Origin: Gamsiella multidivaricata
Taxonomy: Eukaryota > Mortierellomycota > Mortierellomycetes > Mortierellales > Mortierellaceae
Length of the DNA: 64,000 bases
Assembly (NCBI RefSeq): GCF_025024155.1
Contig: NW_026251782.1
Span: 113,784 to 177,783, forward strand
Reading direction: 5' to 3'
The position numbers and the translations under genes are program-made. Under the pieces are notes generated by a model. That model was not told where the DNA came from. It worked only from the letters and a program-made list of their open reading frames with translations, and did no database searches. This document shows, piece after piece, positions 1 to 64,000 of this stretch (position 1 is its first letter; each line of letters begins with the position of its first letter).

Positions 1-2814
1 GGTAGCGAAATGGGGATTCCGTGAACGCGGATCGCGACGAAGAATATGAGCGTAATGGCCTTGACTGAGATTAATAAGGACAATAAAAGAACTAAAAAAA
101 CAAATCCACTCATCATCGGTAGGAGTCTATTGCTCTTTGTATATGCTTGTGAACGAGTCCTATTTTGAACGCATCCTTTCTTGTTATTCAAAAGACACCC
201 TTACATGTTCTCTGAATGGATCATGCTTGAACGGGTATTAGCTATTCGCGATTAAGTCATCCGCCCGAGGCTGCTTTCTCCGTCGCGTCCAGCGAGAAAG
301 AAAACCTCTGGATAAAAAATCGCTCCATGAAGTTCAAGGGCGCCCCTTGTGGAGTTGGGTCTTTAGACGTAATGGCACACATCCTGCGGAAGGCTCTAGT
401 AGTCAGAAGGTCCTCTTGGCCTAGATATGTTAGTGAAATACAATAACACGGTGTATCCTCCTAGAAAAAGATAAATTGAAAAAAAAAAAAAAAAAAAAGA
501 TTCCCTCTCTACATGGCTCTTGTGAGGCGTCAGGTGAAGGGTTGCTAACATGGCCATCGCGTAGAATGGTTCTAGCAATGGCAGTCAAGCTGCACTCGTA
601 TGAGTGTATGGCCACAGAAGACGATACACCCCACCTTCACAGGTACGATAGAACAATGGTGTATCACCAAAGGCTCTGGGTAATTCTGGTTGGTAGCCAT
701 GGTGTCCCACTCGGTCTCTCATTTACCACTCGACTCACCTTTCTTACCGCCGATAGCCAACTATAGCAGAGTGAAGACATTGTTGAGCCTAAAAAAGCAC
801 GACGATGTGTACTCGAGGTGTGGTGTATCAGCCATACTGTCTTACTGCTTGTATCTCAGCCATACTGTCTTACTGCTTGTATCTGCCACTACACAATTTT
901 TTACTGAGACCAGTTACTGGCTTCTATAGACATTTCTCTAGTATATAGTGAAATCGATCGCCTCTGCAAGACTGTCACTGCTACTTGTGGTCAAATGGTA
1001 GCGAAGTTATTAGGGGGACCGGCCTAAATTGACGACAATCTGGACGATGGTGTACCGCGGGTTGTACTACACACTACAAGAAATAGGTAGATAGAGCTGC
1101 TTCCAACGACCGAGTGCTTTATTGTCTTTGGCTTTGTCACCCTGTGCCTTGGGCGCAATTTTATCGAAACCCCTCCATACGACACTCAGTGCATAGAATC
1201 CGACTGCGTGTGCCAATGGACTATGGTCATCTCAATCTTTTAATCCACAAGAACCACCGTGCACTCGTTAGGTATTCAAAAAAACAACTGGTGTCATGAG
1301 TTTAAAGTCGAAGTTTTTTGACGGCTTCGCATCCATGTGTGTCTATTCATAGAGATAAGCTTGTTCTTAAGGCATCGAGGGGCTTGAGGAGGCCCCTTGA
1401 GAAGAAGTGGGGAGATAAGGAAAGATGATCCTGGTATCAACACGGGTGGTATCTCAGGTATGTCAAAATACGACATTCTTTACCTTGGTCTCTTGCGCCT
1501 GTCTTTACTTGTACAAATATATAGGATGCCACCCGAGGTTTTCCTTGAGGGAAGGAATCGTGCTCATCAACTTCCTGGAGAGTACGCCAAACATCTATCT
1601 CATCCCTGTGTGACATAGTATGTGTAGCCGTATTTGAGCACCGATCGATCTGGTCGGAGCTTGCTGAGAAGCGCAGCAGTTCTTATGGTGCTGGAAGGAT
1701 ATAAAGCACCCAACACCTAGAAGCCTAGAATGAGAAAATTCAACGGTAGGAGCTTCGAAGACGCCCTTACTTCCCCTCTTCCCTCCTCCATATTGGCATG
1801 ACAATAGCACCTGTACTATATTTGACTTTTATTATCCATGTATAGTAGCCCAGTTTACTTAAAAGTCGTCCCTCCATGGATTTATTCCTTCTAATATTTG
1901 GCGTTAGTATTAATTGGCGCCGTACAAACCCCTTCCGCTCCACAAGACGACCCCGCACAATATGATACAAATCGAAAGGCAGTACTTGTCGTGCCCTAGA
2001 GCGTATTCTGACTTGGAGGCGTTCAGTCATAGCCCAACAGACGGTAGCTTCGGGTTATTGCCTGCTCAGTCAGGCTCAAATACCAATTATCCGAATGGAT
2101 GCTTCCGTCGTCCAAGCGCTCTATACCACCTTGACCTTGTTAGCTGTCCTTTGTATACAGTCGTGCCACCGCTGTGCACATGTAGAGATAATATTTGACG
2201 TTCAATGGCAATCAAAGGATTCCGAATGCCCTTAATTCCGATTTTCTGCACTGCCAGAGTAAAGGAAAAAAATGTTAACTGCTGATGGTATGGATCTACT
2301 CAATCGTCAGCAATAGCAAGTGCCGAAAGATGATGTCTGGAAGGCACTGAGTGAAGCGATTAACAAAATCAATGATATGGCATATATCGGACTGGGATTA
2401 CAACCAAAGCGCCAGGACGGCGCGTCATATAGCCTCGCCGCCGCTTATTCATAGAATCACCTCTGAACAATAGCCAGTTCTAGACAATATCCACATCCGC
2501 AACCCGCGACCCAGGAACTTTAGACTGTATCAGAGTACAATTAAGACGTCCTTTACATGGCCATCCTCGCACTGCTACTCGAATCGATTCTTGGGAATGA
2601 AGACAATCCATTATTTTCATTCTGGTATGTGCCCTCTGCTTATTCCGGCTTAATTTTTTGTCGTGTCCCTGAAAAAACAAAACGCTACGCGATTTTTTTT
2701 TGCCACCAAAAAATGTAGGGCTCTTTTTAATGACGCCTCGGCCGAGACGGCCTATTTCGCCCGGAAGATAAACCCTCTGATCAACAAAAAGTGAGCGAGC
2801 AGCGACAATTGACC
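1..2814. other. Non-coding stretch at left edge
   Basis: No gene is supported here. Open frames are short, lack family resemblance and often run through homopolymers, for example the A tract at about 480-499. The stretch contains a small tandem duplication (828-883) and scattered AT-rich sequence. It ends in the promoter region of the tyrosyl-tRNA synthetase gene. It may hold decayed repeats, but none could be identified. Confidence 0.5.
828..883. repeat. 28-bp perfect tandem duplication
   Basis: Two adjacent identical copies of a 28-base unit beginning TCAGCCATACTG, at 828-855 and 856-883. It lies in otherwise non-coding sequence and looks like a recent local duplication. Confidence 0.85.
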
Positions 2815-5195
<2,381 letters not shown>

Positions 5196-5374
5196 AAAAA
5201 AAAAAAAAAAAAAAAAATCTCAGCGCATATAGACACTTCACATCACCAATACATTGTTCGAGTCTTTTTTTTTTTTTTTTTTTTTTTTTTCTCTGTTTTA
5301 TGTTGCATCTTACAATATCATGAACAGTAAATACACCGAGGAAGCAATAAAATAACATCTTTGCAGATGATCAC

Positions 5375-7502
5375 CTATAACTCCTTCTCCACATTCTGGG
5401 GCCAGCAGTTTCGGAGGACGCTTATCGGCCAGCCTTCATCCTTGGATTCTTCGTTCCCCCTGGGTCCGACAGCGACCCATTCGATATTATCATCCGAACC
5501 CCTTGCCTTGACCATGCCCTTCTCGTTCTTCTCCTCCGCCTCCGATGTGGCTGCTGTAACGAGACCTTCACGGAGATCGCGCAAGCGTCTGGATCGGGCA
5601 ATGAAGTGCGCAATGTTCTTGATGGCGATACGGGCTGCGGGGAGGACGGACATGACATGATGGACATGAACCATGTCCTGATAGACCTCGATCCGGATGA
5701 GCTTCTCGGGATTCTCTTGCCCGAGACGATGGGCGTACAAGCGTGCGTCGTCCACGAGTCGGTCGTGTGTTGCTGTGTGCTGTGTGCATACGATCAATCA
5801 TGAAGGGAAAAAAAAATTGAGTTTTGGATAGGTGCTACGGACGATGGGTAAAAGCAACTGGATTCACCTACTACGGAAGAAATGAATAAAAAAAGAGGTT
5901 GGTAGGAGAGTGATAATCTTACTAAGAGCGTGTCTGTATGTCCGGAAAGGTCGGCGCAATGGGCGGGCGAGACCAAGGGGTGCTGCGATAGGTGCGAGTA
6001 CCATGCCCATTCGCGCTCCTTCCCGAAGGCGTTGCGAGCATTCGGCGCGGTGTTCACGTCGCCGCAGACGTAGTTGCTTGCGAGATGAAACTAGTAGATC
6101 GTATTAGAAGCTTATATTCTCTGGCGCAAAAGAAGGAAGGAGTGACCAAGACAACAGAGAAAGAGAGAGAGAGTTGCACTACCTTTTTAAACGACATGTA
6201 GGCCTCCTTATCAAAGGGACTCGTTCCGATGGGCCCGGGACAGTAACAATACCAATCGTCGCTCTTCGCAGCCGGCAAAGACGACGTCGGATCTACCCAT
6301 GGCTATCAGACATAAAAAAATAAAAAAAATGCGCCCCAGACCTTCAGATAAGTTCATCATCGCTCATCATTCATCGTCTCGACAAGACACACAATTGCCA
6401 AACTTCACAGTCCTTTGTTCCTCATCCCGGCTTACCGACAAGAGTATCGTTGCATGGGGCATCCGCTCTGGCTTCACGTACTTTGCCAGATATAACACAA
6501 ACGCCGTTGCCAAGTTCCCACCAGCCGAATCCCCTGCGATGACCACGTCCCTTGGCTCGATCCTTTCTTTCCCCAGAAGAGTCTTGGCCCTCTCCCCAAG
6601 GTTCAAAGCCTTGTGATCAGGATCCGTCAAGTAGAGGTAGGCGGCGTAGGCATCATGGATCGCGGCCGGGAACGGATGCTCGGGCGCCATACGGTAATCG
6701 ACTGAGAGGATCCTCGTTCCGGGACCGATTTGTTTCGCGAGTCGGCAGAGAAAGTCCCGGTGCGAGGCTGGCGAAAGGAATGCGTGGCCGCCCCCGTGGA
6801 AGTACAGGATCACGGTCTGGTTGCGGGTAGCAGCTGTAGGGAAGGGGGTAGGGGAGGAGGAAGTACATTCGATCCATTCGCCACGCACGTTGAGGGTACC
6901 GTCCTTTGATGATATCGATCCAACCTCCTCCGGAAGGTTCGATATCCCACTCTGTATCGGTCGATGCATCGACTCAAAGTACTCCTTACTTGGATTCATT
7001 GTCCCCTCCTCACCACTACCATCACCACCACCTCGCTCTCGCACCTGTCGTCTCACCTCCTTTAGACTCTCCCTCTCCCTTTCCAACAACTCCTCCATCC
7101 GAACACCTATTTCGACGTCCCGCACCTCCACACTCTTCAGAAACATCGTCTGCAACGGCATCGCCGTCTCGATGAACCACCCCAAGAACCTGAGCTGCCC
7201 CACCGTCCGGCATTCAGATCCCACACACCGAACCAAGGCCATCAGGACTGTCCACCACCAGACCCACCCCGCGCCTTCCCCGGTCCTCAGACCCGAGGCC
7301 GCCGTCGTGAAGGGATACTGACGTGTCGAGATCCGGAACCCAGTGAGGATTAAGAGTGGGAGTTCGAAGCAATGTAGTCGGATCATGCTCCAGGCCGCAA
7401 GGACGAGGACCCGGAGGAGGAAGTATACGTCCTGGGGTTTGTAGAGGATCCCGCGGAGGTAGAGGCGTTGCAGGAACGACGGACCCGGGAACCGCGTATC
7501 AG

Positions 7503-7541
<39 letters not shown>

Positions 7542-7737
7542 CATTGTTTGTCGAAGCAAGGGGAAGGTGTGATGATGGCGATTGATGTGGGGGAAGAAGG
7601 TTCGTCCCATGCAGGAGAGGTTCGTTCTCCGCAGGAAGGTCATCGCTCGAGAAGAGGGTGTCGGACTCGACGAGGAATGTTACTGTCGTCGTGGCCATCG
7701 TCGTCGTCGCCGTCGTGGTTTTGAGAAGCGGTGCCAT
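5375..7737 (-). CDS. HSL-family alpha/beta hydrolase, probably membrane-anchored
   Basis: Serine esterase/lipase of the hormone-sensitive-lipase type. The model has four exons (7737-6436, 6302-6183, 6090-5923, 5779-5375) and 664 residues. The oxyanion motif HGGG is at 314-317, the nucleophile elbow GDSAGG places Ser at about 404, the acid lies in the D-R-L-V-D-D stretch and the catalytic His in D-M-V-H-V-H-H of the last exon. Hydrophobic segments near 103-135 and 158-170 precede the catalytic domain and suggest a membrane anchor. A 12-residue polyglutamine tract sits at about 67-78. The third intron is the least certain: the strand that usually precedes the catalytic Asp is short in this model. 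The substrate is unknown. It lies downstream of VPS26 on the same strand. Confidence 0.85.
7504..7539. repeat. (CTG)12 microsatellite encoding polyglutamine
   Basis: Twelve uninterrupted CTG units on the + strand read as CAG on the coding strand and give the glutamine tract of the hydrolase N-terminus. Confidence 0.9.
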
Positions 7738-8698
7738 TTTGTGGCTCGACTTTTTTTTTTTCTTTGCTTGAGGGTCCGGTGAAAGGGCTTGCAGTTTTGC
7801 AGGAAGAAAATGAGACCGAGCAGGAGAGGAATACGGCAGGAAGTAAAAAAAAAAACCTCTCCGGCTTCCCTAGTCGTCCACTGCTGCTTTTTGCTATTTC
7901 ACGGGAGCTGGCGAAGTGCGAAGGATAAGAGGGGGGAGAGGAGGATGAGGGGCTGTTTTGATGTGGTTGTTTTTTTTTTTTTTTTTTTTTTTCACACGAT
8001 GAAAGGGAGGAGCAGTCTATTGTGTATATCTACGAGCCGCGAAGCGTGTTTCTGGACTTTTCAAAGCGCTCCTTCGCTTGGGTCCTTTTGCTTTTTTCCT
8101 CTCACCGCCCATTTGTTTATCTGTCGGTCTGTCTGTTGTGTGGGTCCTTGTTCGGCTGGGGGATGAAGCATTCATGTGAAGGAAGCGAAGGTCGGAGCAT
8201 CTCCCCCAACCCAAATGCTGGTGTGGTTTTGCGCATAAACGACAAAAGTATCCTGTCTATCCCCCCACATGGCTCACTCACAAGTACCTTGCTCTTTCTT
8301 TCATTTCTCTCCATCAACAAAGGAGCGCAGCCCTTTTTTTTTTTTTTTTTTTTTTTTCTGTTTCTTCTCGACGACCTGGAGTTGCTTGGGGACCAGAAAA
8401 GGAGAACAAGGGCAGAGCCGTGGGAGTTTTTGCATGTGCCAGACCAGCCTTAGTGCACCCCTGACTCGTGCGTACACTTCTTTTCCCTGCACAAATTACC
8501 AGTACTTTTATTACATGGGTCCAAGTAAAAAATCTACTATGTATCCTTTTACACCGCCTGGATCTGCGCTGGCCCATCCACAACCTCATCATCAACTATT
8601 GCCAAAGGAAGGAAAAAAAAATTGTATGAACACAGCAAGCATAGACAGATTAGAGAACATCTTCCATCACACCTTTCAAGAAAATGGGCATGCTACTC
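7738..8698. other. Intergenic: upstream of hydrolase, downstream of VPS26
   Basis: No coding potential beyond short low-complexity frames. It contains two long T runs (about 7971-7992 and 8333-8357) and should hold the promoter of the hydrolase and the 3' end of VPS26. Confidence 0.6.
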
Positions 8699-10398
8699 TC
8701 AAAGGCGTTTGGTCTTTCGTTTACCTTGTCGACGGAAGATAGTGATCTCCTGCTGTTTGAAATACCGGCGATTCTCTTCGTCAATAAGAACCAGGTTTAA
8801 ATAGTAGCGAGCCGAGAACTTCATGTTGACTAGTTTCACATATCATCCCCATCCAACAAAAAAAAAAAAAAGGAAAGAAAGAACTGTTAGCATACTCAGT
8901 CATATTTTTACGCGTCCTTCTTTTCCTTTCTTTTCATGTTCTGTGTGTTGCTAAGGGTTACCATCACGGAAGGTCGGCGTAAGCTCAAATCCGCTCAAGA
9001 ACAACCGGATTGGGATGGTCTCTCCACGAACGGGCGCACCATCCATTATCTCAAACTTCGTGATTGTCTCGCTCTCGTTGTACTGGTTCGGTGGTGCCCC
9101 CGTGGTCTCCCTTCGGATAATCGACAGCTCCATATGTTTGATCTTGATCCGCACCAACAAGAAGTAAATCTTGCCCACAATCACGTCCTTCAGATGGTAC
9201 CTGTATAGTAGATAGTGATCCCAGGAAGGAAAAAAATAAATAAGCGTGCTCGTCAATAAAGACGCCTTTTTTTGGGGGGGGGGGGGGGGGGTATTGATTC
9301 ACACAGCTACACCAAGTGTGACTTTCAGAGAAAGATGGGCCTCATTCCGTACCTGGACTTGTTGTACTCAAACTCGATATGAAGACAATCCTCGATACCG
9401 ACTTCCATCTTGATCGAGTTATTCCCGTCCGCGGGCATCACATACGAGTGCACCCAAAGATCCTGTTCCTTGACTACATTTCCCAATCGGCGTTGAATCG
9501 TCACCCGCACAAAGTATCTATTCCCCCCATTCGAACCAAAAAAATAAAAGGATATTAGCAGGTTTTGTCACACCCCATCAATGACTTTTTTTTTTCTTTT
9601 TCCAATTACATTGACATCCCGGTGGTTTCGCTTCGTACCTCAGTTTGACGTTGATGCCATGATAGCTCTCATATTGCTTCTCCACGTTTTTGAATTCGAA
9701 ATCCAGTGTAGTGTTGCTCCGCAGTTCCCCCGGCATAGCCAGTTCCTGTTGCATCGTCCTGAACTCGTAATGGTTCCCGCGGTCGTAAAACAAATCTACG
9801 ACGAAGCAATTATTATCAGAGGAAGGAGGAAGAGGTAAATACATCATTTCAAGTTCTGTTCTTTGGGACCAAAAGAAGGGCGAGTCAATAGCGGTCGGTA
9901 AGAATGGTTGGTTACCTATGCTTCCGACAAACTCGACCTTGATTCCGTTGTGCTCGACCTTCTTGCCATCTCTGACTCGGATATTGATCTGTATAGAAAG
10001 AAAGAAGAAAGAAAAAGTGTCGTGTCGTCAGAGAGAACAGCCGATAGATTTCCAGTCCCTTGGACAGGTTCCCTGTGTCGCGACGCGAGCCGATATGTCA
10101 AGCCCCCATTCGCGGGGGGGTTTTTGGCATACCTTTCCTGCAACGGTCTCTCCATCAAAGTACAACGGGAACTTCTCCTTCCTATCCTTGTCCACCTTGG
10201 CCTCGATCAGCTTCCGCTCCTCCTGTCCGTTGAGGTGGATATCAATGTCGATAGGCGTTGAGAGTCCGAAAAGATTCTAGGGCGGGCGTATTTGGACAAA
10301 AGAGAACGGTGAGGAGACAGGAGACCATGTGAAAATGAGATGACTAGCTCATACCTTGCAACAACTGATGAATGACACCAACTTACAGCGATGGCCAT
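8699..10398 (-). CDS. VPS26: Retromer subunit Vps26 (seven exons)
   Basis: Arrestin-fold subunit of the retromer cargo-recognition complex (with Vps35 and Vps29) that recycles receptors from endosomes to the Golgi. Seven exons join in phase: 10398-10387 (only MAIA), 10276-10133, 9988-9916, 9795-9639, 9517-9353, 9200-8962 and 8829-8699, giving 306 residues, about the usual family length. Recognisable family blocks include FDGETVAGK, YDRGNHYEF, EKQYESYHGINVKLRY, SSIKMEVGIEDCLHIEFEY (with N for the first S), HLKDVIVGKIYFLLVRIK and EIMDGAPVRGE. The tiny first exon is supported because the second exon opens in phase with the conserved N-terminus. The last exon reads past a possible donor to a nearby TGA. 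Intron 5 contains a long C run and intron 6 a T run on the sense strand. Confidence 0.96.
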
Positions 10399-10720
10399 GA
10401 CGAATGAATGCTGTGGTCAAGGAATTAATGGAAAGGATGAGTGCTATGTGGAGAAAAAAGACAAAAGGAAGAACCTCAGGAACCACCCATTGGGAATAGT
10501 GGGGCGCCGTGGCTTGGCGTTACAGAGGGCTGAAGGGCCAGAGGCGGGGGGAGGTCGGGGCTGTGCCCGCTGGCATGTAATGTGCGGTGTGTTTGTGCGC
10601 AGAGAATATTGTGCATCGAAAAAAAAGAACATAACGGGTTTTAATGATACGGTGGTGGTCTACATGAGCAAATGCTTGAATGAAAGGTCTATCTAGTATG
10701 TGAATCTATCCGCTCGTCTT
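10399..10720. other. Intergenic between AASS and VPS26
   Basis: About 320 bases with no gene. It must contain the 3' end of the lysine gene and the VPS26 promoter. No motif could be assigned. Confidence 0.6.
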
Positions 10721-12501
10721 TTACTTGAAGACTCCGCTGCCGCCCCACCTCAACGAGGGTCTCATGCCCTTGTGCACAATCTGCTCCAGCACAGAGACGC
10801 CCTCACGATCCAGCTTCTCCAGAATAGTGTTGTACACATGTGGCATCGTTGGTGCCAACACTCCCTTCTCCGGGATCTCGCCCTTCAGCAGCATCTCCGT
10901 CGCCATTGCTGCTGGAAGTCCCACAGTCTTGGCCATGGCCGTGTAGGTCTCGAAGGTACCGTACGAAACCAAGGTCGAGGTACGTGTCTGCTCCGATCCG
11001 TCCTTCAGCTGTACTCCAAACTCATGGTGCAGAATCACCATGTCGCGTTCCAGAGGATTGTACTTGAGCTTTTGCATCAACAGGCTGCAGAAGCTGTCGA
11101 GGACTGTCGGTGAGTTCTTGGCAGTGAAAGGTGCCACTTGACTGTTATTGAAGGTGGGCATCAAATTAAGCCATTGGAGGGCATCAACAGCCTTGTCGAC
11201 ACTGCCGTGGTTCTTGGGGAGGTCGAGGCGATCGGCAATCGCAGCCCTGCGGGACTCGTTGTCGTGATGGGAACCGTTACCAAACAGGACACTGTCCATG
11301 AATTCAGACTAATTCCAAAGAAAAGAACTAGTTAGCAATCGTTCTCAAAATTCTCCGAATCGCTCCTTCTTCCTTTAGTTTGATGACATACCCATGAGCT
11401 GAAGTTCTGCTGGCTGTTTTCAGCGTTCAAGAGTCCCAGCCTGTTGAACGAATACATCAAATCAGCATATCCCTATTTGTCGTTCACATAATAAAACCGA
11501 TGTGAGTGCCATGTCATATTCTGAAGGAGATTAAAGAAAAACATCGCTGGTCCGCTTGCATACCTTGTAGCGCAGGGTTCCTCGGAACATGGTGTCCAGC
11601 TTCTCAACGGGGCCCAATCCATATGTCTGGGCATAGCTCAAGGAGTCGCGGTTAGCAACACCCTCGAGGTTAAATCCTGGATAGATGGGCACATCAGGGA
11701 AGTGCTTCCTCATCAAATCCTTGCCAGAGATCTCGTGGAACCCATTGTGCATCCTGAACTTGGCATCGTTCAGTCCAGCCGTCAACACACCTCGAGGGGA
11801 CCAGCTAAACTTGTAGCTCAGGGGGACGTTTGAGGCTTCAGGAGCAGGCAAACCTCCGCACCAAGACACAAAGGATGTGACTTTTCCGCCCTCGCTCTTG
11901 ACCTCGTCAATCATCTTCATGGCGCTCAAGTGATCGATACCAGGGTCCAATCCGATCTCGTTCATGATCGTAATGCCAGCACGCTGCGCACGCTCATCCA
12001 GATCCTTCATGGCTGGGCTGATATAGCTGGCTGTGACCATGTTCTTCTTCTCCTGAATGCAGTGCTCCGCAATGATGGGGTGGAAGGGTGCGGGGACAAA
12101 GCTGACAACGATATCAGAGTCCTTGACCAACGAGGCCATTTTTGCGTTGTCCTTTACATCCAATGGGACTACCGTGGTGTTGGGCTTGCCCAAAGCAAGA
12201 GATGTGGCCTCAGTCTGAGAGTTACTGGCAATCGTGATGCTGACGTTGGGATCCCTCAGCAGGTAGTCAACAAGAGGTCCAGCCACGAAACCAGAGCCGC
12301 ACAGGAGAACCTTCTTGGGCTTGATGCCCATTCCCACGCTGGTCTCACCAGTAGTGCCGAGGGAAGACTTGAGCTTGGCCAGCGTCTCCTTGGCGTGCGC
12401 GTTCTTCAAGACCTCGCTCAAGCCCTTGTGCGCAGGCTTGAGGGATCCGCTATCTGCAATGGTTGCTCCAGCGAGGACAGGGTGATCGTGGTTGTCGCGG
12501 A

Positions 12502-12537
<36 letters not shown>

Positions 12538-14480
12538 GACAGATGAGTCAGTTTGTCGGCTCTCTTTGTACAAAGCGTTCAAAGAGAGAGTTCAAGGAGA
12601 CATACCAATTCCTTGATGAAGGGGTAGAGCGACTCGCTAAAGTGCTGGCTGCTCTCCAAGGGGAGCTCCGAAGGAAGAATGTCGACGGACATAATCTGGA
12701 CTCCGATAGCCTCAGTATCCTTGTGCTCTCTTCCGTTCACTGCATCCACATAGAAGAATGGATCCTCGATCGAGGTGGCGTGGGACATGAATTCGAAAGA
12801 ACCCTGAGGATGCAGAGAGGATGAACAGATACAGAATATATGTCAGTATGAGCATGTCTCATCTGTGTGGTGCAAGAGGAGAGGGGACAGAAGGGACAGG
12901 GAACTGTGGCACAAGCAGCATTCGTGGCCCCTTACATTGATGTCGCATGAGATGTCAGCAATGCTCAACATCCTGAACTTGTTGGCAGGATCGCTCTGGA
13001 CAGTCTTCAATTGCTCTGTGGTCATCAGGCGAGGGTACCGGTGATCCCAATACGCGCCGTTGATGACCATGGACGAGTAAGGCGCAATCTCCTTGTGGAA
13101 GACAGAGGTGAACTGCTCAGGATGGGCAAAGTACTCTTCAGCAGTTGTGAACTCATTCTTGGTCTTGTGGCGAATATGGTCTTGGATATTGACCTCTGCA
13201 GCATAAATGCGATCCAAGCGGGCATCTATTGGAGTGAATATTAGGTGAAAGCGTTAACGACATGCATCTCTTGCAAATATAACGCAGGCCCTGTCCATTT
13301 TGAGCAGCTTACTCTTGCTGGTAGCAATCTTGGCGAGATCCTTGGGATCGACAAACTCGTGGGGGAGTGACTTGAAGACGGCCTGGGCTCCCTGGGAAAC
13401 ATTTCCGCTTCCAGTGAATGTAAAGATCATGGGTCCGAATTCCTTGGGAGTGCCCTCGTCTGCGATGGTGTTACCCAGAGATTGGAGCGCAAGCTTCGCA
13501 GAGGCCAGGGACTTGTAGTTGTGTGCCATACCCACATGCTGTCAGATCACGATGAGGAGGGGTTGTCAGTAACTACTTTTGCAGATCACAATCACAAAAA
13601 TAAAAATAAAACCAGGGAGCGGGCATGGCATGACACCTAATTGTAGCAACATACCAGGAAGGGGCTGCTGTAGCCGAGACCGAGCAGTCTTTGACCCAGA
13701 CCATGGACTCCATCGATCATGCCAGCGTAGCCGGCATGCTTTCCAAACAACACCAAACGCTGCTTCCTTTCATTAGCCATCAGCTCATAGTCGATGAGGC
13801 GGATATTCTATAACCATCAATGTACAAAGTAATCGTTAATGGAATGTGTTCAGCACTTTTCTCCAATGCATAAGACGATCACGGACAGACATCGAAATGA
13901 ACTATAGACATACTTTGTCGAGGACATCCTGCAACATGGGCATGTTGTACTCTTGACCCTTATGCGTGTGTGAAAAATAGACATAAGTCTTGCCGGGGAG
14001 CAGATCCTTGATGGGGACCTCTTTGATTCCCAAGATGATATCCGCAGGCGAAAGGTCCTCCTGGACAATCGCTCCTGCAGCACGATACTTGTCATCTGAA
14101 AAGATGCGCTTTGTGCTCGGTTGAACATAGACCTTGATGCCCGTCTCCTTGATTAGTTTTTCAACGGCCTCGGGTGTCAGGGCCGCACGTCGTTCCCAGC
14201 GATTCTTGCCTTCTCGACGGATTGCAATGGACTTGTATGGGTTCAGGGAAGTGGTGTGCTTTTGGTATTGCTGATGCTGATGCTTCAGGGGCGCTTGGCC
14301 ATGCTGCTGGATTGTTGGGATCGACTGTGGGAAGTAGGTCTTGTCGGAGGCGACTGAAGATGACGACAGATGGCGTCTTGCGGAGGAAGAGGAGGATCGA
14401 CGGATGTGGGAGGAGAGATGGCGGGCGGTGGCGCTAAGACGAGGCAGGACCTTCGAAGCCAGAGATGCTTGCGATGACAT
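10721..14480 (-). CDS. AASS: Bifunctional lysine-ketoglutarate reductase / saccharopine dehydrogenase
   Basis: Fused enzyme of the saccharopine pathway: the N-terminal half interconverts lysine plus 2-oxoglutarate and saccharopine, the C-terminal half interconverts saccharopine with glutamate and aminoadipate semialdehyde. Eight exons join in phase: 14480-13914, 13807-13655, 13538-13313, 13225-12936, 12803-12606, 12502-11564, 11472-11392 and 11308-10721, giving 1013 residues. The reductase domain (about 80-480) begins with the alanine-dehydrogenase-like block SIAIRREGKNRWERRA. The dehydrogenase domain starts with a dinucleotide-binding loop GSGFVAGP at about 547-554 and contains NEIGLDPGIDH and WCGGLPAPE. 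The first 70 residues are rich in Ser, Arg and Ala and look like a mitochondrial presequence. Ascomycete yeasts make these activities as separate Lys1 and Lys9 proteins, so the fused form is notable. Intron 5 carries a 28-base T run on the sense strand. Confidence 0.95.
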
Positions 14481-15595
14481 GGCTTTCTTTATTATCGTAC
14501 AAGGGAAAATGGGATGGGGAATTGGATACACGCGACTCGACTGGACTCGACTCGAAAGATAATACACAGAAAGACTATGGGTGAGGAATGAGAAGCGTGG
14601 CGAATGAGACGGAATGAGGAATGGCGAGTAGAGAGAGGAGGGATGAGGAAACAAAAGAAGAAGAAGAAAAGTAGAAGGAAACGAGCAGAGGACACCTTTT
14701 AAAGCGGAAGGGAGGGGCGAAGAAGGCGGGGGACATGCGTGCTGCCTCTCCACCTCAATAAACCAGTAGCGGATCACCTCTTCCCCACATTGCCACACCT
14801 TCCCCATAGTCTTCCTTTTTCACCATTCATCGGCATCGTCGCTGGCATTCGTCCTTGTCTCTCCTCTTCCAGGAACCATCCAGGGTGTGTGTGTGTGTGC
14901 ATCGGCATCAATGGAACATTGCCCTGGGGCAGAGATGACACCGAGGGGCACAGAGGACGAAAAAGCACCCGTGTGAAAAAAACGAGGCTCCTTCCTTTTT
15001 CGGCATCACCCCGTTTAAGGTTCATGTGAGAGTACGTCGTGCATGGTACCATGGCAAAATATAAAAAAAAACTCGCTTCGCTCCTTCTTCCCACACCCCC
15101 AATTGAGGAAGTGGCAGACAAAGGAGCCAGGACATGTAGGGGAAGGACTTGCTCCACTCCGCCAGGCACCAGCATACGCCAGTGGGTCTGTCCTGTAGCC
15201 CGGTGTCTACGCGCATCCAGGCCCCCAATGCTGGTGCTCCCCCCTGTGGATGTGGGGGGAGAAACGAATTACATCCATTGTTCAGTGCCTGAGCCATGTG
15301 ACCAGGCGAGAACCTTGTCCTGTCTTCCAGCCAATCAGGCCCACCTGACCCCCCAGGCTTTAGTGCCTACCCCCTCGCGGCCAAAGTGCTCCAGTCCGTC
15401 ATCTTTACGGAACACGGCTCCCCTGGCTAGGGATGCATGGCCATGTCTGTCCACCAGCTCAAGCGCACCGCAGTCCACTCAGATTTTGTTTATTCTCTTT
15501 TGTCCTCATATCTGCCTCGAGCACCAGCGGAACAGGTACCACCACCAAGCTACGTCCTGCCAGTCTCCTCCCCCATGTCCCTTCCTCTATACCTC
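14481..15595. other. Intergenic: AASS promoter and protease 3' region
   Basis: GC-rich sequence with a TG microsatellite at about 14886-14899. Several open frames exist on both strands but have no domain signal and no codon pattern, so none is called. The proximal part should be the AASS promoter. Confidence 0.5.
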
Positions 15596-17077
15596 TCAAG
15601 CCAGGGCCGCAAACCCGACCCGCTCATACCCTGGCCTCGAAAAATCAAATACCGTGTAAACGCTCCTCAAGAATGCCGTCCCCAGCAGCACGGGTCCGGG
15701 TGAGCTCCCAAACACCTTTGCCTGACACATCCCAGGCAAACCACCGCTCGTCCCCAAATCCGACTTCTTCACCCATTCCTCATACGGAATCCGATACACG
15801 GCCCCTCCGATCCCCATACAAAACTCCAAAGTCCCCTCACAGGGAACTCTCCAATACCCATTCGCGAGCTGCTTTGACCCCGGAACCTGCTTGAACAGTG
15901 CATCATACATCTCTCGTGGGAGATAGATCCCATCAGACCCTGAATCGATCACCGCATACGATCCATCCGACCCCGGCACTGTCCACGTCGTCCCCACCAC
16001 GCTCGCAGAGGTACCGGCATCGCGCAACAGCAACCCTCGATCAAGCTGTACTGCCCAATCATACGGACTCGGCCCTCGATCCGACCACCGGATCTCTCCT
16101 CGGAACTTTGCCCTATCCACCGCATTCAACAGCAGCTCTCCACCTTTTCCTCGCTCCATCGATCCACTCAACCAAAGACTCATAAACCCCATCCCTTTCG
16201 TCCCATCATCCCAAATCCTCAACCCACTCGAGGCAGGGTATGCCTCTCTCGACAGCGTCGAGGAAGCCAGATGCTCGGCCTCTTGAAGATTCTGGACCAC
16301 AGTCGCCGCAATAATCGGACTCTGAAGATTCAACCCAATGATCCCATCGACTCCTGCGCCATAGGACTTGAACAGTCGTAATCCCGGTTGGTCAACTACC
16401 AGCACCGTTTGGTCCTTCACCTCCAACATAGTTTCCATCTCCATCCCCATCCCGGTTCTGATCTTAGTATCTGTACCTGCCAAAGTTGCGGTCCCGGAAC
16501 TAGAAACAAACCGGATCGTATCACTGACCAATGACCCATTCGCGACCGTCCCATCCCCGTAGAGCTGCGCCCACCTATAGGTACCCGTCAACCGATTCTG
16601 GGTCGGCCTGGCCGTGATCGACGCCGAGGCGTTATACCGATGGCTCATTGACACACATTCTGGGTATTTGCATTCTGAAGACACGACTACCACCAGGTCT
16701 GAACCTGTGTCGACCAACAGGTTGAAATGCTCTTGCTGATGCTGTTGTTGCCCGGGTTGTGTAGTGGAGCGGAAGGTGCCGAGAGAGAAGGTGGCCGTGT
16801 AGCCGTATTCCTTGGGGACCGTCGTCAGCGAAACCTGGACCACGGGCTCTGTGTGTTCAACCGACATTGTTGCGCGTCTGGAGAGAGCTGAAGGCGAGAG
16901 CTCAGTACGATGAAGTGAAAACCGGACGACGGCCTTGGAATCCAGATCTGAAACGTCCGGGTAATGGATGCCAATGTTGCTGTTGCTACCGAGAGGACTG
17001 TGTGGCGATGCGAGAAAAGGCGTCAGGAGTAGTAGCACCGTTGCCAGAAGCGCGAAGACCCTGGTGGTTGGTATCAT
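15596..17077 (-). CDS. Secreted pepsin-like aspartic protease (A1 family)
   Basis: Single-exon gene of 493 residues. The start chosen (MIPTTRVF) gives a clean signal peptide with a leucine-rich core (about residues 6-23); an upstream in-frame ATG would bury it. The two catalytic motifs are DTGS at 123-126 and DSGS at 378-381, and the flap region reads YGDGT at about 173-177. A propeptide probably ends at the paired Arg near residue 68. The catalytic domain is of normal length and ends with GYERVGFAALA, the usual last strand. No GPI-anchor tail is visible, so the product is probably secreted and acts in extracellular digestion. It is transcribed divergently from the gene at 17642. Confidence 0.92.
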   Translation of the reverse strand: MIPTTRVFALLATVLLLLTPFLASPHSPLGSNSNIGIHYPDVSDLDSKAVVRFSLHRTELSPSALSRRATMSVEHTEPVVQVSLTTVPKEYGYTATFSLGTFRSTTQPGQQQHQQEHFNLLVDTGSDLVVVVSSECKYPECVSMSHRYNASASITARPTQNRLTGTYRWAQLYGDGTVANGSLVSDTIRFVSSSGTATLAGTDTKIRTGMGMEMETMLEVKDQTVLVVDQPGLRLFKSYGAGVDGIIGLNLQSPIIAATVVQNLQEAEHLASSTLSREAYPASSGLRIWDDGTKGMGFMSLWLSGSMERGKGGELLLNAVDRAKFRGEIRWSDRGPSPYDWAVQLDRGLLLRDAGTSASVVGTTWTVPGSDGSYAVIDSGSDGIYLPREMYDALFKQVPGSKQLANGYWRVPCEGTLEFCMGIGGAVYRIPYEEWVKKSDLGTSGGLPGMCQAKVFGSSPGPVLLGTAFLRSVYTVFDFSRPGYERVGFAALA

Positions 17078-17641
17078 CGTTTTGTTTGTTCGTTGTTTCA
17101 ACAGACGGTATGTGGAAGGGAAACGAGCCCTGAGTGTGCGTGCAAAGAGGTGAAGGAAAGAAGCAAGCAAATAAAAAGAGGGAATGGTCGAGTCTTTGCC
17201 TCTGATGCTATTTTACATTCGTTTATCGCTATATTGAAATGCAATCTATCAGCAATAAAGAAAAGTGTTGATGAGGAGCTCACTTTATGGAGTCTTTTTT
17301 TCAACAGTGCGTGGAAAAAAAAAAAAAAAAAAAAAAAAGAATGGCGACGGATCAACCTGTTTCTCTCTCTTTTCTCTCTTTTTTGTGATAGTCATCGTGA
17401 TATATCCCAGAAGCTGCAGCACAGCGCAGCTATCTCTCGTGTAGTTTACTATTCTTTTCCATACGTCTCAGTCGCGTCGCGTAAATAGTTTGAATTTTTT
17501 TATTCCGAGAACGGGCGTTTTTTTGACTGGGCGGGGACGTGTTTTGGTGGCGCTTTTTCATAATTTGGTGGCAACCAACCCTTACTCCTCCCCTCCCCCA
17601 CGCCAGAATCTCCATTCAACACACACATCACACCTCCAACC
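17078..17641. promoter_or_regulatory. Divergent promoter region between protease and unknown gene
   Basis: About 560 bases between two divergent start codons. It contains an A tract (about 17318-17338) and pyrimidine-rich sequence before the + strand start. No specific operator-like site was recognised. Confidence 0.45.
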
Positions 17642-18737
17642 ATGACCAACCCCGGAGACATCAGCAACAATAACAACACCAACTCCCACACCGAAGCAGT
17701 GGCCGCCTGCCGATGGATGGACACCGTGATCTCCACTCCCGAAATCAACCAGGCCATCTTCACAGACACCATCGACCTCTTCCCCGACGCCGTCCTCCAC
17801 AACGCCCACGCCTACGCCTACGCCCGCTGCAGCTCTTCTCAGAGACCACAACAAGGAAGTCATCGCACTCAAAAACCGCTCAAAGAGATACACTCCAAGC
17901 TACAACAGGCGTTCTACCAGGCTCAACAAGCTCTCGCTCTTGTGGCTACTGAGGTAAACAAAAAACAAGCACACATGGACAGAATGTACCGCTCGAACAC
18001 GGATTGTCTATCTTTCTTCTCTTTTTCTTTATTTTTTCTCACTGCCGATACTGTCTTCTCTATCTTGGCCCTCTCCTCTTGGGGGAGGTTTTTTTTTTTT
18101 TTTTTTTTTTTTGTTTCTGGGTCCTTTTTTGTCGTACGAATAGACCCCGACCTGGAAGACCGCGTCCTCATCAAACAAATCACTCACGCTCGATCCCACG
18201 ACCTTGGATGCCTTTGACAAAACAACCGCACATCTCCTCGAAGCCCTGACCGATTTCGAAACCATGTTTGCTCGAGACCTCTCGCCCCATCTCATAGAAT
18301 ACCAGCGTCGTCATCGTCTCCATTCTGGGGCCCTACACGAACAGGATACCATCCCAGGTAAAGGCCTTGGCCCTGGCCTTTTTTTTTTTTTTTTTTAACA
18401 AAAAAAAAACAAAACTCTTCTAATTGATCTGCTAAAATATCGCTTCTTTCGTATGTCTATGTATATTTATATAGGCCTCGGTGAAGAGGCACGCTCACTA
18501 GTCTCGACACAAGACTCCCTCCTCCAGATGTTGAACAGCCTCCAGACCCTGAAACGCTCCTTCATGGCCTTAACCGATCCATCTTTACCGTCGGGACTCC
18601 ACCAGACCCTTGCCCACGCAAGAAAGGATTTGCTCCGCACCTCGTCGGATGAACCAGACATCCAGACCATGCTCGACAGACTATCGGCCATGTCCATGAC
18701 TCTCGAACGCACTCTTCAGCGCATACGGGGGACCTGA
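17642..18737 (+). CDS. Unrecognised three-exon gene, helical protein
   Basis: Exons 17642-17953, 18144-18357 and 18475-18737 join in phase to give 262 residues. No domain was recognised. The N-terminus is Asn/Thr rich, followed by long stretches that look helical and partly coiled coil (LKEIHSKLQQAFYQAQQ, and leucine-rich segments in exon 3). Both introns have GT-AG ends and sense-strand T runs (about 18091-18112 and 18380-18396), like introns of recognisable neighbours, which supports the model. There is no signal peptide or membrane segment. Around 17820-17850 another frame also looks protein-like, so a local frameshift cannot be excluded. It converges with the PARP-RING-DTC gene 210 bases downstream. 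Confidence 0.7.
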
Positions 18738-18947
18738 TGTCGAACCACTAACAAAAAAAACCCCCACTTCGCAGGACATAAATATAATGGGTTATTTACA
18801 TAAAAAAAACTTGCATAAGCAGCTCAGAGGGACTCTTTTCCTTTACTGCTTCTTTACTGCCTCTTTAGTTACTTTTGGCTACTACTTTTTGGCTACTACT
18901 TTTGGCTGCTGCTTTTGAAATCCGTGCATTGGTTTATGCTGTGTCTC

Positions 18948-21516
18948 TCACACGCGAAAGAGCAATGGCTGATCCTTATGGAATATCCGTCTCAGCCTCT
19001 CATCCTCCGCCAGCTCCTCCACAACCTCCGCCGGCAGCAACACCTCTCCTCCTAAAACTCCACCCTCAGGCACAGGCACATCCGTCCCATCCGGTAACGG
19101 CATCCCCAACAAAAGCTCCTCCAACCCCTTGGCGATGCCCTTCTTATTGATCTCCTCCCAACATGTCTTCTCAAAATGCGGTGCTGGGAACCCATACGCC
19201 CCCGTCATGGCTGTCCTCAAATGGACTCCATTCCACACTACAACATTATCGACCCCCCTCGTCACCGACCGTCCAACAGCGAATAGATGTCCATAATAAA
19301 ACAAACAGATCAATCGGATCATTAACAAGGGGCCCATCCGTGCCGAGAAAGGAACGACCGCGTAGCGGGTATCCGCCCTGACCTCGACCTTCGACCCAGG
19401 CGGGGCCTGGGGGTCCGGGTTCGGGATCTTATGCGAAGGTGTCATCACGTAGATGAAATAGCACCCAAGTCGGACATCAAAGAAGTAGCCCATCGTACTA
19501 TCCGGCATTGGTCCCAGCTTCAGCAGTTGGTTCCTTTGCATCGTACTCTTAGTCAATCCGTCCCAGGTTTCGGTCGTGCACATCACACTACACATCGGAC
19601 ACCTGAGCTGTGAATTCTCGAACTCGAACCACGGCTGAATACATCCCTCTAAATGGAAGCAGTGCCGACAACTCTTCAGCTTTACCACCGTCTCGGAAGC
19701 GGCTGTGCTACCGGGTTCGGGGAGCTCGAGCGCTTCCTTACAGATCGGACAGTTCGGAGCTTCGGACGTCCCTGACGATAGAGACGAGAGCATATCCGGA
19801 TCTGCCGCAACGAATAAGCTCAGCAGACCCGTGCTCCGCTGATCCAACTCCTTCTGCCGCTCCTCCCTCTTGAAAACCACTGTTCCGGACCGGCTCGACA
19901 GGTCCTGGATCGAGCTTGGAATGCTTGGGTCTAGCTGACCCCACTGTTCCCGAAAAAATGCCCCCAAATCCATGTCCTGCAACAGATTCTGCGGCGGCAC
20001 CATGTCCGTCCGACCCTGGCCCTGAGCTTGACCCTGAGTCTGCCCAGAGAGTCGATTGAGCCTCCAATCCCGCTTCCGGATCCGATTCTCCTTCTCCAGA
20101 AACAACCACTCCACATAATCCGTCATATAGAACATCCGCCGGTTCGGCAACCTCTGTCTCGGACAGAGCGGCCAGAACTCCGCAGACGCAACCTCGGCCT
20201 GGAACAACTTCTTTGCTGCATATTCCCACCAGGCCTCGCCCTCGTCCGGAATGTGGCCCCAGGGTTTGGAACAGTTCGTGAAGTTCAAGGTCTTGTTCGT
20301 CCGCCCCAGCTGGTTGAACATTGCCTGCGGCAACAGGAACTCGGCCACGATCTGCGGCCACACCCTTGCGGTCTCTGTGCGTACCTTCACCTCCTTGGTC
20401 TGAAATCCTTGTTGCTGCTGCTGCTGTCTGTTCCCGGTGTTGTTCGCGCTCGCGGCCCGTTCATTCGCATCGCGAGCCCGCTTCGCCAGCAAGAGCCTTA
20501 AATCTAGCTCCTGTTTCGTAGCACGCACAAACAACCCATTCGCTTGATTCCTCAACCTTGATTTCTCAGCGTCAATCGCCTCCTGCTGTCTCGTTTGGCT
20601 CTGCAAATCCCCCTGTACCTTCCTCTCCATCCCCTTCTTCATCTCCAACGCTGCGTATGCGCTATCAATTTGACCTTGGGTCCACGTCTCATAAAGTGGC
20701 TTTGTTAACTCGCTATTCCTCGTGACCAACTCCTTCAGCCGTTGATCATACAGACGAATCCTTTGCTGACGCTCATTACGCTCTTGCCAGCTGGCCTGTT
20801 GCAGGCTCGCCTCGAGCTGTCGCAGCTGCAGCAGCTCTTGATGATAGGTCACTCCCTCCGCATTGATTCGCTGTAATTCTGGTTCCAATATTGCCATGGT
20901 CTCCAACAGCCTATTCGCATCCCTCACCCCTGAGAGCCTGGCCTCAATCAGGTTCCGGTCCACACGCATCGTTTGTAGGGTCCTCTGCTGAGCATCCCTC
21001 AGTCGTTGCTCGAGCACCTCCACATTCTTTGCCGCCAACAGCAGCATCGCGAGATTCGTGTCCTTCACATAGCAATAACAATCCGTCGTCGTCGACGTCA
21101 GAGTCTGAGCCTGAGCCTGAGCCTGAGCCAGAAACTGGAACTGACCCTGGGTCAGAGTCTGCCTGAACCAAACGGCGCACTCCATGGACTCTGTAAACTG
21201 GATCTCGCACACCTTGGCCGAATTCGGCGTTATCCCTAGGACGTTGTAGAGCAGACTCGAAAGCGGACCATCCGGATCGTGCCACGTCCGCAGTTTCTCC
21301 ATCGCACCCTGTTCCTGCTGGCATTCAGCAGGGTCCTTTGGGACGGTGACGGTAATCAGGGGCGGGGTATCGTGGATGTTGGCAGTTTGATGCGCGATGC
21401 CGCGGGAGAGGACATAGTGGGCGCCCAATCGGTAGAAACTATCGGCCCGGTTCGTCGCCGTGAAGTTGATCACACATAGCGGCAGGATCTGCGACTTTTC
21501 GAACCTATGGATGTCG

Positions 21517-21547
<31 letters not shown>

Positions 21548-22561
21548 GAAAGAAAGAGAATGGGGGGAAAGAGGTAGAAAGTTGGTTAGTTATTTGAAAG
21601 AGCTGATATATAGAGTCGATATACAAATTCCCTAGAAAAAAGCAAATAAAAAAAATAATAAAAAAACGACATACACAATCCACTCCTTGTAAGCATCATA
21701 CGCGACCGCAGATTCAAAGCCCTCCGGCACAAACATCGTATAGTGCCCCAACTTCCTCTCCTCCCTCTCATGGGGCTCGACCATCAACCTGCCCAGCAAC
21801 ACACAGCACAACACGATCGAGAACTCTTGGTCGAAGCTCGTCTGTGGGTCCACATACTGCATACACTTCTCAATCGAATCCGAGAAGTAAACGCCCTTGC
21901 CGTAATTCGCCCGGACCGTCATTCGAGGGTCCAGTCCGTTCAACAGTATGGACCCGACCCGGTCTTGACGCGTCCCATGGAACAATACCTCGTCCCGAAA
22001 CAGCCACTGCGGGTCCACATCATTTACCCCCTTTCCCACTGTTGCCGCCGTCGTCGCCCGTAATCCTGTTCCTGTTCCTGTTCCTGTTCCTGTCGAGGTT
22101 GAGGTTGAGGTTGACATCGCCATCGACATCCTAGTCTGAGCATGAGCTTGAGCCTGTTGGGCCGCAATCTGTCGTCGGAGCTGCTTCTCGGCCTGGTACC
22201 TCATCCAGATCACCGGGTTCCTGAGCAGGTGCACGCTCTTGATTTGATAGTCCGTCTTGTCGTGCGCATGGCTATAAAACTCCTTCGCGATCTTCCCACA
22301 CGGGTCTGGATGGAGCACCGGGTCCAAATTCAGCAGGAGGTTCTGCAATGGCTGAGAAGATCCTTGGCCCGGCTGTGAAAACCCTTGGGCCATAGGGGCG
22401 GGTTGCTGTTGCAGGACCTGGGGGAAGGAGGACATGGTCGTTGGGTTGGTTGGACGTTCGACTGGGATGGCCTGGGTCCTTTCGATTTCGGGTGGACAGT
22501 TCTCGAAGAAGGGGCGGAACAGGTCCGAGAACTCGGTGGAGCAAGTCTGGATGAGCGGCAT
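18948..22561 (-). CDS. PARP - coiled coil - RING - Deltex C-terminal domain fusion
   Basis: Two exons (22561-21675 and 21504-18948) join in phase to give 1147 residues. Residues about 85-315 form a PARP catalytic domain: the triad is H195 (LFHGT), Y225 (GKGVYFS) and E293 (KEWIVF), the H-Y-E form of enzymes able to transfer ADP-ribose. The single intron falls between E293 and the following conserved strand. Residues about 450-640 are a long glutamine-rich coiled coil. A RING finger follows (C881, C884, C908, H910, H913, C917, C931, C934), and directly after it a Deltex C-terminal domain (about 955-1090; VGRSVTRG, VVVWNGVH, GFPAP). RING plus DTC is the Deltex E3 ligase module, which binds ADP-ribose or NAD and can ubiquitylate it. 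The fusion implies coupled ADP-ribosylation and ubiquitylation in one chain. Repeats STSTSTGTGTG and AQAQAQAQ are low-complexity linkers. No signal peptide or membrane segment is seen. Confidence 0.88.
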
Positions 22562-22922
22562 TTGTCTAGTTCTTTGGGGGGGAAGGGGGGGTTTTTTTTT
22601 GGTTTAGGTCTGGTTGGTTTTTGGTAGCTGTGTGGTTGGGTGGATAGGGAGGGGGGTGCTTGGTGTCGAGAGTGAGATTGAGAGAGAGGTCCTGTGAGGG
22701 GGAATCACTCTCTACGAGAAAGAGAGAGAAAGAGAGAGAGAAAGAAGAAAGACGCGCCAGGAGCTCGGACGGGGCGTGAAGACGAGTGTTGTATAGCGAG
22801 AGCTGAGTGCCGAGGTGGGGCTGGGTGGACGAGTGGGTGAGAGTGGGTGGGTGAGCGAAAGAGAAAAGAGAACAGAGAAGAAACGTGGGCGGGCGGTATA
22901 AAAACGAGGGCGAAGGCACTGG

Positions 22923-22963
<41 letters not shown>

Positions 22964-23517
22964 GATGGGGAAGAAAGAAAGAAAAAAAAAGGGGCGGCGG
23001 CGGGATGGTCGGCGCAGTCAGCCGCACGAGGGGAAACAGCGAAGGGAAAGGCTGTGGGTGCGTTGAGGAAGAAGGAAGGAGGGAAGGAGGGAAAAGGGGA
23101 ATGGGATGGGGGATGAGGGATGCGGAATGAGGAATGGACACAGCGCCTTCCCCCAACTGCTTCGCCCCCCAACTGCTTCGCCCCCCTCCTCCTCCCCTCC
23201 TCTCTCATCCCAGAGACAAAAGAGTCGCCTTTCTGCTGTGCTGCGGAGATGTCGAAGCTGTCGGAGCTGCCGGTGTGGCCGTGCATGATATTAAAGAGCA
23301 TGACATTAAGAGAGTCGGTTTCTGCATGATATTAAAAGAGTCGGGTTCTTTTTATTAGATTAGGTGGATTACAGGCGTTAGAAATACAGGACGGAGGTTC
23401 TAGTGGATTATGATACAGGTAAAGCGAATATACGTAGGTAGGTAGATGGGTAGATAGGTAAGAGTAGATAGATGGATAGGATGAGCAGGATTAAAGAAAG
23501 AAATAGGAATAAAAAAC
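22562..23517. promoter_or_regulatory. Upstream region of the PARP-RING-DTC gene
   Basis: Purine-rich on the + strand with GAGAGA and GAAA repeats and a 38-base A tract at 22923-22960. Frames through it are low complexity and are not called. It should contain the promoter of the fusion gene and, at its right end, the 3' UTR of AUR1. Confidence 0.5.
22923..22960. repeat. 38-base A tract
   Basis: Uninterrupted run of 38 A on the + strand, the longest homopolymer in the window. It lies about 360 bases upstream of the PARP-RING-DTC start codon. Confidence 0.9.
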
Positions 23518-25519
23518 TCAATCGTCCTTAAAGCGCTTGCCAAGGGCGGGTGAGGAAGCACCAGAGACAAAGGACCGGGGCGAGGTTGGGCGCGAGGACG
23601 AACCAGAGTGCATGGACTCTGTCTCGACCATCTCCGCGGAGTAGTGCTCAGCCAAGGGACTGGGGCTGTTTGGCGACGATCCAGACGACGCACCCCTCAA
23701 CTCCTCAAGCACCAGACGACTCGGGCGAGATCGTCCCTTCGCCGCCACCCCACTGAGGCTCATCCCAGCAGTAGCATCCTCCTCGATGATCGTCAGCGAT
23801 GTCATGTTCAACAAGGAGCTGCGTTTCGAGGACGATCCCGAGGATGAAGACGACGACGACGACGACGACGAATAAGATAAGCCTTGCACCATAGCGACGT
23901 TGGTCTCCTGATCCAGATCCAATGTCACGACAGATCCAGCAACAGAGTGCACTGATTCACGACTCATACGACCATGGCGAACATGAGTGACCGAATCGCG
24001 AGGCGAGGACGTGGGCGAGGGGCGAGGGGAGGTGCGGGGGGAGTTGACGGTGACCAAGACCTCGACCAAGGACTCGTATCCTTGCCAACCATTCCAGCTC
24101 TGACGGTACGAAGCATTCTTCTTCTTTGGTGCCGCAGATCCCGAGGTCGGCGAGGACGGGGCGGACGACTGTAACAGCTTGTGCTCCTCCATCTCGGGCT
24201 CGATAGAGACCACAACGACCTTGGCCATCTCCATCCCCCTCTCCTCGGTTGACTCCTCAATGTTGTCACCATCCTGACCCCAGTCCGTGTCCTGCTTGAA
24301 TCCCACAAAGTCGTCATCATGTGCGCTATCAAAGAGGGTCTGTTTCTCCTGATGATTCATAGCATCGCCCAAATCGTGGATCACATGAGAAGCCTTGGCG
24401 TTGTGGTGCTGAGGCAGGACCGAGGGCAAGAAAAAGGATCCGATCCAGAACGCAACGACCGCGTATCCCGCACCTCCGACCAAATCGACGACGTAATGGT
24501 GTCCGAGGTACATGGTCGCCCACCAGATCCAGAAGACGTATCCGACCACGAAGGGGATAGAGCGTGGGCCAAAGATGTAGACGAGGAAGAAGGCCAGCTG
24601 CCAAGCACAGGCCGAGTGGAGCGAGGGGAAGGCGCCAAAGACGAGGGGCGAGGCCGTGAACGTGGACTTGTACATGTTTGTGCCGAGGATATCATCGACG
24701 CGTGCGAGTCCACCGGGACTGCCGGGCATCGAGTATGTCGCCGGCTTGAAGCTTCCGTAGTTTGTCTCGTACCCTGGTAAAATAAACGAAAAAGAAAAAG
24801 AAAAAGAATGGGTGCTGCGTGTGAGAGCCCTGCTGCCAAGGAGGATATATATACATATAAAGAAACCACTAGTCCAGACTCTATTCTGGCTAAACAAAGG
24901 ACCGATTTGAGAAAAAAGTGTAACACTTACATGGTGGAGCACAGGGAAAGAGGATTTGCGTGAGCACACCGGCGAGGTTCATGTAGCCAAAGGTACGGGC
25001 AAAGACAGGCAGGGTACCGGGACGAGCAAAGTAAGCGATCATGGCAGCGGTGATGAAGGGCAACGCAAAGTGGAGCACACCGTAGGGCATCCAGGCCAGA
25101 AGATCCTTCAGGGGAGTGGTCTCCTGTGCAAGCAGCTCGGAGATGTTGCCGCCGTAGAGGATGTTTTCAAGTGCAGGCAGGACAGAGGTGAAGATGTGAG
25201 GTCTCCAGGCTGCGGGGATAAACCGACAGCAATAGAAGAGGACCAGCCAGGCCGCAATAGCGGAGAAGGGCAGCATGAACTGGCGGGTTCTTCTGGGGAT
25301 GAGGAGACCGAGGGCGGTGAGGGCAATTGGGAGCTTGAACCAGATGGGTTTGTCCATGATGTAGTAGCAGAAGGAGAAGAGGGTGGCGAGGAAGAGGTAC
25401 TGGAGGTCATAGAGGGTGTAGCGGTGGTTCCGGAGGGGGGCGATGGTGGAGAGGGCGGCGGCCTTGAGGCCGGAATGGGCCCTGCGACACCGCAGAGAGA
25501 GGTTTGTGATCGAGGGCAT
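23518..25519 (-). CDS. AUR1: Inositol phosphorylceramide synthase catalytic subunit
   Basis: Golgi membrane enzyme that moves phosphoinositol from phosphatidylinositol to ceramide; essential in yeasts and the target of aureobasidin A. Exons 25519-24931 and 24773-23518 join in phase to give 614 residues. The junction creates the Trp of the family motif CAPPWYE (about 193-199). The PAP2-type catalytic motifs are FPSLHS (245-250, catalytic H249) and GHHYVVD (287-293, H289 and D293). Six or more hydrophobic segments are visible between residues 40 and 320. The C-terminal 280 residues are Ser-rich and low complexity with a run of serines, longer than in yeast, and probably cytosolic and phosphorylated. 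Confidence 0.95.
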
Positions 25520-28500
25520 TGTGCGACGATTGAGGGAGTGATAAGGGGATTAGAGATTAAGGATTAAGGTATATATTGGATGGGATGGGGTCGAGAGCGA
25601 GCTGGTCAGTGTAGGAGTGAGTGTTGGTGGGGAGGATGCATCGGTGTTCAAGACGATCCTCAGCTGCGGGAGAGAGAGTGGAGGTGGAGGTGGAGGCGGA
25701 GGCGGAGGAGGATGGGAATGACGCAAGTGGGGTGTGAAGGGAGTGGAGGGAAAGGGTCTGAGTGAGTGAGTGGATGAGTAGGATGGGTGTATATGTAAGC
25801 AGAGCGGCAACAGACAGCAGACGAGCAAAAGGCAGCAAACAGCGAAACGGTGATAGCAGAAGAAAAAGAGGGGGACCCCTTTGCGACCTGGCCTGTTATA
25901 TAGGGCCCACTCACGCCATCGCACCTCCACCGCGACTGAATCGCAAGTGAATACCCTGTGCTGGAAGCACGGGAGAGGGGGGCGCCGGAGGAATAAAAGG
26001 GTGTTTTTTATGCCGGTGAGCGGAAAGGGACTGCGACTGACAAACCGGGGCTAGCACACGACCTAACCTGCTGTAGTCTAGTCTAGTCTAGTCTAGTCTG
26101 CGTCGGTGTACACGCTCAGAGTGCGCACACACACACTCAAAACCTGCTTTGCTCGCTTGCGTGTTTGTTTTGTTTGTTTGCCTATTTGCCCGATGCGGAT
26201 GACGAACCAATCCCTCTCCCGACGGAGTCTGAGTCTTTTTTTCTTCTTTTTTCTTCTGCGGTTTACCCAGAATCCATGCCCTCTTTCAACCCAACTGCGC
26301 GCGCAGGATGCATGATGTGACCATGCACAGGGTCTTCCATATATGTCCATCCTGGCCACGCTCCATCTAACCGCGCAACGGCCCCTTCCTTGACTTGTCG
26401 CGAGAATGACATTGGGCCCCCATCAATCCCCTCTCCTCGCTGACAGGCTACATACCTCATTCTTATCCCCATTGCCCGTTGTCCATTGTCCATTGTCTAT
26501 TCTATATTTACACACCCACATATGTATATATATCTCACATATATCATGCCATGGGCCATCATAGGTCATGGTCATCAATTGCGTGTCTGCGCACGTTAGA
26601 CTAGTCCATGTTCCCGCTTGGCTCGCATGCATATAATCCATGCAGCTCATCATCTCTCTCTCTCTCTCGGGGTCTCTCCCCCCTTGATCGGTCTATTCTC
26701 TCTCTCCCTGACGAAAATTCCATGTCGTCCCTGCCCTATTTCTGTCTCAACCTACATTCGCTCACACTCTTCCTCATGGTGGGCCCCAACGAATAATGAG
26801 AAAAATAAAAAAGACGATCCAGAAAAATAGGCTGCTCTTTATATCACTTTGCTCTTTTTTTCCTCGGTCTCTGCTGCTCGTCGTTGTCTTATTGTGCATT
26901 AGATTAGATACCACACAGTTCTGTTGTTTCTGTTCACACGCGACCACGGATCTGACTTTACCCTTTTTTTTTTCCCTTTCATCTCTTTCCCCCCTCGTGA
27001 AAAGAAAAGAGAGGGAAGTACTTAAAAAGAGCTTACTTTAGCTGGAGCTGAGACTGAATTAACCCCTCGGGGGGAGAATGGGGGGAGAAAAAGTCCCCGC
27101 CGGACAAAACGGGCGGAGCATCGGACCAATGCAACATCCGCGAAAGTTGGGGGAGTTTAAGAAAACAACCTCACGTACACCGTATCAGACCGCATACGTA
27201 TGGCAAAGAAGCTCCTACTATAATACATATCATCCCTAATTCGACGAAGTCGGGGAGACACATCGACACATATCCAATCTGGTAACCGAGAGGGTGGGGG
27301 ACCAGACAGAAAAAAAGAGATAAGATGAGATTTGGTTTCGACAAAACCGTCCGTCTCAACCCACGGTAACCTTGTCCTTGATTGCTGACTGGACATCTCC
27401 CCCCCCCTTAAATCCTACTGCAAAGTTGATCATCTGCTGCAAAAGGATCCCCCTTTCATGAGGAGAGAGGAAAGGAGGGGAGGGAAAGGAATTTGTTGTT
27501 GGAGCTGCGCATAACATCAAACAACAACAACAACAAAAAAAAAGCGCATAATCCAATGTTTGTGCAAGTTTATTTGTTTCTGAACCTGTTCTTCATTTGT
27601 TGTTGTTGTTTGTTGCCCACAACTGCAGGTCGTGTGCGTGGGGGAGGGAGGGGGGAAAGAAGGTCGCAACGACATTTTTTGTTTCAACAAGGGAAAATAG
27701 ACTAGACAAGTTATAAAACTTGTATGCGCACGCACAAAAAAAAAAAAAAAAAACTCTCTTCCTCCCCCTTCATGCCCTTTTTGCTTTCAAAGGCCAGAAC
27801 TTCCTGGGGTTTGGTTCCATGTTCCCTCGATCGCTGTGTGCACAAATATTCAATTGGGCGGAAAACGGGTTTTTTTAGCCTTTGATGGCTCAACCGCCAT
27901 CTCACTCTTGGCGACGAGTAGCCCATATAGCAAAAAAAAAAAAAAAATATCTCAGCGTTCAAAGAGTACACTTAGACTATCTGCAGACTATGGAAGGAAA
28001 AGAACTTTCTACAAAAATAATCCAACGGACATCTCTCTTTCTTTTTTTTTGCGCGGGCCTACCTTTGTTCCTTTTTGAGAAACTGAGTCGTGTCGTGTGA
28101 GAGAAAGAAGAAACCTTGTTACTCCGACGGAATCTTGGGGGGGAGGAGAGAGGCATGGCCACACGGTCCCACTTTGTTGTTGCCATTAGGAGAGGAGGAG
28201 GAGAGGGGGGGATATGCAGCGAAACGAGAACAAATCTTTATTTTTTCTCTCGAATGCTGTTTAGAAATTAAACGCGAAACAGAACTAAAGACCTTGTCCC
28301 TTCGTCTTTTTCCGGAACACTGGTGTTCAGAATTTTACATGTCTTTTCGTTCGTAACTTTTTTTTTCTACACAATTTCCCATGCCTTTGATACAAATTGA
28401 AGGGTAGACTAGACTGGTTTGTGCCTTGATTCATGCTCTCTCTAAAATGATATTCCGCATCCAAATTAATAGTTTATAACAACTAGAATCTCCTGACCTG

Positions 28501-28612
28501 CAATATGTAATACAAGAGCACTGAAACAGCATATTTCCATATTTGTCTCCCAATGCTTGCTGACTGGCCGTGATAGTGGTGCTGGCGGCACTAGGATGGG
28601 GGAGTAGCATTG

Positions 28613-28649
<37 letters not shown>

Positions 28650-28736
28650 CGCGAAGCTGGGCGTGCTGGGTTTTATTGAATAAAGACTGAGGTTCAAGTA
28701 CGGAAGGCGGGCATGTGTCTTGAATACCAAATAGTT
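25520..28736. other. Gene-free stretch between housekeeping and repeat-rich parts
   Basis: No gene supported over 3.2 kb. The first part is the AUR1 promoter region. Simple repeats include five TAGTC units at about 26076-26099, CTCT runs near 26656-26669, TATATA near 26524-26532 and a 36-base A tract at 28613-28648. Short frames on both strands show no family signal. Confidence 0.5.
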
Positions 28737-29192
28737 TCAATATCTCTTTTGTTCAATACAATCATCTTTGACATTGGGGCATGATCTTATCCATAAGAAA
28801 CTCCTGCCACTCTTAGCGGAACAAGACAAATCTTTCGCATAAAGAGGATAGTCGGACATCAATTGACTCTTAACAGTGGAACGAAGCACTGTCGCAAGGT
28901 AGTCTTGCATTAAAAATGTCAACGTCCACCATGTTGCGGTGATCCCGGCAGGTAGTTTCAATTGAAGTACAGGACTTGTTCGGCCATTTGAGAAAAGCGA
29001 CAGCAAGTAGGTTACTAGCATTTGGCAGCAGTGAGTCACACTGTACTCTCCCAGGCATGCTTTTCTCTTGAGAGAAGGAATGGTGGAGAGCTTGCTCTCC
29101 CATGTGGAATGCTTGTGCCAGTGGTCAATGACAAACGGAGCGTCATCCTTGACGACAATGTCCTCGACCATTTGGGGCGATATCAACGTCAT
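28737..29192 (-). CDS. Unrecognised open frame, possibly a gene fragment
   Basis: An open frame of 151 residues with ordinary amino-acid composition (for example HWHKHSTWESKLSTIPSL). No domain, signal peptide or membrane segment is recognised. A start codon in good context and upstream exons are not evident, and the neighbourhood is repeat-rich, so it may be a remnant of a lineage-specific family. It is separated from the LINE by about 400 bases without a gene. Confidence 0.25.
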   Translation of the reverse strand: MTLISPQMVEDIVVKDDAPFVIDHWHKHSTWESKLSTIPSLKRKACLGEYSVTHCCQMLVTYLLSLFSNGRTSPVLQLKLPAGITATWWTLTFLMQDYLATVLRSTVKSQLMSDYPLYAKDLSCSAKSGRSFLWIRSCPNVKDDCIEQKRY

Positions 29193-29606
29193 TGGTGTTG
29201 TGAATGCGCGGGGTAGGTAATTTGTTCATTTTGCCATGTTAATATAAATCTATATATTTTTTTGCTTCTACGCGTCTACGAAGGTGGGATCGGCAACCAT
29301 TTTGGCTGTCCGTCAATACGGGTGCGGACTTTTAGCCTCTGTCCATGAATTCTCTGCATCTGGCTATGTTCACTGTCACACATCTGATGCCTCACAGATC
29401 CGAGTAGAGAAGGGAGCTACTTTTTTTGCGTTGTTGTTTGTTTCTGGCATATTAGTCTTTGGTTTGTGTAAGACTTGTGGGTGAACGAGGGAAACGAGTG
29501 AACAAGGCGAGTGAACAAAGACGCTAGACTGTTGTGAGTATATGAACTGGGGCCTACATAGTCTGTCCTTCCTTATATATATCAGACGAATAAAGGTCCT
29601 GATTAG
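29193..29606. other. Non-coding, flank of the LINE target site
   Basis: No gene recognised. The sequence at 29607-29627 is the left copy of the LINE target-site duplication, so this stretch and the sequence from 31881 onward were adjacent before insertion. Confidence 0.5.
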
Positions 29607-29627
29607 AATCCATGGTTCTAGACGTTT
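29607..29627. repeat. LINE target-site duplication, 3' copy
   Basis: A 21-base sequence starting AATCCATGGTTC, repeated exactly at 31860-31880. It borders the poly-T that represents the LINE poly(A) tail. The last few T are shared with the tail. Confidence 0.93.
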
Positions 29628-31859
29628 TTTTTTTTTTTTTTTTATTGACGCCAGATCCCCCCAGGCGTGCAGGCGTGCCACAGGCTGCATTGTCCAAGCC
29701 TCGGCTTGGACTGTCAGCCGGCCGATAGTTACCTAAAGATAGCTATCAAGAGGCCCCCACTAAACTAATGTAAAATGAGGAACCAAATACCTATGGTGCA
29801 CATTCTGAGTCGTATGGTTTCTAATACTTGAGCCGGGGCCCAAAACCGCTACGCAACCTGTCGGGTCCGATGGGTCCTCTCCTAGTCAAGATCACGGGCC
29901 AATATGAATTTTATCCTCCTTCCTCTCTCCATCTCGTTCAACACCACCTTTCCCTGGAGATGGTCCACCAAGCGGCTGTCTGCTCTCCTCCTCGCCGCTG
30001 TCGTAACCTCCTCTTGGGGCTGTTGTCTCACAAAGCCCTGGGTCTCACCTCCTACCTGGACCCCGGCTTTCTTCATCCTCGTGCATATGCCCTCGGACTT
30101 TTCCCATGCCACTGTGGCACTACATCGCTCCTTCCATAACTCCTCTCGGCCAAAAGCCTCAACTCGTTCTACAAAACGTCCAACCAGGTAAGCCGCGATG
30201 CTCTTCGACGTCTTCAAGAGTAGCGCCCAATCCGTTGTCAGGAACTTTGGTACGAGCCCGTGGTATATGTCTGTCGTTGTCCATAGCCTGGTAGGCGGTG
30301 CTGCCTGCTGTACGTTTTCTTGACTGCTCACTCCTTCTCCTTCTTCCTCATGGACATTCTCTCTGTCCTCGCCACCATTGTCCCTGTCTCGCCGCTCCTC
30401 CAGCAGCCTTATCCAGTCATCATCTCGCGTATCCACCATCGTTTCCACTCCCCGGATATCACGCAGACTCCACCAAAGGGTGTCTAACTCGCACGGGGTA
30501 AAACTCGGTTCGGTGCGTGTGAATTGTCGACCATCCTTGATTGCCTCCTCCATGTCGCACAACCACTTTTTCCTCGCCTTATCTACCAAGGTGCGTCCAA
30601 GACTTAGAACCCCATCAAGTGTCTTTCTCCATTCTTCCTGTCGTCTGTTCTGTGTGACTCTGCAGACCCAGAGGTGCTGGGCATCCTCCACCATGGTAAG
30701 GCACACTTGGCATCTGTCAGTGGTATACAGATTCGGCTTCCACCTGTGCATGTACTGCATGGTTGGCAGCATACCATGGATTTTCTTGATCCTGTGGGAT
30801 CGATGGTTGCAATCCGCAAGGCTGGTGAAAAAACCCCCTGGCGGATTTTTCTCATGTATTATAGCAAGGCTGGATCGCCACTCCACTTCTTCCCACTGCT
30901 GAATAAATTGTTTCGTTCGTTGTTGACAAGTCCATGCATGATGGTTTCTGGCTGCAGACTGATGCTTGATCAATTGGCGAATGTCGTCCTCCGCTGACTG
31001 ACCACAGAAAGTCGTATGTGTCTTCATGCTCGTGAAATATTGTGTGTTCAGTTGCCATGGCCGTCGCCCACTGTCGTGTGCGTTGTCCGCCAGTTCGTCG
31101 GCGGCCTCATTTCCAGTATCGCCACTGTGTCCTTTAACCCACTGAACATTTACTTTGCTGCCCTGCTGCGCGTACGCCTCGTAGATCACAGCCCACCAGT
31201 TGGCATATGCTGCTCTCAACCGCCGTCGTGGAGTAGTTGTATGTCGATTCTTAACTAACGCCGCAAACTGTTGGACCACTGCTCTATTGTCGATATGAAT
31301 AATGGCGTTGCGATCCCGGGGACAGCACAGAATTGTCGCGAGCAGACCCACCAGTTCTGCTTTGGTGGATGATGCGTAATCCGTCGTTGTACCACAGATA
31401 GCCTTCTGAAATGAGCCGTCGACGCATCTATAGACACTACCGAACGATTGGCTGACTGTGTCCGAGCCAGCGTTCTTCACTGATCCATCCGAATAAAGGA
31501 CAATTTCCTCCAGCCCAGGCGGGATCCTCCATCGAGTCTCACGGATCGTTTGCCATGTCTCCTGGTCAATATCAACCCATGGGAAATCGATCATTTGTGC
31601 TGGCGGAGCCAAGGACGCGAGCGCTGCCGCATCCTGAATGGTAGTTGGCTGTGAATCCATGTCCTTGAGTGCTGCTTTTTCCATTTCATGTACCTTCTGG
31701 TCCTCATCCATCCCATTATATTTTTCACGTCGCTGTCGCTGTCTATATTCCTTGAGTCGGACCGCGATATTGTACGTATGCAAAGCATTCTCAGCAGTAC
31801 GCCTCGCTTGTCTGTCCTCGGTCTCCGTGAGGGGCCCTATCACCTCTCGCAGGATTTCA
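29628..31859 (-). mobile_element. 5'-truncated LINE (non-LTR retrotransposon)
   Basis: A minus-strand insertion of about 2.2 kb flanked by an exact 21-base duplication. At its 3' end (low coordinate) is a poly(A) tail, seen as T at 29625-29643 on the + strand. The 5' end is truncated inside the second open frame, so only the RNase H and C-terminal part remain. These are the standard marks of target-primed reverse transcription. The clean duplication and intact frame point to a fairly recent event. Confidence 0.92.
29882..31843 (-). CDS. LINE ORF2 C-terminal part: RNase H and zinc-binding tail
   Basis: 653 residues from the first ATG after the truncation. The RNase H domain spans about 112-260 with acidic residues D119 (LYSDGS), E163 (STKAELVG), D185 (IHIDNRA) and D249 after KGHSGDTGNEAADELA. 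A later Cys/His motif (CQVC then H-L-W-V-C) is the zinc knuckle typical of LINE ORF2 tails. Endonuclease and reverse transcriptase are missing because the insertion is 5'-truncated. The frame has no stop, so decay since insertion is slight. It cannot be autonomous. Confidence 0.9.
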   Translation of the reverse strand: MIGPLTETEDRQARRTAENALHTYNIAVRLKEYRQRQRREKYNGMDEDQKVHEMEKAALKDMDSQPTTIQDAAALASLAPPAQMIDFPWVDIDQETWQTIRETRWRIPPGLEEIVLYSDGSVKNAGSDTVSQSFGSVYRCVDGSFQKAICGTTTDYASSTKAELVGLLATILCCPRDRNAIIHIDNRAVVQQFAALVKNRHTTTPRRRLRAAYANWWAVIYEAYAQQGSKVNVQWVKGHSGDTGNEAADELADNAHDSGRRPWQLNTQYFTSMKTHTTFCGQSAEDDIRQLIKHQSAARNHHAWTCQQRTKQFIQQWEEVEWRSSLAIIHEKNPPGGFFTSLADCNHRSHRIKKIHGMLPTMQYMHRWKPNLYTTDRCQVCLTMVEDAQHLWVCRVTQNRRQEEWRKTLDGVLSLGRTLVDKARKKWLCDMEEAIKDGRQFTRTEPSFTPCELDTLWWSLRDIRGVETMVDTRDDDWIRLLEERRDRDNGGEDRENVHEEEGEGVSSQENVQQAAPPTRLWTTTDIYHGLVPKFLTTDWALLLKTSKSIAAYLVGRFVERVEAFGREELWKERCSATVAWEKSEGICTRMKKAGVQVGGETQGFVRQQPQEEVTTAARRRADSRLVDHLQGKVVLNEMERGRRIKFILARDLD

Positions 31860-31880
31860 ATCCATGGTTCTAGACGTTTC
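31860..31880. repeat. LINE target-site duplication, 5' copy
   Basis: Exact match to 29607-29627, bordering the truncated 5' end of the LINE. Confidence 0.93.
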
Positions 31881-33489
31881 GGTGCCGCCTTTGCTCATCT
31901 TTACATCATGTGATGAGGGCGACGTTGATCCAATCTTAGACGCGTCTAGCGTCACATGACAATACCAATCAGAGCTAAACTCTGACAACTAGCATTAAGA
32001 ATGAGGTGCCGAGTTCACGGCTTGACACGATGCCGCCCATGTATTGACAAAATACCTTTTTGTTATGTATCGGGCCGGTCATGGCGGTTGGGGTCCGGTG
32101 TGATGTAGTGGCTCCTAATCAGGTAAAAAAACAGGCTGTAAATACGTTGCTCAATAAAGGTCGCTATGAGAGACCGGGTCTGATAGATCACAAACGAGTG
32201 GAGAGTCGACTCTTTACAGAGGGTCCTAACGTAGTCGCAAAGAACCTGATCGACAATAGTCTCTGAAGACAGCGTCCACTCCACTCCTTCAAACTCCTCA
32301 TAGTGTTGCATAAACTCGTCGTCCATCCTCTGAATGGCTCCAGTGCTCAGTGTGCTTGTGGAGGAGGTTGACGAGCGCGGGGTCGACACAGATTGTGATG
32401 AGGATGGGGTCAGTGACGAACCTGCAACGCGCGTGCGTTTTGCTCGCACTGGACGGTCTGCAGGTCCTGAGAGTCCTTCGCTGAGAGGGCTGCTGGCGTG
32501 TCGAGCCTTCTTTATTACATAATGAAGGTAATATTTATACTGCTAGATCATGTGCTTAACACCCTTCAAGTACCCCAGGATGAGGGACTCAAGGTTTGCG
32601 CCGTTCTCATGAAAGCAAATAAACAAGCGGGCGAGGAGGGTGAGGAGTGCAGCGATATCAATGGCAGGCGGGGATATCAAAGGAAACAATATAGGTAGCT
32701 ATTGGGAACATAACATAAATCGACATTGTTGCCAGCGAGAAGCCGCCTGAAAGAAGTTTGTCGTTTGGAATGAAGAATGATTAAGAAAATAAAAGAGAGA
32801 AATACCAGGTGAGAGTGATGCGATGTTGAAAAGGTTATGCCTCGTTAGAAAGGAGAAATAAAAAAAGATCGATGTCCAGAGGGAATGCAATGAAAACAAG
32901 AGCAATGGCAGTGGGGCAATGGTAGTAGGGCTAGCCATGGAAGAACGATGAGGGGAAACAGTGCAGAGGTGGCCCATGCGCACCCTTTCACCATTCCAAC
33001 GGAAGACCGAGAGAGAGAGGTTCCTGAGACTCTTAAGCTATTGACGAATAAGACGCAGCAATCACTGAAAAGTCGCGTCCACTCAATAATAGCTGTTGCA
33101 CCAATTCATTGCCATCTCTCATTTTACCTCTTCACTCCCCTCGCTTCATTCCCTCTTCCTTCCTGCTCTTTACACGCTTGATCGACCAGCCACAACATGC
33201 CGCCTCTTCGCATCGGAAACAAAATCAGCCAGAAACATCTCTAGTAGACAAGATAATGGTAGTAACTATGGAGAGTGCAGCCTCTGGTTTTAGCTACGGT
33301 GGCCCAGCAATGTCTTCCCCGGCCGCGCTCGTGGCCACCCTTTAGCACCCTTTCTTGTTCGGCCAGACTGTGGAGATGATCGGTCGGAGTTGTAGTTCTC
33401 GCAACTTTTCCCTTGGGAAAACTGTAAGCACGACATCGCAGCTTCATCGGGTTGGAATTAGCTTGAGGTGCACTCATGCTTTAGCAGAC
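31881..33489. other. Decayed sequence with a possible gene remnant
   Basis: No intact gene is supported. A minus-strand open frame at 32063-32449 has a Ser-rich start followed by a protein-like segment (DEFMQHYEEFEGVEW) and may be the N-terminal remnant of a lineage-specific family. An LTR-like head starts at 32099. Confidence 0.4.
32099..32190 (+). repeat. LTR-like head, related to copies at 43 kb and 55 kb
   Basis: Begins TGTGATGTAGTGGCTC and includes a polyadenylation-like AATAAAGG. It aligns with the reverse complement of the sequence ending at 43357 and resembles the terminus of the solo LTR at 54927-55683. The other end could not be defined here. Confidence 0.5.
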
Positions 33490-34610
33490 TGTTGCCGATG
33501 ACATTCCGATTAAAGTCATCTCTGGGGCACTTGGTCACCTGAAGGACTCCACATTCTTGTATGTTCTTCGTTGGTGCTAACCATTACAGCATATTTTTTT
33601 TACTCAGTCTCATTAGGAGAGTATGTGAAAGAACTGGTGCCTACAGAAGAGGAAGCAAGGATACAGTAAAGCAAGGATGCAAGGATGCATTCACCTCTCG
33701 ACGTGGGCAATTTATGAGTCAGGTTGAGTCACCTGTGCAGCTGTGGATGTATCCTGATGGTCAGTCATCGGCCGTCTTAGTGAAGCGCAATCTCTATGAA
33801 TGGAGAACACCCTGAGACCTGATGCTGTCTTTAATACATCATTCAGGGATTGTTTGTTCTCGTAAAGGCGTATACCAGGGTTACTCACCAGAGCCTATCG
33901 TTGCCGAGGATTCGAGCCTTCAAATAGGTTGAAAAGAGCTGACAAACAAGTCGACGAATCTAAGCAGTATCAGAATGGGAAGACTATTGAGAGCGACGAG
34001 TGATCGCTGGACTGTAATATAGACGATCGAAATAAACGAGTTCTAGAGAATGCTTCAATCGATTTTAGTTGGAGTGAGGGATTTTGCGTCAGAGGAAAGA
34101 GGCGTTTCAGCAGAAGAAGCTCATGAGGAGCTGCTACTGGAAAACGCAAAGCCCAACAGAGTGTTCAGCTCGTAGATAAATTTTTACGGAAGTAAAGACC
34201 ATCTACGCATCAAAGTTGCGGAGGATCCACCTTTCAACTTTGCTGTGTATCATGCTCTGTTCGTATAACTGAAGGCTCGTCATTTTCTCCTTTGGTTCAT
34301 CCGTAATGGCGTTTTCATTCTATCTAAGTCGAAGCACCTCATGTGATGCTTTATGTCCGGTCAAGAAGGCTCATTTATTTTATGACTTATTTGTTTGTAC
34401 ATCGACGTGAACATTGTGTGAGAAGCGGCATGGGTCTATAGATATGGTCCCTTTCACAAAAACTCCTTCCTCGGCTGTAGGTCATGGGCTGTGGTAGCAC
34501 AAGCAGCTTGGGCTGTCATCGTTGCCACTTTGGCCATTGCTTTGGCTTCCATTGCTTTGAAGGCCGAGTCCACGCGAGAAAAAAGGTGTCGTTGAAACTG
34601 TCCTCGTTAG
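33490..34610 (+). pseudogene. Decayed protein-like sequence of unknown family
   Basis: Protein-like segments appear in changing frames and are separated by stops: one near 33490-33585 (IKVISGALGHLKDSTFLYV), another at 33650-33812 (FTSRRGQFMSQVESPVQL), then pieces around 33850-34600. The lengths and composition suggest an old gene broken by frameshifts and stops, but no family was recognised. Confidence 0.3.
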
Positions 34611-35628
34611 GCTCGTTTCCAATGGTCCGTCATACAAGCTTTGAGCGATTGTTGTCATCCGAATGAATATCCTCTCTAGTACCGTGCTTCCTTGCGTCCG
34701 TTGCCTCCTCCGATGGAAGATGCTGTTGTTGAACGACCTTCAGCTAGCAAAGAGAAAAGAGAAAAAAGTGGCTATACATTGTTCTTCAGAGTCGCAAAAG
34801 CTCGACGATATTAAGGATTGCAGGCAAAACGCCTCACACTCCACTACCACTACAGTAGTTAAGTATGAACCACCGTAGGGCTTGACTCGGAGAGCGTGCG
34901 AGTGAGGGCATCTTGCGCGCAAGGGCTACCTGACGGATCTCTCCACATGTCCGCCTCGTAAGCACGGCTTAGCGAAAGGAGGCGTCAAGCTCAATCTAAA
35001 TACCCAATGGTAAATGATAAGGCCCAAGCGTGCTCTGCCAAAAGACCAATGGATGCATCAATGAACACTAGCAGCTACCTCGGACATGTATCCAACATGC
35101 AAGACAGTGGAGCAAGCACAGGCTGAACCATGCCCAAGGTTTTGACAACGCGTGTGCCGACTAGTGCCACCATACCGCCCGGCGCCCGTGAACACTGAGC
35201 TCTACCTCGTGCAGTAGAGTCTTCATGTACAGCGAGCGGAACCCAGGCGTTCCATCAGCCGACTGAAGAAATGAGAGTTGATTCGTACCTGTTGTTTGGA
35301 AAAGCAAATCCTTGCTTCCAGAGGGAAGAGTGGGCAGAGACCTATCGAGCCAGTAACATAGATGGGAAGAATAGAGATGCCTCGCACATTTCCAGCAGTA
35401 CCTTTGTGTTCTCCACTCCACCTCGGTCAGTCCCAGCAATGTCGTCCAGCTCTACTTTCATCAACCACCGCAATTGGGCAATAAACACAAAGGGCCACAT
35501 AGACATTGAGACGTTCGTCAAGAGTTTCAATTACACCGACAAAGTACAGGCGCACCACGACTACAGGAAACTTATCAACGACGAATGCATTGGCAAGACG
35601 CGCCGACTGCATTGCCAGCACAACGTCA
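34611..35628. other. No clear gene
   Basis: Short frames only. A frame starting at 35439 (MSSSSTFINHRNW, 71 codons) ends just inside the next gene model and could be an upstream exon of it or a remnant in another frame; no consistent splice joining the two was found. Confidence 0.35.
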
Positions 35629-36176
35629 ATGATAGCAGGGTTTACGAGCTCTGAAGCTACATTTCCACATCCCAGCCCAGTGATACTTGATATTGAAGGC
35701 CTTAGCGCCTTGCCATATGTCATTCGGAAGGTGCAACCAGGCGTGTTCGGCGCAGGAACTGTCACCGAAGCAGGACAAATGATATACCTCCCACAGACCG
35801 TGGATGACATCGCTAATTTTCTCGATGATGGCCATCTGTCCGCGTTGCTTTGTATCAAGGTATAATGAGAATCCACTCGATATCAACCTTTTGTCCTTGG
35901 CCTTCTTCTCTTACCTAAACAACCACTGTTTCTCTTTTACCATAGAGACACAGCCTTCAGTTCATTGAAATCGTTAAGAAAGGAGTGTCTGTGGTTAAAA
36001 AAGTAGCCGCACAAGCTAAGATGATGGGCAAAAGCATTGAAAAAACAGATTCTAGTGCTATTATCAACACACCCACCAAGGCCCAGCTGGAACGGAAGCA
36101 GCAACAACAGCAGCAGTATCAACAGCATCAACAAGTTTGGCAGAAAAAAAGAAGCTTTAAAGATGATGTAGCCTAG
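35629..36176 (+). CDS. Unrecognised two-exon gene with glutamine-rich tail
   Basis: Exons 35629-35859 and 35946-36176 join in phase across a GT-AG intron to give 153 residues. The first exon reads as an ordinary folded segment (VILDIEGLSALPYVIRKV, then YLPQTVDDIANFLDDG). The second contains a basic amphipathic stretch, a polyglutamine region and a basic end. No family was recognised. The start is uncertain because an upstream frame (from 35439) is also protein-like but out of phase. A 27-base A tract follows the stop. Confidence 0.45.
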
Positions 36177-36184
36177 CCATTCAC

Positions 36185-36217
<33 letters not shown>

Positions 36218-37688
36218 AGCAAAAGCACACCCTAGAATCTGAATGATGTTGCATAGCAAACTTTATGAAGCAGCTGAAATGATCGAATAAATCGAATAAC
36301 GGAGGTATTTGGATGAAAAAGCGGCTAGTATGTAACATGGTCAACGGCTCTGGCGTAGCAACTCATTCCTCTTCAGAAGAAGTGGCGAGTAAAGAAAAAC
36401 CATGAGCGTTGTCTCGTGTAACATACTATTGATTCAGAGACTACTCAGCTCCCATCGGTCAGTGACATTGGAGCCATCCCTGCCACCGTCATCGTGACCA
36501 GGACTGAGACCGAGACCAGAACCAGGACCAGAACTGCCGTTACCACGAGGCCCGCTACTACGACCGTTTTGCCCACTGGACCTTGGCCTACTGGTCCTTG
36601 GCTTACTTGGGCCAGGACCAGGACTGCTACCTGGATACAAACTGCAACTCAGCCTTGCGTCTGTACAACGACTCGTCCAACAGTTGCCACGACTCGTCCT
36701 TGGACTTGGTCCGAGAGACCCATCAACACCACCTTTGGAACCCTCGACCTGTCATGACTTTCCTCGGTATCCGTCCCACTTTCCCGGAACTGCAGATACT
36801 ATCTCTCTCGCCCCCGTGTCCCCCACACCACGACCCTTGCTCCTTTTCCTTCCATCACAGAGTGGATTTCAACAAAGAAAAAAAATAGGCGAAAAAGCGG
36901 GTTTGGATGTTCACATCGTTTAGTGTTGTAAAAACGTCTAGAGTTTTTGTCCACATGATCTTGTCATCCAGGATCGTGGCTATTCAGGTGGATCGTAGTG
37001 GTAGAGTGAATGGTGATGATGGAGGAGAATAAAAAGAGTGGAAGGGTACCAACTGACTTTTGATTTTCATGAATCCACTCTCCAAAGATTTATTTTTATG
37101 GAGGCGGGGAGAGTACACGCGTGTTGTCGCGATTAGAAACTCAAGTATCTACTCCTATGAACTGGACTCCTAGATTGCTAGGAGTCAAGGTCGGATTTTG
37201 GTAGAAGCCTACTTGCTGGGGATATTTGCGGTTACATGCTCAGTCATAGGTTCGTATGAGTTGTATCGAGGAAGAATAGAAACAAGGGGCGGGTTTGGTC
37301 ATTCGACTCAATTCCCCAGACGATGCACTGGTTGCCATTGAAAACGTATGCAGAGCAACTTCGGCTACGACAGAGACAAAAGTAGCTACCGTCCTGTCAA
37401 GAATGGAGATGGATAGCTAGGATGTGCGTATGAGGTTTATTGCTGGCTTTAAGAAGAACAGAGAAGAGAAATAAAGGAACGCTATGAGACGCGAATATCT
37501 ATGTGATTGGGCGATCCTGTGACACGTTCAGCTCCAAGTACGGGCATCCAGGAAGTAGACTGAGTGGTCTGCAAAGTAAGCGGATGAGGTCAATAAAGTA
37601 ACAAAGGCTATCCACAAAATACATATCCCTGACTTTTGAGAGATCCTGGGGAATTGAGAGAGCTTTTCCGGACTGTGAGCGCCTGTGT
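36177..37688. other. Low-complexity and unassigned sequence
   Basis: At 36434-36760 both strands carry open frames of low complexity (Thr/Arg or Gly/Ser/Pro rich), which follows from a repetitive GC-rich stretch. From 36900 to 37688 there is no open frame of note. Confidence 0.4.
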
Positions 37689-38058
37689 CGGGTTAGAGAC
37701 CAGCAAGGCCAAAGGGGCTCTGCCTTGACTCCTGTTCTTTATCCTCCACTCTCGTTCGTTATAAGACCATGATTGTTACCTGGTCGAAGGACTTCCAGGC
37801 TACGCGAGCGGACCCGCAGGAACACTTGGTTGCACTAGAGGTACAGCAGTTCAGACACACGGGTCCAGTCTCTACGCTTGCTAGGCGATGCGCTATGATA
37901 ACCAGCTATGGCAGAGTATACGAGTATGCCAATTAGGGTACAGTGGGCGTGTGGAGCGACTTAGGGAGTCGTACAGGGCAAGTGTTGTGCAAAAGTATTG
38001 GGAAGAAACAGACCAGGAACCTTTCGGCCCTGTTGTTCTGTGCTATTGATTGACCAAG
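37689..38058 (+). repeat. Dispersed repeat, inverted partner at 42735-43138
   Basis: About 370 bases that align, with scattered substitutions and small indels, to the reverse complement of 42735-43138. Shared blocks include GGTTCCTGGTCTGTTT, CTTTTGCACAACA and AAGTCGCTCCAC (as read in the 42.7 kb copy). No long frame is conserved. The identity of the repeat is unknown. Confidence 0.75.
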
Positions 38059-38395
38059 AAGTTCCTATGCACATCCCGTAACTGCATGTACAGTCCGTAT
38101 CATTCCAAGTGGTGTGCCTGATCCTTGGATTTACCACACCACACCGGGCACTCGGTTGCCTCCTGTTTTTATTTAACAAAGAAACCCAGAAACCCCAGAT
38201 CAATAAACACCACCTTTCTTTCTCGTCAACCTACCCTCTCAAGTACTGCCTAACCGTCGCGCTTTTTTTGACGATTCGAGGAGAGGGGGTTTATCCCAAT
38301 CATCTTCACGGATCTGAACACCCATTCTCTCAAAACCACGATTCATCGAATCTCATTCCTCATTCTCGCATTCACTATTCCCATTCCTCGCGACA

Positions 38396-38983
38396 ATGTC
38401 TTCATTCCAACCATCGGACACCGATCTCGTCCTACCTATGTCGAGGACGCCACAGGTCGACACTAACGACGACAACCCGCACGAGTCTGGCCACGCTGGT
38501 CAGCCTATCCAGTTCAACGGCCATCAACAACATTCATCGCTCACATTCTCCGCCTCTGCCAGCTCTGGCCCCTTCGCGTTCGGAAGAATCTCAAATTCCA
38601 ATGCAGACTATCAGACTGGCGAGGACGACATGGAGGATATTATCCGGCGTCTTAGGGACAGGATACTCGCTAATATCGCCGCCCGAGAGAAGATCGAGAA
38701 TCAACGTTCTCGTCTCGCCCTCCTTTGCGGAGAGTCTCTCGATCGACTTCCGAATGACAACACCAGGACGACCATGGCGGATCAGTCGCGACAGCAATAC
38801 GAGGAACAACACCGTCAGCTCGCCGCGGATCTGAAAACAGCCGAGGATTACCATGCCATTCTAGTCAACAGCTTAAAAGGTAGAGAAGTATTGGCCCAGG
38901 AAAGACAAAGTATGGAAGTGAACTGTAACAGGATAACCCCGAATATAGCCCCGACTCTGAAAGGACTGGGGCCCCGGCTATAG
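38396..38983 (+). CDS. Unrecognised single-exon gene, coiled coil
   Basis: 195 residues. After a polar low-complexity N-terminus (about 1-70) comes a helical, coiled-coil-like region (IIRRLRDRILANIAAREKI, then a Gln/Glu-rich stretch). No signal peptide or membrane segment. The frame has several ATGs but the first follows a stretch without other coding signal. It could be a small gene or the start of a repeat-encoded protein similar to Gag, as it lies beside dispersed repeats. Confidence 0.45.
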   Translation: MSSFQPSDTDLVLPMSRTPQVDTNDDNPHESGHAGQPIQFNGHQQHSSLTFSASASSGPFAFGRISNSNADYQTGEDDMEDIIRRLRDRILANIAAREKIENQRSRLALLCGESLDRLPNDNTRTTMADQSRQQYEEQHRQLAADLKTAEDYHAILVNSLKGREVLAQERQSMEVNCNRITPNIAPTLKGLGPRL

Positions 38984-39374
38984 ACCACCGACCGGACCGG
39001 AACCAGTCCGTAGACATTGATAAATAGACCAGCTAGTTACCACCCAAATACAGTACGCATTCCATCCTGTCCACCCCTACCCTCTGCCCTCAGTTGCCTA
39101 AAGCTATTACATGAACTCTCGCGCTAGCACCGTCTACGGTTTCTAGATGGATGCATCGGCATGAAAGTCATGGTTGCTCTCTTGTCTGATCAAGTAACTC
39201 TATAGGATGCGTCCAGCTACGCACGCATGCCTATGATATAAACCTTGTACTACACGCGTGCTTCCAGTCTTGCTCCGAGTCCCAGTCCCCGTAGAACGTA
39301 TACATAGCCTCATAGATCATAGCCATAGCTCCTCAGTGCAACAGGTGCAACGGTTTATTGGGCATCGTTCGAGA
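38984..39374. other. No gene; contains a + strand LTR-like start
   Basis: Near 39341 a sequence starting TGCAACAGGTGCAACGG matches the beginning of the LTRs of elements B, C and D, on the + strand, just before a minus-strand fragment of the same group. No frame is called. Confidence 0.4.
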
Positions 39375-39758
39375 TGTTTAGCGCCGAGAGTGTTCGTGAG
39401 TGTTGTTCCATGGTGCACGTATATATTCTTGATAGATCGAATAAAAGTGCTGATGGTTCAATGGTTCAATGGTTCAGTGGTTTCGAGGGGTGGTTTCGAG
39501 GGGCGGTTTCGAGGAGCGGTTTCGAGGGGTGGTTTCGAGGCTTTCTTTGCTACCATGCAAACAATCGGCAGTCGGAGGAGTTCTAGGGTTGAATCAGTGG
39601 TTTATTCGATGACTGATTGCTATCCAATCCTACGTTCGAAGAGCCATTATATACGAAGGATATGGCTAAGCAAAATAGCGCTGGAATGCCTAGAAACTGG
39701 GCACAGCATTTTTATGACTATGACATCATTCTCGAATAAACCGTTGTACCTGTTGCGA
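39375..39758 (-). mobile_element. Ty3/gypsy 5'-end fragment: LTR, primer site and gag start
   Basis: Related to element B, minus strand. The LTR spans about 39556-39757, the primer-binding site lies just before it (39545-39555 read TTTGCTACCA on the + strand, the complement of TGGTAGCAAA), and the gag ATG is at 39411-39409. Homology ends after about a dozen gag codons. The leader has an expanded GGTTTCGAGG repeat. Confidence 0.75.
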
Positions 39759-40172
39759 TACAATACCTCCTTATCTTGAACCTACTCTTGCCCTTTATTT
39801 GCACGCTACTCTCGTTCCTATCTACTTGCCTGCCCAGATCTTAACAGCGTGTTAAAAAGCATTGTTCATTAACTTCGATGTCAAAGCATAGAGATTACAG
39901 AGCATTGTAAGACGCTGCGTCTGCGTCTTTTTTTTTTTTTTTTTTGGAAAGATGAATATTCGTTTTAAAACGATTGTTATTTCCATCTTCGCAGTGGTTG
40001 GCCAGAAGGCGTTTCTCGGCTCAAAGTGGTGGCAAAACTAGTGTTTGCTGGGAAATGTTCACACGAACAAGAGATAGTCGCCCTCAGCTCCAAAGCTTGC
40101 TTCGCTTCCATGCACACTTCTAGGCTCATTGTCTACTGTACAGGTTTGCAAACAAACATAAGGGTTTCCACC
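39759..40172. other. No gene; T tract
   Basis: Unassigned sequence with a T tract at about 39930-39948. The last part may belong to the decayed SWIM-domain gene that follows. Confidence 0.35.
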
Positions 40173-40747
40173 AGCGATTGTCGAGATCGCCCACAAGGAA
40201 ATGGGTTGGGAGCACTACAAAGGAACTTTCCATCAAAAGAAGCTTCCTTCCTTCTTGTTCCTGTGACGATTATGAAAAGCACAGGATCCCTTGCAAGCAT
40301 TTATATTTGGTGAAAAGAATATGCAACGTCTTCAAAATCAACTACAACTGTACGCTTTCGCCTAAGCTAGCCCACCACAATACGGACGACATGGAAAATA
40401 TTGATGGGTTTGGCCCTCCTCCGCAACAGACTATTTCCCAACACTTAGCCATTCAATTACAAGCATCAAGGGCAGGGGAACAGGCGGCAAGAGCTCAGAT
40501 GGAGATAGCGAAGAAAAGAGCGCGAGAGGAAGCCATTGCTGAGGGATTCGAAAAGTACCAACGTGATCTAGAGACCTTGTGGGTGGAACTGGGTAACGTT
40601 GTCCATCACCAGACAAACCGGAAGAGTAGAAAATGCGCACTGGAGCATATGCAAGGCGTTACGGCGACTCTTAGATTTGCAATTTTTGAGGTAAAGGGAA
40701 TTGATGAAGCGGATGCAGTCTCAACAAGAGACGGCACAATGGTGTAA
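40173..40747 (+). pseudogene. SWIM zinc-finger protein fragment, frameshifted
   Basis: The SWIM finger reads C-S-C, nine residues, then C-K-H (CSCDDYEKHRIPCKHLYLV), as in proteins linked to Mutator-like transposases. In the preceding 80 bases a different frame is protein-like (HKEMGWEHYKGTFHQKK) and stops exactly where the finger begins, so at least one frameshift separates the two. Downstream the frame continues as a Gln/Ala/Glu-rich helix to 40747. No catalytic part was found upstream. It is probably a remnant of a transposon-derived or lineage-expanded family. Confidence 0.55.
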
Positions 40748-41871
40748 TTAAAGATGCCTCGATTCAAGTCCAATCGAATCCATTCTTTTTCAGTCGATTG
40801 CAAATATCGACATGGATGTCTCCAGCTGGCTTCAATGGTTTCTGGTAGAATTTGATAACCGTAGGTAATGCTAGATGTAAAAAGACGCGTCAAAGAGCTT
40901 GTGTCGATACCACTTCTCCAAATTGCTCCGCAAACTTTTGTAAAAACGATAAAGCACAATAGACACTTGATCAAACCTCACAGAACATCCTTATCATATG
41001 CAATTTTCAATGGTGAATCCGATGAACACCAACGCGCTACAATGTACATAATGAAAAATATGAGTTTTCTTATTCAAAAGTCGTCAGACAAGGAAAAAAA
41101 GGCGACTTTTGCAAGGTATTACTGCAAAGAACTCAGGAACCGCTTCATGGATTTTGACAAAACGGCTTGAATATCTATGCAGTATTGTGCATTTCACTCA
41201 AAATTGTCTGCTGAATTATATGGAGGCGACTGGCTAAAAAAACATTTCCTCACATCCCATGCATCTACTACTTCGGCCTTATCGAGTTCGCAACACAGAA
41301 GCTGGCCGAAATCCGACTTTTTTAAACGGATGAATGATTTTATTAAACGGACTGGTGGTAGAAACCCTACGATTATACCCGTCGGTTCTAATAAACGTGA
41401 GATGGGAGGAGTAATCTCATCTTGTCCATGGTTTATATGGTTGGCCCACAGTTTCTGTTGCTTGTTGTTTGCTACCTGACGTGTTGGCCTTGTCTCTGCG
41501 CATGGTCAAAGTCCCAATGATCATGAAAGTGGGGAACATTTCGTGCAAGAATATAGTCACCGTCTCAAACCGAGGAACAGATCTAATCTTTCATAATCGG
41601 TGAAATCTCGAAAAACTCGAGAAGCTAGTAAGTATATATTGAAAGACGTTGAGAGTACGACGAATCGCAGAAAAGAAAGAAAGAAAAAGTCGCTCTTAAA
41701 GCGCTATCAAGCAACACACCCCCAGCTAGGAGACATCTTGCGACTGTGCGAAGTCCAGTGAATGTGCACACACGCCTTCCATGACCCTCGCTAAAACGGA
41801 TCACAGTTGGTTGATGATGCAGCCCCTTCCAAGAAAGAAGCCCACCATCCGCATCCACAATCAACGCTCTT
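40748..41871. other. No confident gene
   Basis: Contains a + strand frame at 40868-41170 (100 codons, helical and basic, unrecognised) and the 3' flank of the small gene model that follows. Nothing else could be assigned. Confidence 0.35.
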
Positions 41872-42327
41872 TCATCCATAGCGAATACAAAAGCATCCGA
41901 AAATGGTGAGTTCACAACCACACATTTTCTTCAGCCCAGGTCGATGTTTTGTCATAAAATATAGAAGTGCTTACCTCAATAACGCAAGTCCTGTGGATGG
42001 TGTCTGTGAAAAAGTATGATTAGAAGCTTGCTTGCTTGCTCAGCGTCTGTTGTCCAAGAAAAACACTAGTTTCTATTTGGTCGCACAACGACGTTCAGCA
42101 CGATGATGTTCTTACCGCCACGCTCATCCAGCAATTCAGCTATCCTGGTTTCTGACTCATGAGTTTGTATTTTTGCAGCTAAAGAAAATAGAGACAAAAA
42201 GATAGAAAAAGATAATGTGAGTTGCTTGCATCCGCGCACGGACCATGGGGCCCAACTTACAAAGTCTTAAGAAAGGAATAAGGTCCTTGGATTTGAATGC
42301 ATCTGACTCCGCCCTTATCTCCTCCAT
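41872..42327 (-). CDS. Small multi-exon gene model, unrecognised
   Basis: Tentative. Three short exons with GT-AG borders join in phase (42327-42261, 42178-42116, 42003-41975) and read as a charged helical peptide (MEEIRAESDAFKSKDLIPF, then THESETRIAELLDERGG). A last exon is uncertain: acceptor choice after 41974 gives either a short Cys-rich end (to 41872) or, in another phase, the open frame reaching 41625. No family recognised. It could be a remnant of a larger gene. Confidence 0.3.
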
Positions 42328-42734
42328 GATTGCTGCCTTAAGATCGCTGACATCCGAAGCTTAACTTTGAATGCATTTGATGCCGGCTCGCCGCTGATGA
42401 GATAGAGTAGAGTGTGCGTGGTTGCCATTTTTCTGAGGTATAGTGTTTGTGAATGAATGGAGCAAGAGGGAAGAGCGATGGGTGATTAGCCAGCTTGCGA
42501 AACTCAAACTTCGGACCGAAGTTCGGTAAGGTTCGCGCTAATTTTTTTTTTAGTGGCAACAAACGACGACCAGCGTAACATGTCTCTCTGTCGGTGTGGC
42601 TGTCATTTTAAGTAGGGTGGTTGCCGAAGATATCGCTATCGCTGTCATTATCAATGCGGGGTATGCGGAATTGCATATTTTTAGAAGGACATGCATTTAG
42701 ACAAGAGTCAATAGGATTTGCATTTGTAGATTTT
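42328..42734. other. No gene
   Basis: Short frames only; probably upstream sequence of the small gene model. Confidence 0.4.
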
Positions 42735-43138
42735 CTTTGGTCAATAAATAACACAGAACGACAGCGCCGAATGGTTCCTGGTCTGTTTTCTCACTATACT
42801 TTTGCACAACATTTACCCTGCACGACACTCAAAGTCGCTCCACGCACCCTTGTCCCATCACACTGTACCCTAAGATTGGTATACTCTGCCACAGCTGGCC
42901 TTCATAGCATATCGCCCAGCAAGAGTAGAAACGGGACCCGTACGTCTGAACTGCTGCACCTCTAGTGCCCCAAGTGTTCCTGCAAGTCCGCTCCCATTAC
43001 CTGCCCACCCCTCGACAGATAACGATCATGGTCTCATAATGAGCAAGAGCGGAGGATCAAGAACAGTACCCCTCGATGTCGATGTCTGGACACAGGAGTC
43101 GAGACAGAGTCCCTTTGACCTTGCAGATCCCTAACCCG
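42735..43138 (-). repeat. Dispersed repeat, inverted partner at 37689-38058
   Basis: The reverse complement of this stretch aligns along its length with 37689-38058. Homology stops at 43138-43140, where an LTR-like sequence begins. Confidence 0.75.
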
Positions 43139-43140
43139 AA

Positions 43141-43357
43141 TGTGTTGTCGCCTTTCCTATTCTTGTAAATAATATTTGCTGTCTATATTATCCCCACCCG
43201 TTGAAATATCTCTCTATCAGTGCCCCCACTTCTGAAGCTTTGTTCTCACACAGTAAGACAATTATTATGTAGAGACTTCGTTAAGCAGAAGAGACCTTTA
43301 TTGAGCAACGTATTCATAGCTAGTACTTTTTACCTGATATAGAGCTACTACACCACA
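43141..43357 (-). repeat. Putative solo LTR (about 217 bp)
   Basis: On the minus strand it starts TGTGGTGTAGTAGCTC and ends GACAACACA, so TG...CA. Its head matches the sequence at 32099 and the terminus of the 55 kb solo LTR, and it has AATAAAGG at a similar place. The left border coincides with the end of the dispersed repeat. No target duplication is visible, so the far border is uncertain. Confidence 0.55.
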
Positions 43358-43405
43358 GCGGCGCAAAGGAAAAGCTGGGATCCAGTCGATGTTAATACGA
43401 AGGTA

Positions 43406-44166
43406 GTGATCGAAGCAATATTGCCATCTTATGCCGACTGCAAAAGCAAAAGGATCGCATCAATCTTTTTTATTGCTTTGCACGTGTTCCGTCAATACAA
43501 CAATTGGGCTTCTCTGGCTTCTGAGTCGGACTGTATGATGGCAGTAGTTGGTCCGATCTTGCAGGAGATCATGGCTATCCAACACACGATCAAGTTTACA
43601 TAGTAATGCATTCATCTTAAATATTAGGTAATATTCATTTTTACGGCCATCTGATTATCTGGTTCATCATTTAGTGCCAACGCCTGCACATTTGTAGGTA
43701 AGAGCAGGAATACCAAACTCCAACAGGATGGCCAGTCCCGTCCGCCCGATGTCATAGGCCAGATGGAGGACAAGAAGGAGGTGTTTTATGGCGAACTCAA
43801 AGGACTTCACCCAAAATCAGAGGCAGTCAACACGGATATTCTCCACCTCGCCACGTATCTTCTCCAAGGATTCCCTTGATGTGCTGCACAACACCTTGGA
43901 GCAAGGACTACCACTCTTGACCTTTCAAAATGTGGGTTGTGATGTTATCTTTTTCCTAGGTGCCAAAGTCAACAAAACTATTATACATGTGCGCTTGTTG
44001 ACTGCCAAGCTGCCATCACTTTTGACTGAAGTGAATCTGGATCACGGATTTTTTTCCATGTCTTGCAAGTCCAGACCCTGGTCAATATAGCCAAGGATTG
44101 TCTCAAGAAGAAATGCGAGAAGCCGTTGCAAGAAACTCCTTTCCCGACCCTCGGGACGCCGGAGTG
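43406..44166 (+). pseudogene. Broken gene of a lineage-expanded family with a nuclease-like motif
   Basis: Protein-like segments follow each other in different frames: 43406-43600 (ESDCMMAVVGPILQEIMAI), 43700-43878 (EDKKEVFYGELKGLHPKSE), 43878-44065 (LPLLTFQNVGCDVIFF) and 44062-44166 (ending TLGTPE and a stop). Together they look like one protein broken by frameshifts. The order resembles, from memory, a large family of unknown proteins in mucoromycote genomes. The V-F-Y-G-E-L-K segment resembles a PD-(D/E)XK nuclease core, which is inference only. Confidence 0.45.
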
Positions 44167-45166
44167 AAATGCAGCCTTGAAGAGTCCTCTTATCCAGAAG
44201 GGATTTGGAGCGGGTCATTGCCTGACTTAGCGGCGTCGATCTAAGTGGGTTAACTTTGGTGGTTGTCATCCTCATGACCACGGCGGCCTTTTTCTATAAT
44301 TTCGAGTCATTATTGGCTGGAATGCAACTATATAATGTGTGCATTTTTGCACAATGCATGGTTACCCAATCACATACACAGTTATATAGCATGCCAGCAC
44401 AGCAAAAATTTCAGTGCATTGTAAGGACAAACTTTTTTTTTTAAGCCCGGGACTTTATAGTAGTCTAGGCGGTGAATAAACTGAAAAGCCACGTATGACA
44501 TGTAATTGGAGTCTATGTAAGGTAGTCTATATGAAGTTTTTTTTTTTTTTTTAGCGGAGTTGGTGCTGTGCAACTATCCGAAGCGCGTTGGTGCGCATTG
44601 TAAGGACAAACGCGCCTATCGTATGCTAAACTTGAATAAGGTTCGTTCATGGCATTCCTTTAGTCTCGCAACCAGACCTTCATCTGAGTGGCGGAAGGGA
44701 TTCGATTCCAACCCTCGTAAAATGAAAGGGCCTGGTTGCGAGACTAAGGTCTAGATGCGAGACTAAGGTCTAGATGCGAGACTACATATTTTGGATTGTC
44801 CTGCAGCTTGTGGAGGAAGCTAGGCTTCTTTTTGCATTGCTTGCAGAACTGTGAACATATCGTGTTGTGGATATTGCTGAGAAGACTACATTATCGACAC
44901 TCTTTTTCAGCAGTTATTGATGGCTGACCAAGTTGACGCCCTCGACCAAACCACCAGCACGCCAGGAAACCAAGTTCCTTCTCCCCTTCCAGTACGTCGT
45001 CCCTGACGCCCACACATTCTTCAGTATTTGTTTCACGTGTTACGATAAACTACATTTATTCCGTGCTTGTCTGCTATGCGCAACAGATTGATGTCATTAG
45101 ATACGCTTCTTCCCTACAAAGCTCATAGACTATCTCTTTCGTTTAGGGACCTTTATCTGCCTTACC
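44167..45166. other. No gene; contains a foldback sequence
   Basis: About 1 kb without a supported gene. It holds the inverted repeat at 44656-44749 and T tracts at about 44432-44441 and 44536-44551. Confidence 0.45.
44656..44749. repeat. Foldback (hairpin) with about 18-bp arms
   Basis: The left arm (TTTAGTCTCGCAACCAG, about 44658-44676) is complementary to the right arm (CTGGTTGCGAGACTAAGG, 44732-44749) with one bulged T. The right arm is followed by two partial direct copies of its end (TCTAGATGCGAGACTA). The loop contains GATTCGATTCC, close to a tRNA B box. It could be a foldback element or a tRNA-derived short repeat. Confidence 0.55.
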
Positions 45167-45817
45167 TTAACAATACTGCTCACGAATTTTTTGTAGATCC
45201 ATATTCGTCAAGTCACCATTAATGCCATTTCCTATTCGATTATTGTCGACACCGGTCTGTTTTACTCGAAATGCTGGTTTGTTGGTGCCTGGAGCATTGT
45301 AGTCGCTGTGCATGAGTGAGTAGTAATCGTACATCCCTTGCAAGCCAAAATCGGCTGGATCGGTTTTTTGATACAGCGATTCCCACACTTCAGGTATGTT
45401 GTCCCAGAGTAATTCGACATAATTGTCTCTATCCCAACGATTGTGTTCATATGCGAATCCAACAACATGCATCAACTGTCGCAAGATGGTTGATCGATAG
45501 ATGCAACCGTCTTTTTGCAATGAAAGTCTTTGTTGGCCACCTATTTTGCCCAAATGGCTCCAGCAACCATCACCACCAAAGATGAAAACGTAATCCAGCT
45601 CATTATTTCTCCGCGGACTGAACTTGATACAGCCGACTTGTTGATTCCACCTGTTCAAGGTGTTCTCGATCTTCCGTTTCTGGGCTTGGTTGAAGTCGCT
45701 GGAGATTTCGTATGGCACGTACTGCCATTTCATAGACGGGTATCTATCGAATCTTAATCCTTGGCCCGTCGCAAAGCCAAGCAGCGCACTGAGTACGGTC
45801 CATAGCACTAGCAACAT
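45167..45817 (-). CDS. Secreted astacin-like protein with degenerate zinc site
   Basis: Single-exon gene of 216 residues with a signal peptide (about 1-18). The fold of the astacin metalloprotease catalytic domain is recognisable: RWNQQVGCIKF, GCWSHLGKIGG, the GF...E-H-N-R-W-D-R-D-N-Y-V stretch and a Met-turn-like YYSLMHSD. The zinc motif of active astacins is HExxHxxGxxH. Here it reads R113, Q114, H117, G120, Y123, so two of three zinc ligands and the catalytic Glu are replaced. The protein is therefore predicted to be inactive as a protease, although the frame is intact and four Cys remain. No prodomain is visible. It may be a secreted binding protein or an early pseudogene. Confidence 0.8.
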   Translation of the reverse strand: MLLVLWTVLSALLGFATGQGLRFDRYPSMKWQYVPYEISSDFNQAQKRKIENTLNRWNQQVGCIKFSPRRNNELDYVFIFGGDGCWSHLGKIGGQQRLSLQKDGCIYRSTILRQLMHVVGFAYEHNRWDRDNYVELLWDNIPEVWESLYQKTDPADFGLQGMYDYYSLMHSDYNAPGTNKPAFRVKQTGVDNNRIGNGINGDLTNMDLQKIREQYC

Positions 45818-46342
45818 GTAGGTAAATACTGTACTTGGCGAAATGATGTGTGGTTAGTTTGTGGATGATAATTGTAACTAACGTTTCATATGGCTGTCTC
45901 CTTTCATCACTTACTGGATAAGTGTCTTCGAAGGTACGTTGTTTGGCTTTGGTATACGACGAATGGAAACATGTGTGCTTGAATGGAGGAAAGGAAGTGG
46001 TTTCTGTGCTCCGTGGATGAATGAAGAGGAGGACAGAGTATTTATATACTGCGAAAATAATTCTGAGCGTATGTTTAGACAGGAGTAGATGCCATTACAA
46101 GCACTGGTGATGTTGGCTATTGTGTACGGCCCGCTGTAGAAAAAAAACCTGTAGAGAAGACGACCATACTCGCCACTGACTAGCCTAATAGAAAGGAAAG
46201 AGTAACCAGCTATAATGACCAGAGCGTTGCTACATTTTGCATTCAGATCACGATAAATTGAAAGCTTTGAGGCAAGGCTGCAGGAGCAAGGGGACGCTGA
46301 ATGATCATGCGGCGAAGGTAAAAAAAGTAGATGCTGGAGGAT
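45818..46342. other. Upstream region of the astacin-like gene; no gene
   Basis: No frame of note. Should contain the promoter of the astacin-like gene. Confidence 0.45.
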
Positions 46343-46562
46343 GAGGGGCTGCTTGAAAAGAGAAGGGCTGCTTGAAAAGAGAGGGGCTGCTTGAAAAGAG
46401 AGGGGCTGCTTGAAAAGAGAGGGGCTGCTTGAAAAGAGAGGGGCTGCTTGAAAAGAGAGGGGCTGCTTGAAAAGAGAGGGGCTGCTTGAAAAGAGAGGGG
46501 CTGCTTGAAAAGAGAGGGGCTGCTTGAAAAGAGAGGGGCTGCTTGAAAAGAGAGGGGCTGCA
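46343..46562. repeat. 19-bp minisatellite, about eleven units
   Basis: Tandem copies of a 19-base unit (AGGGGCTGCTTGAAAAGAG), nearly identical, with one variant near the left end. Because 19 is not a multiple of 3, three units make a 57-base cycle that reads on the minus strand as a repeating 19-residue peptide without stops. This is probably not a gene. Confidence 0.92.
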
Positions 46563-46975
46563 GGACTTGATTGACCAAGGTGGTGATGGAGCGAGGAGAA
46601 AATGCTGGATTGAGAGATTTGGGCTGCCGGAAAGCTCTAAACTACGTACCCAATAGGTCTGTATTAAGTGAGAACAGAGGTTGAGTGCAAAAACATTGAT
46701 TTACATCAAAGCGCTGCGGAAGATATGAGGCATTGCAAGCGGTCGAGTAGCCCTTGTTGTTGTGGTGTATTCACCACATTGTCTTGCTTATATATAGAGC
46801 ACCCTATTTTCTTTGGATTTACCACCACTCGGTGCCGATCCTTTATGAAGCTCATTGTGCCTCTGAGACTTTCCCCTATGTTTCTAGTCCCCTATACTAG
46901 ATGCATTTATAGCTATTCTCTAGTATATAAGGCACGATCTGCCACTATTAAAAGGGCATATCGTTTTTCACAGAC
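46563..46975. other. No gene supported
   Basis: A + strand open frame (46668-47342) crosses this stretch and overlaps a minus-strand frame; neither has domain support. Confidence 0.35.
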
Positions 46976-47449
46976 TTATCGTCCCATATACTTCTCAGTT
47001 GTTACAGTATCATCAACGTACGAGTTGACTGCAAGCCAAGAGGGATTCATATGGTGCAACTGTCCACCATCATCAACTACGAGCTGTGCTAAAGTGGGAT
47101 TCATCGCGATATACGGCTGTTTGTCGAAAATGATTTCAGGTTGCGCAGTATTGCCAGGACCATTGCGCGACGTGTGGTCATGCAGCAGGTCTAATATTCT
47201 TTTCAGTGGAATGGCAGTCTCCTTTTCTGTTCCTGAATATTTCACCATATTTTTCCGGCGCTTTCTTTTGTTTTTCGTATCAATGCTGTTTTCTGCTACC
47301 ATGTTATCATTTTTGTTGACAAATATTTTATTTGTTCTTTGAGAAGTCGCATGACTAATCTCGTTGCGCCGATCCTGTTGGGGCTCAGTTCTTGCGGCAA
47401 GATTGCTGATTTCTGTGGAATTGATGGCCTGTGAAGGTAGTAACAACAA
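46976..47449 (-). CDS. Unrecognised open frame, 157 codons
   Basis: The frame has a basic segment (KNKRKRRKNMVKY) and a leucine-rich segment (AIPLKRILDLLHDH), with ordinary composition. No domain recognised and no start or splice support. It ends near the LTR of element C and could be a fragment of an older gene. Confidence 0.25.
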   Translation of the reverse strand: MLLLPSQAINSTEISNLAARTEPQQDRRNEISHATSQRTNKIFVNKNDNMVAENSIDTKNKRKRRKNMVKYSGTEKETAIPLKRILDLLHDHTSRNGPGNTAQPEIIFDKQPYIAMNPTLAQLVVDDGGQLHHMNPSWLAVNSYVDDTVTTEKYMGR

Positions 47450-47470
47450 GGAGCTTTCTGGATCAGGTAG

Positions 47471-47681
47471 TGCAACAGGATTACCACTCGGTTACCAAGC
47501 TGCACGGTTACGACACACAGAGCCAGGATGGGAGCCTGGCACCATGACAACACCGCTACGACACTGTACAATAGACCCCAGACATGTATATAGTCCCTAC
47601 TTACGATCATTAAACAGTATTCATATCTACGCATTCCCACTTGATCACTGCTCTTGATCCCCTGACTCTGCTGCTGTTGCA
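47471..47681 (+). repeat. 5' LTR of element C
   Basis: 211 bases starting TGCAACAGGATTACC and ending GCTGTTGCA, so the ends are inverted. The start and end match those of elements B and D. It is followed without gap by a primer-binding site. Confidence 0.8.
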
Positions 47682-47693
47682 TGGTAGCAAAGG
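47682..47693 (+). other. Primer-binding site of element C
   Basis: TGGTAGCAAAGG directly follows the LTR. The same 12 bases occupy this place in elements B and D (and shortened at 39.5 kb). They should pair with the 3' end of a tRNA ending CCTTTGCTACCA; the tRNA is not identified. Confidence 0.75.
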
Positions 47694-47859
47694 TTCCTTC
47701 GACCACCACCCATTGTCCAATTGTCCCAAGCACCCTTTGATTTTTATTTTCCACCAATTACCCCTGTACTCCTGATTTTAACCTTAACCAATTGCCCAAT
47801 CAAATTTTTTCCCCAATCTGGACGTTGACTTCCTCGCCGATCTCTTCTCCTTTATAACC

Positions 47860-48204
47860 ATGAACGCCCCCGTTTTACCTACCTCCTTCCAAGCCCCCGC
47901 TGCTGGCGATACCGCTGTCGTCGCCCCTACCGCCATTCTCCTCCCCACCTACAGATATCCCCCTCCTCCGACATTCACAGGCGTGCGCGATGGTTTCGCG
48001 TGCGAGACTTGGCTCACCCAGGTTCGACGTTTTTTTCGCGGTGCGCAAGTTATTGAGGCAAACCGCACTGTCACCGCTATTGCCTACCTGGGCGAAGCCG
48101 GCCTCCTATGGTGGGACGGCCAATATCGATCGGACGGTACCGACTGGCTCGACTTCGAGAAAGCTTTCCGCGTGGAGTTCCGGCCTGCTGGTTTCCATGA
48201 CCAT
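47860..48204 (+). pseudogene. Element C gag, cut off by element A
   Basis: Reads as a Ty3/gypsy Gag N-terminal region (TFTGVRDGFACETWLTQV, then a segment WWDGQYRSDGTDWLDFEKA). At 48204 the frame runs into the LTR of element A, whose sequence supplies the last codons of the open frame before a stop. The rest of element C was not found on the far side of element A. Confidence 0.8.
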
Positions 48205-48368
48205 TGCGAAGTATATATGAACCAGGAATCAATGAGAACAAGAGAGGGATCTTTAATATTAATCCACCGAGAACATTATATGTTACTCGGTGGCTTAAGT
48301 AAATTGATAGGACTCGCTGGATCTAATTAAATACACGCGGTGGCAGCATGTAATATGGCTATATGCCA
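48205..48368 (-). repeat. 3' LTR of element A
   Basis: Read on the minus strand it starts TGTGGCATATAGCC and ends CTTCGCA. It aligns with the solo LTR at 61308-61465 and with 63534-63692. The adjoining AGGAGGGGAGTCG (minus strand) is the polypurine tract. Confidence 0.85.
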
Positions 48369-48435
48369 CACGACTCCCCTCCTATGGAAGAGTGAGACCT
48401 GTCGTGTGAACTCTATATGATGCCACAGATATGAT

Positions 48436-48594
48436 GAGGGAAAAGGGAAAACCTCATGTGTAGTGAATGAATATTATGGTTGAGGGAAAATGTACAAAAC
48501 CTCGATTGTTGAATTATGTTGTGAGGGAAAATATAAAAAAAACCTCGATTGTTAAATTATGTTGTGAGGGAAAAAGCTCTTGGAGCAAAACCTC
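48436..48594 (-). other. Array of four short hairpins in the 3' UTR of element A
   Basis: Four units start GAGGGAAAA and end AACCTC on the + strand (at about 48436, 48482, 48526 and 48566), so each can fold with a GAGG/CCTC stem and an A- or U-rich loop. The last unit has an inner stem GCTC/GAGC. A related array lies at 63762-63959 with changed but still complementary bases. Confidence 0.7.
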
Positions 48595-48610
48595 TTGTTA
48601 TGACGCGCCA

Positions 48611-51600
48611 TCAATTACGGGCACGTCGTTGCCTTGTATAGGGGCTTTGCCTCTGTGTTGGCGTTTTCTTCTGCGACTTTGATTGCGAATCTTTCTGCTT
48701 CTTTGTCTTGTCTTCTGGTGATGCATGCTTATTGCCGTGCTTTTTCCAGTATTCTCGGATGCATTGTTTTTCTACGAAATGTTCTGCAGGCTCCCAAGTG
48801 CATTCCTTGTCGGAAAAGCCCTTCCATTTGGTTCTGTACTCCCACTCCCCCTTTTTAGTAGGATGTGGACGGTGATGGAGAATTTTCTCAACCTCGTAGG
48901 TTTTCGTTTCACCAAAATCTTCGAGAACAAGTTTCAGTTGAGAAGGAGCGTACTTTCGTCCAAGCAGGGCACCTGTGCCATCTTTTAGCTCGTATGCGCC
49001 TCCAGTTGATCGGCGTATTACGGTATAAGGTCCTTCGTAACGAGGGGATAGCTTGTCGCCTCTGATAGGGTCGAGGGTCATGACCTTCGCGCCTTCAGGG
49101 AAATCGTTATGCAGAATGGTAGCGTTAAATCGCTCAATCATTTTTCGTTGTGTTTCCTTAGACTTCTTGTCAATAGCAGGAAAGACGATTGTTGTCATAT
49201 ATTCAAGACGTTTGCAGAGTTCGTCGTGGGTAAGCATTTGATCTTTGTCATTCGAAAAGTTATGGAATCCATTAAATTTGCGTGCAAAAAATAAAGAGAA
49301 CGGCGATGGGTTGTGCAAAGCAACTATGCGTGTGTTCATTGCTAATTGCGCCATGGGTACGTGTTCGTCCCGGGTATCGCTTTTTTGTTTGAACTCTTTC
49401 TTTATAATGTCCACAGCAACCTTGACATGCCTTTCAGCAACGCCATTGCCGCGGGGATGATACGGAGTGACCAAACGGTGTTGGGTGCCCATTTCAGTGC
49501 TGATAGTATTCATGAGAGCGTTAACAAACTCAGTACCGTTGTCAGATTGCAAAACACGGGGAAAACCAATGAGACAGAATATGTCAAAAAGGGCACGTCC
49601 GATGGTGATCGCTTGCTTATCGCGTATTGGTTTCAGGAACACGAAGCGTGTGCACACATCGACTAGAATCAGCAGGTATTGATGACCATTAACTGAAGTG
49701 GGAAGTTTCCCTGCTAGGTCTATTGCCATATGTTCACCAGGCAATTGTGCGTGGATGGCTTTCAGAGGGTGATAACCTTTTTGAGCAATATTGTAACGTT
49801 GACATTCCGGGCATTTCTTAACCCAAGTCAGGCAATCATCTGCTAGACGAGGCCATGTAATATGATCGGCATGAATGTTTTTCACCATGACGTTCGTACC
49901 AAAGTGACCAAGAGAATGGGCTTTGTCCAATATCTCTTCACGTTGTTTTTCATCGCTTATGACCTTGTAAGGATTATCCTCATTTTGCAGGACATGCATG
50001 TATGCGTTGATGATATGTCCTTTACTGGACTCGTATCGGTTATGCATGGATGCGGGGAACAATCGTGATAAGTGATCAGGTAGGACGTTCATGACACCAG
50101 GTCTATACTCGACTTTGAAGTCATAGCTGAGGATTGTTTCATGCCATCCAGTCAGCATCGAGTTCATTTCTTTTTGAGTATGAATGAATGTGAGTGCACG
50201 ATGGTCTGTAAATAGAGTGAATGACCTACTCCACAGATAGTAATGGAATTTTGTTAGAGCAAACACAATGCCTAGTATTCTTTTTGTGTTGCAGAATATC
50301 GGCGTTCGCGCTCTTGAAGAGATCTCGCCATGAATGATATGTATTGCTTTTCCCATTTATTCTTTTTCTCGTTCCGAGTTTGCTGATAGAGGACAGCGCC
50401 AATGCCAACGTTGGATGCGTCTGTTGCGACATAAAATGGCTTCGAGAAGTCCGGAAAGTGTAAGATAGGTGCACCAGCAAGGAGTTTCTTGAAGGTGTTG
50501 AAGGCTTCTAGTTCTTCTCTATTCAGCTGGAACGGCTTTGTTACGTTGCGCAGTTTGTCTAATGGAGCAGCTAGTGTGCTAAATAGCGGAATGTACTCGC
50601 GGAAAAAATTGAACGTTCCCATATAGGATTGAATTTGTGTGTTGGTGGTAGGAGGAACCCACTGATCAATATTTGCTAATTTCATTGGATCGATACGCTT
50701 GCCTTTCAAGTCGATGACGAACCCAAGGAGTACAATTTGGGTGGCATAGAAATGAGACTTCTCCTGGTTGATAATGAGCTTTGCTCTAGTTAATCGTTCA
50801 ATTACGCATTTCACTTGTTCTGCGTGTTCTTCCCGCGTTTTTGAGAATATGACAATGTCATCAATAAATATAAGGACAAAAGGCAGGTCGCCCAGGATTC
50901 TAGTCATTCCTCTTTGGAAGATACTTGATAGCGGTTTGAGCCCGAATGGTGCTCTGCAGAACATATATTGCGTTCCTCTATGCATGAATGCAGTTAAAGG
51001 TTGATCATCTTTGTCCACTGGCAGACGGTGATACGCTTGCGTTAAATCAATTGTGGAGTATACTGCATGGCCTCCGATTTGTTGCAAAATATCGGATATC
51101 AATGGCACTGGATGATTATCGTCTGGTAGTAATTTGTTCAGTGGACGCGGATCAAGACAGACACGCCATTTTGTTTTGTTGCCCAGCAAGTCTTTCTTTG
51201 CAGCTAATGTCAAAGTATTATTATGAGGGTTTCCAGCTGGGGCCGTGGTGATCACGCCATCCTTTAGCCATTTTTCGACCTGCTCATTAAAGATTTGTTG
51301 TTGCTGCTCGGCGAACACGCGCGGTCGTCTAAAAAGCGTTGTGCCTCTGGGAACTCGAAGAGAAACTCTCATCTCTGGTAATGGACAATGGCTCGAACGT
51401 GGGATCTCATCGTTTTGCTTGAGTGCAGCCGTTATTGTGGTCAAGAAGGCTGTCTTCTCTTTTTTGTATTCTTCGGTCAGTTCTATCGCCGGTATTTTTA
51501 GAGGCAAAATGGAAGGTCGTTCATCGTCGACTGGTCGAGGCAGGCTTTGGGCTGACTCGCGTCCGTCGGAGATACCTCCCATAGAGAAACCAAGTTTGTG

Positions 51601-51723
51601 GAATAAATCCATCCCAATGACAAATGAGTGCTGCAAATCAAACACCTCAAACGCTGATGTTAAGCAGTGGTTATTGCACTCGATTTCGATGTCTTCGGTG
51701 CTTCCGATACGTGCGACATGCAT
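48611..51723 (-). pseudogene. Element A pol: RT, RNase H, integrase, chromodomain (frameshifted)
   Basis: Reverse transcriptase lies in 50272-51723 with the catalytic box FIDD (usual Y replaced by F) and STIDLTQAYHRLPV, followed by the start of RNase H. The frame stops at 50272 and continues in another frame to 48611, with an overlap around 50270-50300 that is explained by the loss of one base in an A run. The downstream part has RNase H (LFTDHRAL), the integrase zinc domain (H...C-P-E-C), the DDE core (AIDLAGK, QSDNGTEF, then the E after the N-G-V segment) and a chromodomain (TKWKGFSDKECTWEP). The chromodomain places it among chromoviruses, which target heterochromatin. It is inactive. Confidence 0.9.
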
Positions 51724-51734
51724 CTCTTTATGCC

Positions 51735-53606
51735 CTAGATATATATTCCTTGTGCATTGATGACTTTGATACGAGCATCGTCCACGATTGAGCGGTCAAT
51801 AAACGACCTTGATGCTCCTGTGTCGATAAGCGCCTCATACTCGTTGTTATCGAAGTAGATGGGCATGATAATTCTGCGTTCGTTCGTGTCATGGGTAGAC
51901 ATAGCAGTATATGCAATGGTTTCAAAGTCGTTGAGTGATGAATTTTCTAGGGTCATGCTCTCGAGATTTATATCGAATTGCTCAATTTTATTATCTTTAT
52001 CTTCTGATACCGAGTCTGTCAAGTGCGCGATGTTCACAAATTCATCGTCAGCTATTTGCTGGTACTGGTCTTGCTCCGAGCTATTTGTCTTTGAAGAGCA
52101 GGAAGATGATAATTCGTTCAGTGAGATGTATCTCTTATTTTCGTTTGCATTTGGAGTGCGGGTGGCATGATACACACCTTTGTCACCATGAGGGCTACGA
52201 TCATTGCGCGGGCGGTAGCCGTCCCGATTGTAGGGATGGTGACGACCGTTATTATCTCGGTTACTGCTGTCACGAACGCTGTGGTCACGATTGTTGTCAC
52301 GACTGTTGTACCGACTGTAGCTGTCTCGACCGCGGTCACTGCGACCATTATTACGGGAAGGGCCACGCTGGTTGTCGAGCTTGCGACAGGTATGCTTCTG
52401 GTGACCAGCTCGTCCACAGTGCTCGCACTCGATGTGCTCCTCACTGGAGTGGTGTCTGTAGTCCTTGCACTTGGTACAGTAAGACATGCTGCCAGCTTTC
52501 TCCTTACTGTTTCTGCCATTACGGCTTTGTGCTTTGACGTCTCCTTGATCACGGAGGGAGCTGCTTGGGAGCTCAAAATCATCTCTAGCATCATCGGGTC
52601 CAACGATCTTGCCAAGGGCGGTGCAAAAATCATCGATCGTCTCAGGCGTATCGCGAGTGGTACCTTGATTAGTGTAGAGGTAATGCAGGTTGACATTGGT
52701 CATATCCTTGGCTGGGATGGCTTGTCTGAGTAGGGTCAAGATGACACCGTTGTCCTCTTGGATGCGATACTGTTTCACGATGCGCGCAATTCGAGTGGCA
52801 AATAAGCGGTAGGATTCTCCTTTGTGACGGCCGATTTTGGTGACCTTGGCCACGCTCTTTTCTCGCTGTTCTTTCGTGAGACAGACGTCCAGGAATGTTC
52901 GCTCCATGATGTCTCGAGTGATGACATTTCCTTCGAGCTTGTCGAACGCGGTTTGCAATTGGTCTTGAAAGTTGTTATCGCTGACCAGTAGGCTCAGGTA
53001 TGTATGACCATATTGCCTGAATATTTCTTCCCCTAGGATGGGACGGACTTGACGAATGAACTTGTCAAAGAATTCGTATGCGGTTTCATCAGCCTTTCCG
53101 TTGTACCTTGGCCAGTTGCTCTGTAGCTTAATCGGCAATCCTCCAATGAAGGACTTCTGGTTTCGACGGATGGGCAGGGACTGGTAGTCATCGCTCGCCT
53201 CATACACGGTGCTTTCTTTCGCCACGATTCTGGGCTTTAGGGGCGTCATGGACTCGGCCAAGTTTTCATAAGCTTGCTTGAGCTCGCCGTAGCTGCCGAA
53301 CGTGATGCTACGTTGCATTTTGAAGTCTGACAATTCTTGGGTAAGCTGCGCATTGGGAATGCCACAGTCTCTGGCAGCGCGCGATTGGAGTCGCAAAATG
53401 TTCTTGTCCATTCGCTTCAGATTCAGCCGCATGTTTTCGAGCGTGCTTCTGGCCATTTCTAGTTCGCTTTCGTTGTCCGTGTCTTCTTCGGTAAGGCTTT
53501 CATCGATCGAAGCATCATAACCTGGGACGGATTCATCAGCGTTGATAGCGGTCCTCTTCTTGAACGAGGGTAGACGAGAAGGAATACAATCCTCATCAAC
53601 GTCCAT
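51735..53606 (-). CDS. Element A Gag and protease start
   Basis: 623 residues. A Gag-like helical region spans about 150-340. Two Cys/His motifs follow: C377/C380/H385/C394 and a CCHC knuckle C394-C397-H402-C407, then an Arg/Asp/Asn-rich low-complexity stretch. Near the end the retroviral-type protease motif DTGAS (about 598-602) begins, but the frame stops soon after. The following pol frame is offset by an extra AT in an ATATAT run, so this element cannot make a full Gag-Pol unless it frameshifts. Confidence 0.88.
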   Translation of the reverse strand: MDVDEDCIPSRLPSFKKRTAINADESVPGYDASIDESLTEEDTDNESELEMARSTLENMRLNLKRMDKNILRLQSRAARDCGIPNAQLTQELSDFKMQRSITFGSYGELKQAYENLAESMTPLKPRIVAKESTVYEASDDYQSLPIRRNQKSFIGGLPIKLQSNWPRYNGKADETAYEFFDKFIRQVRPILGEEIFRQYGHTYLSLLVSDNNFQDQLQTAFDKLEGNVITRDIMERTFLDVCLTKEQREKSVAKVTKIGRHKGESYRLFATRIARIVKQYRIQEDNGVILTLLRQAIPAKDMTNVNLHYLYTNQGTTRDTPETIDDFCTALGKIVGPDDARDDFELPSSSLRDQGDVKAQSRNGRNSKEKAGSMSYCTKCKDYRHHSSEEHIECEHCGRAGHQKHTCRKLDNQRGPSRNNGRSDRGRDSYSRYNSRDNNRDHSVRDSSNRDNNGRHHPYNRDGYRPRNDRSPHGDKGVYHATRTPNANENKRYISLNELSSSCSSKTNSSEQDQYQQIADDEFVNIAHLTDSVSEDKDNKIEQFDINLESMTLENSSLNDFETIAYTAMSTHDTNERRIIMPIYFDNNEYEALIDTGASRSFIDRSIVDDARIKVINAQGIYI

Positions 53607-53617
53607 GTCTCCGACAT

Positions 53618-53808
53618 TGCAAATAGTCAGGAGTCGGAGGGGTTCTAGGGTGGAATCAGAGGTTTATTCGATGATTGATTGCTGTCTAATCCTACGTTTG
53701 AAGGGCTCTTATATACTAGACACAGTTGTGTTGGAATGCTCTATAAACTAGGCGCAGCATGGTTATGACCATGACATCATTCTCGAATAAACAGTTGTAC
53801 CTGTTGCA
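53618..53808 (-). repeat. 3' LTR of element B
   Basis: 191 bases, ends TGCA...TGCA. The first 93 bases are nearly identical to the surviving part of the 5' LTR (59517-59610). AATAAA-type motifs occur inside. It also directly abuts the coding end of element A. Confidence 0.88.
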
Positions 53809-53831
53809 CCTCCCCATCTTAAAAAAAAACG

Positions 53832-54926
53832 TTACTCCTTTTCACGCTTGGCCTCGAACTCTGCTAGGGCCTCCTTAGCATTGACCAATGACGCCTTTGG
53901 CTCCCAGGTTGCCTCTTCCAGTGGGTATCCTTTCCATTGAACGAGCCATTTAGGTGTCCTATCAAATATTTTGTGATCCAGAATGCGTTCTACTTCGAAC
54001 TCTTCTTCTCCATCAATGAGCTCCGGTGAAGGTCGAGGCGGTATGCGATCGCCGAACTCAGTTGGTGACTCGGTGTAAAGACGGAGCAAATCGGCATTGA
54101 ACACAGGATGTTGGTGCATATTGGGTGGCAGGTCGATCTTGAATGCGTTGTCATTGACCTGCTCGACAATCCTGTAAGGGCCGATATATCGCGGTTCCAG
54201 CTTTCTTGAGGGTCGATTGGCATGTGCTGCGACCGAGAGGTGTTCTGTGCTGAGAAGTACCCTGTCTCCGACGCCGAACGGCACGTTACTGCGGAATTTA
54301 TCTGCTTGCTGCTTCTGGCGGTCCTGAGCAGCGACGATGGCATCCTGGGCGCTAGCGAGAGCAGCCGACTGAGCAGCCACGAAGTCTGAGACTGATGGCA
54401 CGTTGGTGGTGGACGGCTTCAGAAGTGATGCAGGCACGAGAGGGTGGTGACCATGATTGAGAAAAAAGGGCGAAAATCCTGTCGTTGGGTTTACCGAATT
54501 GTTGTATGCAAACTCGAGCATCGGCAAGAACAGATCCCAGTCCTTTTGGTTATACGAAATGTAAGAGCGCAGCATCTCTTCGAGCGTTCGATTGGCACGT
54601 TCCGTTTGGCCGTCCGTCTGAGGGTGATATGCCGTTGACATGTTTAATTTGGTCCCCATCATCTTCATTAATGCCGTCCAGAATTTGCCTGTGAAGCGAG
54701 AGTCGCGGTCCGAGACGATGGCGCGCGGCATACCATGCAAGCGGAAGACTTGCTCGAAAAATAATCGGGCGACGTCGGTGGCGGAGTCCGTGGTATGGCT
54801 AGCACAAAAATGGACCTGCTTGGACAACTTATCTACAATGACCGTGATCGCATCGACTCCACGGCTTGTTTTGGGAAGTGACACGATGAAATCCATGGAG
54901 ACTGTATCCAATCGCTGGCTCGGTAT
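53832..54926 (-). pseudogene. Element B pol 3' part: integrase core and chromodomain
   Basis: The integrase core has VSMDFI, IVSDRDSRFTGKFW and the Q-T-D-G-Q-T-E-R-A-N segment with its catalytic Glu, then a GPY/F-like module (PRYIGPYRIV) and a C-terminal chromodomain (LVQWKGYPLEEATWEP). The open frame starts with about 14 codons supplied by the solo LTR, then joins the element sequence at about 54926. It is separated from the rest of pol by that LTR. Confidence 0.9.
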
Positions 54927-55683
54927 TGCGGTGTAGGGGTCTACTAACGGTTCTATAACTTCTACCATTAGTTCTATTTACAACAGGAGTTACCACGCGA
55001 ATAGGACTTCGGCAAGGCTGTGCTTCGGTCACTTACTGGTTCGTGGTGCAGGTCCTCCTTTAGATCGGAATGTAAGAACACAAAGGTAAAATAGACTAGA
55101 CGTAAATGGAAAGGAATAAATATGGGGATCTGTTTAGCTAAATGGTGCGAGCTAGGACTATATTCCTTTGGGAATGACTGGGGTAGTTGCAAGGAGTTCG
55201 CATATTGTGATGTCCGATGAGGTGAGGAGTCGTGACAATGAAGTCCACCCTCTGGAGTCGTTGTATGCCAATAGTTGCTGATCAGGCCTCCGTTGTACCT
55301 TTATAATGCCGTTTCACGAGGGTGGGCCGATGACGGATGCTCAATGAGACGATCGGTAATCGGGAAGCGCTGCGGGGCAAGTACAATGTCTAAATAAGAG
55401 CGATTGACGGCGCAAAGGTGGCGAATGATCAGGATCGGCATTCCCTGTTGATTGTATCTCGTTGCATGGGTTGCTGACGGTGGTAGTCAGTACCTGTCGT
55501 TGATGCGGTGTTATCCGGACAATCTGGACGAATACAATGTGTGATACAAATGATTTTGGTGAAAGAAGACTCTGGTTCAGGTACCAGACCGTTTATTCTT
55601 TTATTCTGGGGGCGGTGCTCTTCCCCGTGATCTAATATTAACTTTGCAAGAACAACCAACTGATTCTCATTTACTACACCACA
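54927..55683. repeat. Solo LTR (757 bp) inside element B integrase
   Basis: Ends TGCGGTGTAG and CTACACCACA form an imperfect 10-base inverted repeat and begin and end TG...CA. The 4-base target duplication GTAT flanks it (54923-54926 and 55684-55687). Removing it brings the two pol segments back into register. The head is related to those at 32099 and 43357. Confidence 0.88.
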
Positions 55684-58060
55684 GTATGTCCAGAGGCTTG
55701 AATAGACCGGCAGGGTGCTGAAGCAATGGTTTGTTGCGTTGGCATTGCTCGCATGATCCCACATATGCTTTTGTGTCACGAGCCATTCGTGGCCAGAAAA
55801 AGGTTCGTCTCATGTTCTCGTATGTTTTCTCGAAACCCAGGTGGCCAGCAATGGGCGAGTCGTGTGCGTCATGGAGGAGGGTTGCTCGGAGCTTGTTGTC
55901 GTTTGGGATGCATAGGCGTGGCTCGCCACCAGCATTGATCCAGAGTAGTCCATCTGCAACAAAGTAGCGGTCCGTTGGGCCTGCGCTGGACGACTTGTTG
56001 TATACTGGGCCTAAGGTGCAGTCTGAAGGGTAGCTCTCGATCAGGCGTTTCCGTAAGTTGAGGTCCACCTGAACGTCCATGGAATTAAATGCTGTGCCGG
56101 CAGGGTTCTCGTCCTTGTGGTCGGGTCTTCTTGAAAGTGCATCGGGAACGATGTTGTCTTTGCCTCGCTTGTATCTGAAGTCGAAATCGTATTCCTGGAG
56201 GAGCTCCATCCATCTAGCCTGTCTCCGCGTCAAATTAGGCTGGGTTGGAAAGTGTTGTAGAGTCGCATGATCCGTGTAGACGATGAAGTGCGATCCGTCC
56301 AAATAATACCGCCATGTCTTGAGGGCGTGCACCACAGCCAGCAATTCTTGCTCATGTGTCGGATAATTCCGTTCTGCTGGGCACAATTTGCGTGAAGTGA
56401 ATGCGACGGGTCGAGATTCACCGTTGCTATCCGTCTGAAATAAAACAGCACCGATGGCAAAGCCGGAGGCATCAGTTTCGACAGCTGTGGAGAGGGCTGG
56501 GTCGAAGATGCGGAGGACTGGGGCTGTAGTCACAGCGTTTTTCAGAGCGTCGAAGGCATCCTGCTGGGGCTTGTCCCAAGTGAACGGAGTCGTGGAGCCT
56601 AGTAACGTGGTGAGAGGGAGAGCAATATCTGCGTAGCGGTCAATGTATTGATGGTAGAAGTTTGTCAAGCCCAGAAACTGCATAACTTGGCGCTGAGTCG
56701 AGGGAACTGGCCATTCCCTGATCGCCTTCACGAGTCCAGCATTAGTCTTGAGTCCGTCCTTCGAGATAACATGGCCCAGGAATTCGGTCTCGTCCTGCAT
56801 GAAAGAGCACTTGGACAACTTGCAATAGAGGCCTGCCTCGCGCAGGAGGGCTAAGACTTGCCGGATGTGCTGCAAGTGTTCCTTCTCGCTGTTAGAGTAA
56901 ATCAATATGTCGTCCAGATATACTACGACACACTTATCCAAGACAGGGTCTAGCACATTGCGCATCATGGTAGAAAAAGCGGCCGGGGCGTTGGTTAAAC
57001 CAAATGGAACGACGTTGAATTCATAGTGACCGTATCGTGTCCTGAACGCCGTCTTGTGTTTGTCGTCCGGGTGAACACGCATCTGATGGTATCCTGACAA
57101 AAGATCCAGCTTGGTGAAGTGGCGTGCTGTTCTGAAGCGATCAATGAGTTCGTCAATTCGCGGTAGTGGATGTCGATTCTTCCTTGTTATCTTGTTGAGT
57201 CCTCTGTAATCGACACACATCCTAAGAGATCCATCCTTCTTCTTTACGAACAGAACAGGCGCGCCGTATGGTGAGGTGCTGGGGGATATGAAGCCCTTTT
57301 TCAGGAGATCTGTGAGTTGCTTCTTCAGTTCGTCGAGTTCTGCAATTGATAAACGAATAACCGGGCGAACAGGGGGGTCTGCTGTCGGGTCCGTTTCAAT
57401 CCTCATACTGTCTCCGCGATCTGGCGGTAGTCCGTCTGGGAGCTCTGGCGGAAACACGTCAGGAAACTCAACCTTGACAATCTGACGAATGGGTTCGGGA
57501 AGGCTCTGAGCCATGGTTGCAGTGGGTTGTGGAACTTTGACTTGAGCTAGGAAGACAGCCGCATCGGGTTCGGATGCGACAGTGACAAAATTGAGAGCAG
57601 AGAGGGTCGAGCCAGAAGAGGGTGAGGGTGATGCGAACCCACGACATGACCAGAGGATAGGGGTGCCATGGCGTTCGAAGTGGAGATCGTTTGTGCGCCA
57701 ATTAATATTGGGGTTTACCTCGGTCAACCAAGGCTTGCCAAGGATAAGATCATACTTCTGGAGCGGATATACGATTGCATGAATATTGTCCTTGTAAGCA
57801 TCCCTTTCTAGAACAGGGTTCGCAGTGTGGTGGGCAAGGGAAGCGGAACCGTTAGGAAGAACAATTGGGATAGGTGTGCTGTCTTGCAAGGGTGTCTTGT
57901 TGGTACTACAGAAGGAAGAGCTAATAACGTTCCCTTCGGCCCCTCCATCGATCAGGATTCGTGCGGGGCGGCCATCGACAGCAGCAATAAAAGTAAGGAG
58001 GCGGCGAGAATGTTTGTAGGTGGTGTTAAAAGACTGAAGGCGGGTGGCGTTGCGACGGCG
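55684..58060 (-). pseudogene. Element B pol 5' part: protease, RT, RNase H, integrase zinc domain
   Basis: The frame opens before the first ATG at 57889; the protease-like motif LIDGGAEGN is at about 57930-57960, and the 5' limit given is approximate. RT motifs are TKLDLLSGYHQMRV, FGLTNAPAAF and the YLDD box. RNase H has ETDASGFAIGAVL and VYTDH. The integrase zinc domain ends HLGFEKTYENMRR then C-x2-C. The frame then enters the solo LTR and stops at 55667. Relative to gag the pol frame needs a +1 shift. Confidence 0.88.
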
Positions 58061-58084
58061 GCGTTTGTTGCTGTTCTTGGTGGA

Positions 58085-58265
58085 GGGAAGGGATGAGGTC
58101 GAGGAAAGGGATGAGGTCGAGGAAAGGGGTGAGGCGAGGAATGGGGTGAGGTCGAGGAATGGGATGAGGTCGAGGGAAGGGATGAGGTCGAGGAAAGGAA
58201 TGAGGTCGAGGAAAGGGAGGAGGTCGAGGACTGGGGGGAGGGTGAGACAAGGGGTGAGGTCGAGG
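58085..58265. repeat. 18-bp minisatellite between gag and pol of element B
   Basis: About nine imperfect copies of GATGAGGTCGAGGAAAGG. On the coding strand it reads as Pro/His/Arg or Ser/Thr repeats depending on frame. Confidence 0.85.
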
Positions 58266-58445
58266 TTAGAGGTGGAGTCAGGAGAAGGGGTGAGGGGGCA
58301 ACTGGTTTGGTTGTCAGGGACGAAGTTCTATCGTGAGCATGGTGAAAATCGTTGTCTTTATTTGTTTCATTTTGCTCAGAGTAGCGACCGCGTCCATGTC
58401 TATCCAGGGTTTGTAGGCATGGCGATCGGGCGAAGCTGGCCTGGC

Positions 58446-59426
58446 TCACAGCTCGCCCTGGTCTTTTCCCGATTCGTCAGCGGCTTGGGAGTCCGTTTCG
58501 ATATTATGGAATGCTCTATCGCCTCTGCAATTCTTGGCAATATGACCTGGGAGACGGCATCGATGACAAAGACCATGTCGCATATTGTATTCGCGTGAGG
58601 CAGCGTCAAGCTTGGGAAGAGAGGGGCGTGAGGACGAGCGAGCGGTGTGGTGAGAGGATTGGCGGATGCTGGCGACGGTGGTCGTTTTGGCTAGAGAGGC
58701 AAGGTTGGCAAGGAGGACATTCATTGCATCCACGTCCATGGGCTCGGCGGTTGAGGAGGCGGTTGGGACAGAGGTCGTAGTGGCATTGTTTGGGTTGGTG
58801 GGGTGTAAGATACTGTGGACGATGGTAGCTTGCTGGATAGCGGCATCCAACGTCGTGGGTTGTCGAAGCCGCACCTCCTTGCTGGTTTCGGATTCCAGCC
58901 CGTTCATGTAATTGTACAGCGCTGTACCCGCATCCATGTTCGGGATGAGCCGCAAGTGACGCTTGAAGCGGCTCGTATACTCTGCCACGGTAAGGTTTTT
59001 CTGGCGAAGCCTGGTCAGTTCTCGGCGGGCGGCATTAGCGGAGTCCGGCGGCGTGAAGGCTTCCAGGAAGGCCTTGCGAAAGTCATTCCAAGAGGTCTCG
59101 ATAGTGAGACCAGAAGAACGCCACCAGGCTTTGGCGTCTCCCGCGAGGCTCAGGACGGCGTATCGGACCCATTTGGTTGGGATAAGCTCGACAATAGCGA
59201 AATACTCTTCCTGGCTCTCGATGAAGTTAAGGGACGCGACAGCGTCGATAGCACCATCGTATGGACTCGGTTTTTGAGGTTTAAGGACCGTGGCAAGTGT
59301 ACGGGCTGTATCGTTGGCAGTGGACTCGGAGGCGGAGGCGACGGCGGCGCGAAACGCGTTGGCAACAGCTTGTTGGGCTTCTTCTGAGATGTTCAGGGTG
59401 GAGAGTGTTCGAGAGAGTTGTTCCAT
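58446..59426 (-). CDS. Element B Gag
   Basis: 326 residues from the ATG at 59426; the same start (TGTTCCAT on the + strand) is conserved in the fragment at 39411. The retrotransposon Gag domain (about 60-210) includes WRSSGLTIETSWNDFRKAF and TVAEYTSRFKRHLRL. The nucleocapsid CCHC knuckle reads C-H-R-C-R-L-P-G-H-I-A-K-N-C near residue 300. An Ala/Thr-rich linker precedes it. The frame is intact. Confidence 0.9.
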   Translation of the reverse strand: MEQLSRTLSTLNISEEAQQAVANAFRAAVASASESTANDTARTLATVLKPQKPSPYDGAIDAVASLNFIESQEEYFAIVELIPTKWVRYAVLSLAGDAKAWWRSSGLTIETSWNDFRKAFLEAFTPPDSANAARRELTRLRQKNLTVAEYTSRFKRHLRLIPNMDAGTALYNYMNGLESETSKEVRLRQPTTLDAAIQQATIVHSILHPTNPNNATTTSVPTASSTAEPMDVDAMNVLLANLASLAKTTTVASIRQSSHHTARSSSRPSLPKLDAASREYNMRHGLCHRCRLPGHIAKNCRGDRAFHNIETDSQAADESGKDQGEL

Positions 59427-59504
59427 GGTTTGACAGGCTGGATGAAAAAGCTTATGGTTCAATGGTTCAATGGTTCAGTGGTTTCGAGGGGTGGTTCGAG
59501 GTTT

Positions 59505-59516
59505 CCTTTGCTACCA
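59505..59516 (-). other. Primer-binding site of element B
   Basis: CCTTTGCTACCA on the + strand (TGGTAGCAAAGG on the element strand), directly next to the 5' LTR. Confidence 0.78.
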
Positions 59517-59610
59517 TGCAAATAGTCAGGAGTCGGAGGGGTTCTAGGGTGGAATCAGAGGTTTATTCGATGATTGATTGCTGTCTAATCCTACGTTTGA
59601 AGGGCTCTTA
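59517..59610 (-). repeat. 5' LTR of element B, truncated
   Basis: Matches 53618-53710 of the 3' LTR almost base for base and stops at a TA dinucleotide, where the Tc1-type element begins. The remainder of the LTR was not found downstream. Confidence 0.85.
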
Positions 59611-60560
59611 CAGTATGGTGCAAAACTGATTCAATGATGCGATGATTTTTGCGTTGGCACTCGCCTACAAGGAACCAATACCTCAGCCATCGTCATATTC
59701 ACCACAAATGTAGCCCATCCAATGACGAACAGGGCTGCTTGCTTTGGAGCCAGAAGTATGCACACCCATTGCTGCATGACGATTGTGCCATCCGTCATCA
59801 TTGAATCAGTCTTGCACCTTAACCTCATTTTTATGTAATTTTAAATACCATCGTCATTTTCATCAGATTCATTATAAATGAACCCATTTTGTGTTTCGTT
59901 TTCCTGTTTGCCTTATTCTACTCTATCTATCTGCAAAAAATGAAGCCCGTACCTCCATCCACTGTTAAGGAAGCAATAAGCCTCATGTCTGAGGGTATTT
60001 CCACTCGTGAGACAGCCCAACGTCTTACCATCTCTCAGGCAACGGCTAGCAGAATACGTTCAGGTTACAAAGAAAACATACCGAGCAACAAGGGAGGCCG
60101 TCCGGGAAAGATTGGTCAAGAAACCGTGGAGCACTTCAAGCTGAACATGAAGCGCGGACTTCTTAGGACTGCCGTGGAGGCCAAGAGCGAGGCCAACAGG
60201 ATGTTGGCACGACCTGTATCGGTGTGGACAGTTCGACGGCGACTTCGGGAAGCTGGACTAGTGGCCAAAAAGATTGTCAAGCGACCAGCACTCAAAACAA
60301 AGCACATTAGAGGTCGGATGCAGTTTGTCAAGAAATACAAAGAGTGGACGGAAGAGGACTGGGCCACAGTTGTATGGTCAGACGAGTGCAAAATCAATAG
60401 GATCTGTTCTGATGGCATTAGGTGGGTCTGGGACGACGCTCCGGGGCGACTGACAAGTCGTACAGTCCAGGGAACAGTCAAGTTTGGCGGCGGAAGCGTC
60501 ATGGTATGGTCTTGTACAGTGACAATAATATTTGAGTCAATGTTTTTTATCTCGGCATAA
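59611..60560 (+). mobile_element. Tc1/mariner element 1, 3'-truncated
   Basis: Starts CAGTATGGTGCAAAACTG right after a TA target. An inverted copy of this end lies at about 59790-59817, giving the long IR structure seen in many Tc1 elements. The transposase that follows is cut after the first catalytic Asp, and no right end was found. Confidence 0.75.
59940..60560 (+). pseudogene. Tc1-type transposase 1, truncated
   Basis: 206 codons. N-terminal helix-turn-helix (REtAQRLTISQATASRI-like segment, residues about 22-40), a GRPGK hook (about 55-59), a second HTH (SVWTVRRRLREAGL) and the start of the DDE domain with the first Asp (VVWSDECKIN). After GGGSVMVWSC the similarity ends, so the second Asp and the Glu are missing. 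The frame then runs to a stop at 60560. Not functional. Confidence 0.88.
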
Positions 60561-60794
60561 TTTTTTTAATTTCTTCGCCTGTACGTGCCGTAGGATGCTA
60601 TAATGCTTTTCAAAGATGGCGAAGTCATCTAGGAATATCATTTAGGCGTTTCAGGCGTAATGGATATCTCTATCTTCCTTTATCACACATCTTGCGGTAG
60701 CGGTGTATTGACTCAATTCCTCCAGCACGTGCTAAAAAATATAGTATTCTCTAATTCTCGCTCAAATCTAATGATAACCCTTCACTTTCTATTC
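60561..60794. other. Junction between the two Tc1-type elements
   Basis: No gene. May include the lost end of either element; no terminal repeat was recognised. Confidence 0.35.
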
Positions 60795-61904
60795 CTAGTA
60801 CTTGGTGTGTCGTCCGCCGACCGCTTTGACCGCTTGGATGCGTCGCGGCATACTGGATATGAGCGCCTGGATCAGCGACGGATCAATTTTATTCCAAACT
60901 TCTTGGACACGCTCCCAGAGCTTCGGGATACCGCCAGGAGGGTGTTCATACTTCGCAAGAAGCCTCTTTAGGTGCCCCCAGAGATGCTTGATAGGATTCA
61001 AGTCCGGAGAGTTGGGTGGCCACATGAGAACCACGTAATCATTGTCCCCAAAGAATTGGCGTGTAATTTTGGCGGTATGCTTGGGGTCGTTATCCTGCTG
61101 AAAAATCATCTCCTCTGGATCGATCCCGTAGTACTCTTGGGTCAAAGGAACACACTCTTCTAGGATCTCAACGTATAGTTTTGCATCCAGCCCAGCCTCG
61201 ATATGAGAGATGAAACCTGGCCCGTCCCAAGCCATGCAACCCCACATCATAAGGGACCCTCCTCCATGCTTGAGTGTCTCATCAATCAATCGCGCCTGCA
61301 TGCCGACTGAGAAATATAACTGTCCAGAGAGTCAATGAGAACAAGAGAGGATCTTTAATTACAGCGACTGAGCAATTACTTATTGCTCAGTGGCTTAAGT
61401 TAATATCTGGACTCAGTCTAGCTATCGAACACAGATACAGCGTGTAAAATGGGCTATATGCCACACCGACCTTGTTGTTTTTCCAGACCCACTTGGTCCC
61501 ATCGGAGCCATAACGGTTGATTTTTGTCTCGTCCGTCCACAGAACTCGTTTCCAGTCCTCCACCGTCCAATGCTCATATCGGGCCACAAATTCCATGCGC
61601 TTCTTGATCTGGTTAGGTGTCAACTTTGGCCTCTTAATCTTGTGTTGAGCGGTTAAATCTTCCTCTCGAAGGATCTGCCGCACCCTACAAACAGAGATAT
61701 GGACGTCCAGTTCCTGCTCGAGGTACCGCTGCACCTGAACTGCATTTTCCAATTCCCCGTTCGTTACATTACGCACCATCAGTCGTCTTGTCGCCATCGA
61801 AACTCGGCCTGGTCGCCCTGCTCTTGGTCGCACCATGTTTGGGTCCATTTGCTTGGCTAGCTTGCTCACGGACGACTGAGATACGCCGAACTTATGGGCA
61901 ATTG
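60795..61904 (-). pseudogene. Tc1-type transposase 2, split by a solo LTR
   Basis: Upstream part (61387-61904) has HTH elements (KFGVSQSSVSKLAK, interrupted at its N-terminal side), GRPGR and the first Asp (VLWTDETKIN). After the solo LTR (61308-61465) it resumes (60795-61301) with GGGSLMMWGCMAW and the second Asp (FQQDNDPKHTA). The third catalytic position is in SPDLNPIKHLW, where Tc1 enzymes have Glu and here there is Lys. The N-terminus is cut off by element D at 61905. Three independent defects make it inactive. Confidence 0.9.
61308..61465 (-). repeat. Solo LTR of the element A family
   Basis: 158 bases, TGAGAAATATAAC...GCCACA on the + strand, flanked by the 5-base duplication CCGAC (61303-61307 and 61466-61470). 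Aligns with 63534-63692 almost base for base. Confidence 0.93.
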
Positions 61905-62107
61905 TGCAACAGGTTTATGCTCGGTTAAGTGCATTATGATGTCATCAGCGCTTCGCCCATCTTTCTACGACTTTCTAGAACACTGTTGCTATCTATCCAG
62001 CCAGTTTATATAAACCCCATCCACACGTAGAACTAGACAGCAGCATTGATACGAATAAAGCCTCCTTTCCACCCTAGATCCACTTCCACCTGATTTGACC
62101 GTTTGCA
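61905..62107 (+). repeat. 5' LTR of element D
   Basis: 203 bases starting TGCAACAGGTTTATGC and ending GTTTGCA, the same ends as elements B and C. A TATATAA motif near 62007 could be its promoter. Confidence 0.82.
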
Positions 62108-62108
62108 T

Positions 62109-62120
62109 TGGTAGCAAAGG
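62109..62120 (+). other. Primer-binding site of element D
   Basis: TGGTAGCAAAGG, one base after the LTR end, identical to those of elements B and C. Confidence 0.75.
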
Positions 62121-62142
62121 TGCCTTTCGATCCACCCCAGAT

Positions 62143-62248
62143 ATCTCAGACACCAGACACCCCAGACACCTCAGACACCCCAGACACCCCAGACGCCCCC
62201 AGACACCCCCAGACACCCCCAGACACCCCCAGACACCCCCAGACACCT
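62143..62248. repeat. AGACACCCC tandem repeat in element D leader
   Basis: About ten imperfect copies of a 9-10 base unit between the primer-binding site and gag. Open in several frames, but probably untranslated leader. Confidence 0.85.
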
Positions 62249-62274
62249 CATTACCTACCACTCGAACCAGCATC

Positions 62275-63234
62275 ATGGACTCCATCGATTCTCTCGTCAA
62301 CGGCCTTAGCAGCCTAAACCTTTCGAATGCCATTGACAGGCAGCGCGCCTACCACCAAATCCAATCGGTCATCCAAGACTCATCTCGCTCCGTTTCTGCC
62401 TACAAACCCCCCAAACCACAGCTCTTCCATGGCGGTCGCAACGCTCTGGCTACGCGCGACTGGTTGGAGGAGCTCGAGCGATACTGCAGACGTACCAAGC
62501 TCACCCCGATGGAGTGGACCTCCGCCGCTGCTGACCACCTGCGGGGTACTGCTCTTACCTGGTACCGTATGTCAACCCTCACCGACGACACACCATGGGA
62601 GGAGTTCAAAACTGCCTTCACCAACGAATTTAAACCATCAGACCATGAGCGCGCTATCCTTATGGAGCTCCGAGACCTTAAACAGACCTCTGTCAAAGAT
62701 ATCGCATCTTATATCACACGCTTCCGCGACCTGGCCCTTCAGTTGAGCAATCCCGCCGATGACATGCTCCGCGAGTACTTTATTTCTGGACTGGTCACTC
62801 AAACTCAACTTCAGGTCGAAATCGCGAACCCCTCCACGTGGCAACAGGCCGTGAAGGTCGCTGAGCGAATCAATGGCGTCTACGCCCGAGCACAGTCCAA
62901 AGCCAAGCCAACTTACATCCCCTCCCAGACACCGACCGCGACTTCAGCCGCCTCACTCTCGGCCACGCCTGTTGCCGAACCCATGGAAGTAGACGCCATG
63001 CGCGTCCGATCCGCCAATCACGGTTCTAACACTACCAATGTAGCCAGTCCCCGTCGCCGCTCCGTTCCCAAGCTCGATCAAGCAGAGAAGTCCCGTTGCT
63101 TCCGCGAAGGTCGTTGTTACCGCTGCCGCCGATTCGGTCACATCGCTGAGAATTGCCGCGGTGAGCAAGCCTTCAATAATTTCGAGACACCTACGACCAC
63201 CGCCGACTCGGGAAAAGACGAGGGCGAGAACTGA
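62275..63234 (+). CDS. Element D Gag
   Basis: 319 residues from ATG at 62275. The Gag domain contains RDWLEELERYCRRTKLTPM, TPWEEFKTAFTNEFKPSD and ITRFRDLALQLSNP. A CCHC knuckle (C-Y-R-C-R-R-F-G-H-I-A-E-N-C) lies near residue 285, followed by a short acidic end. It is related to element B Gag but clearly different. The frame is intact; pol is not present in the window. Confidence 0.92.
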   Translation: MDSIDSLVNGLSSLNLSNAIDRQRAYHQIQSVIQDSSRSVSAYKPPKPQLFHGGRNALATRDWLEELERYCRRTKLTPMEWTSAAADHLRGTALTWYRMSTLTDDTPWEEFKTAFTNEFKPSDHERAILMELRDLKQTSVKDIASYITRFRDLALQLSNPADDMLREYFISGLVTQTQLQVEIANPSTWQQAVKVAERINGVYARAQSKAKPTYIPSQTPTATSAASLSATPVAEPMEVDAMRVRSANHGSNTTNVASPRRRSVPKLDQAEKSRCFREGRCYRCRRFGHIAENCRGEQAFNNFETPTTTADSGKDEGEN

Positions 63235-63533
63235 ACCAGGCCAGTCTCGCCTTCATCAAGCCTAGCACCCGAGCCCTGGACACTCAGGGGCGCGGCGATA
63301 GTACAAAGCAGAATCACAAACTTCAAAATAAAGCCGACAATGCTTTTCCTTATAAATCGCCTCTGCCCTCACCCTTACCTCACAACCCACCACCTTCGAC
63401 AGCACGCACCCTTCCATCATTTCCACCTATTGCACCATCTTCACCCTCTCCTCATTCACCCTCATTCTCGGCCCCAACTGACTCCATCACCACTTCAACT
63501 ACCCCCGAACCCTCCTCCAGCACTCTCACCACC

Positions 63534-63692
63534 TGAGAAATATAACTGTCCAGAGAGTCAATGAGAACAAGAGAGGGATCTTTAATTACAGCGACTGAGC
63601 AATTACTTATTGCTCAGTGGTTTAAGTTAATATCTGGACTCAGTCTAGCTATCGAACACAGATACAGCGTGTAAAATGGGCTATATGCCACA
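63534..63692 (-). repeat. 3' LTR of the second A-family element
   Basis: 159 bases, nearly identical to the solo LTR at 61308-61465, so both moved recently compared with element A at 48205. Confidence 0.9.
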
Positions 63693-63761
63693 CGGCTCCC
63701 CTCCCATGGAAGAGTGAGTCGTACTGTTCTATGCGAGCTCTTATGATGCTGAATGTGTGTT

Positions 63762-63959
63762 GAGGATAAAATGTAAAAACCTCTGGTGATAGTTATGGGG
63801 CGAGGATAAAAATATAAACCTCTTTGATATAGGTGAGGATAAAAATATAAACCTCTTCGATGTATGATGTGCAAGGCATAAAAAGCTGATTCCAGCAAAA
63901 ACCTCTTGGTAATGTCGATTTGACGAGGGATAAAAAGCTATTATGTAGCAAAAAACCTC
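63762..63959 (-). other. Hairpin array in the 3' UTR of the second A-family element
   Basis: Units at about 63762, 63802 and 63835 start GAGGATAAAA and end AACCTC. Two further units near 63875 and 63925 contain inner stems GCTG/CAGC and GCTA/TAGC, in the place where element A has GCTC/GAGC. Confidence 0.7.
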
Positions 63960-64000
63960 TTTGATAAAGTGCGATCATTTGCGCGCGCGAAGGCGTCTGA

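Follow-up and report, generated by a model that had tools for sequence, protein, structure and literature searches.

A minus-strand gene of Gamsiella multidivaricata, a fungus of the Mortierellomycotina by its taxonomy record, encodes a protein of 1147 residues that carries a PARP catalytic domain, a RING-H2 finger and a Deltex C-terminal (DTC) domain on one chain. The parts are known; their combination, PARP with RING-DTC, is new as far as we have searched. The protein is probably a single-chain, two-step writer of the ADP-ribose–ubiquitin mark, both activities being predicted from the sequence. Positions given below are those of the window, by which we mean the whole stretch of 64,000 nucleotides that was analysed.

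The gene runs from 22561 to 18948 on the minus strand and has one intron. Exon 1 (21675–22561, −; 887 nt) opens with an ATG and encodes the N-terminal region together with the larger part of the PARP catalytic domain, including all three triad residues (H195, Y225 and E293). The intron (21505–21674, −; 170 nt, GTATGT...CATAG) is in phase 2 and falls at the third codon past the triad Glu; its G+C content is 26%, against 70% and 69% at the third codon positions of the two exons. Exon 2 (18948–21504, −; 2557 nt) is a single open frame that passes from the last PARP strand through a middle region, the RING-H2, the DTC and a C-terminal tail to the stop codon. The segment FEKSQILPLCVINF, which aligns with the end of the PARP12 catalytic domain, is encoded by exon 2 and is in uninterrupted frame with the RING and DTC. 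The spliced translation is identical at every residue to the database protein P0001 (‘hypothetical protein BC939DRAFT_495935 [Gamsiella multidivaricata]’), and the first Met is conserved in 37 of 41 aligned proteins. Three database models (P0019, P0023 and P0037) are shorter and start near the position matching the exon 1/2 boundary, which a missed exon 1 would explain.

Because the intron interrupts the PARP fold and the last PARP strand shares an exon with the RING-DTC, an origin in two separate genes is strongly argued against, as a separate PARP gene would be without that strand. There remains a negligible chance that the model wrongly joins two adjacent genes: some database models of the family are visibly mis-joined to their neighbours (P0002, P0003 and P0039), but the PARP domain would be incomplete without exon 2, and 36 of the 43 proteins of the family, drawn from many species, have both PARP and DTC. 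The single two-exon gene, read in phase, that the original prediction had proposed is thus upheld by the identity with P0001 and by the PARP fold that spans the intron, and the two separate genes that it had named as the outcome that would speak against it are contradicted by that fold together with the same domain order in many species.

Several other features lie around the gene. Downstream is an aspartyl protease gene (15596–17170, −; PF00026, 2.2e-27), and the models of two relatives continue from the C-terminal end of the fusion into an aspartyl protease. As these run-on models go with a protease downstream in the window, they suggest a conserved gene order with mis-joined models and not a real fusion. 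Between the two genes, on the opposite strand, are open frames without a credible Pfam match (17642–18737, +) that are perhaps a small multi-exon gene, and upstream is an open frame like a PAP2-family phosphatase (23518–24969, −; 3e-13). Further away, domains of saccharopine dehydrogenase, together with the N-terminal domain of alanine dehydrogenase/PNT, occur in adjacent open frames (11531–14807, −) that are perhaps one lysine-metabolism gene, and retroelement frames of Ty3/gypsy type (gag, reverse transcriptase, integrase and chromodomain) occupy 48611–59462 (−) and 62095–63234 (+).

All three domains are recognized by Pfam above their curated cut-offs. The PARP domain (PF00644) is matched over residues 103–260 (21782–22255, −) at 8e-14 and 52 bits (cut-off 26.7), the RING-H2 (PF13639, zf-RING_2) over residues 880–934 (19590–19754, −) at 1.6e-6 and 28.7 bits (cut-off 27.3), and the DTC (PF18102) over residues 998–1086 (19134–19400, −) at 4.1e-10 and 40.4 bits (cut-off 25). 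The DTC match covers positions 45–133 of the 133 in PF18102, and the conserved stretch starts at about residue 955. From alignment columns the RING ligands are presumed to be C881, C884, C908, H910, H913, C917, C931 and C934. In sequence searches of solved structures the RING-DTC exon alone found DTX2 (1.2e-8), DTX1 (2.5e-7) and DTX3L (7.7e-6), and a profile of the family found DTX2 (7.4e-14), DTX1 (4e-13) and PARP12 (2e-6). Chance matching is ruled out by the Pfam scores and by the existence of 42 relatives. A PARP domain with H195, Y225 and E293 and a RING followed by a DTC had been read from the letters alone; the triad positions and the domain order were confirmed, and the DTC, whose absence from an HMM search had been put forward as grounds for abandoning the idea, is present in the 1147-residue product.

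The PARP side was harder to place at its far end, and this counts somewhat against the two-step writer. Codons for H195 (21977–21979, −) and Y225 (21887–21889, −) lie within the Pfam match, which stops before E293 (21683–21685, −), and exon 1 alone found solved PARPs weakly (PARP4 and PARP1, best E 0.0054). The placement of E293 comes from the profile alignment to PARP12 and from an alignment to the other PARP of the genome, a very short stretch scoring below threshold (−0.3 bits) in which the NEYIVYD motif of that PARP faces KEWIVFE of the fusion. Residues ∼141–183 form a low-complexity insert within the PARP region, with a conservation of 0.42. In the middle region (∼320–860) Pfam gave nothing credible, only two weak matches far under cut-off. 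Residues 441–650 have many helix-forming residues and few Pro or Gly, a composition that makes a coiled coil plausible, and an RRM- or KH-like fold of the kind present in DTX3L is conceivable for a stretch near 345–410. WWE, UBCc and U-box domains had no match in the protein (Pfam, E ≤ 1), and NCBIfam, a prokaryote-oriented library, had none for either of the two proteins given to it.

Searches of protein databases with the RING-DTC (37 matches), the PARP side (34 matches) and a full-length profile (36 matches) gave 43 distinct proteins, P0001 included. By Pfam (E ≤ 0.01) 36 of these have both PARP and DTC, six have DTC without PARP and one has PARP without DTC. PF00644 was matched in 31 of 37 proteins in one set and 6/6 in the remaining set, and RING and DTC were both matched in 37/37 and 5/6 respectively, the RING weakly in P0039 and P0041. 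The exception, P0043 (Mortierella sp. 14UC), has 621 residues with the PARP part and neither RING nor DTC, which points to a truncated model or else to a split paralogue. A DTC was present in 34/34 of the PARP-side matches and 35/36 of the full-length-profile matches. Many of the relatives were named automatically in the databases, for example ‘putative E3 ubiquitin-protein ligase dtx2’. All that are named to species are from Mortierellomycotina, three species by taxonomy record and the remaining genera by what we take to be their placement. Some species names have multiple copies (e.g. P0017, P0018 and P0041 of Linnemannia zychae, possibly from differing strains), and P0037, P0038, P0039 and P0041, with 29–33% identity to P0001, seem to form a more divergent set of paralogues. 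The protein searches found no fusion outside Mortierellomycotina at their sensitivity, which is such that distant eukaryotic fusions, including those of other fungi, could escape: shared 5-residue words were needed, candidate length was limited, and with the PARP-side query and full-length profile scoring was confined to the 8000 candidates that had most such words in common. Scans for the fusion in viral contigs (23 pattern matches) and prokaryote genomes (56 pattern matches) gave no confirmed case.

Both halves of the protein are under constraint. Among 28 proteins, over the columns that have at least 14 residues, mean column conservation is 0.80 in the PARP core, 0.74 in the RING and 0.78 in the DTC, and 0.42–0.69 in other stretches. 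The matrices of pairwise distances for PARP and RING-DTC are correlated (r = 0.73, 28 proteins; r = 0.70 for 26 proteins when P0038 and P0041 are left out, a value reached by 0 of 2000 label permutations). This indicates that the two halves are constrained and inherited together, which falls short of proof that they act jointly; simple descent as parts of one gene, or a scaffold role, would also produce the correlation.

Conservation of the active-site residues was followed in an alignment of 41 family proteins (A2; P0042, which has the same PARP motifs by eye, was left out). H195 and Y225 are each present in 35 of 35 covered rows (six gaps) and E293 in 33 of 33 (eight gaps). The segment that bears the triad Glu is absent from P0043. 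RING ligands are conserved in 40 or 41 of the 41 proteins, and the missing C881 (in P0026) and C884 are both gaps. On the DTC side H1057, Y1066 and E1080 align to H582, H594 and E608 of DTX2, of which His582 and Glu608 are reported to be catalytic for ubiquitylation of ADP-ribose and His594 is the third residue named (PMC11460948). H1057 is found in 41/41 proteins and E1080 in 40/41, the sole exception being P0039, a mis-joined model that runs into ribosomal protein L24. The column of Y1066, which is that of an ADP-ribose pocket residue (DTX2 H594, DTX3L Y719), is variable (Tyr in 23, Phe in nine and His in nine of the 41 proteins), a point against the two-step writer.

This protein has Tyr at residue 1066, as does DTX3L at the same position (Y719), and a Y719A mutant of DTX3L is defective in ubiquitylation of ssDNA (PMC11460948). 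A DTX3L-like activity that places ubiquitin on ssDNA or RNA, or on nucleic-acid ends ADP-ribosylated by the PARP half, is nevertheless highly improbable, given the DTX2-like His in nine and the Phe in nine of the 41 aligned proteins and the fact that Pfam recognized no nucleic-acid-binding domain in the protein.

Cys233 (21863–21865, −) occupies the position of the nicotinamide-pocket Ser, a column that we take to be that of Ser904 in PARP1. It is Cys in all 35 covered rows, whereas the other PARP of the genome has Ser there. The Ser is usual in PARPs and not universal, PARP16 being active without it; Cys233 might alter NAD+ handling or the response to inhibitors. This column counts against the two-step writer and in favour of a reading, unlikely in our judgement, in which the PARP half is catalytically silent and serves, as PARP9 is presumed to do, as an NAD+/ADP-ribose-handling or docking module, so that only the RING-DTC would be catalytic and would act on free NAD+/ADP-ribose or on marks made by the other PARP. 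Inactive PARP domains usually lack intact triad residues, whereas here the H-Y-E triad is complete with zero substitutions in the covered rows, and no part of the protein is more conserved than the PARP core. Two further points speak for a silent PARP half, namely that PARP9, with which DTX3L is paired in animals, is described as probably inactive (PMC10810221) and that the genome has a separate PARP1/2-type gene that could be the source of ADP-ribose in place of the fusion's own domain.

That gene emerged from a six-frame, intron-blind census of the 37.5-Mb assembly, in which there were two PARP loci, the fusion gene and the PARP1/2-like gene, and a single DTC, that of the fusion gene. PARG was matched at three places and ADP-ribosylglycohydrolase at two, which together with the PARP loci indicates that ADP-ribose metabolism is present. 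No Macro domain was found in the assembly by this search, which was positive in 8 of 14 control genomes; WWE and HPF1 also had no match, but for these the control genomes were silent as well, which makes the two negatives uninformative.

Since an ADP-ribosyltransferase with a complete triad is present on the same chain as the RING-DTC, the two-step writer is the simplest reading of the protein. Deltex RING-DTC proteins place ubiquitin on the 3′ hydroxyl of protein-bound ADP-ribose (PMC7615817), the reaction runs on a His-Glu pair (PMC12687431), and ADP-ribose is ubiquitylated both by the RING-DTC of DTX3L alone and by PARP9:DTX3L (PMC10810221). By analogy, the N-terminal H-Y-E ADP-ribosyltransferase would use NAD+ to place ADP-ribose on a target, quite possibly its own chain. 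The RING-H2 would then recruit E2∼ubiquitin while the adjacent DTC holds the ADP-ribose, and the His1057/Glu1080 pair would activate its 3′ hydroxyl for formation of the ubiquitin ester. The middle region of ∼550 residues, probably partly helical, might space or oligomerize the two active sites. Turnover of NAD+, the acceptor, mono- versus poly-ADP-ribosylation, the choice of E2, cooperation in cis, the order of reactions and ester formation are all parts of this scheme that we infer. A stronger version is more tentative, and we judge it less likely than not: the protein may be a processive writer that caps each ADP-ribose from its PARP site with ubiquitin within one molecule or oligomer. ADP-ribosylation by this enzyme would then lead obligatorily to a ubiquitin signal in Mortierellomycotina.

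ADP-ribose might instead be a recruitment signal only, in which case the PARP half would make ADP-ribose, the DTC would read it and the RING would ubiquitylate lysines of the same target in the manner of RNF146. The H-Y-E triad is compatible with formation of ADP-ribose polymer. ADP-ribose-dependent ubiquitylation of the RNF146 type, which involves poly-ADP-ribose, is established (PMC7615817, PMC10810221, PMC12687431). We regard recruitment alone as unlikely, slightly more so than a silent PARP half, because the ester-forming His and Glu of the DTC are retained and a pure reader would not require the pair; recruitment and ester writing are not exclusive.

The original prediction had remarked that this architecture was not known to have been described in fungi, and the literature agrees with it so far as it was searched: no fungal PARP-DTC fusion is named in the titles and abstract beginnings of the open literature (few subscription journals and no bioRxiv among them), no paper there treats Mortierella and Deltex together or takes up the relatives of the fusion, and the main texts of PMC12687431 and PMC10810221 contain no mention of fungi or of a fusion. 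In its account of ubiquitin-related domains in PARPs, a 2025 review mentions PARP10 and PARP6/8 without listing a fusion to Deltex (PMC12687431). Current work in animals asks which of several candidate PARP partners makes the ADP-ribose that Deltex proteins ubiquitylate, and whether the two reactions are coupled. That one chain has both domains argues strongly, if circumstantially, for a functional link between the activities. In animals attachment of ADP-ribose and of ubiquitin to ADP-ribose sit on separate proteins, and the fusion may be a natural all-in-one writer of this recently discovered double mark. If active, it would allow the order of the reactions to be dissected with a single component and could serve as a compact means of producing the hybrid mark; if it is also processive, RING-DTC chemistry would exist beyond animals and the lineages closest to them, joined to its own source of ADP-ribose.

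Like the fusion, the Deltex E3s (DTX1, DTX2, DTX3, DTX4 and DTX3L) have a C-terminal C3H2C3 RING followed by a DTC with the catalytic His and Glu, and the RING-DTC linker is short in both, by eye somewhat longer in the fusion than in DTX2. The fusion differs from them in having a PARP domain of its own and in the variability of the H594 position, and from the DTX1/2/4 subfamily in that the N-terminal WWE domains of the latter are not matched in it. It is also fungal, and thereby extends RING-DTC proteins to fungi, contrary to the statement of a 2009 survey that Deltex is holozoan-specific (PMC2770060). On the PARP side it may be closest to the catalytic domains of the PARP10/12/14/15 type, PARP12 being the best profile match among solved structures, although PARP12 has Ile opposite the triad Glu of the fusion family. 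The PARP9:DTX3L/PARP14 assembly likewise brings together an ADP-ribosyltransferase fold and a RING-DTC, but in several chains instead of one; PARP9, moreover, is the member thought inactive, whereas the fusion has the H-Y-E triad, and a macrodomain is matched neither in the fusion protein (Pfam) nor in its genome (six-frame search). Precedents for PARP and ubiquitin-system domains in one chain are the fungal Clade 6A PARPs fused to a C-terminal E2-like UBCc domain and DDB0232928 of Dictyostelium, which has U-box, Macro and PARP domains (PMC2964712); where these proteins have an E2-like domain or a U-box, the Mortierellomycotina fusion has a RING-DTC.
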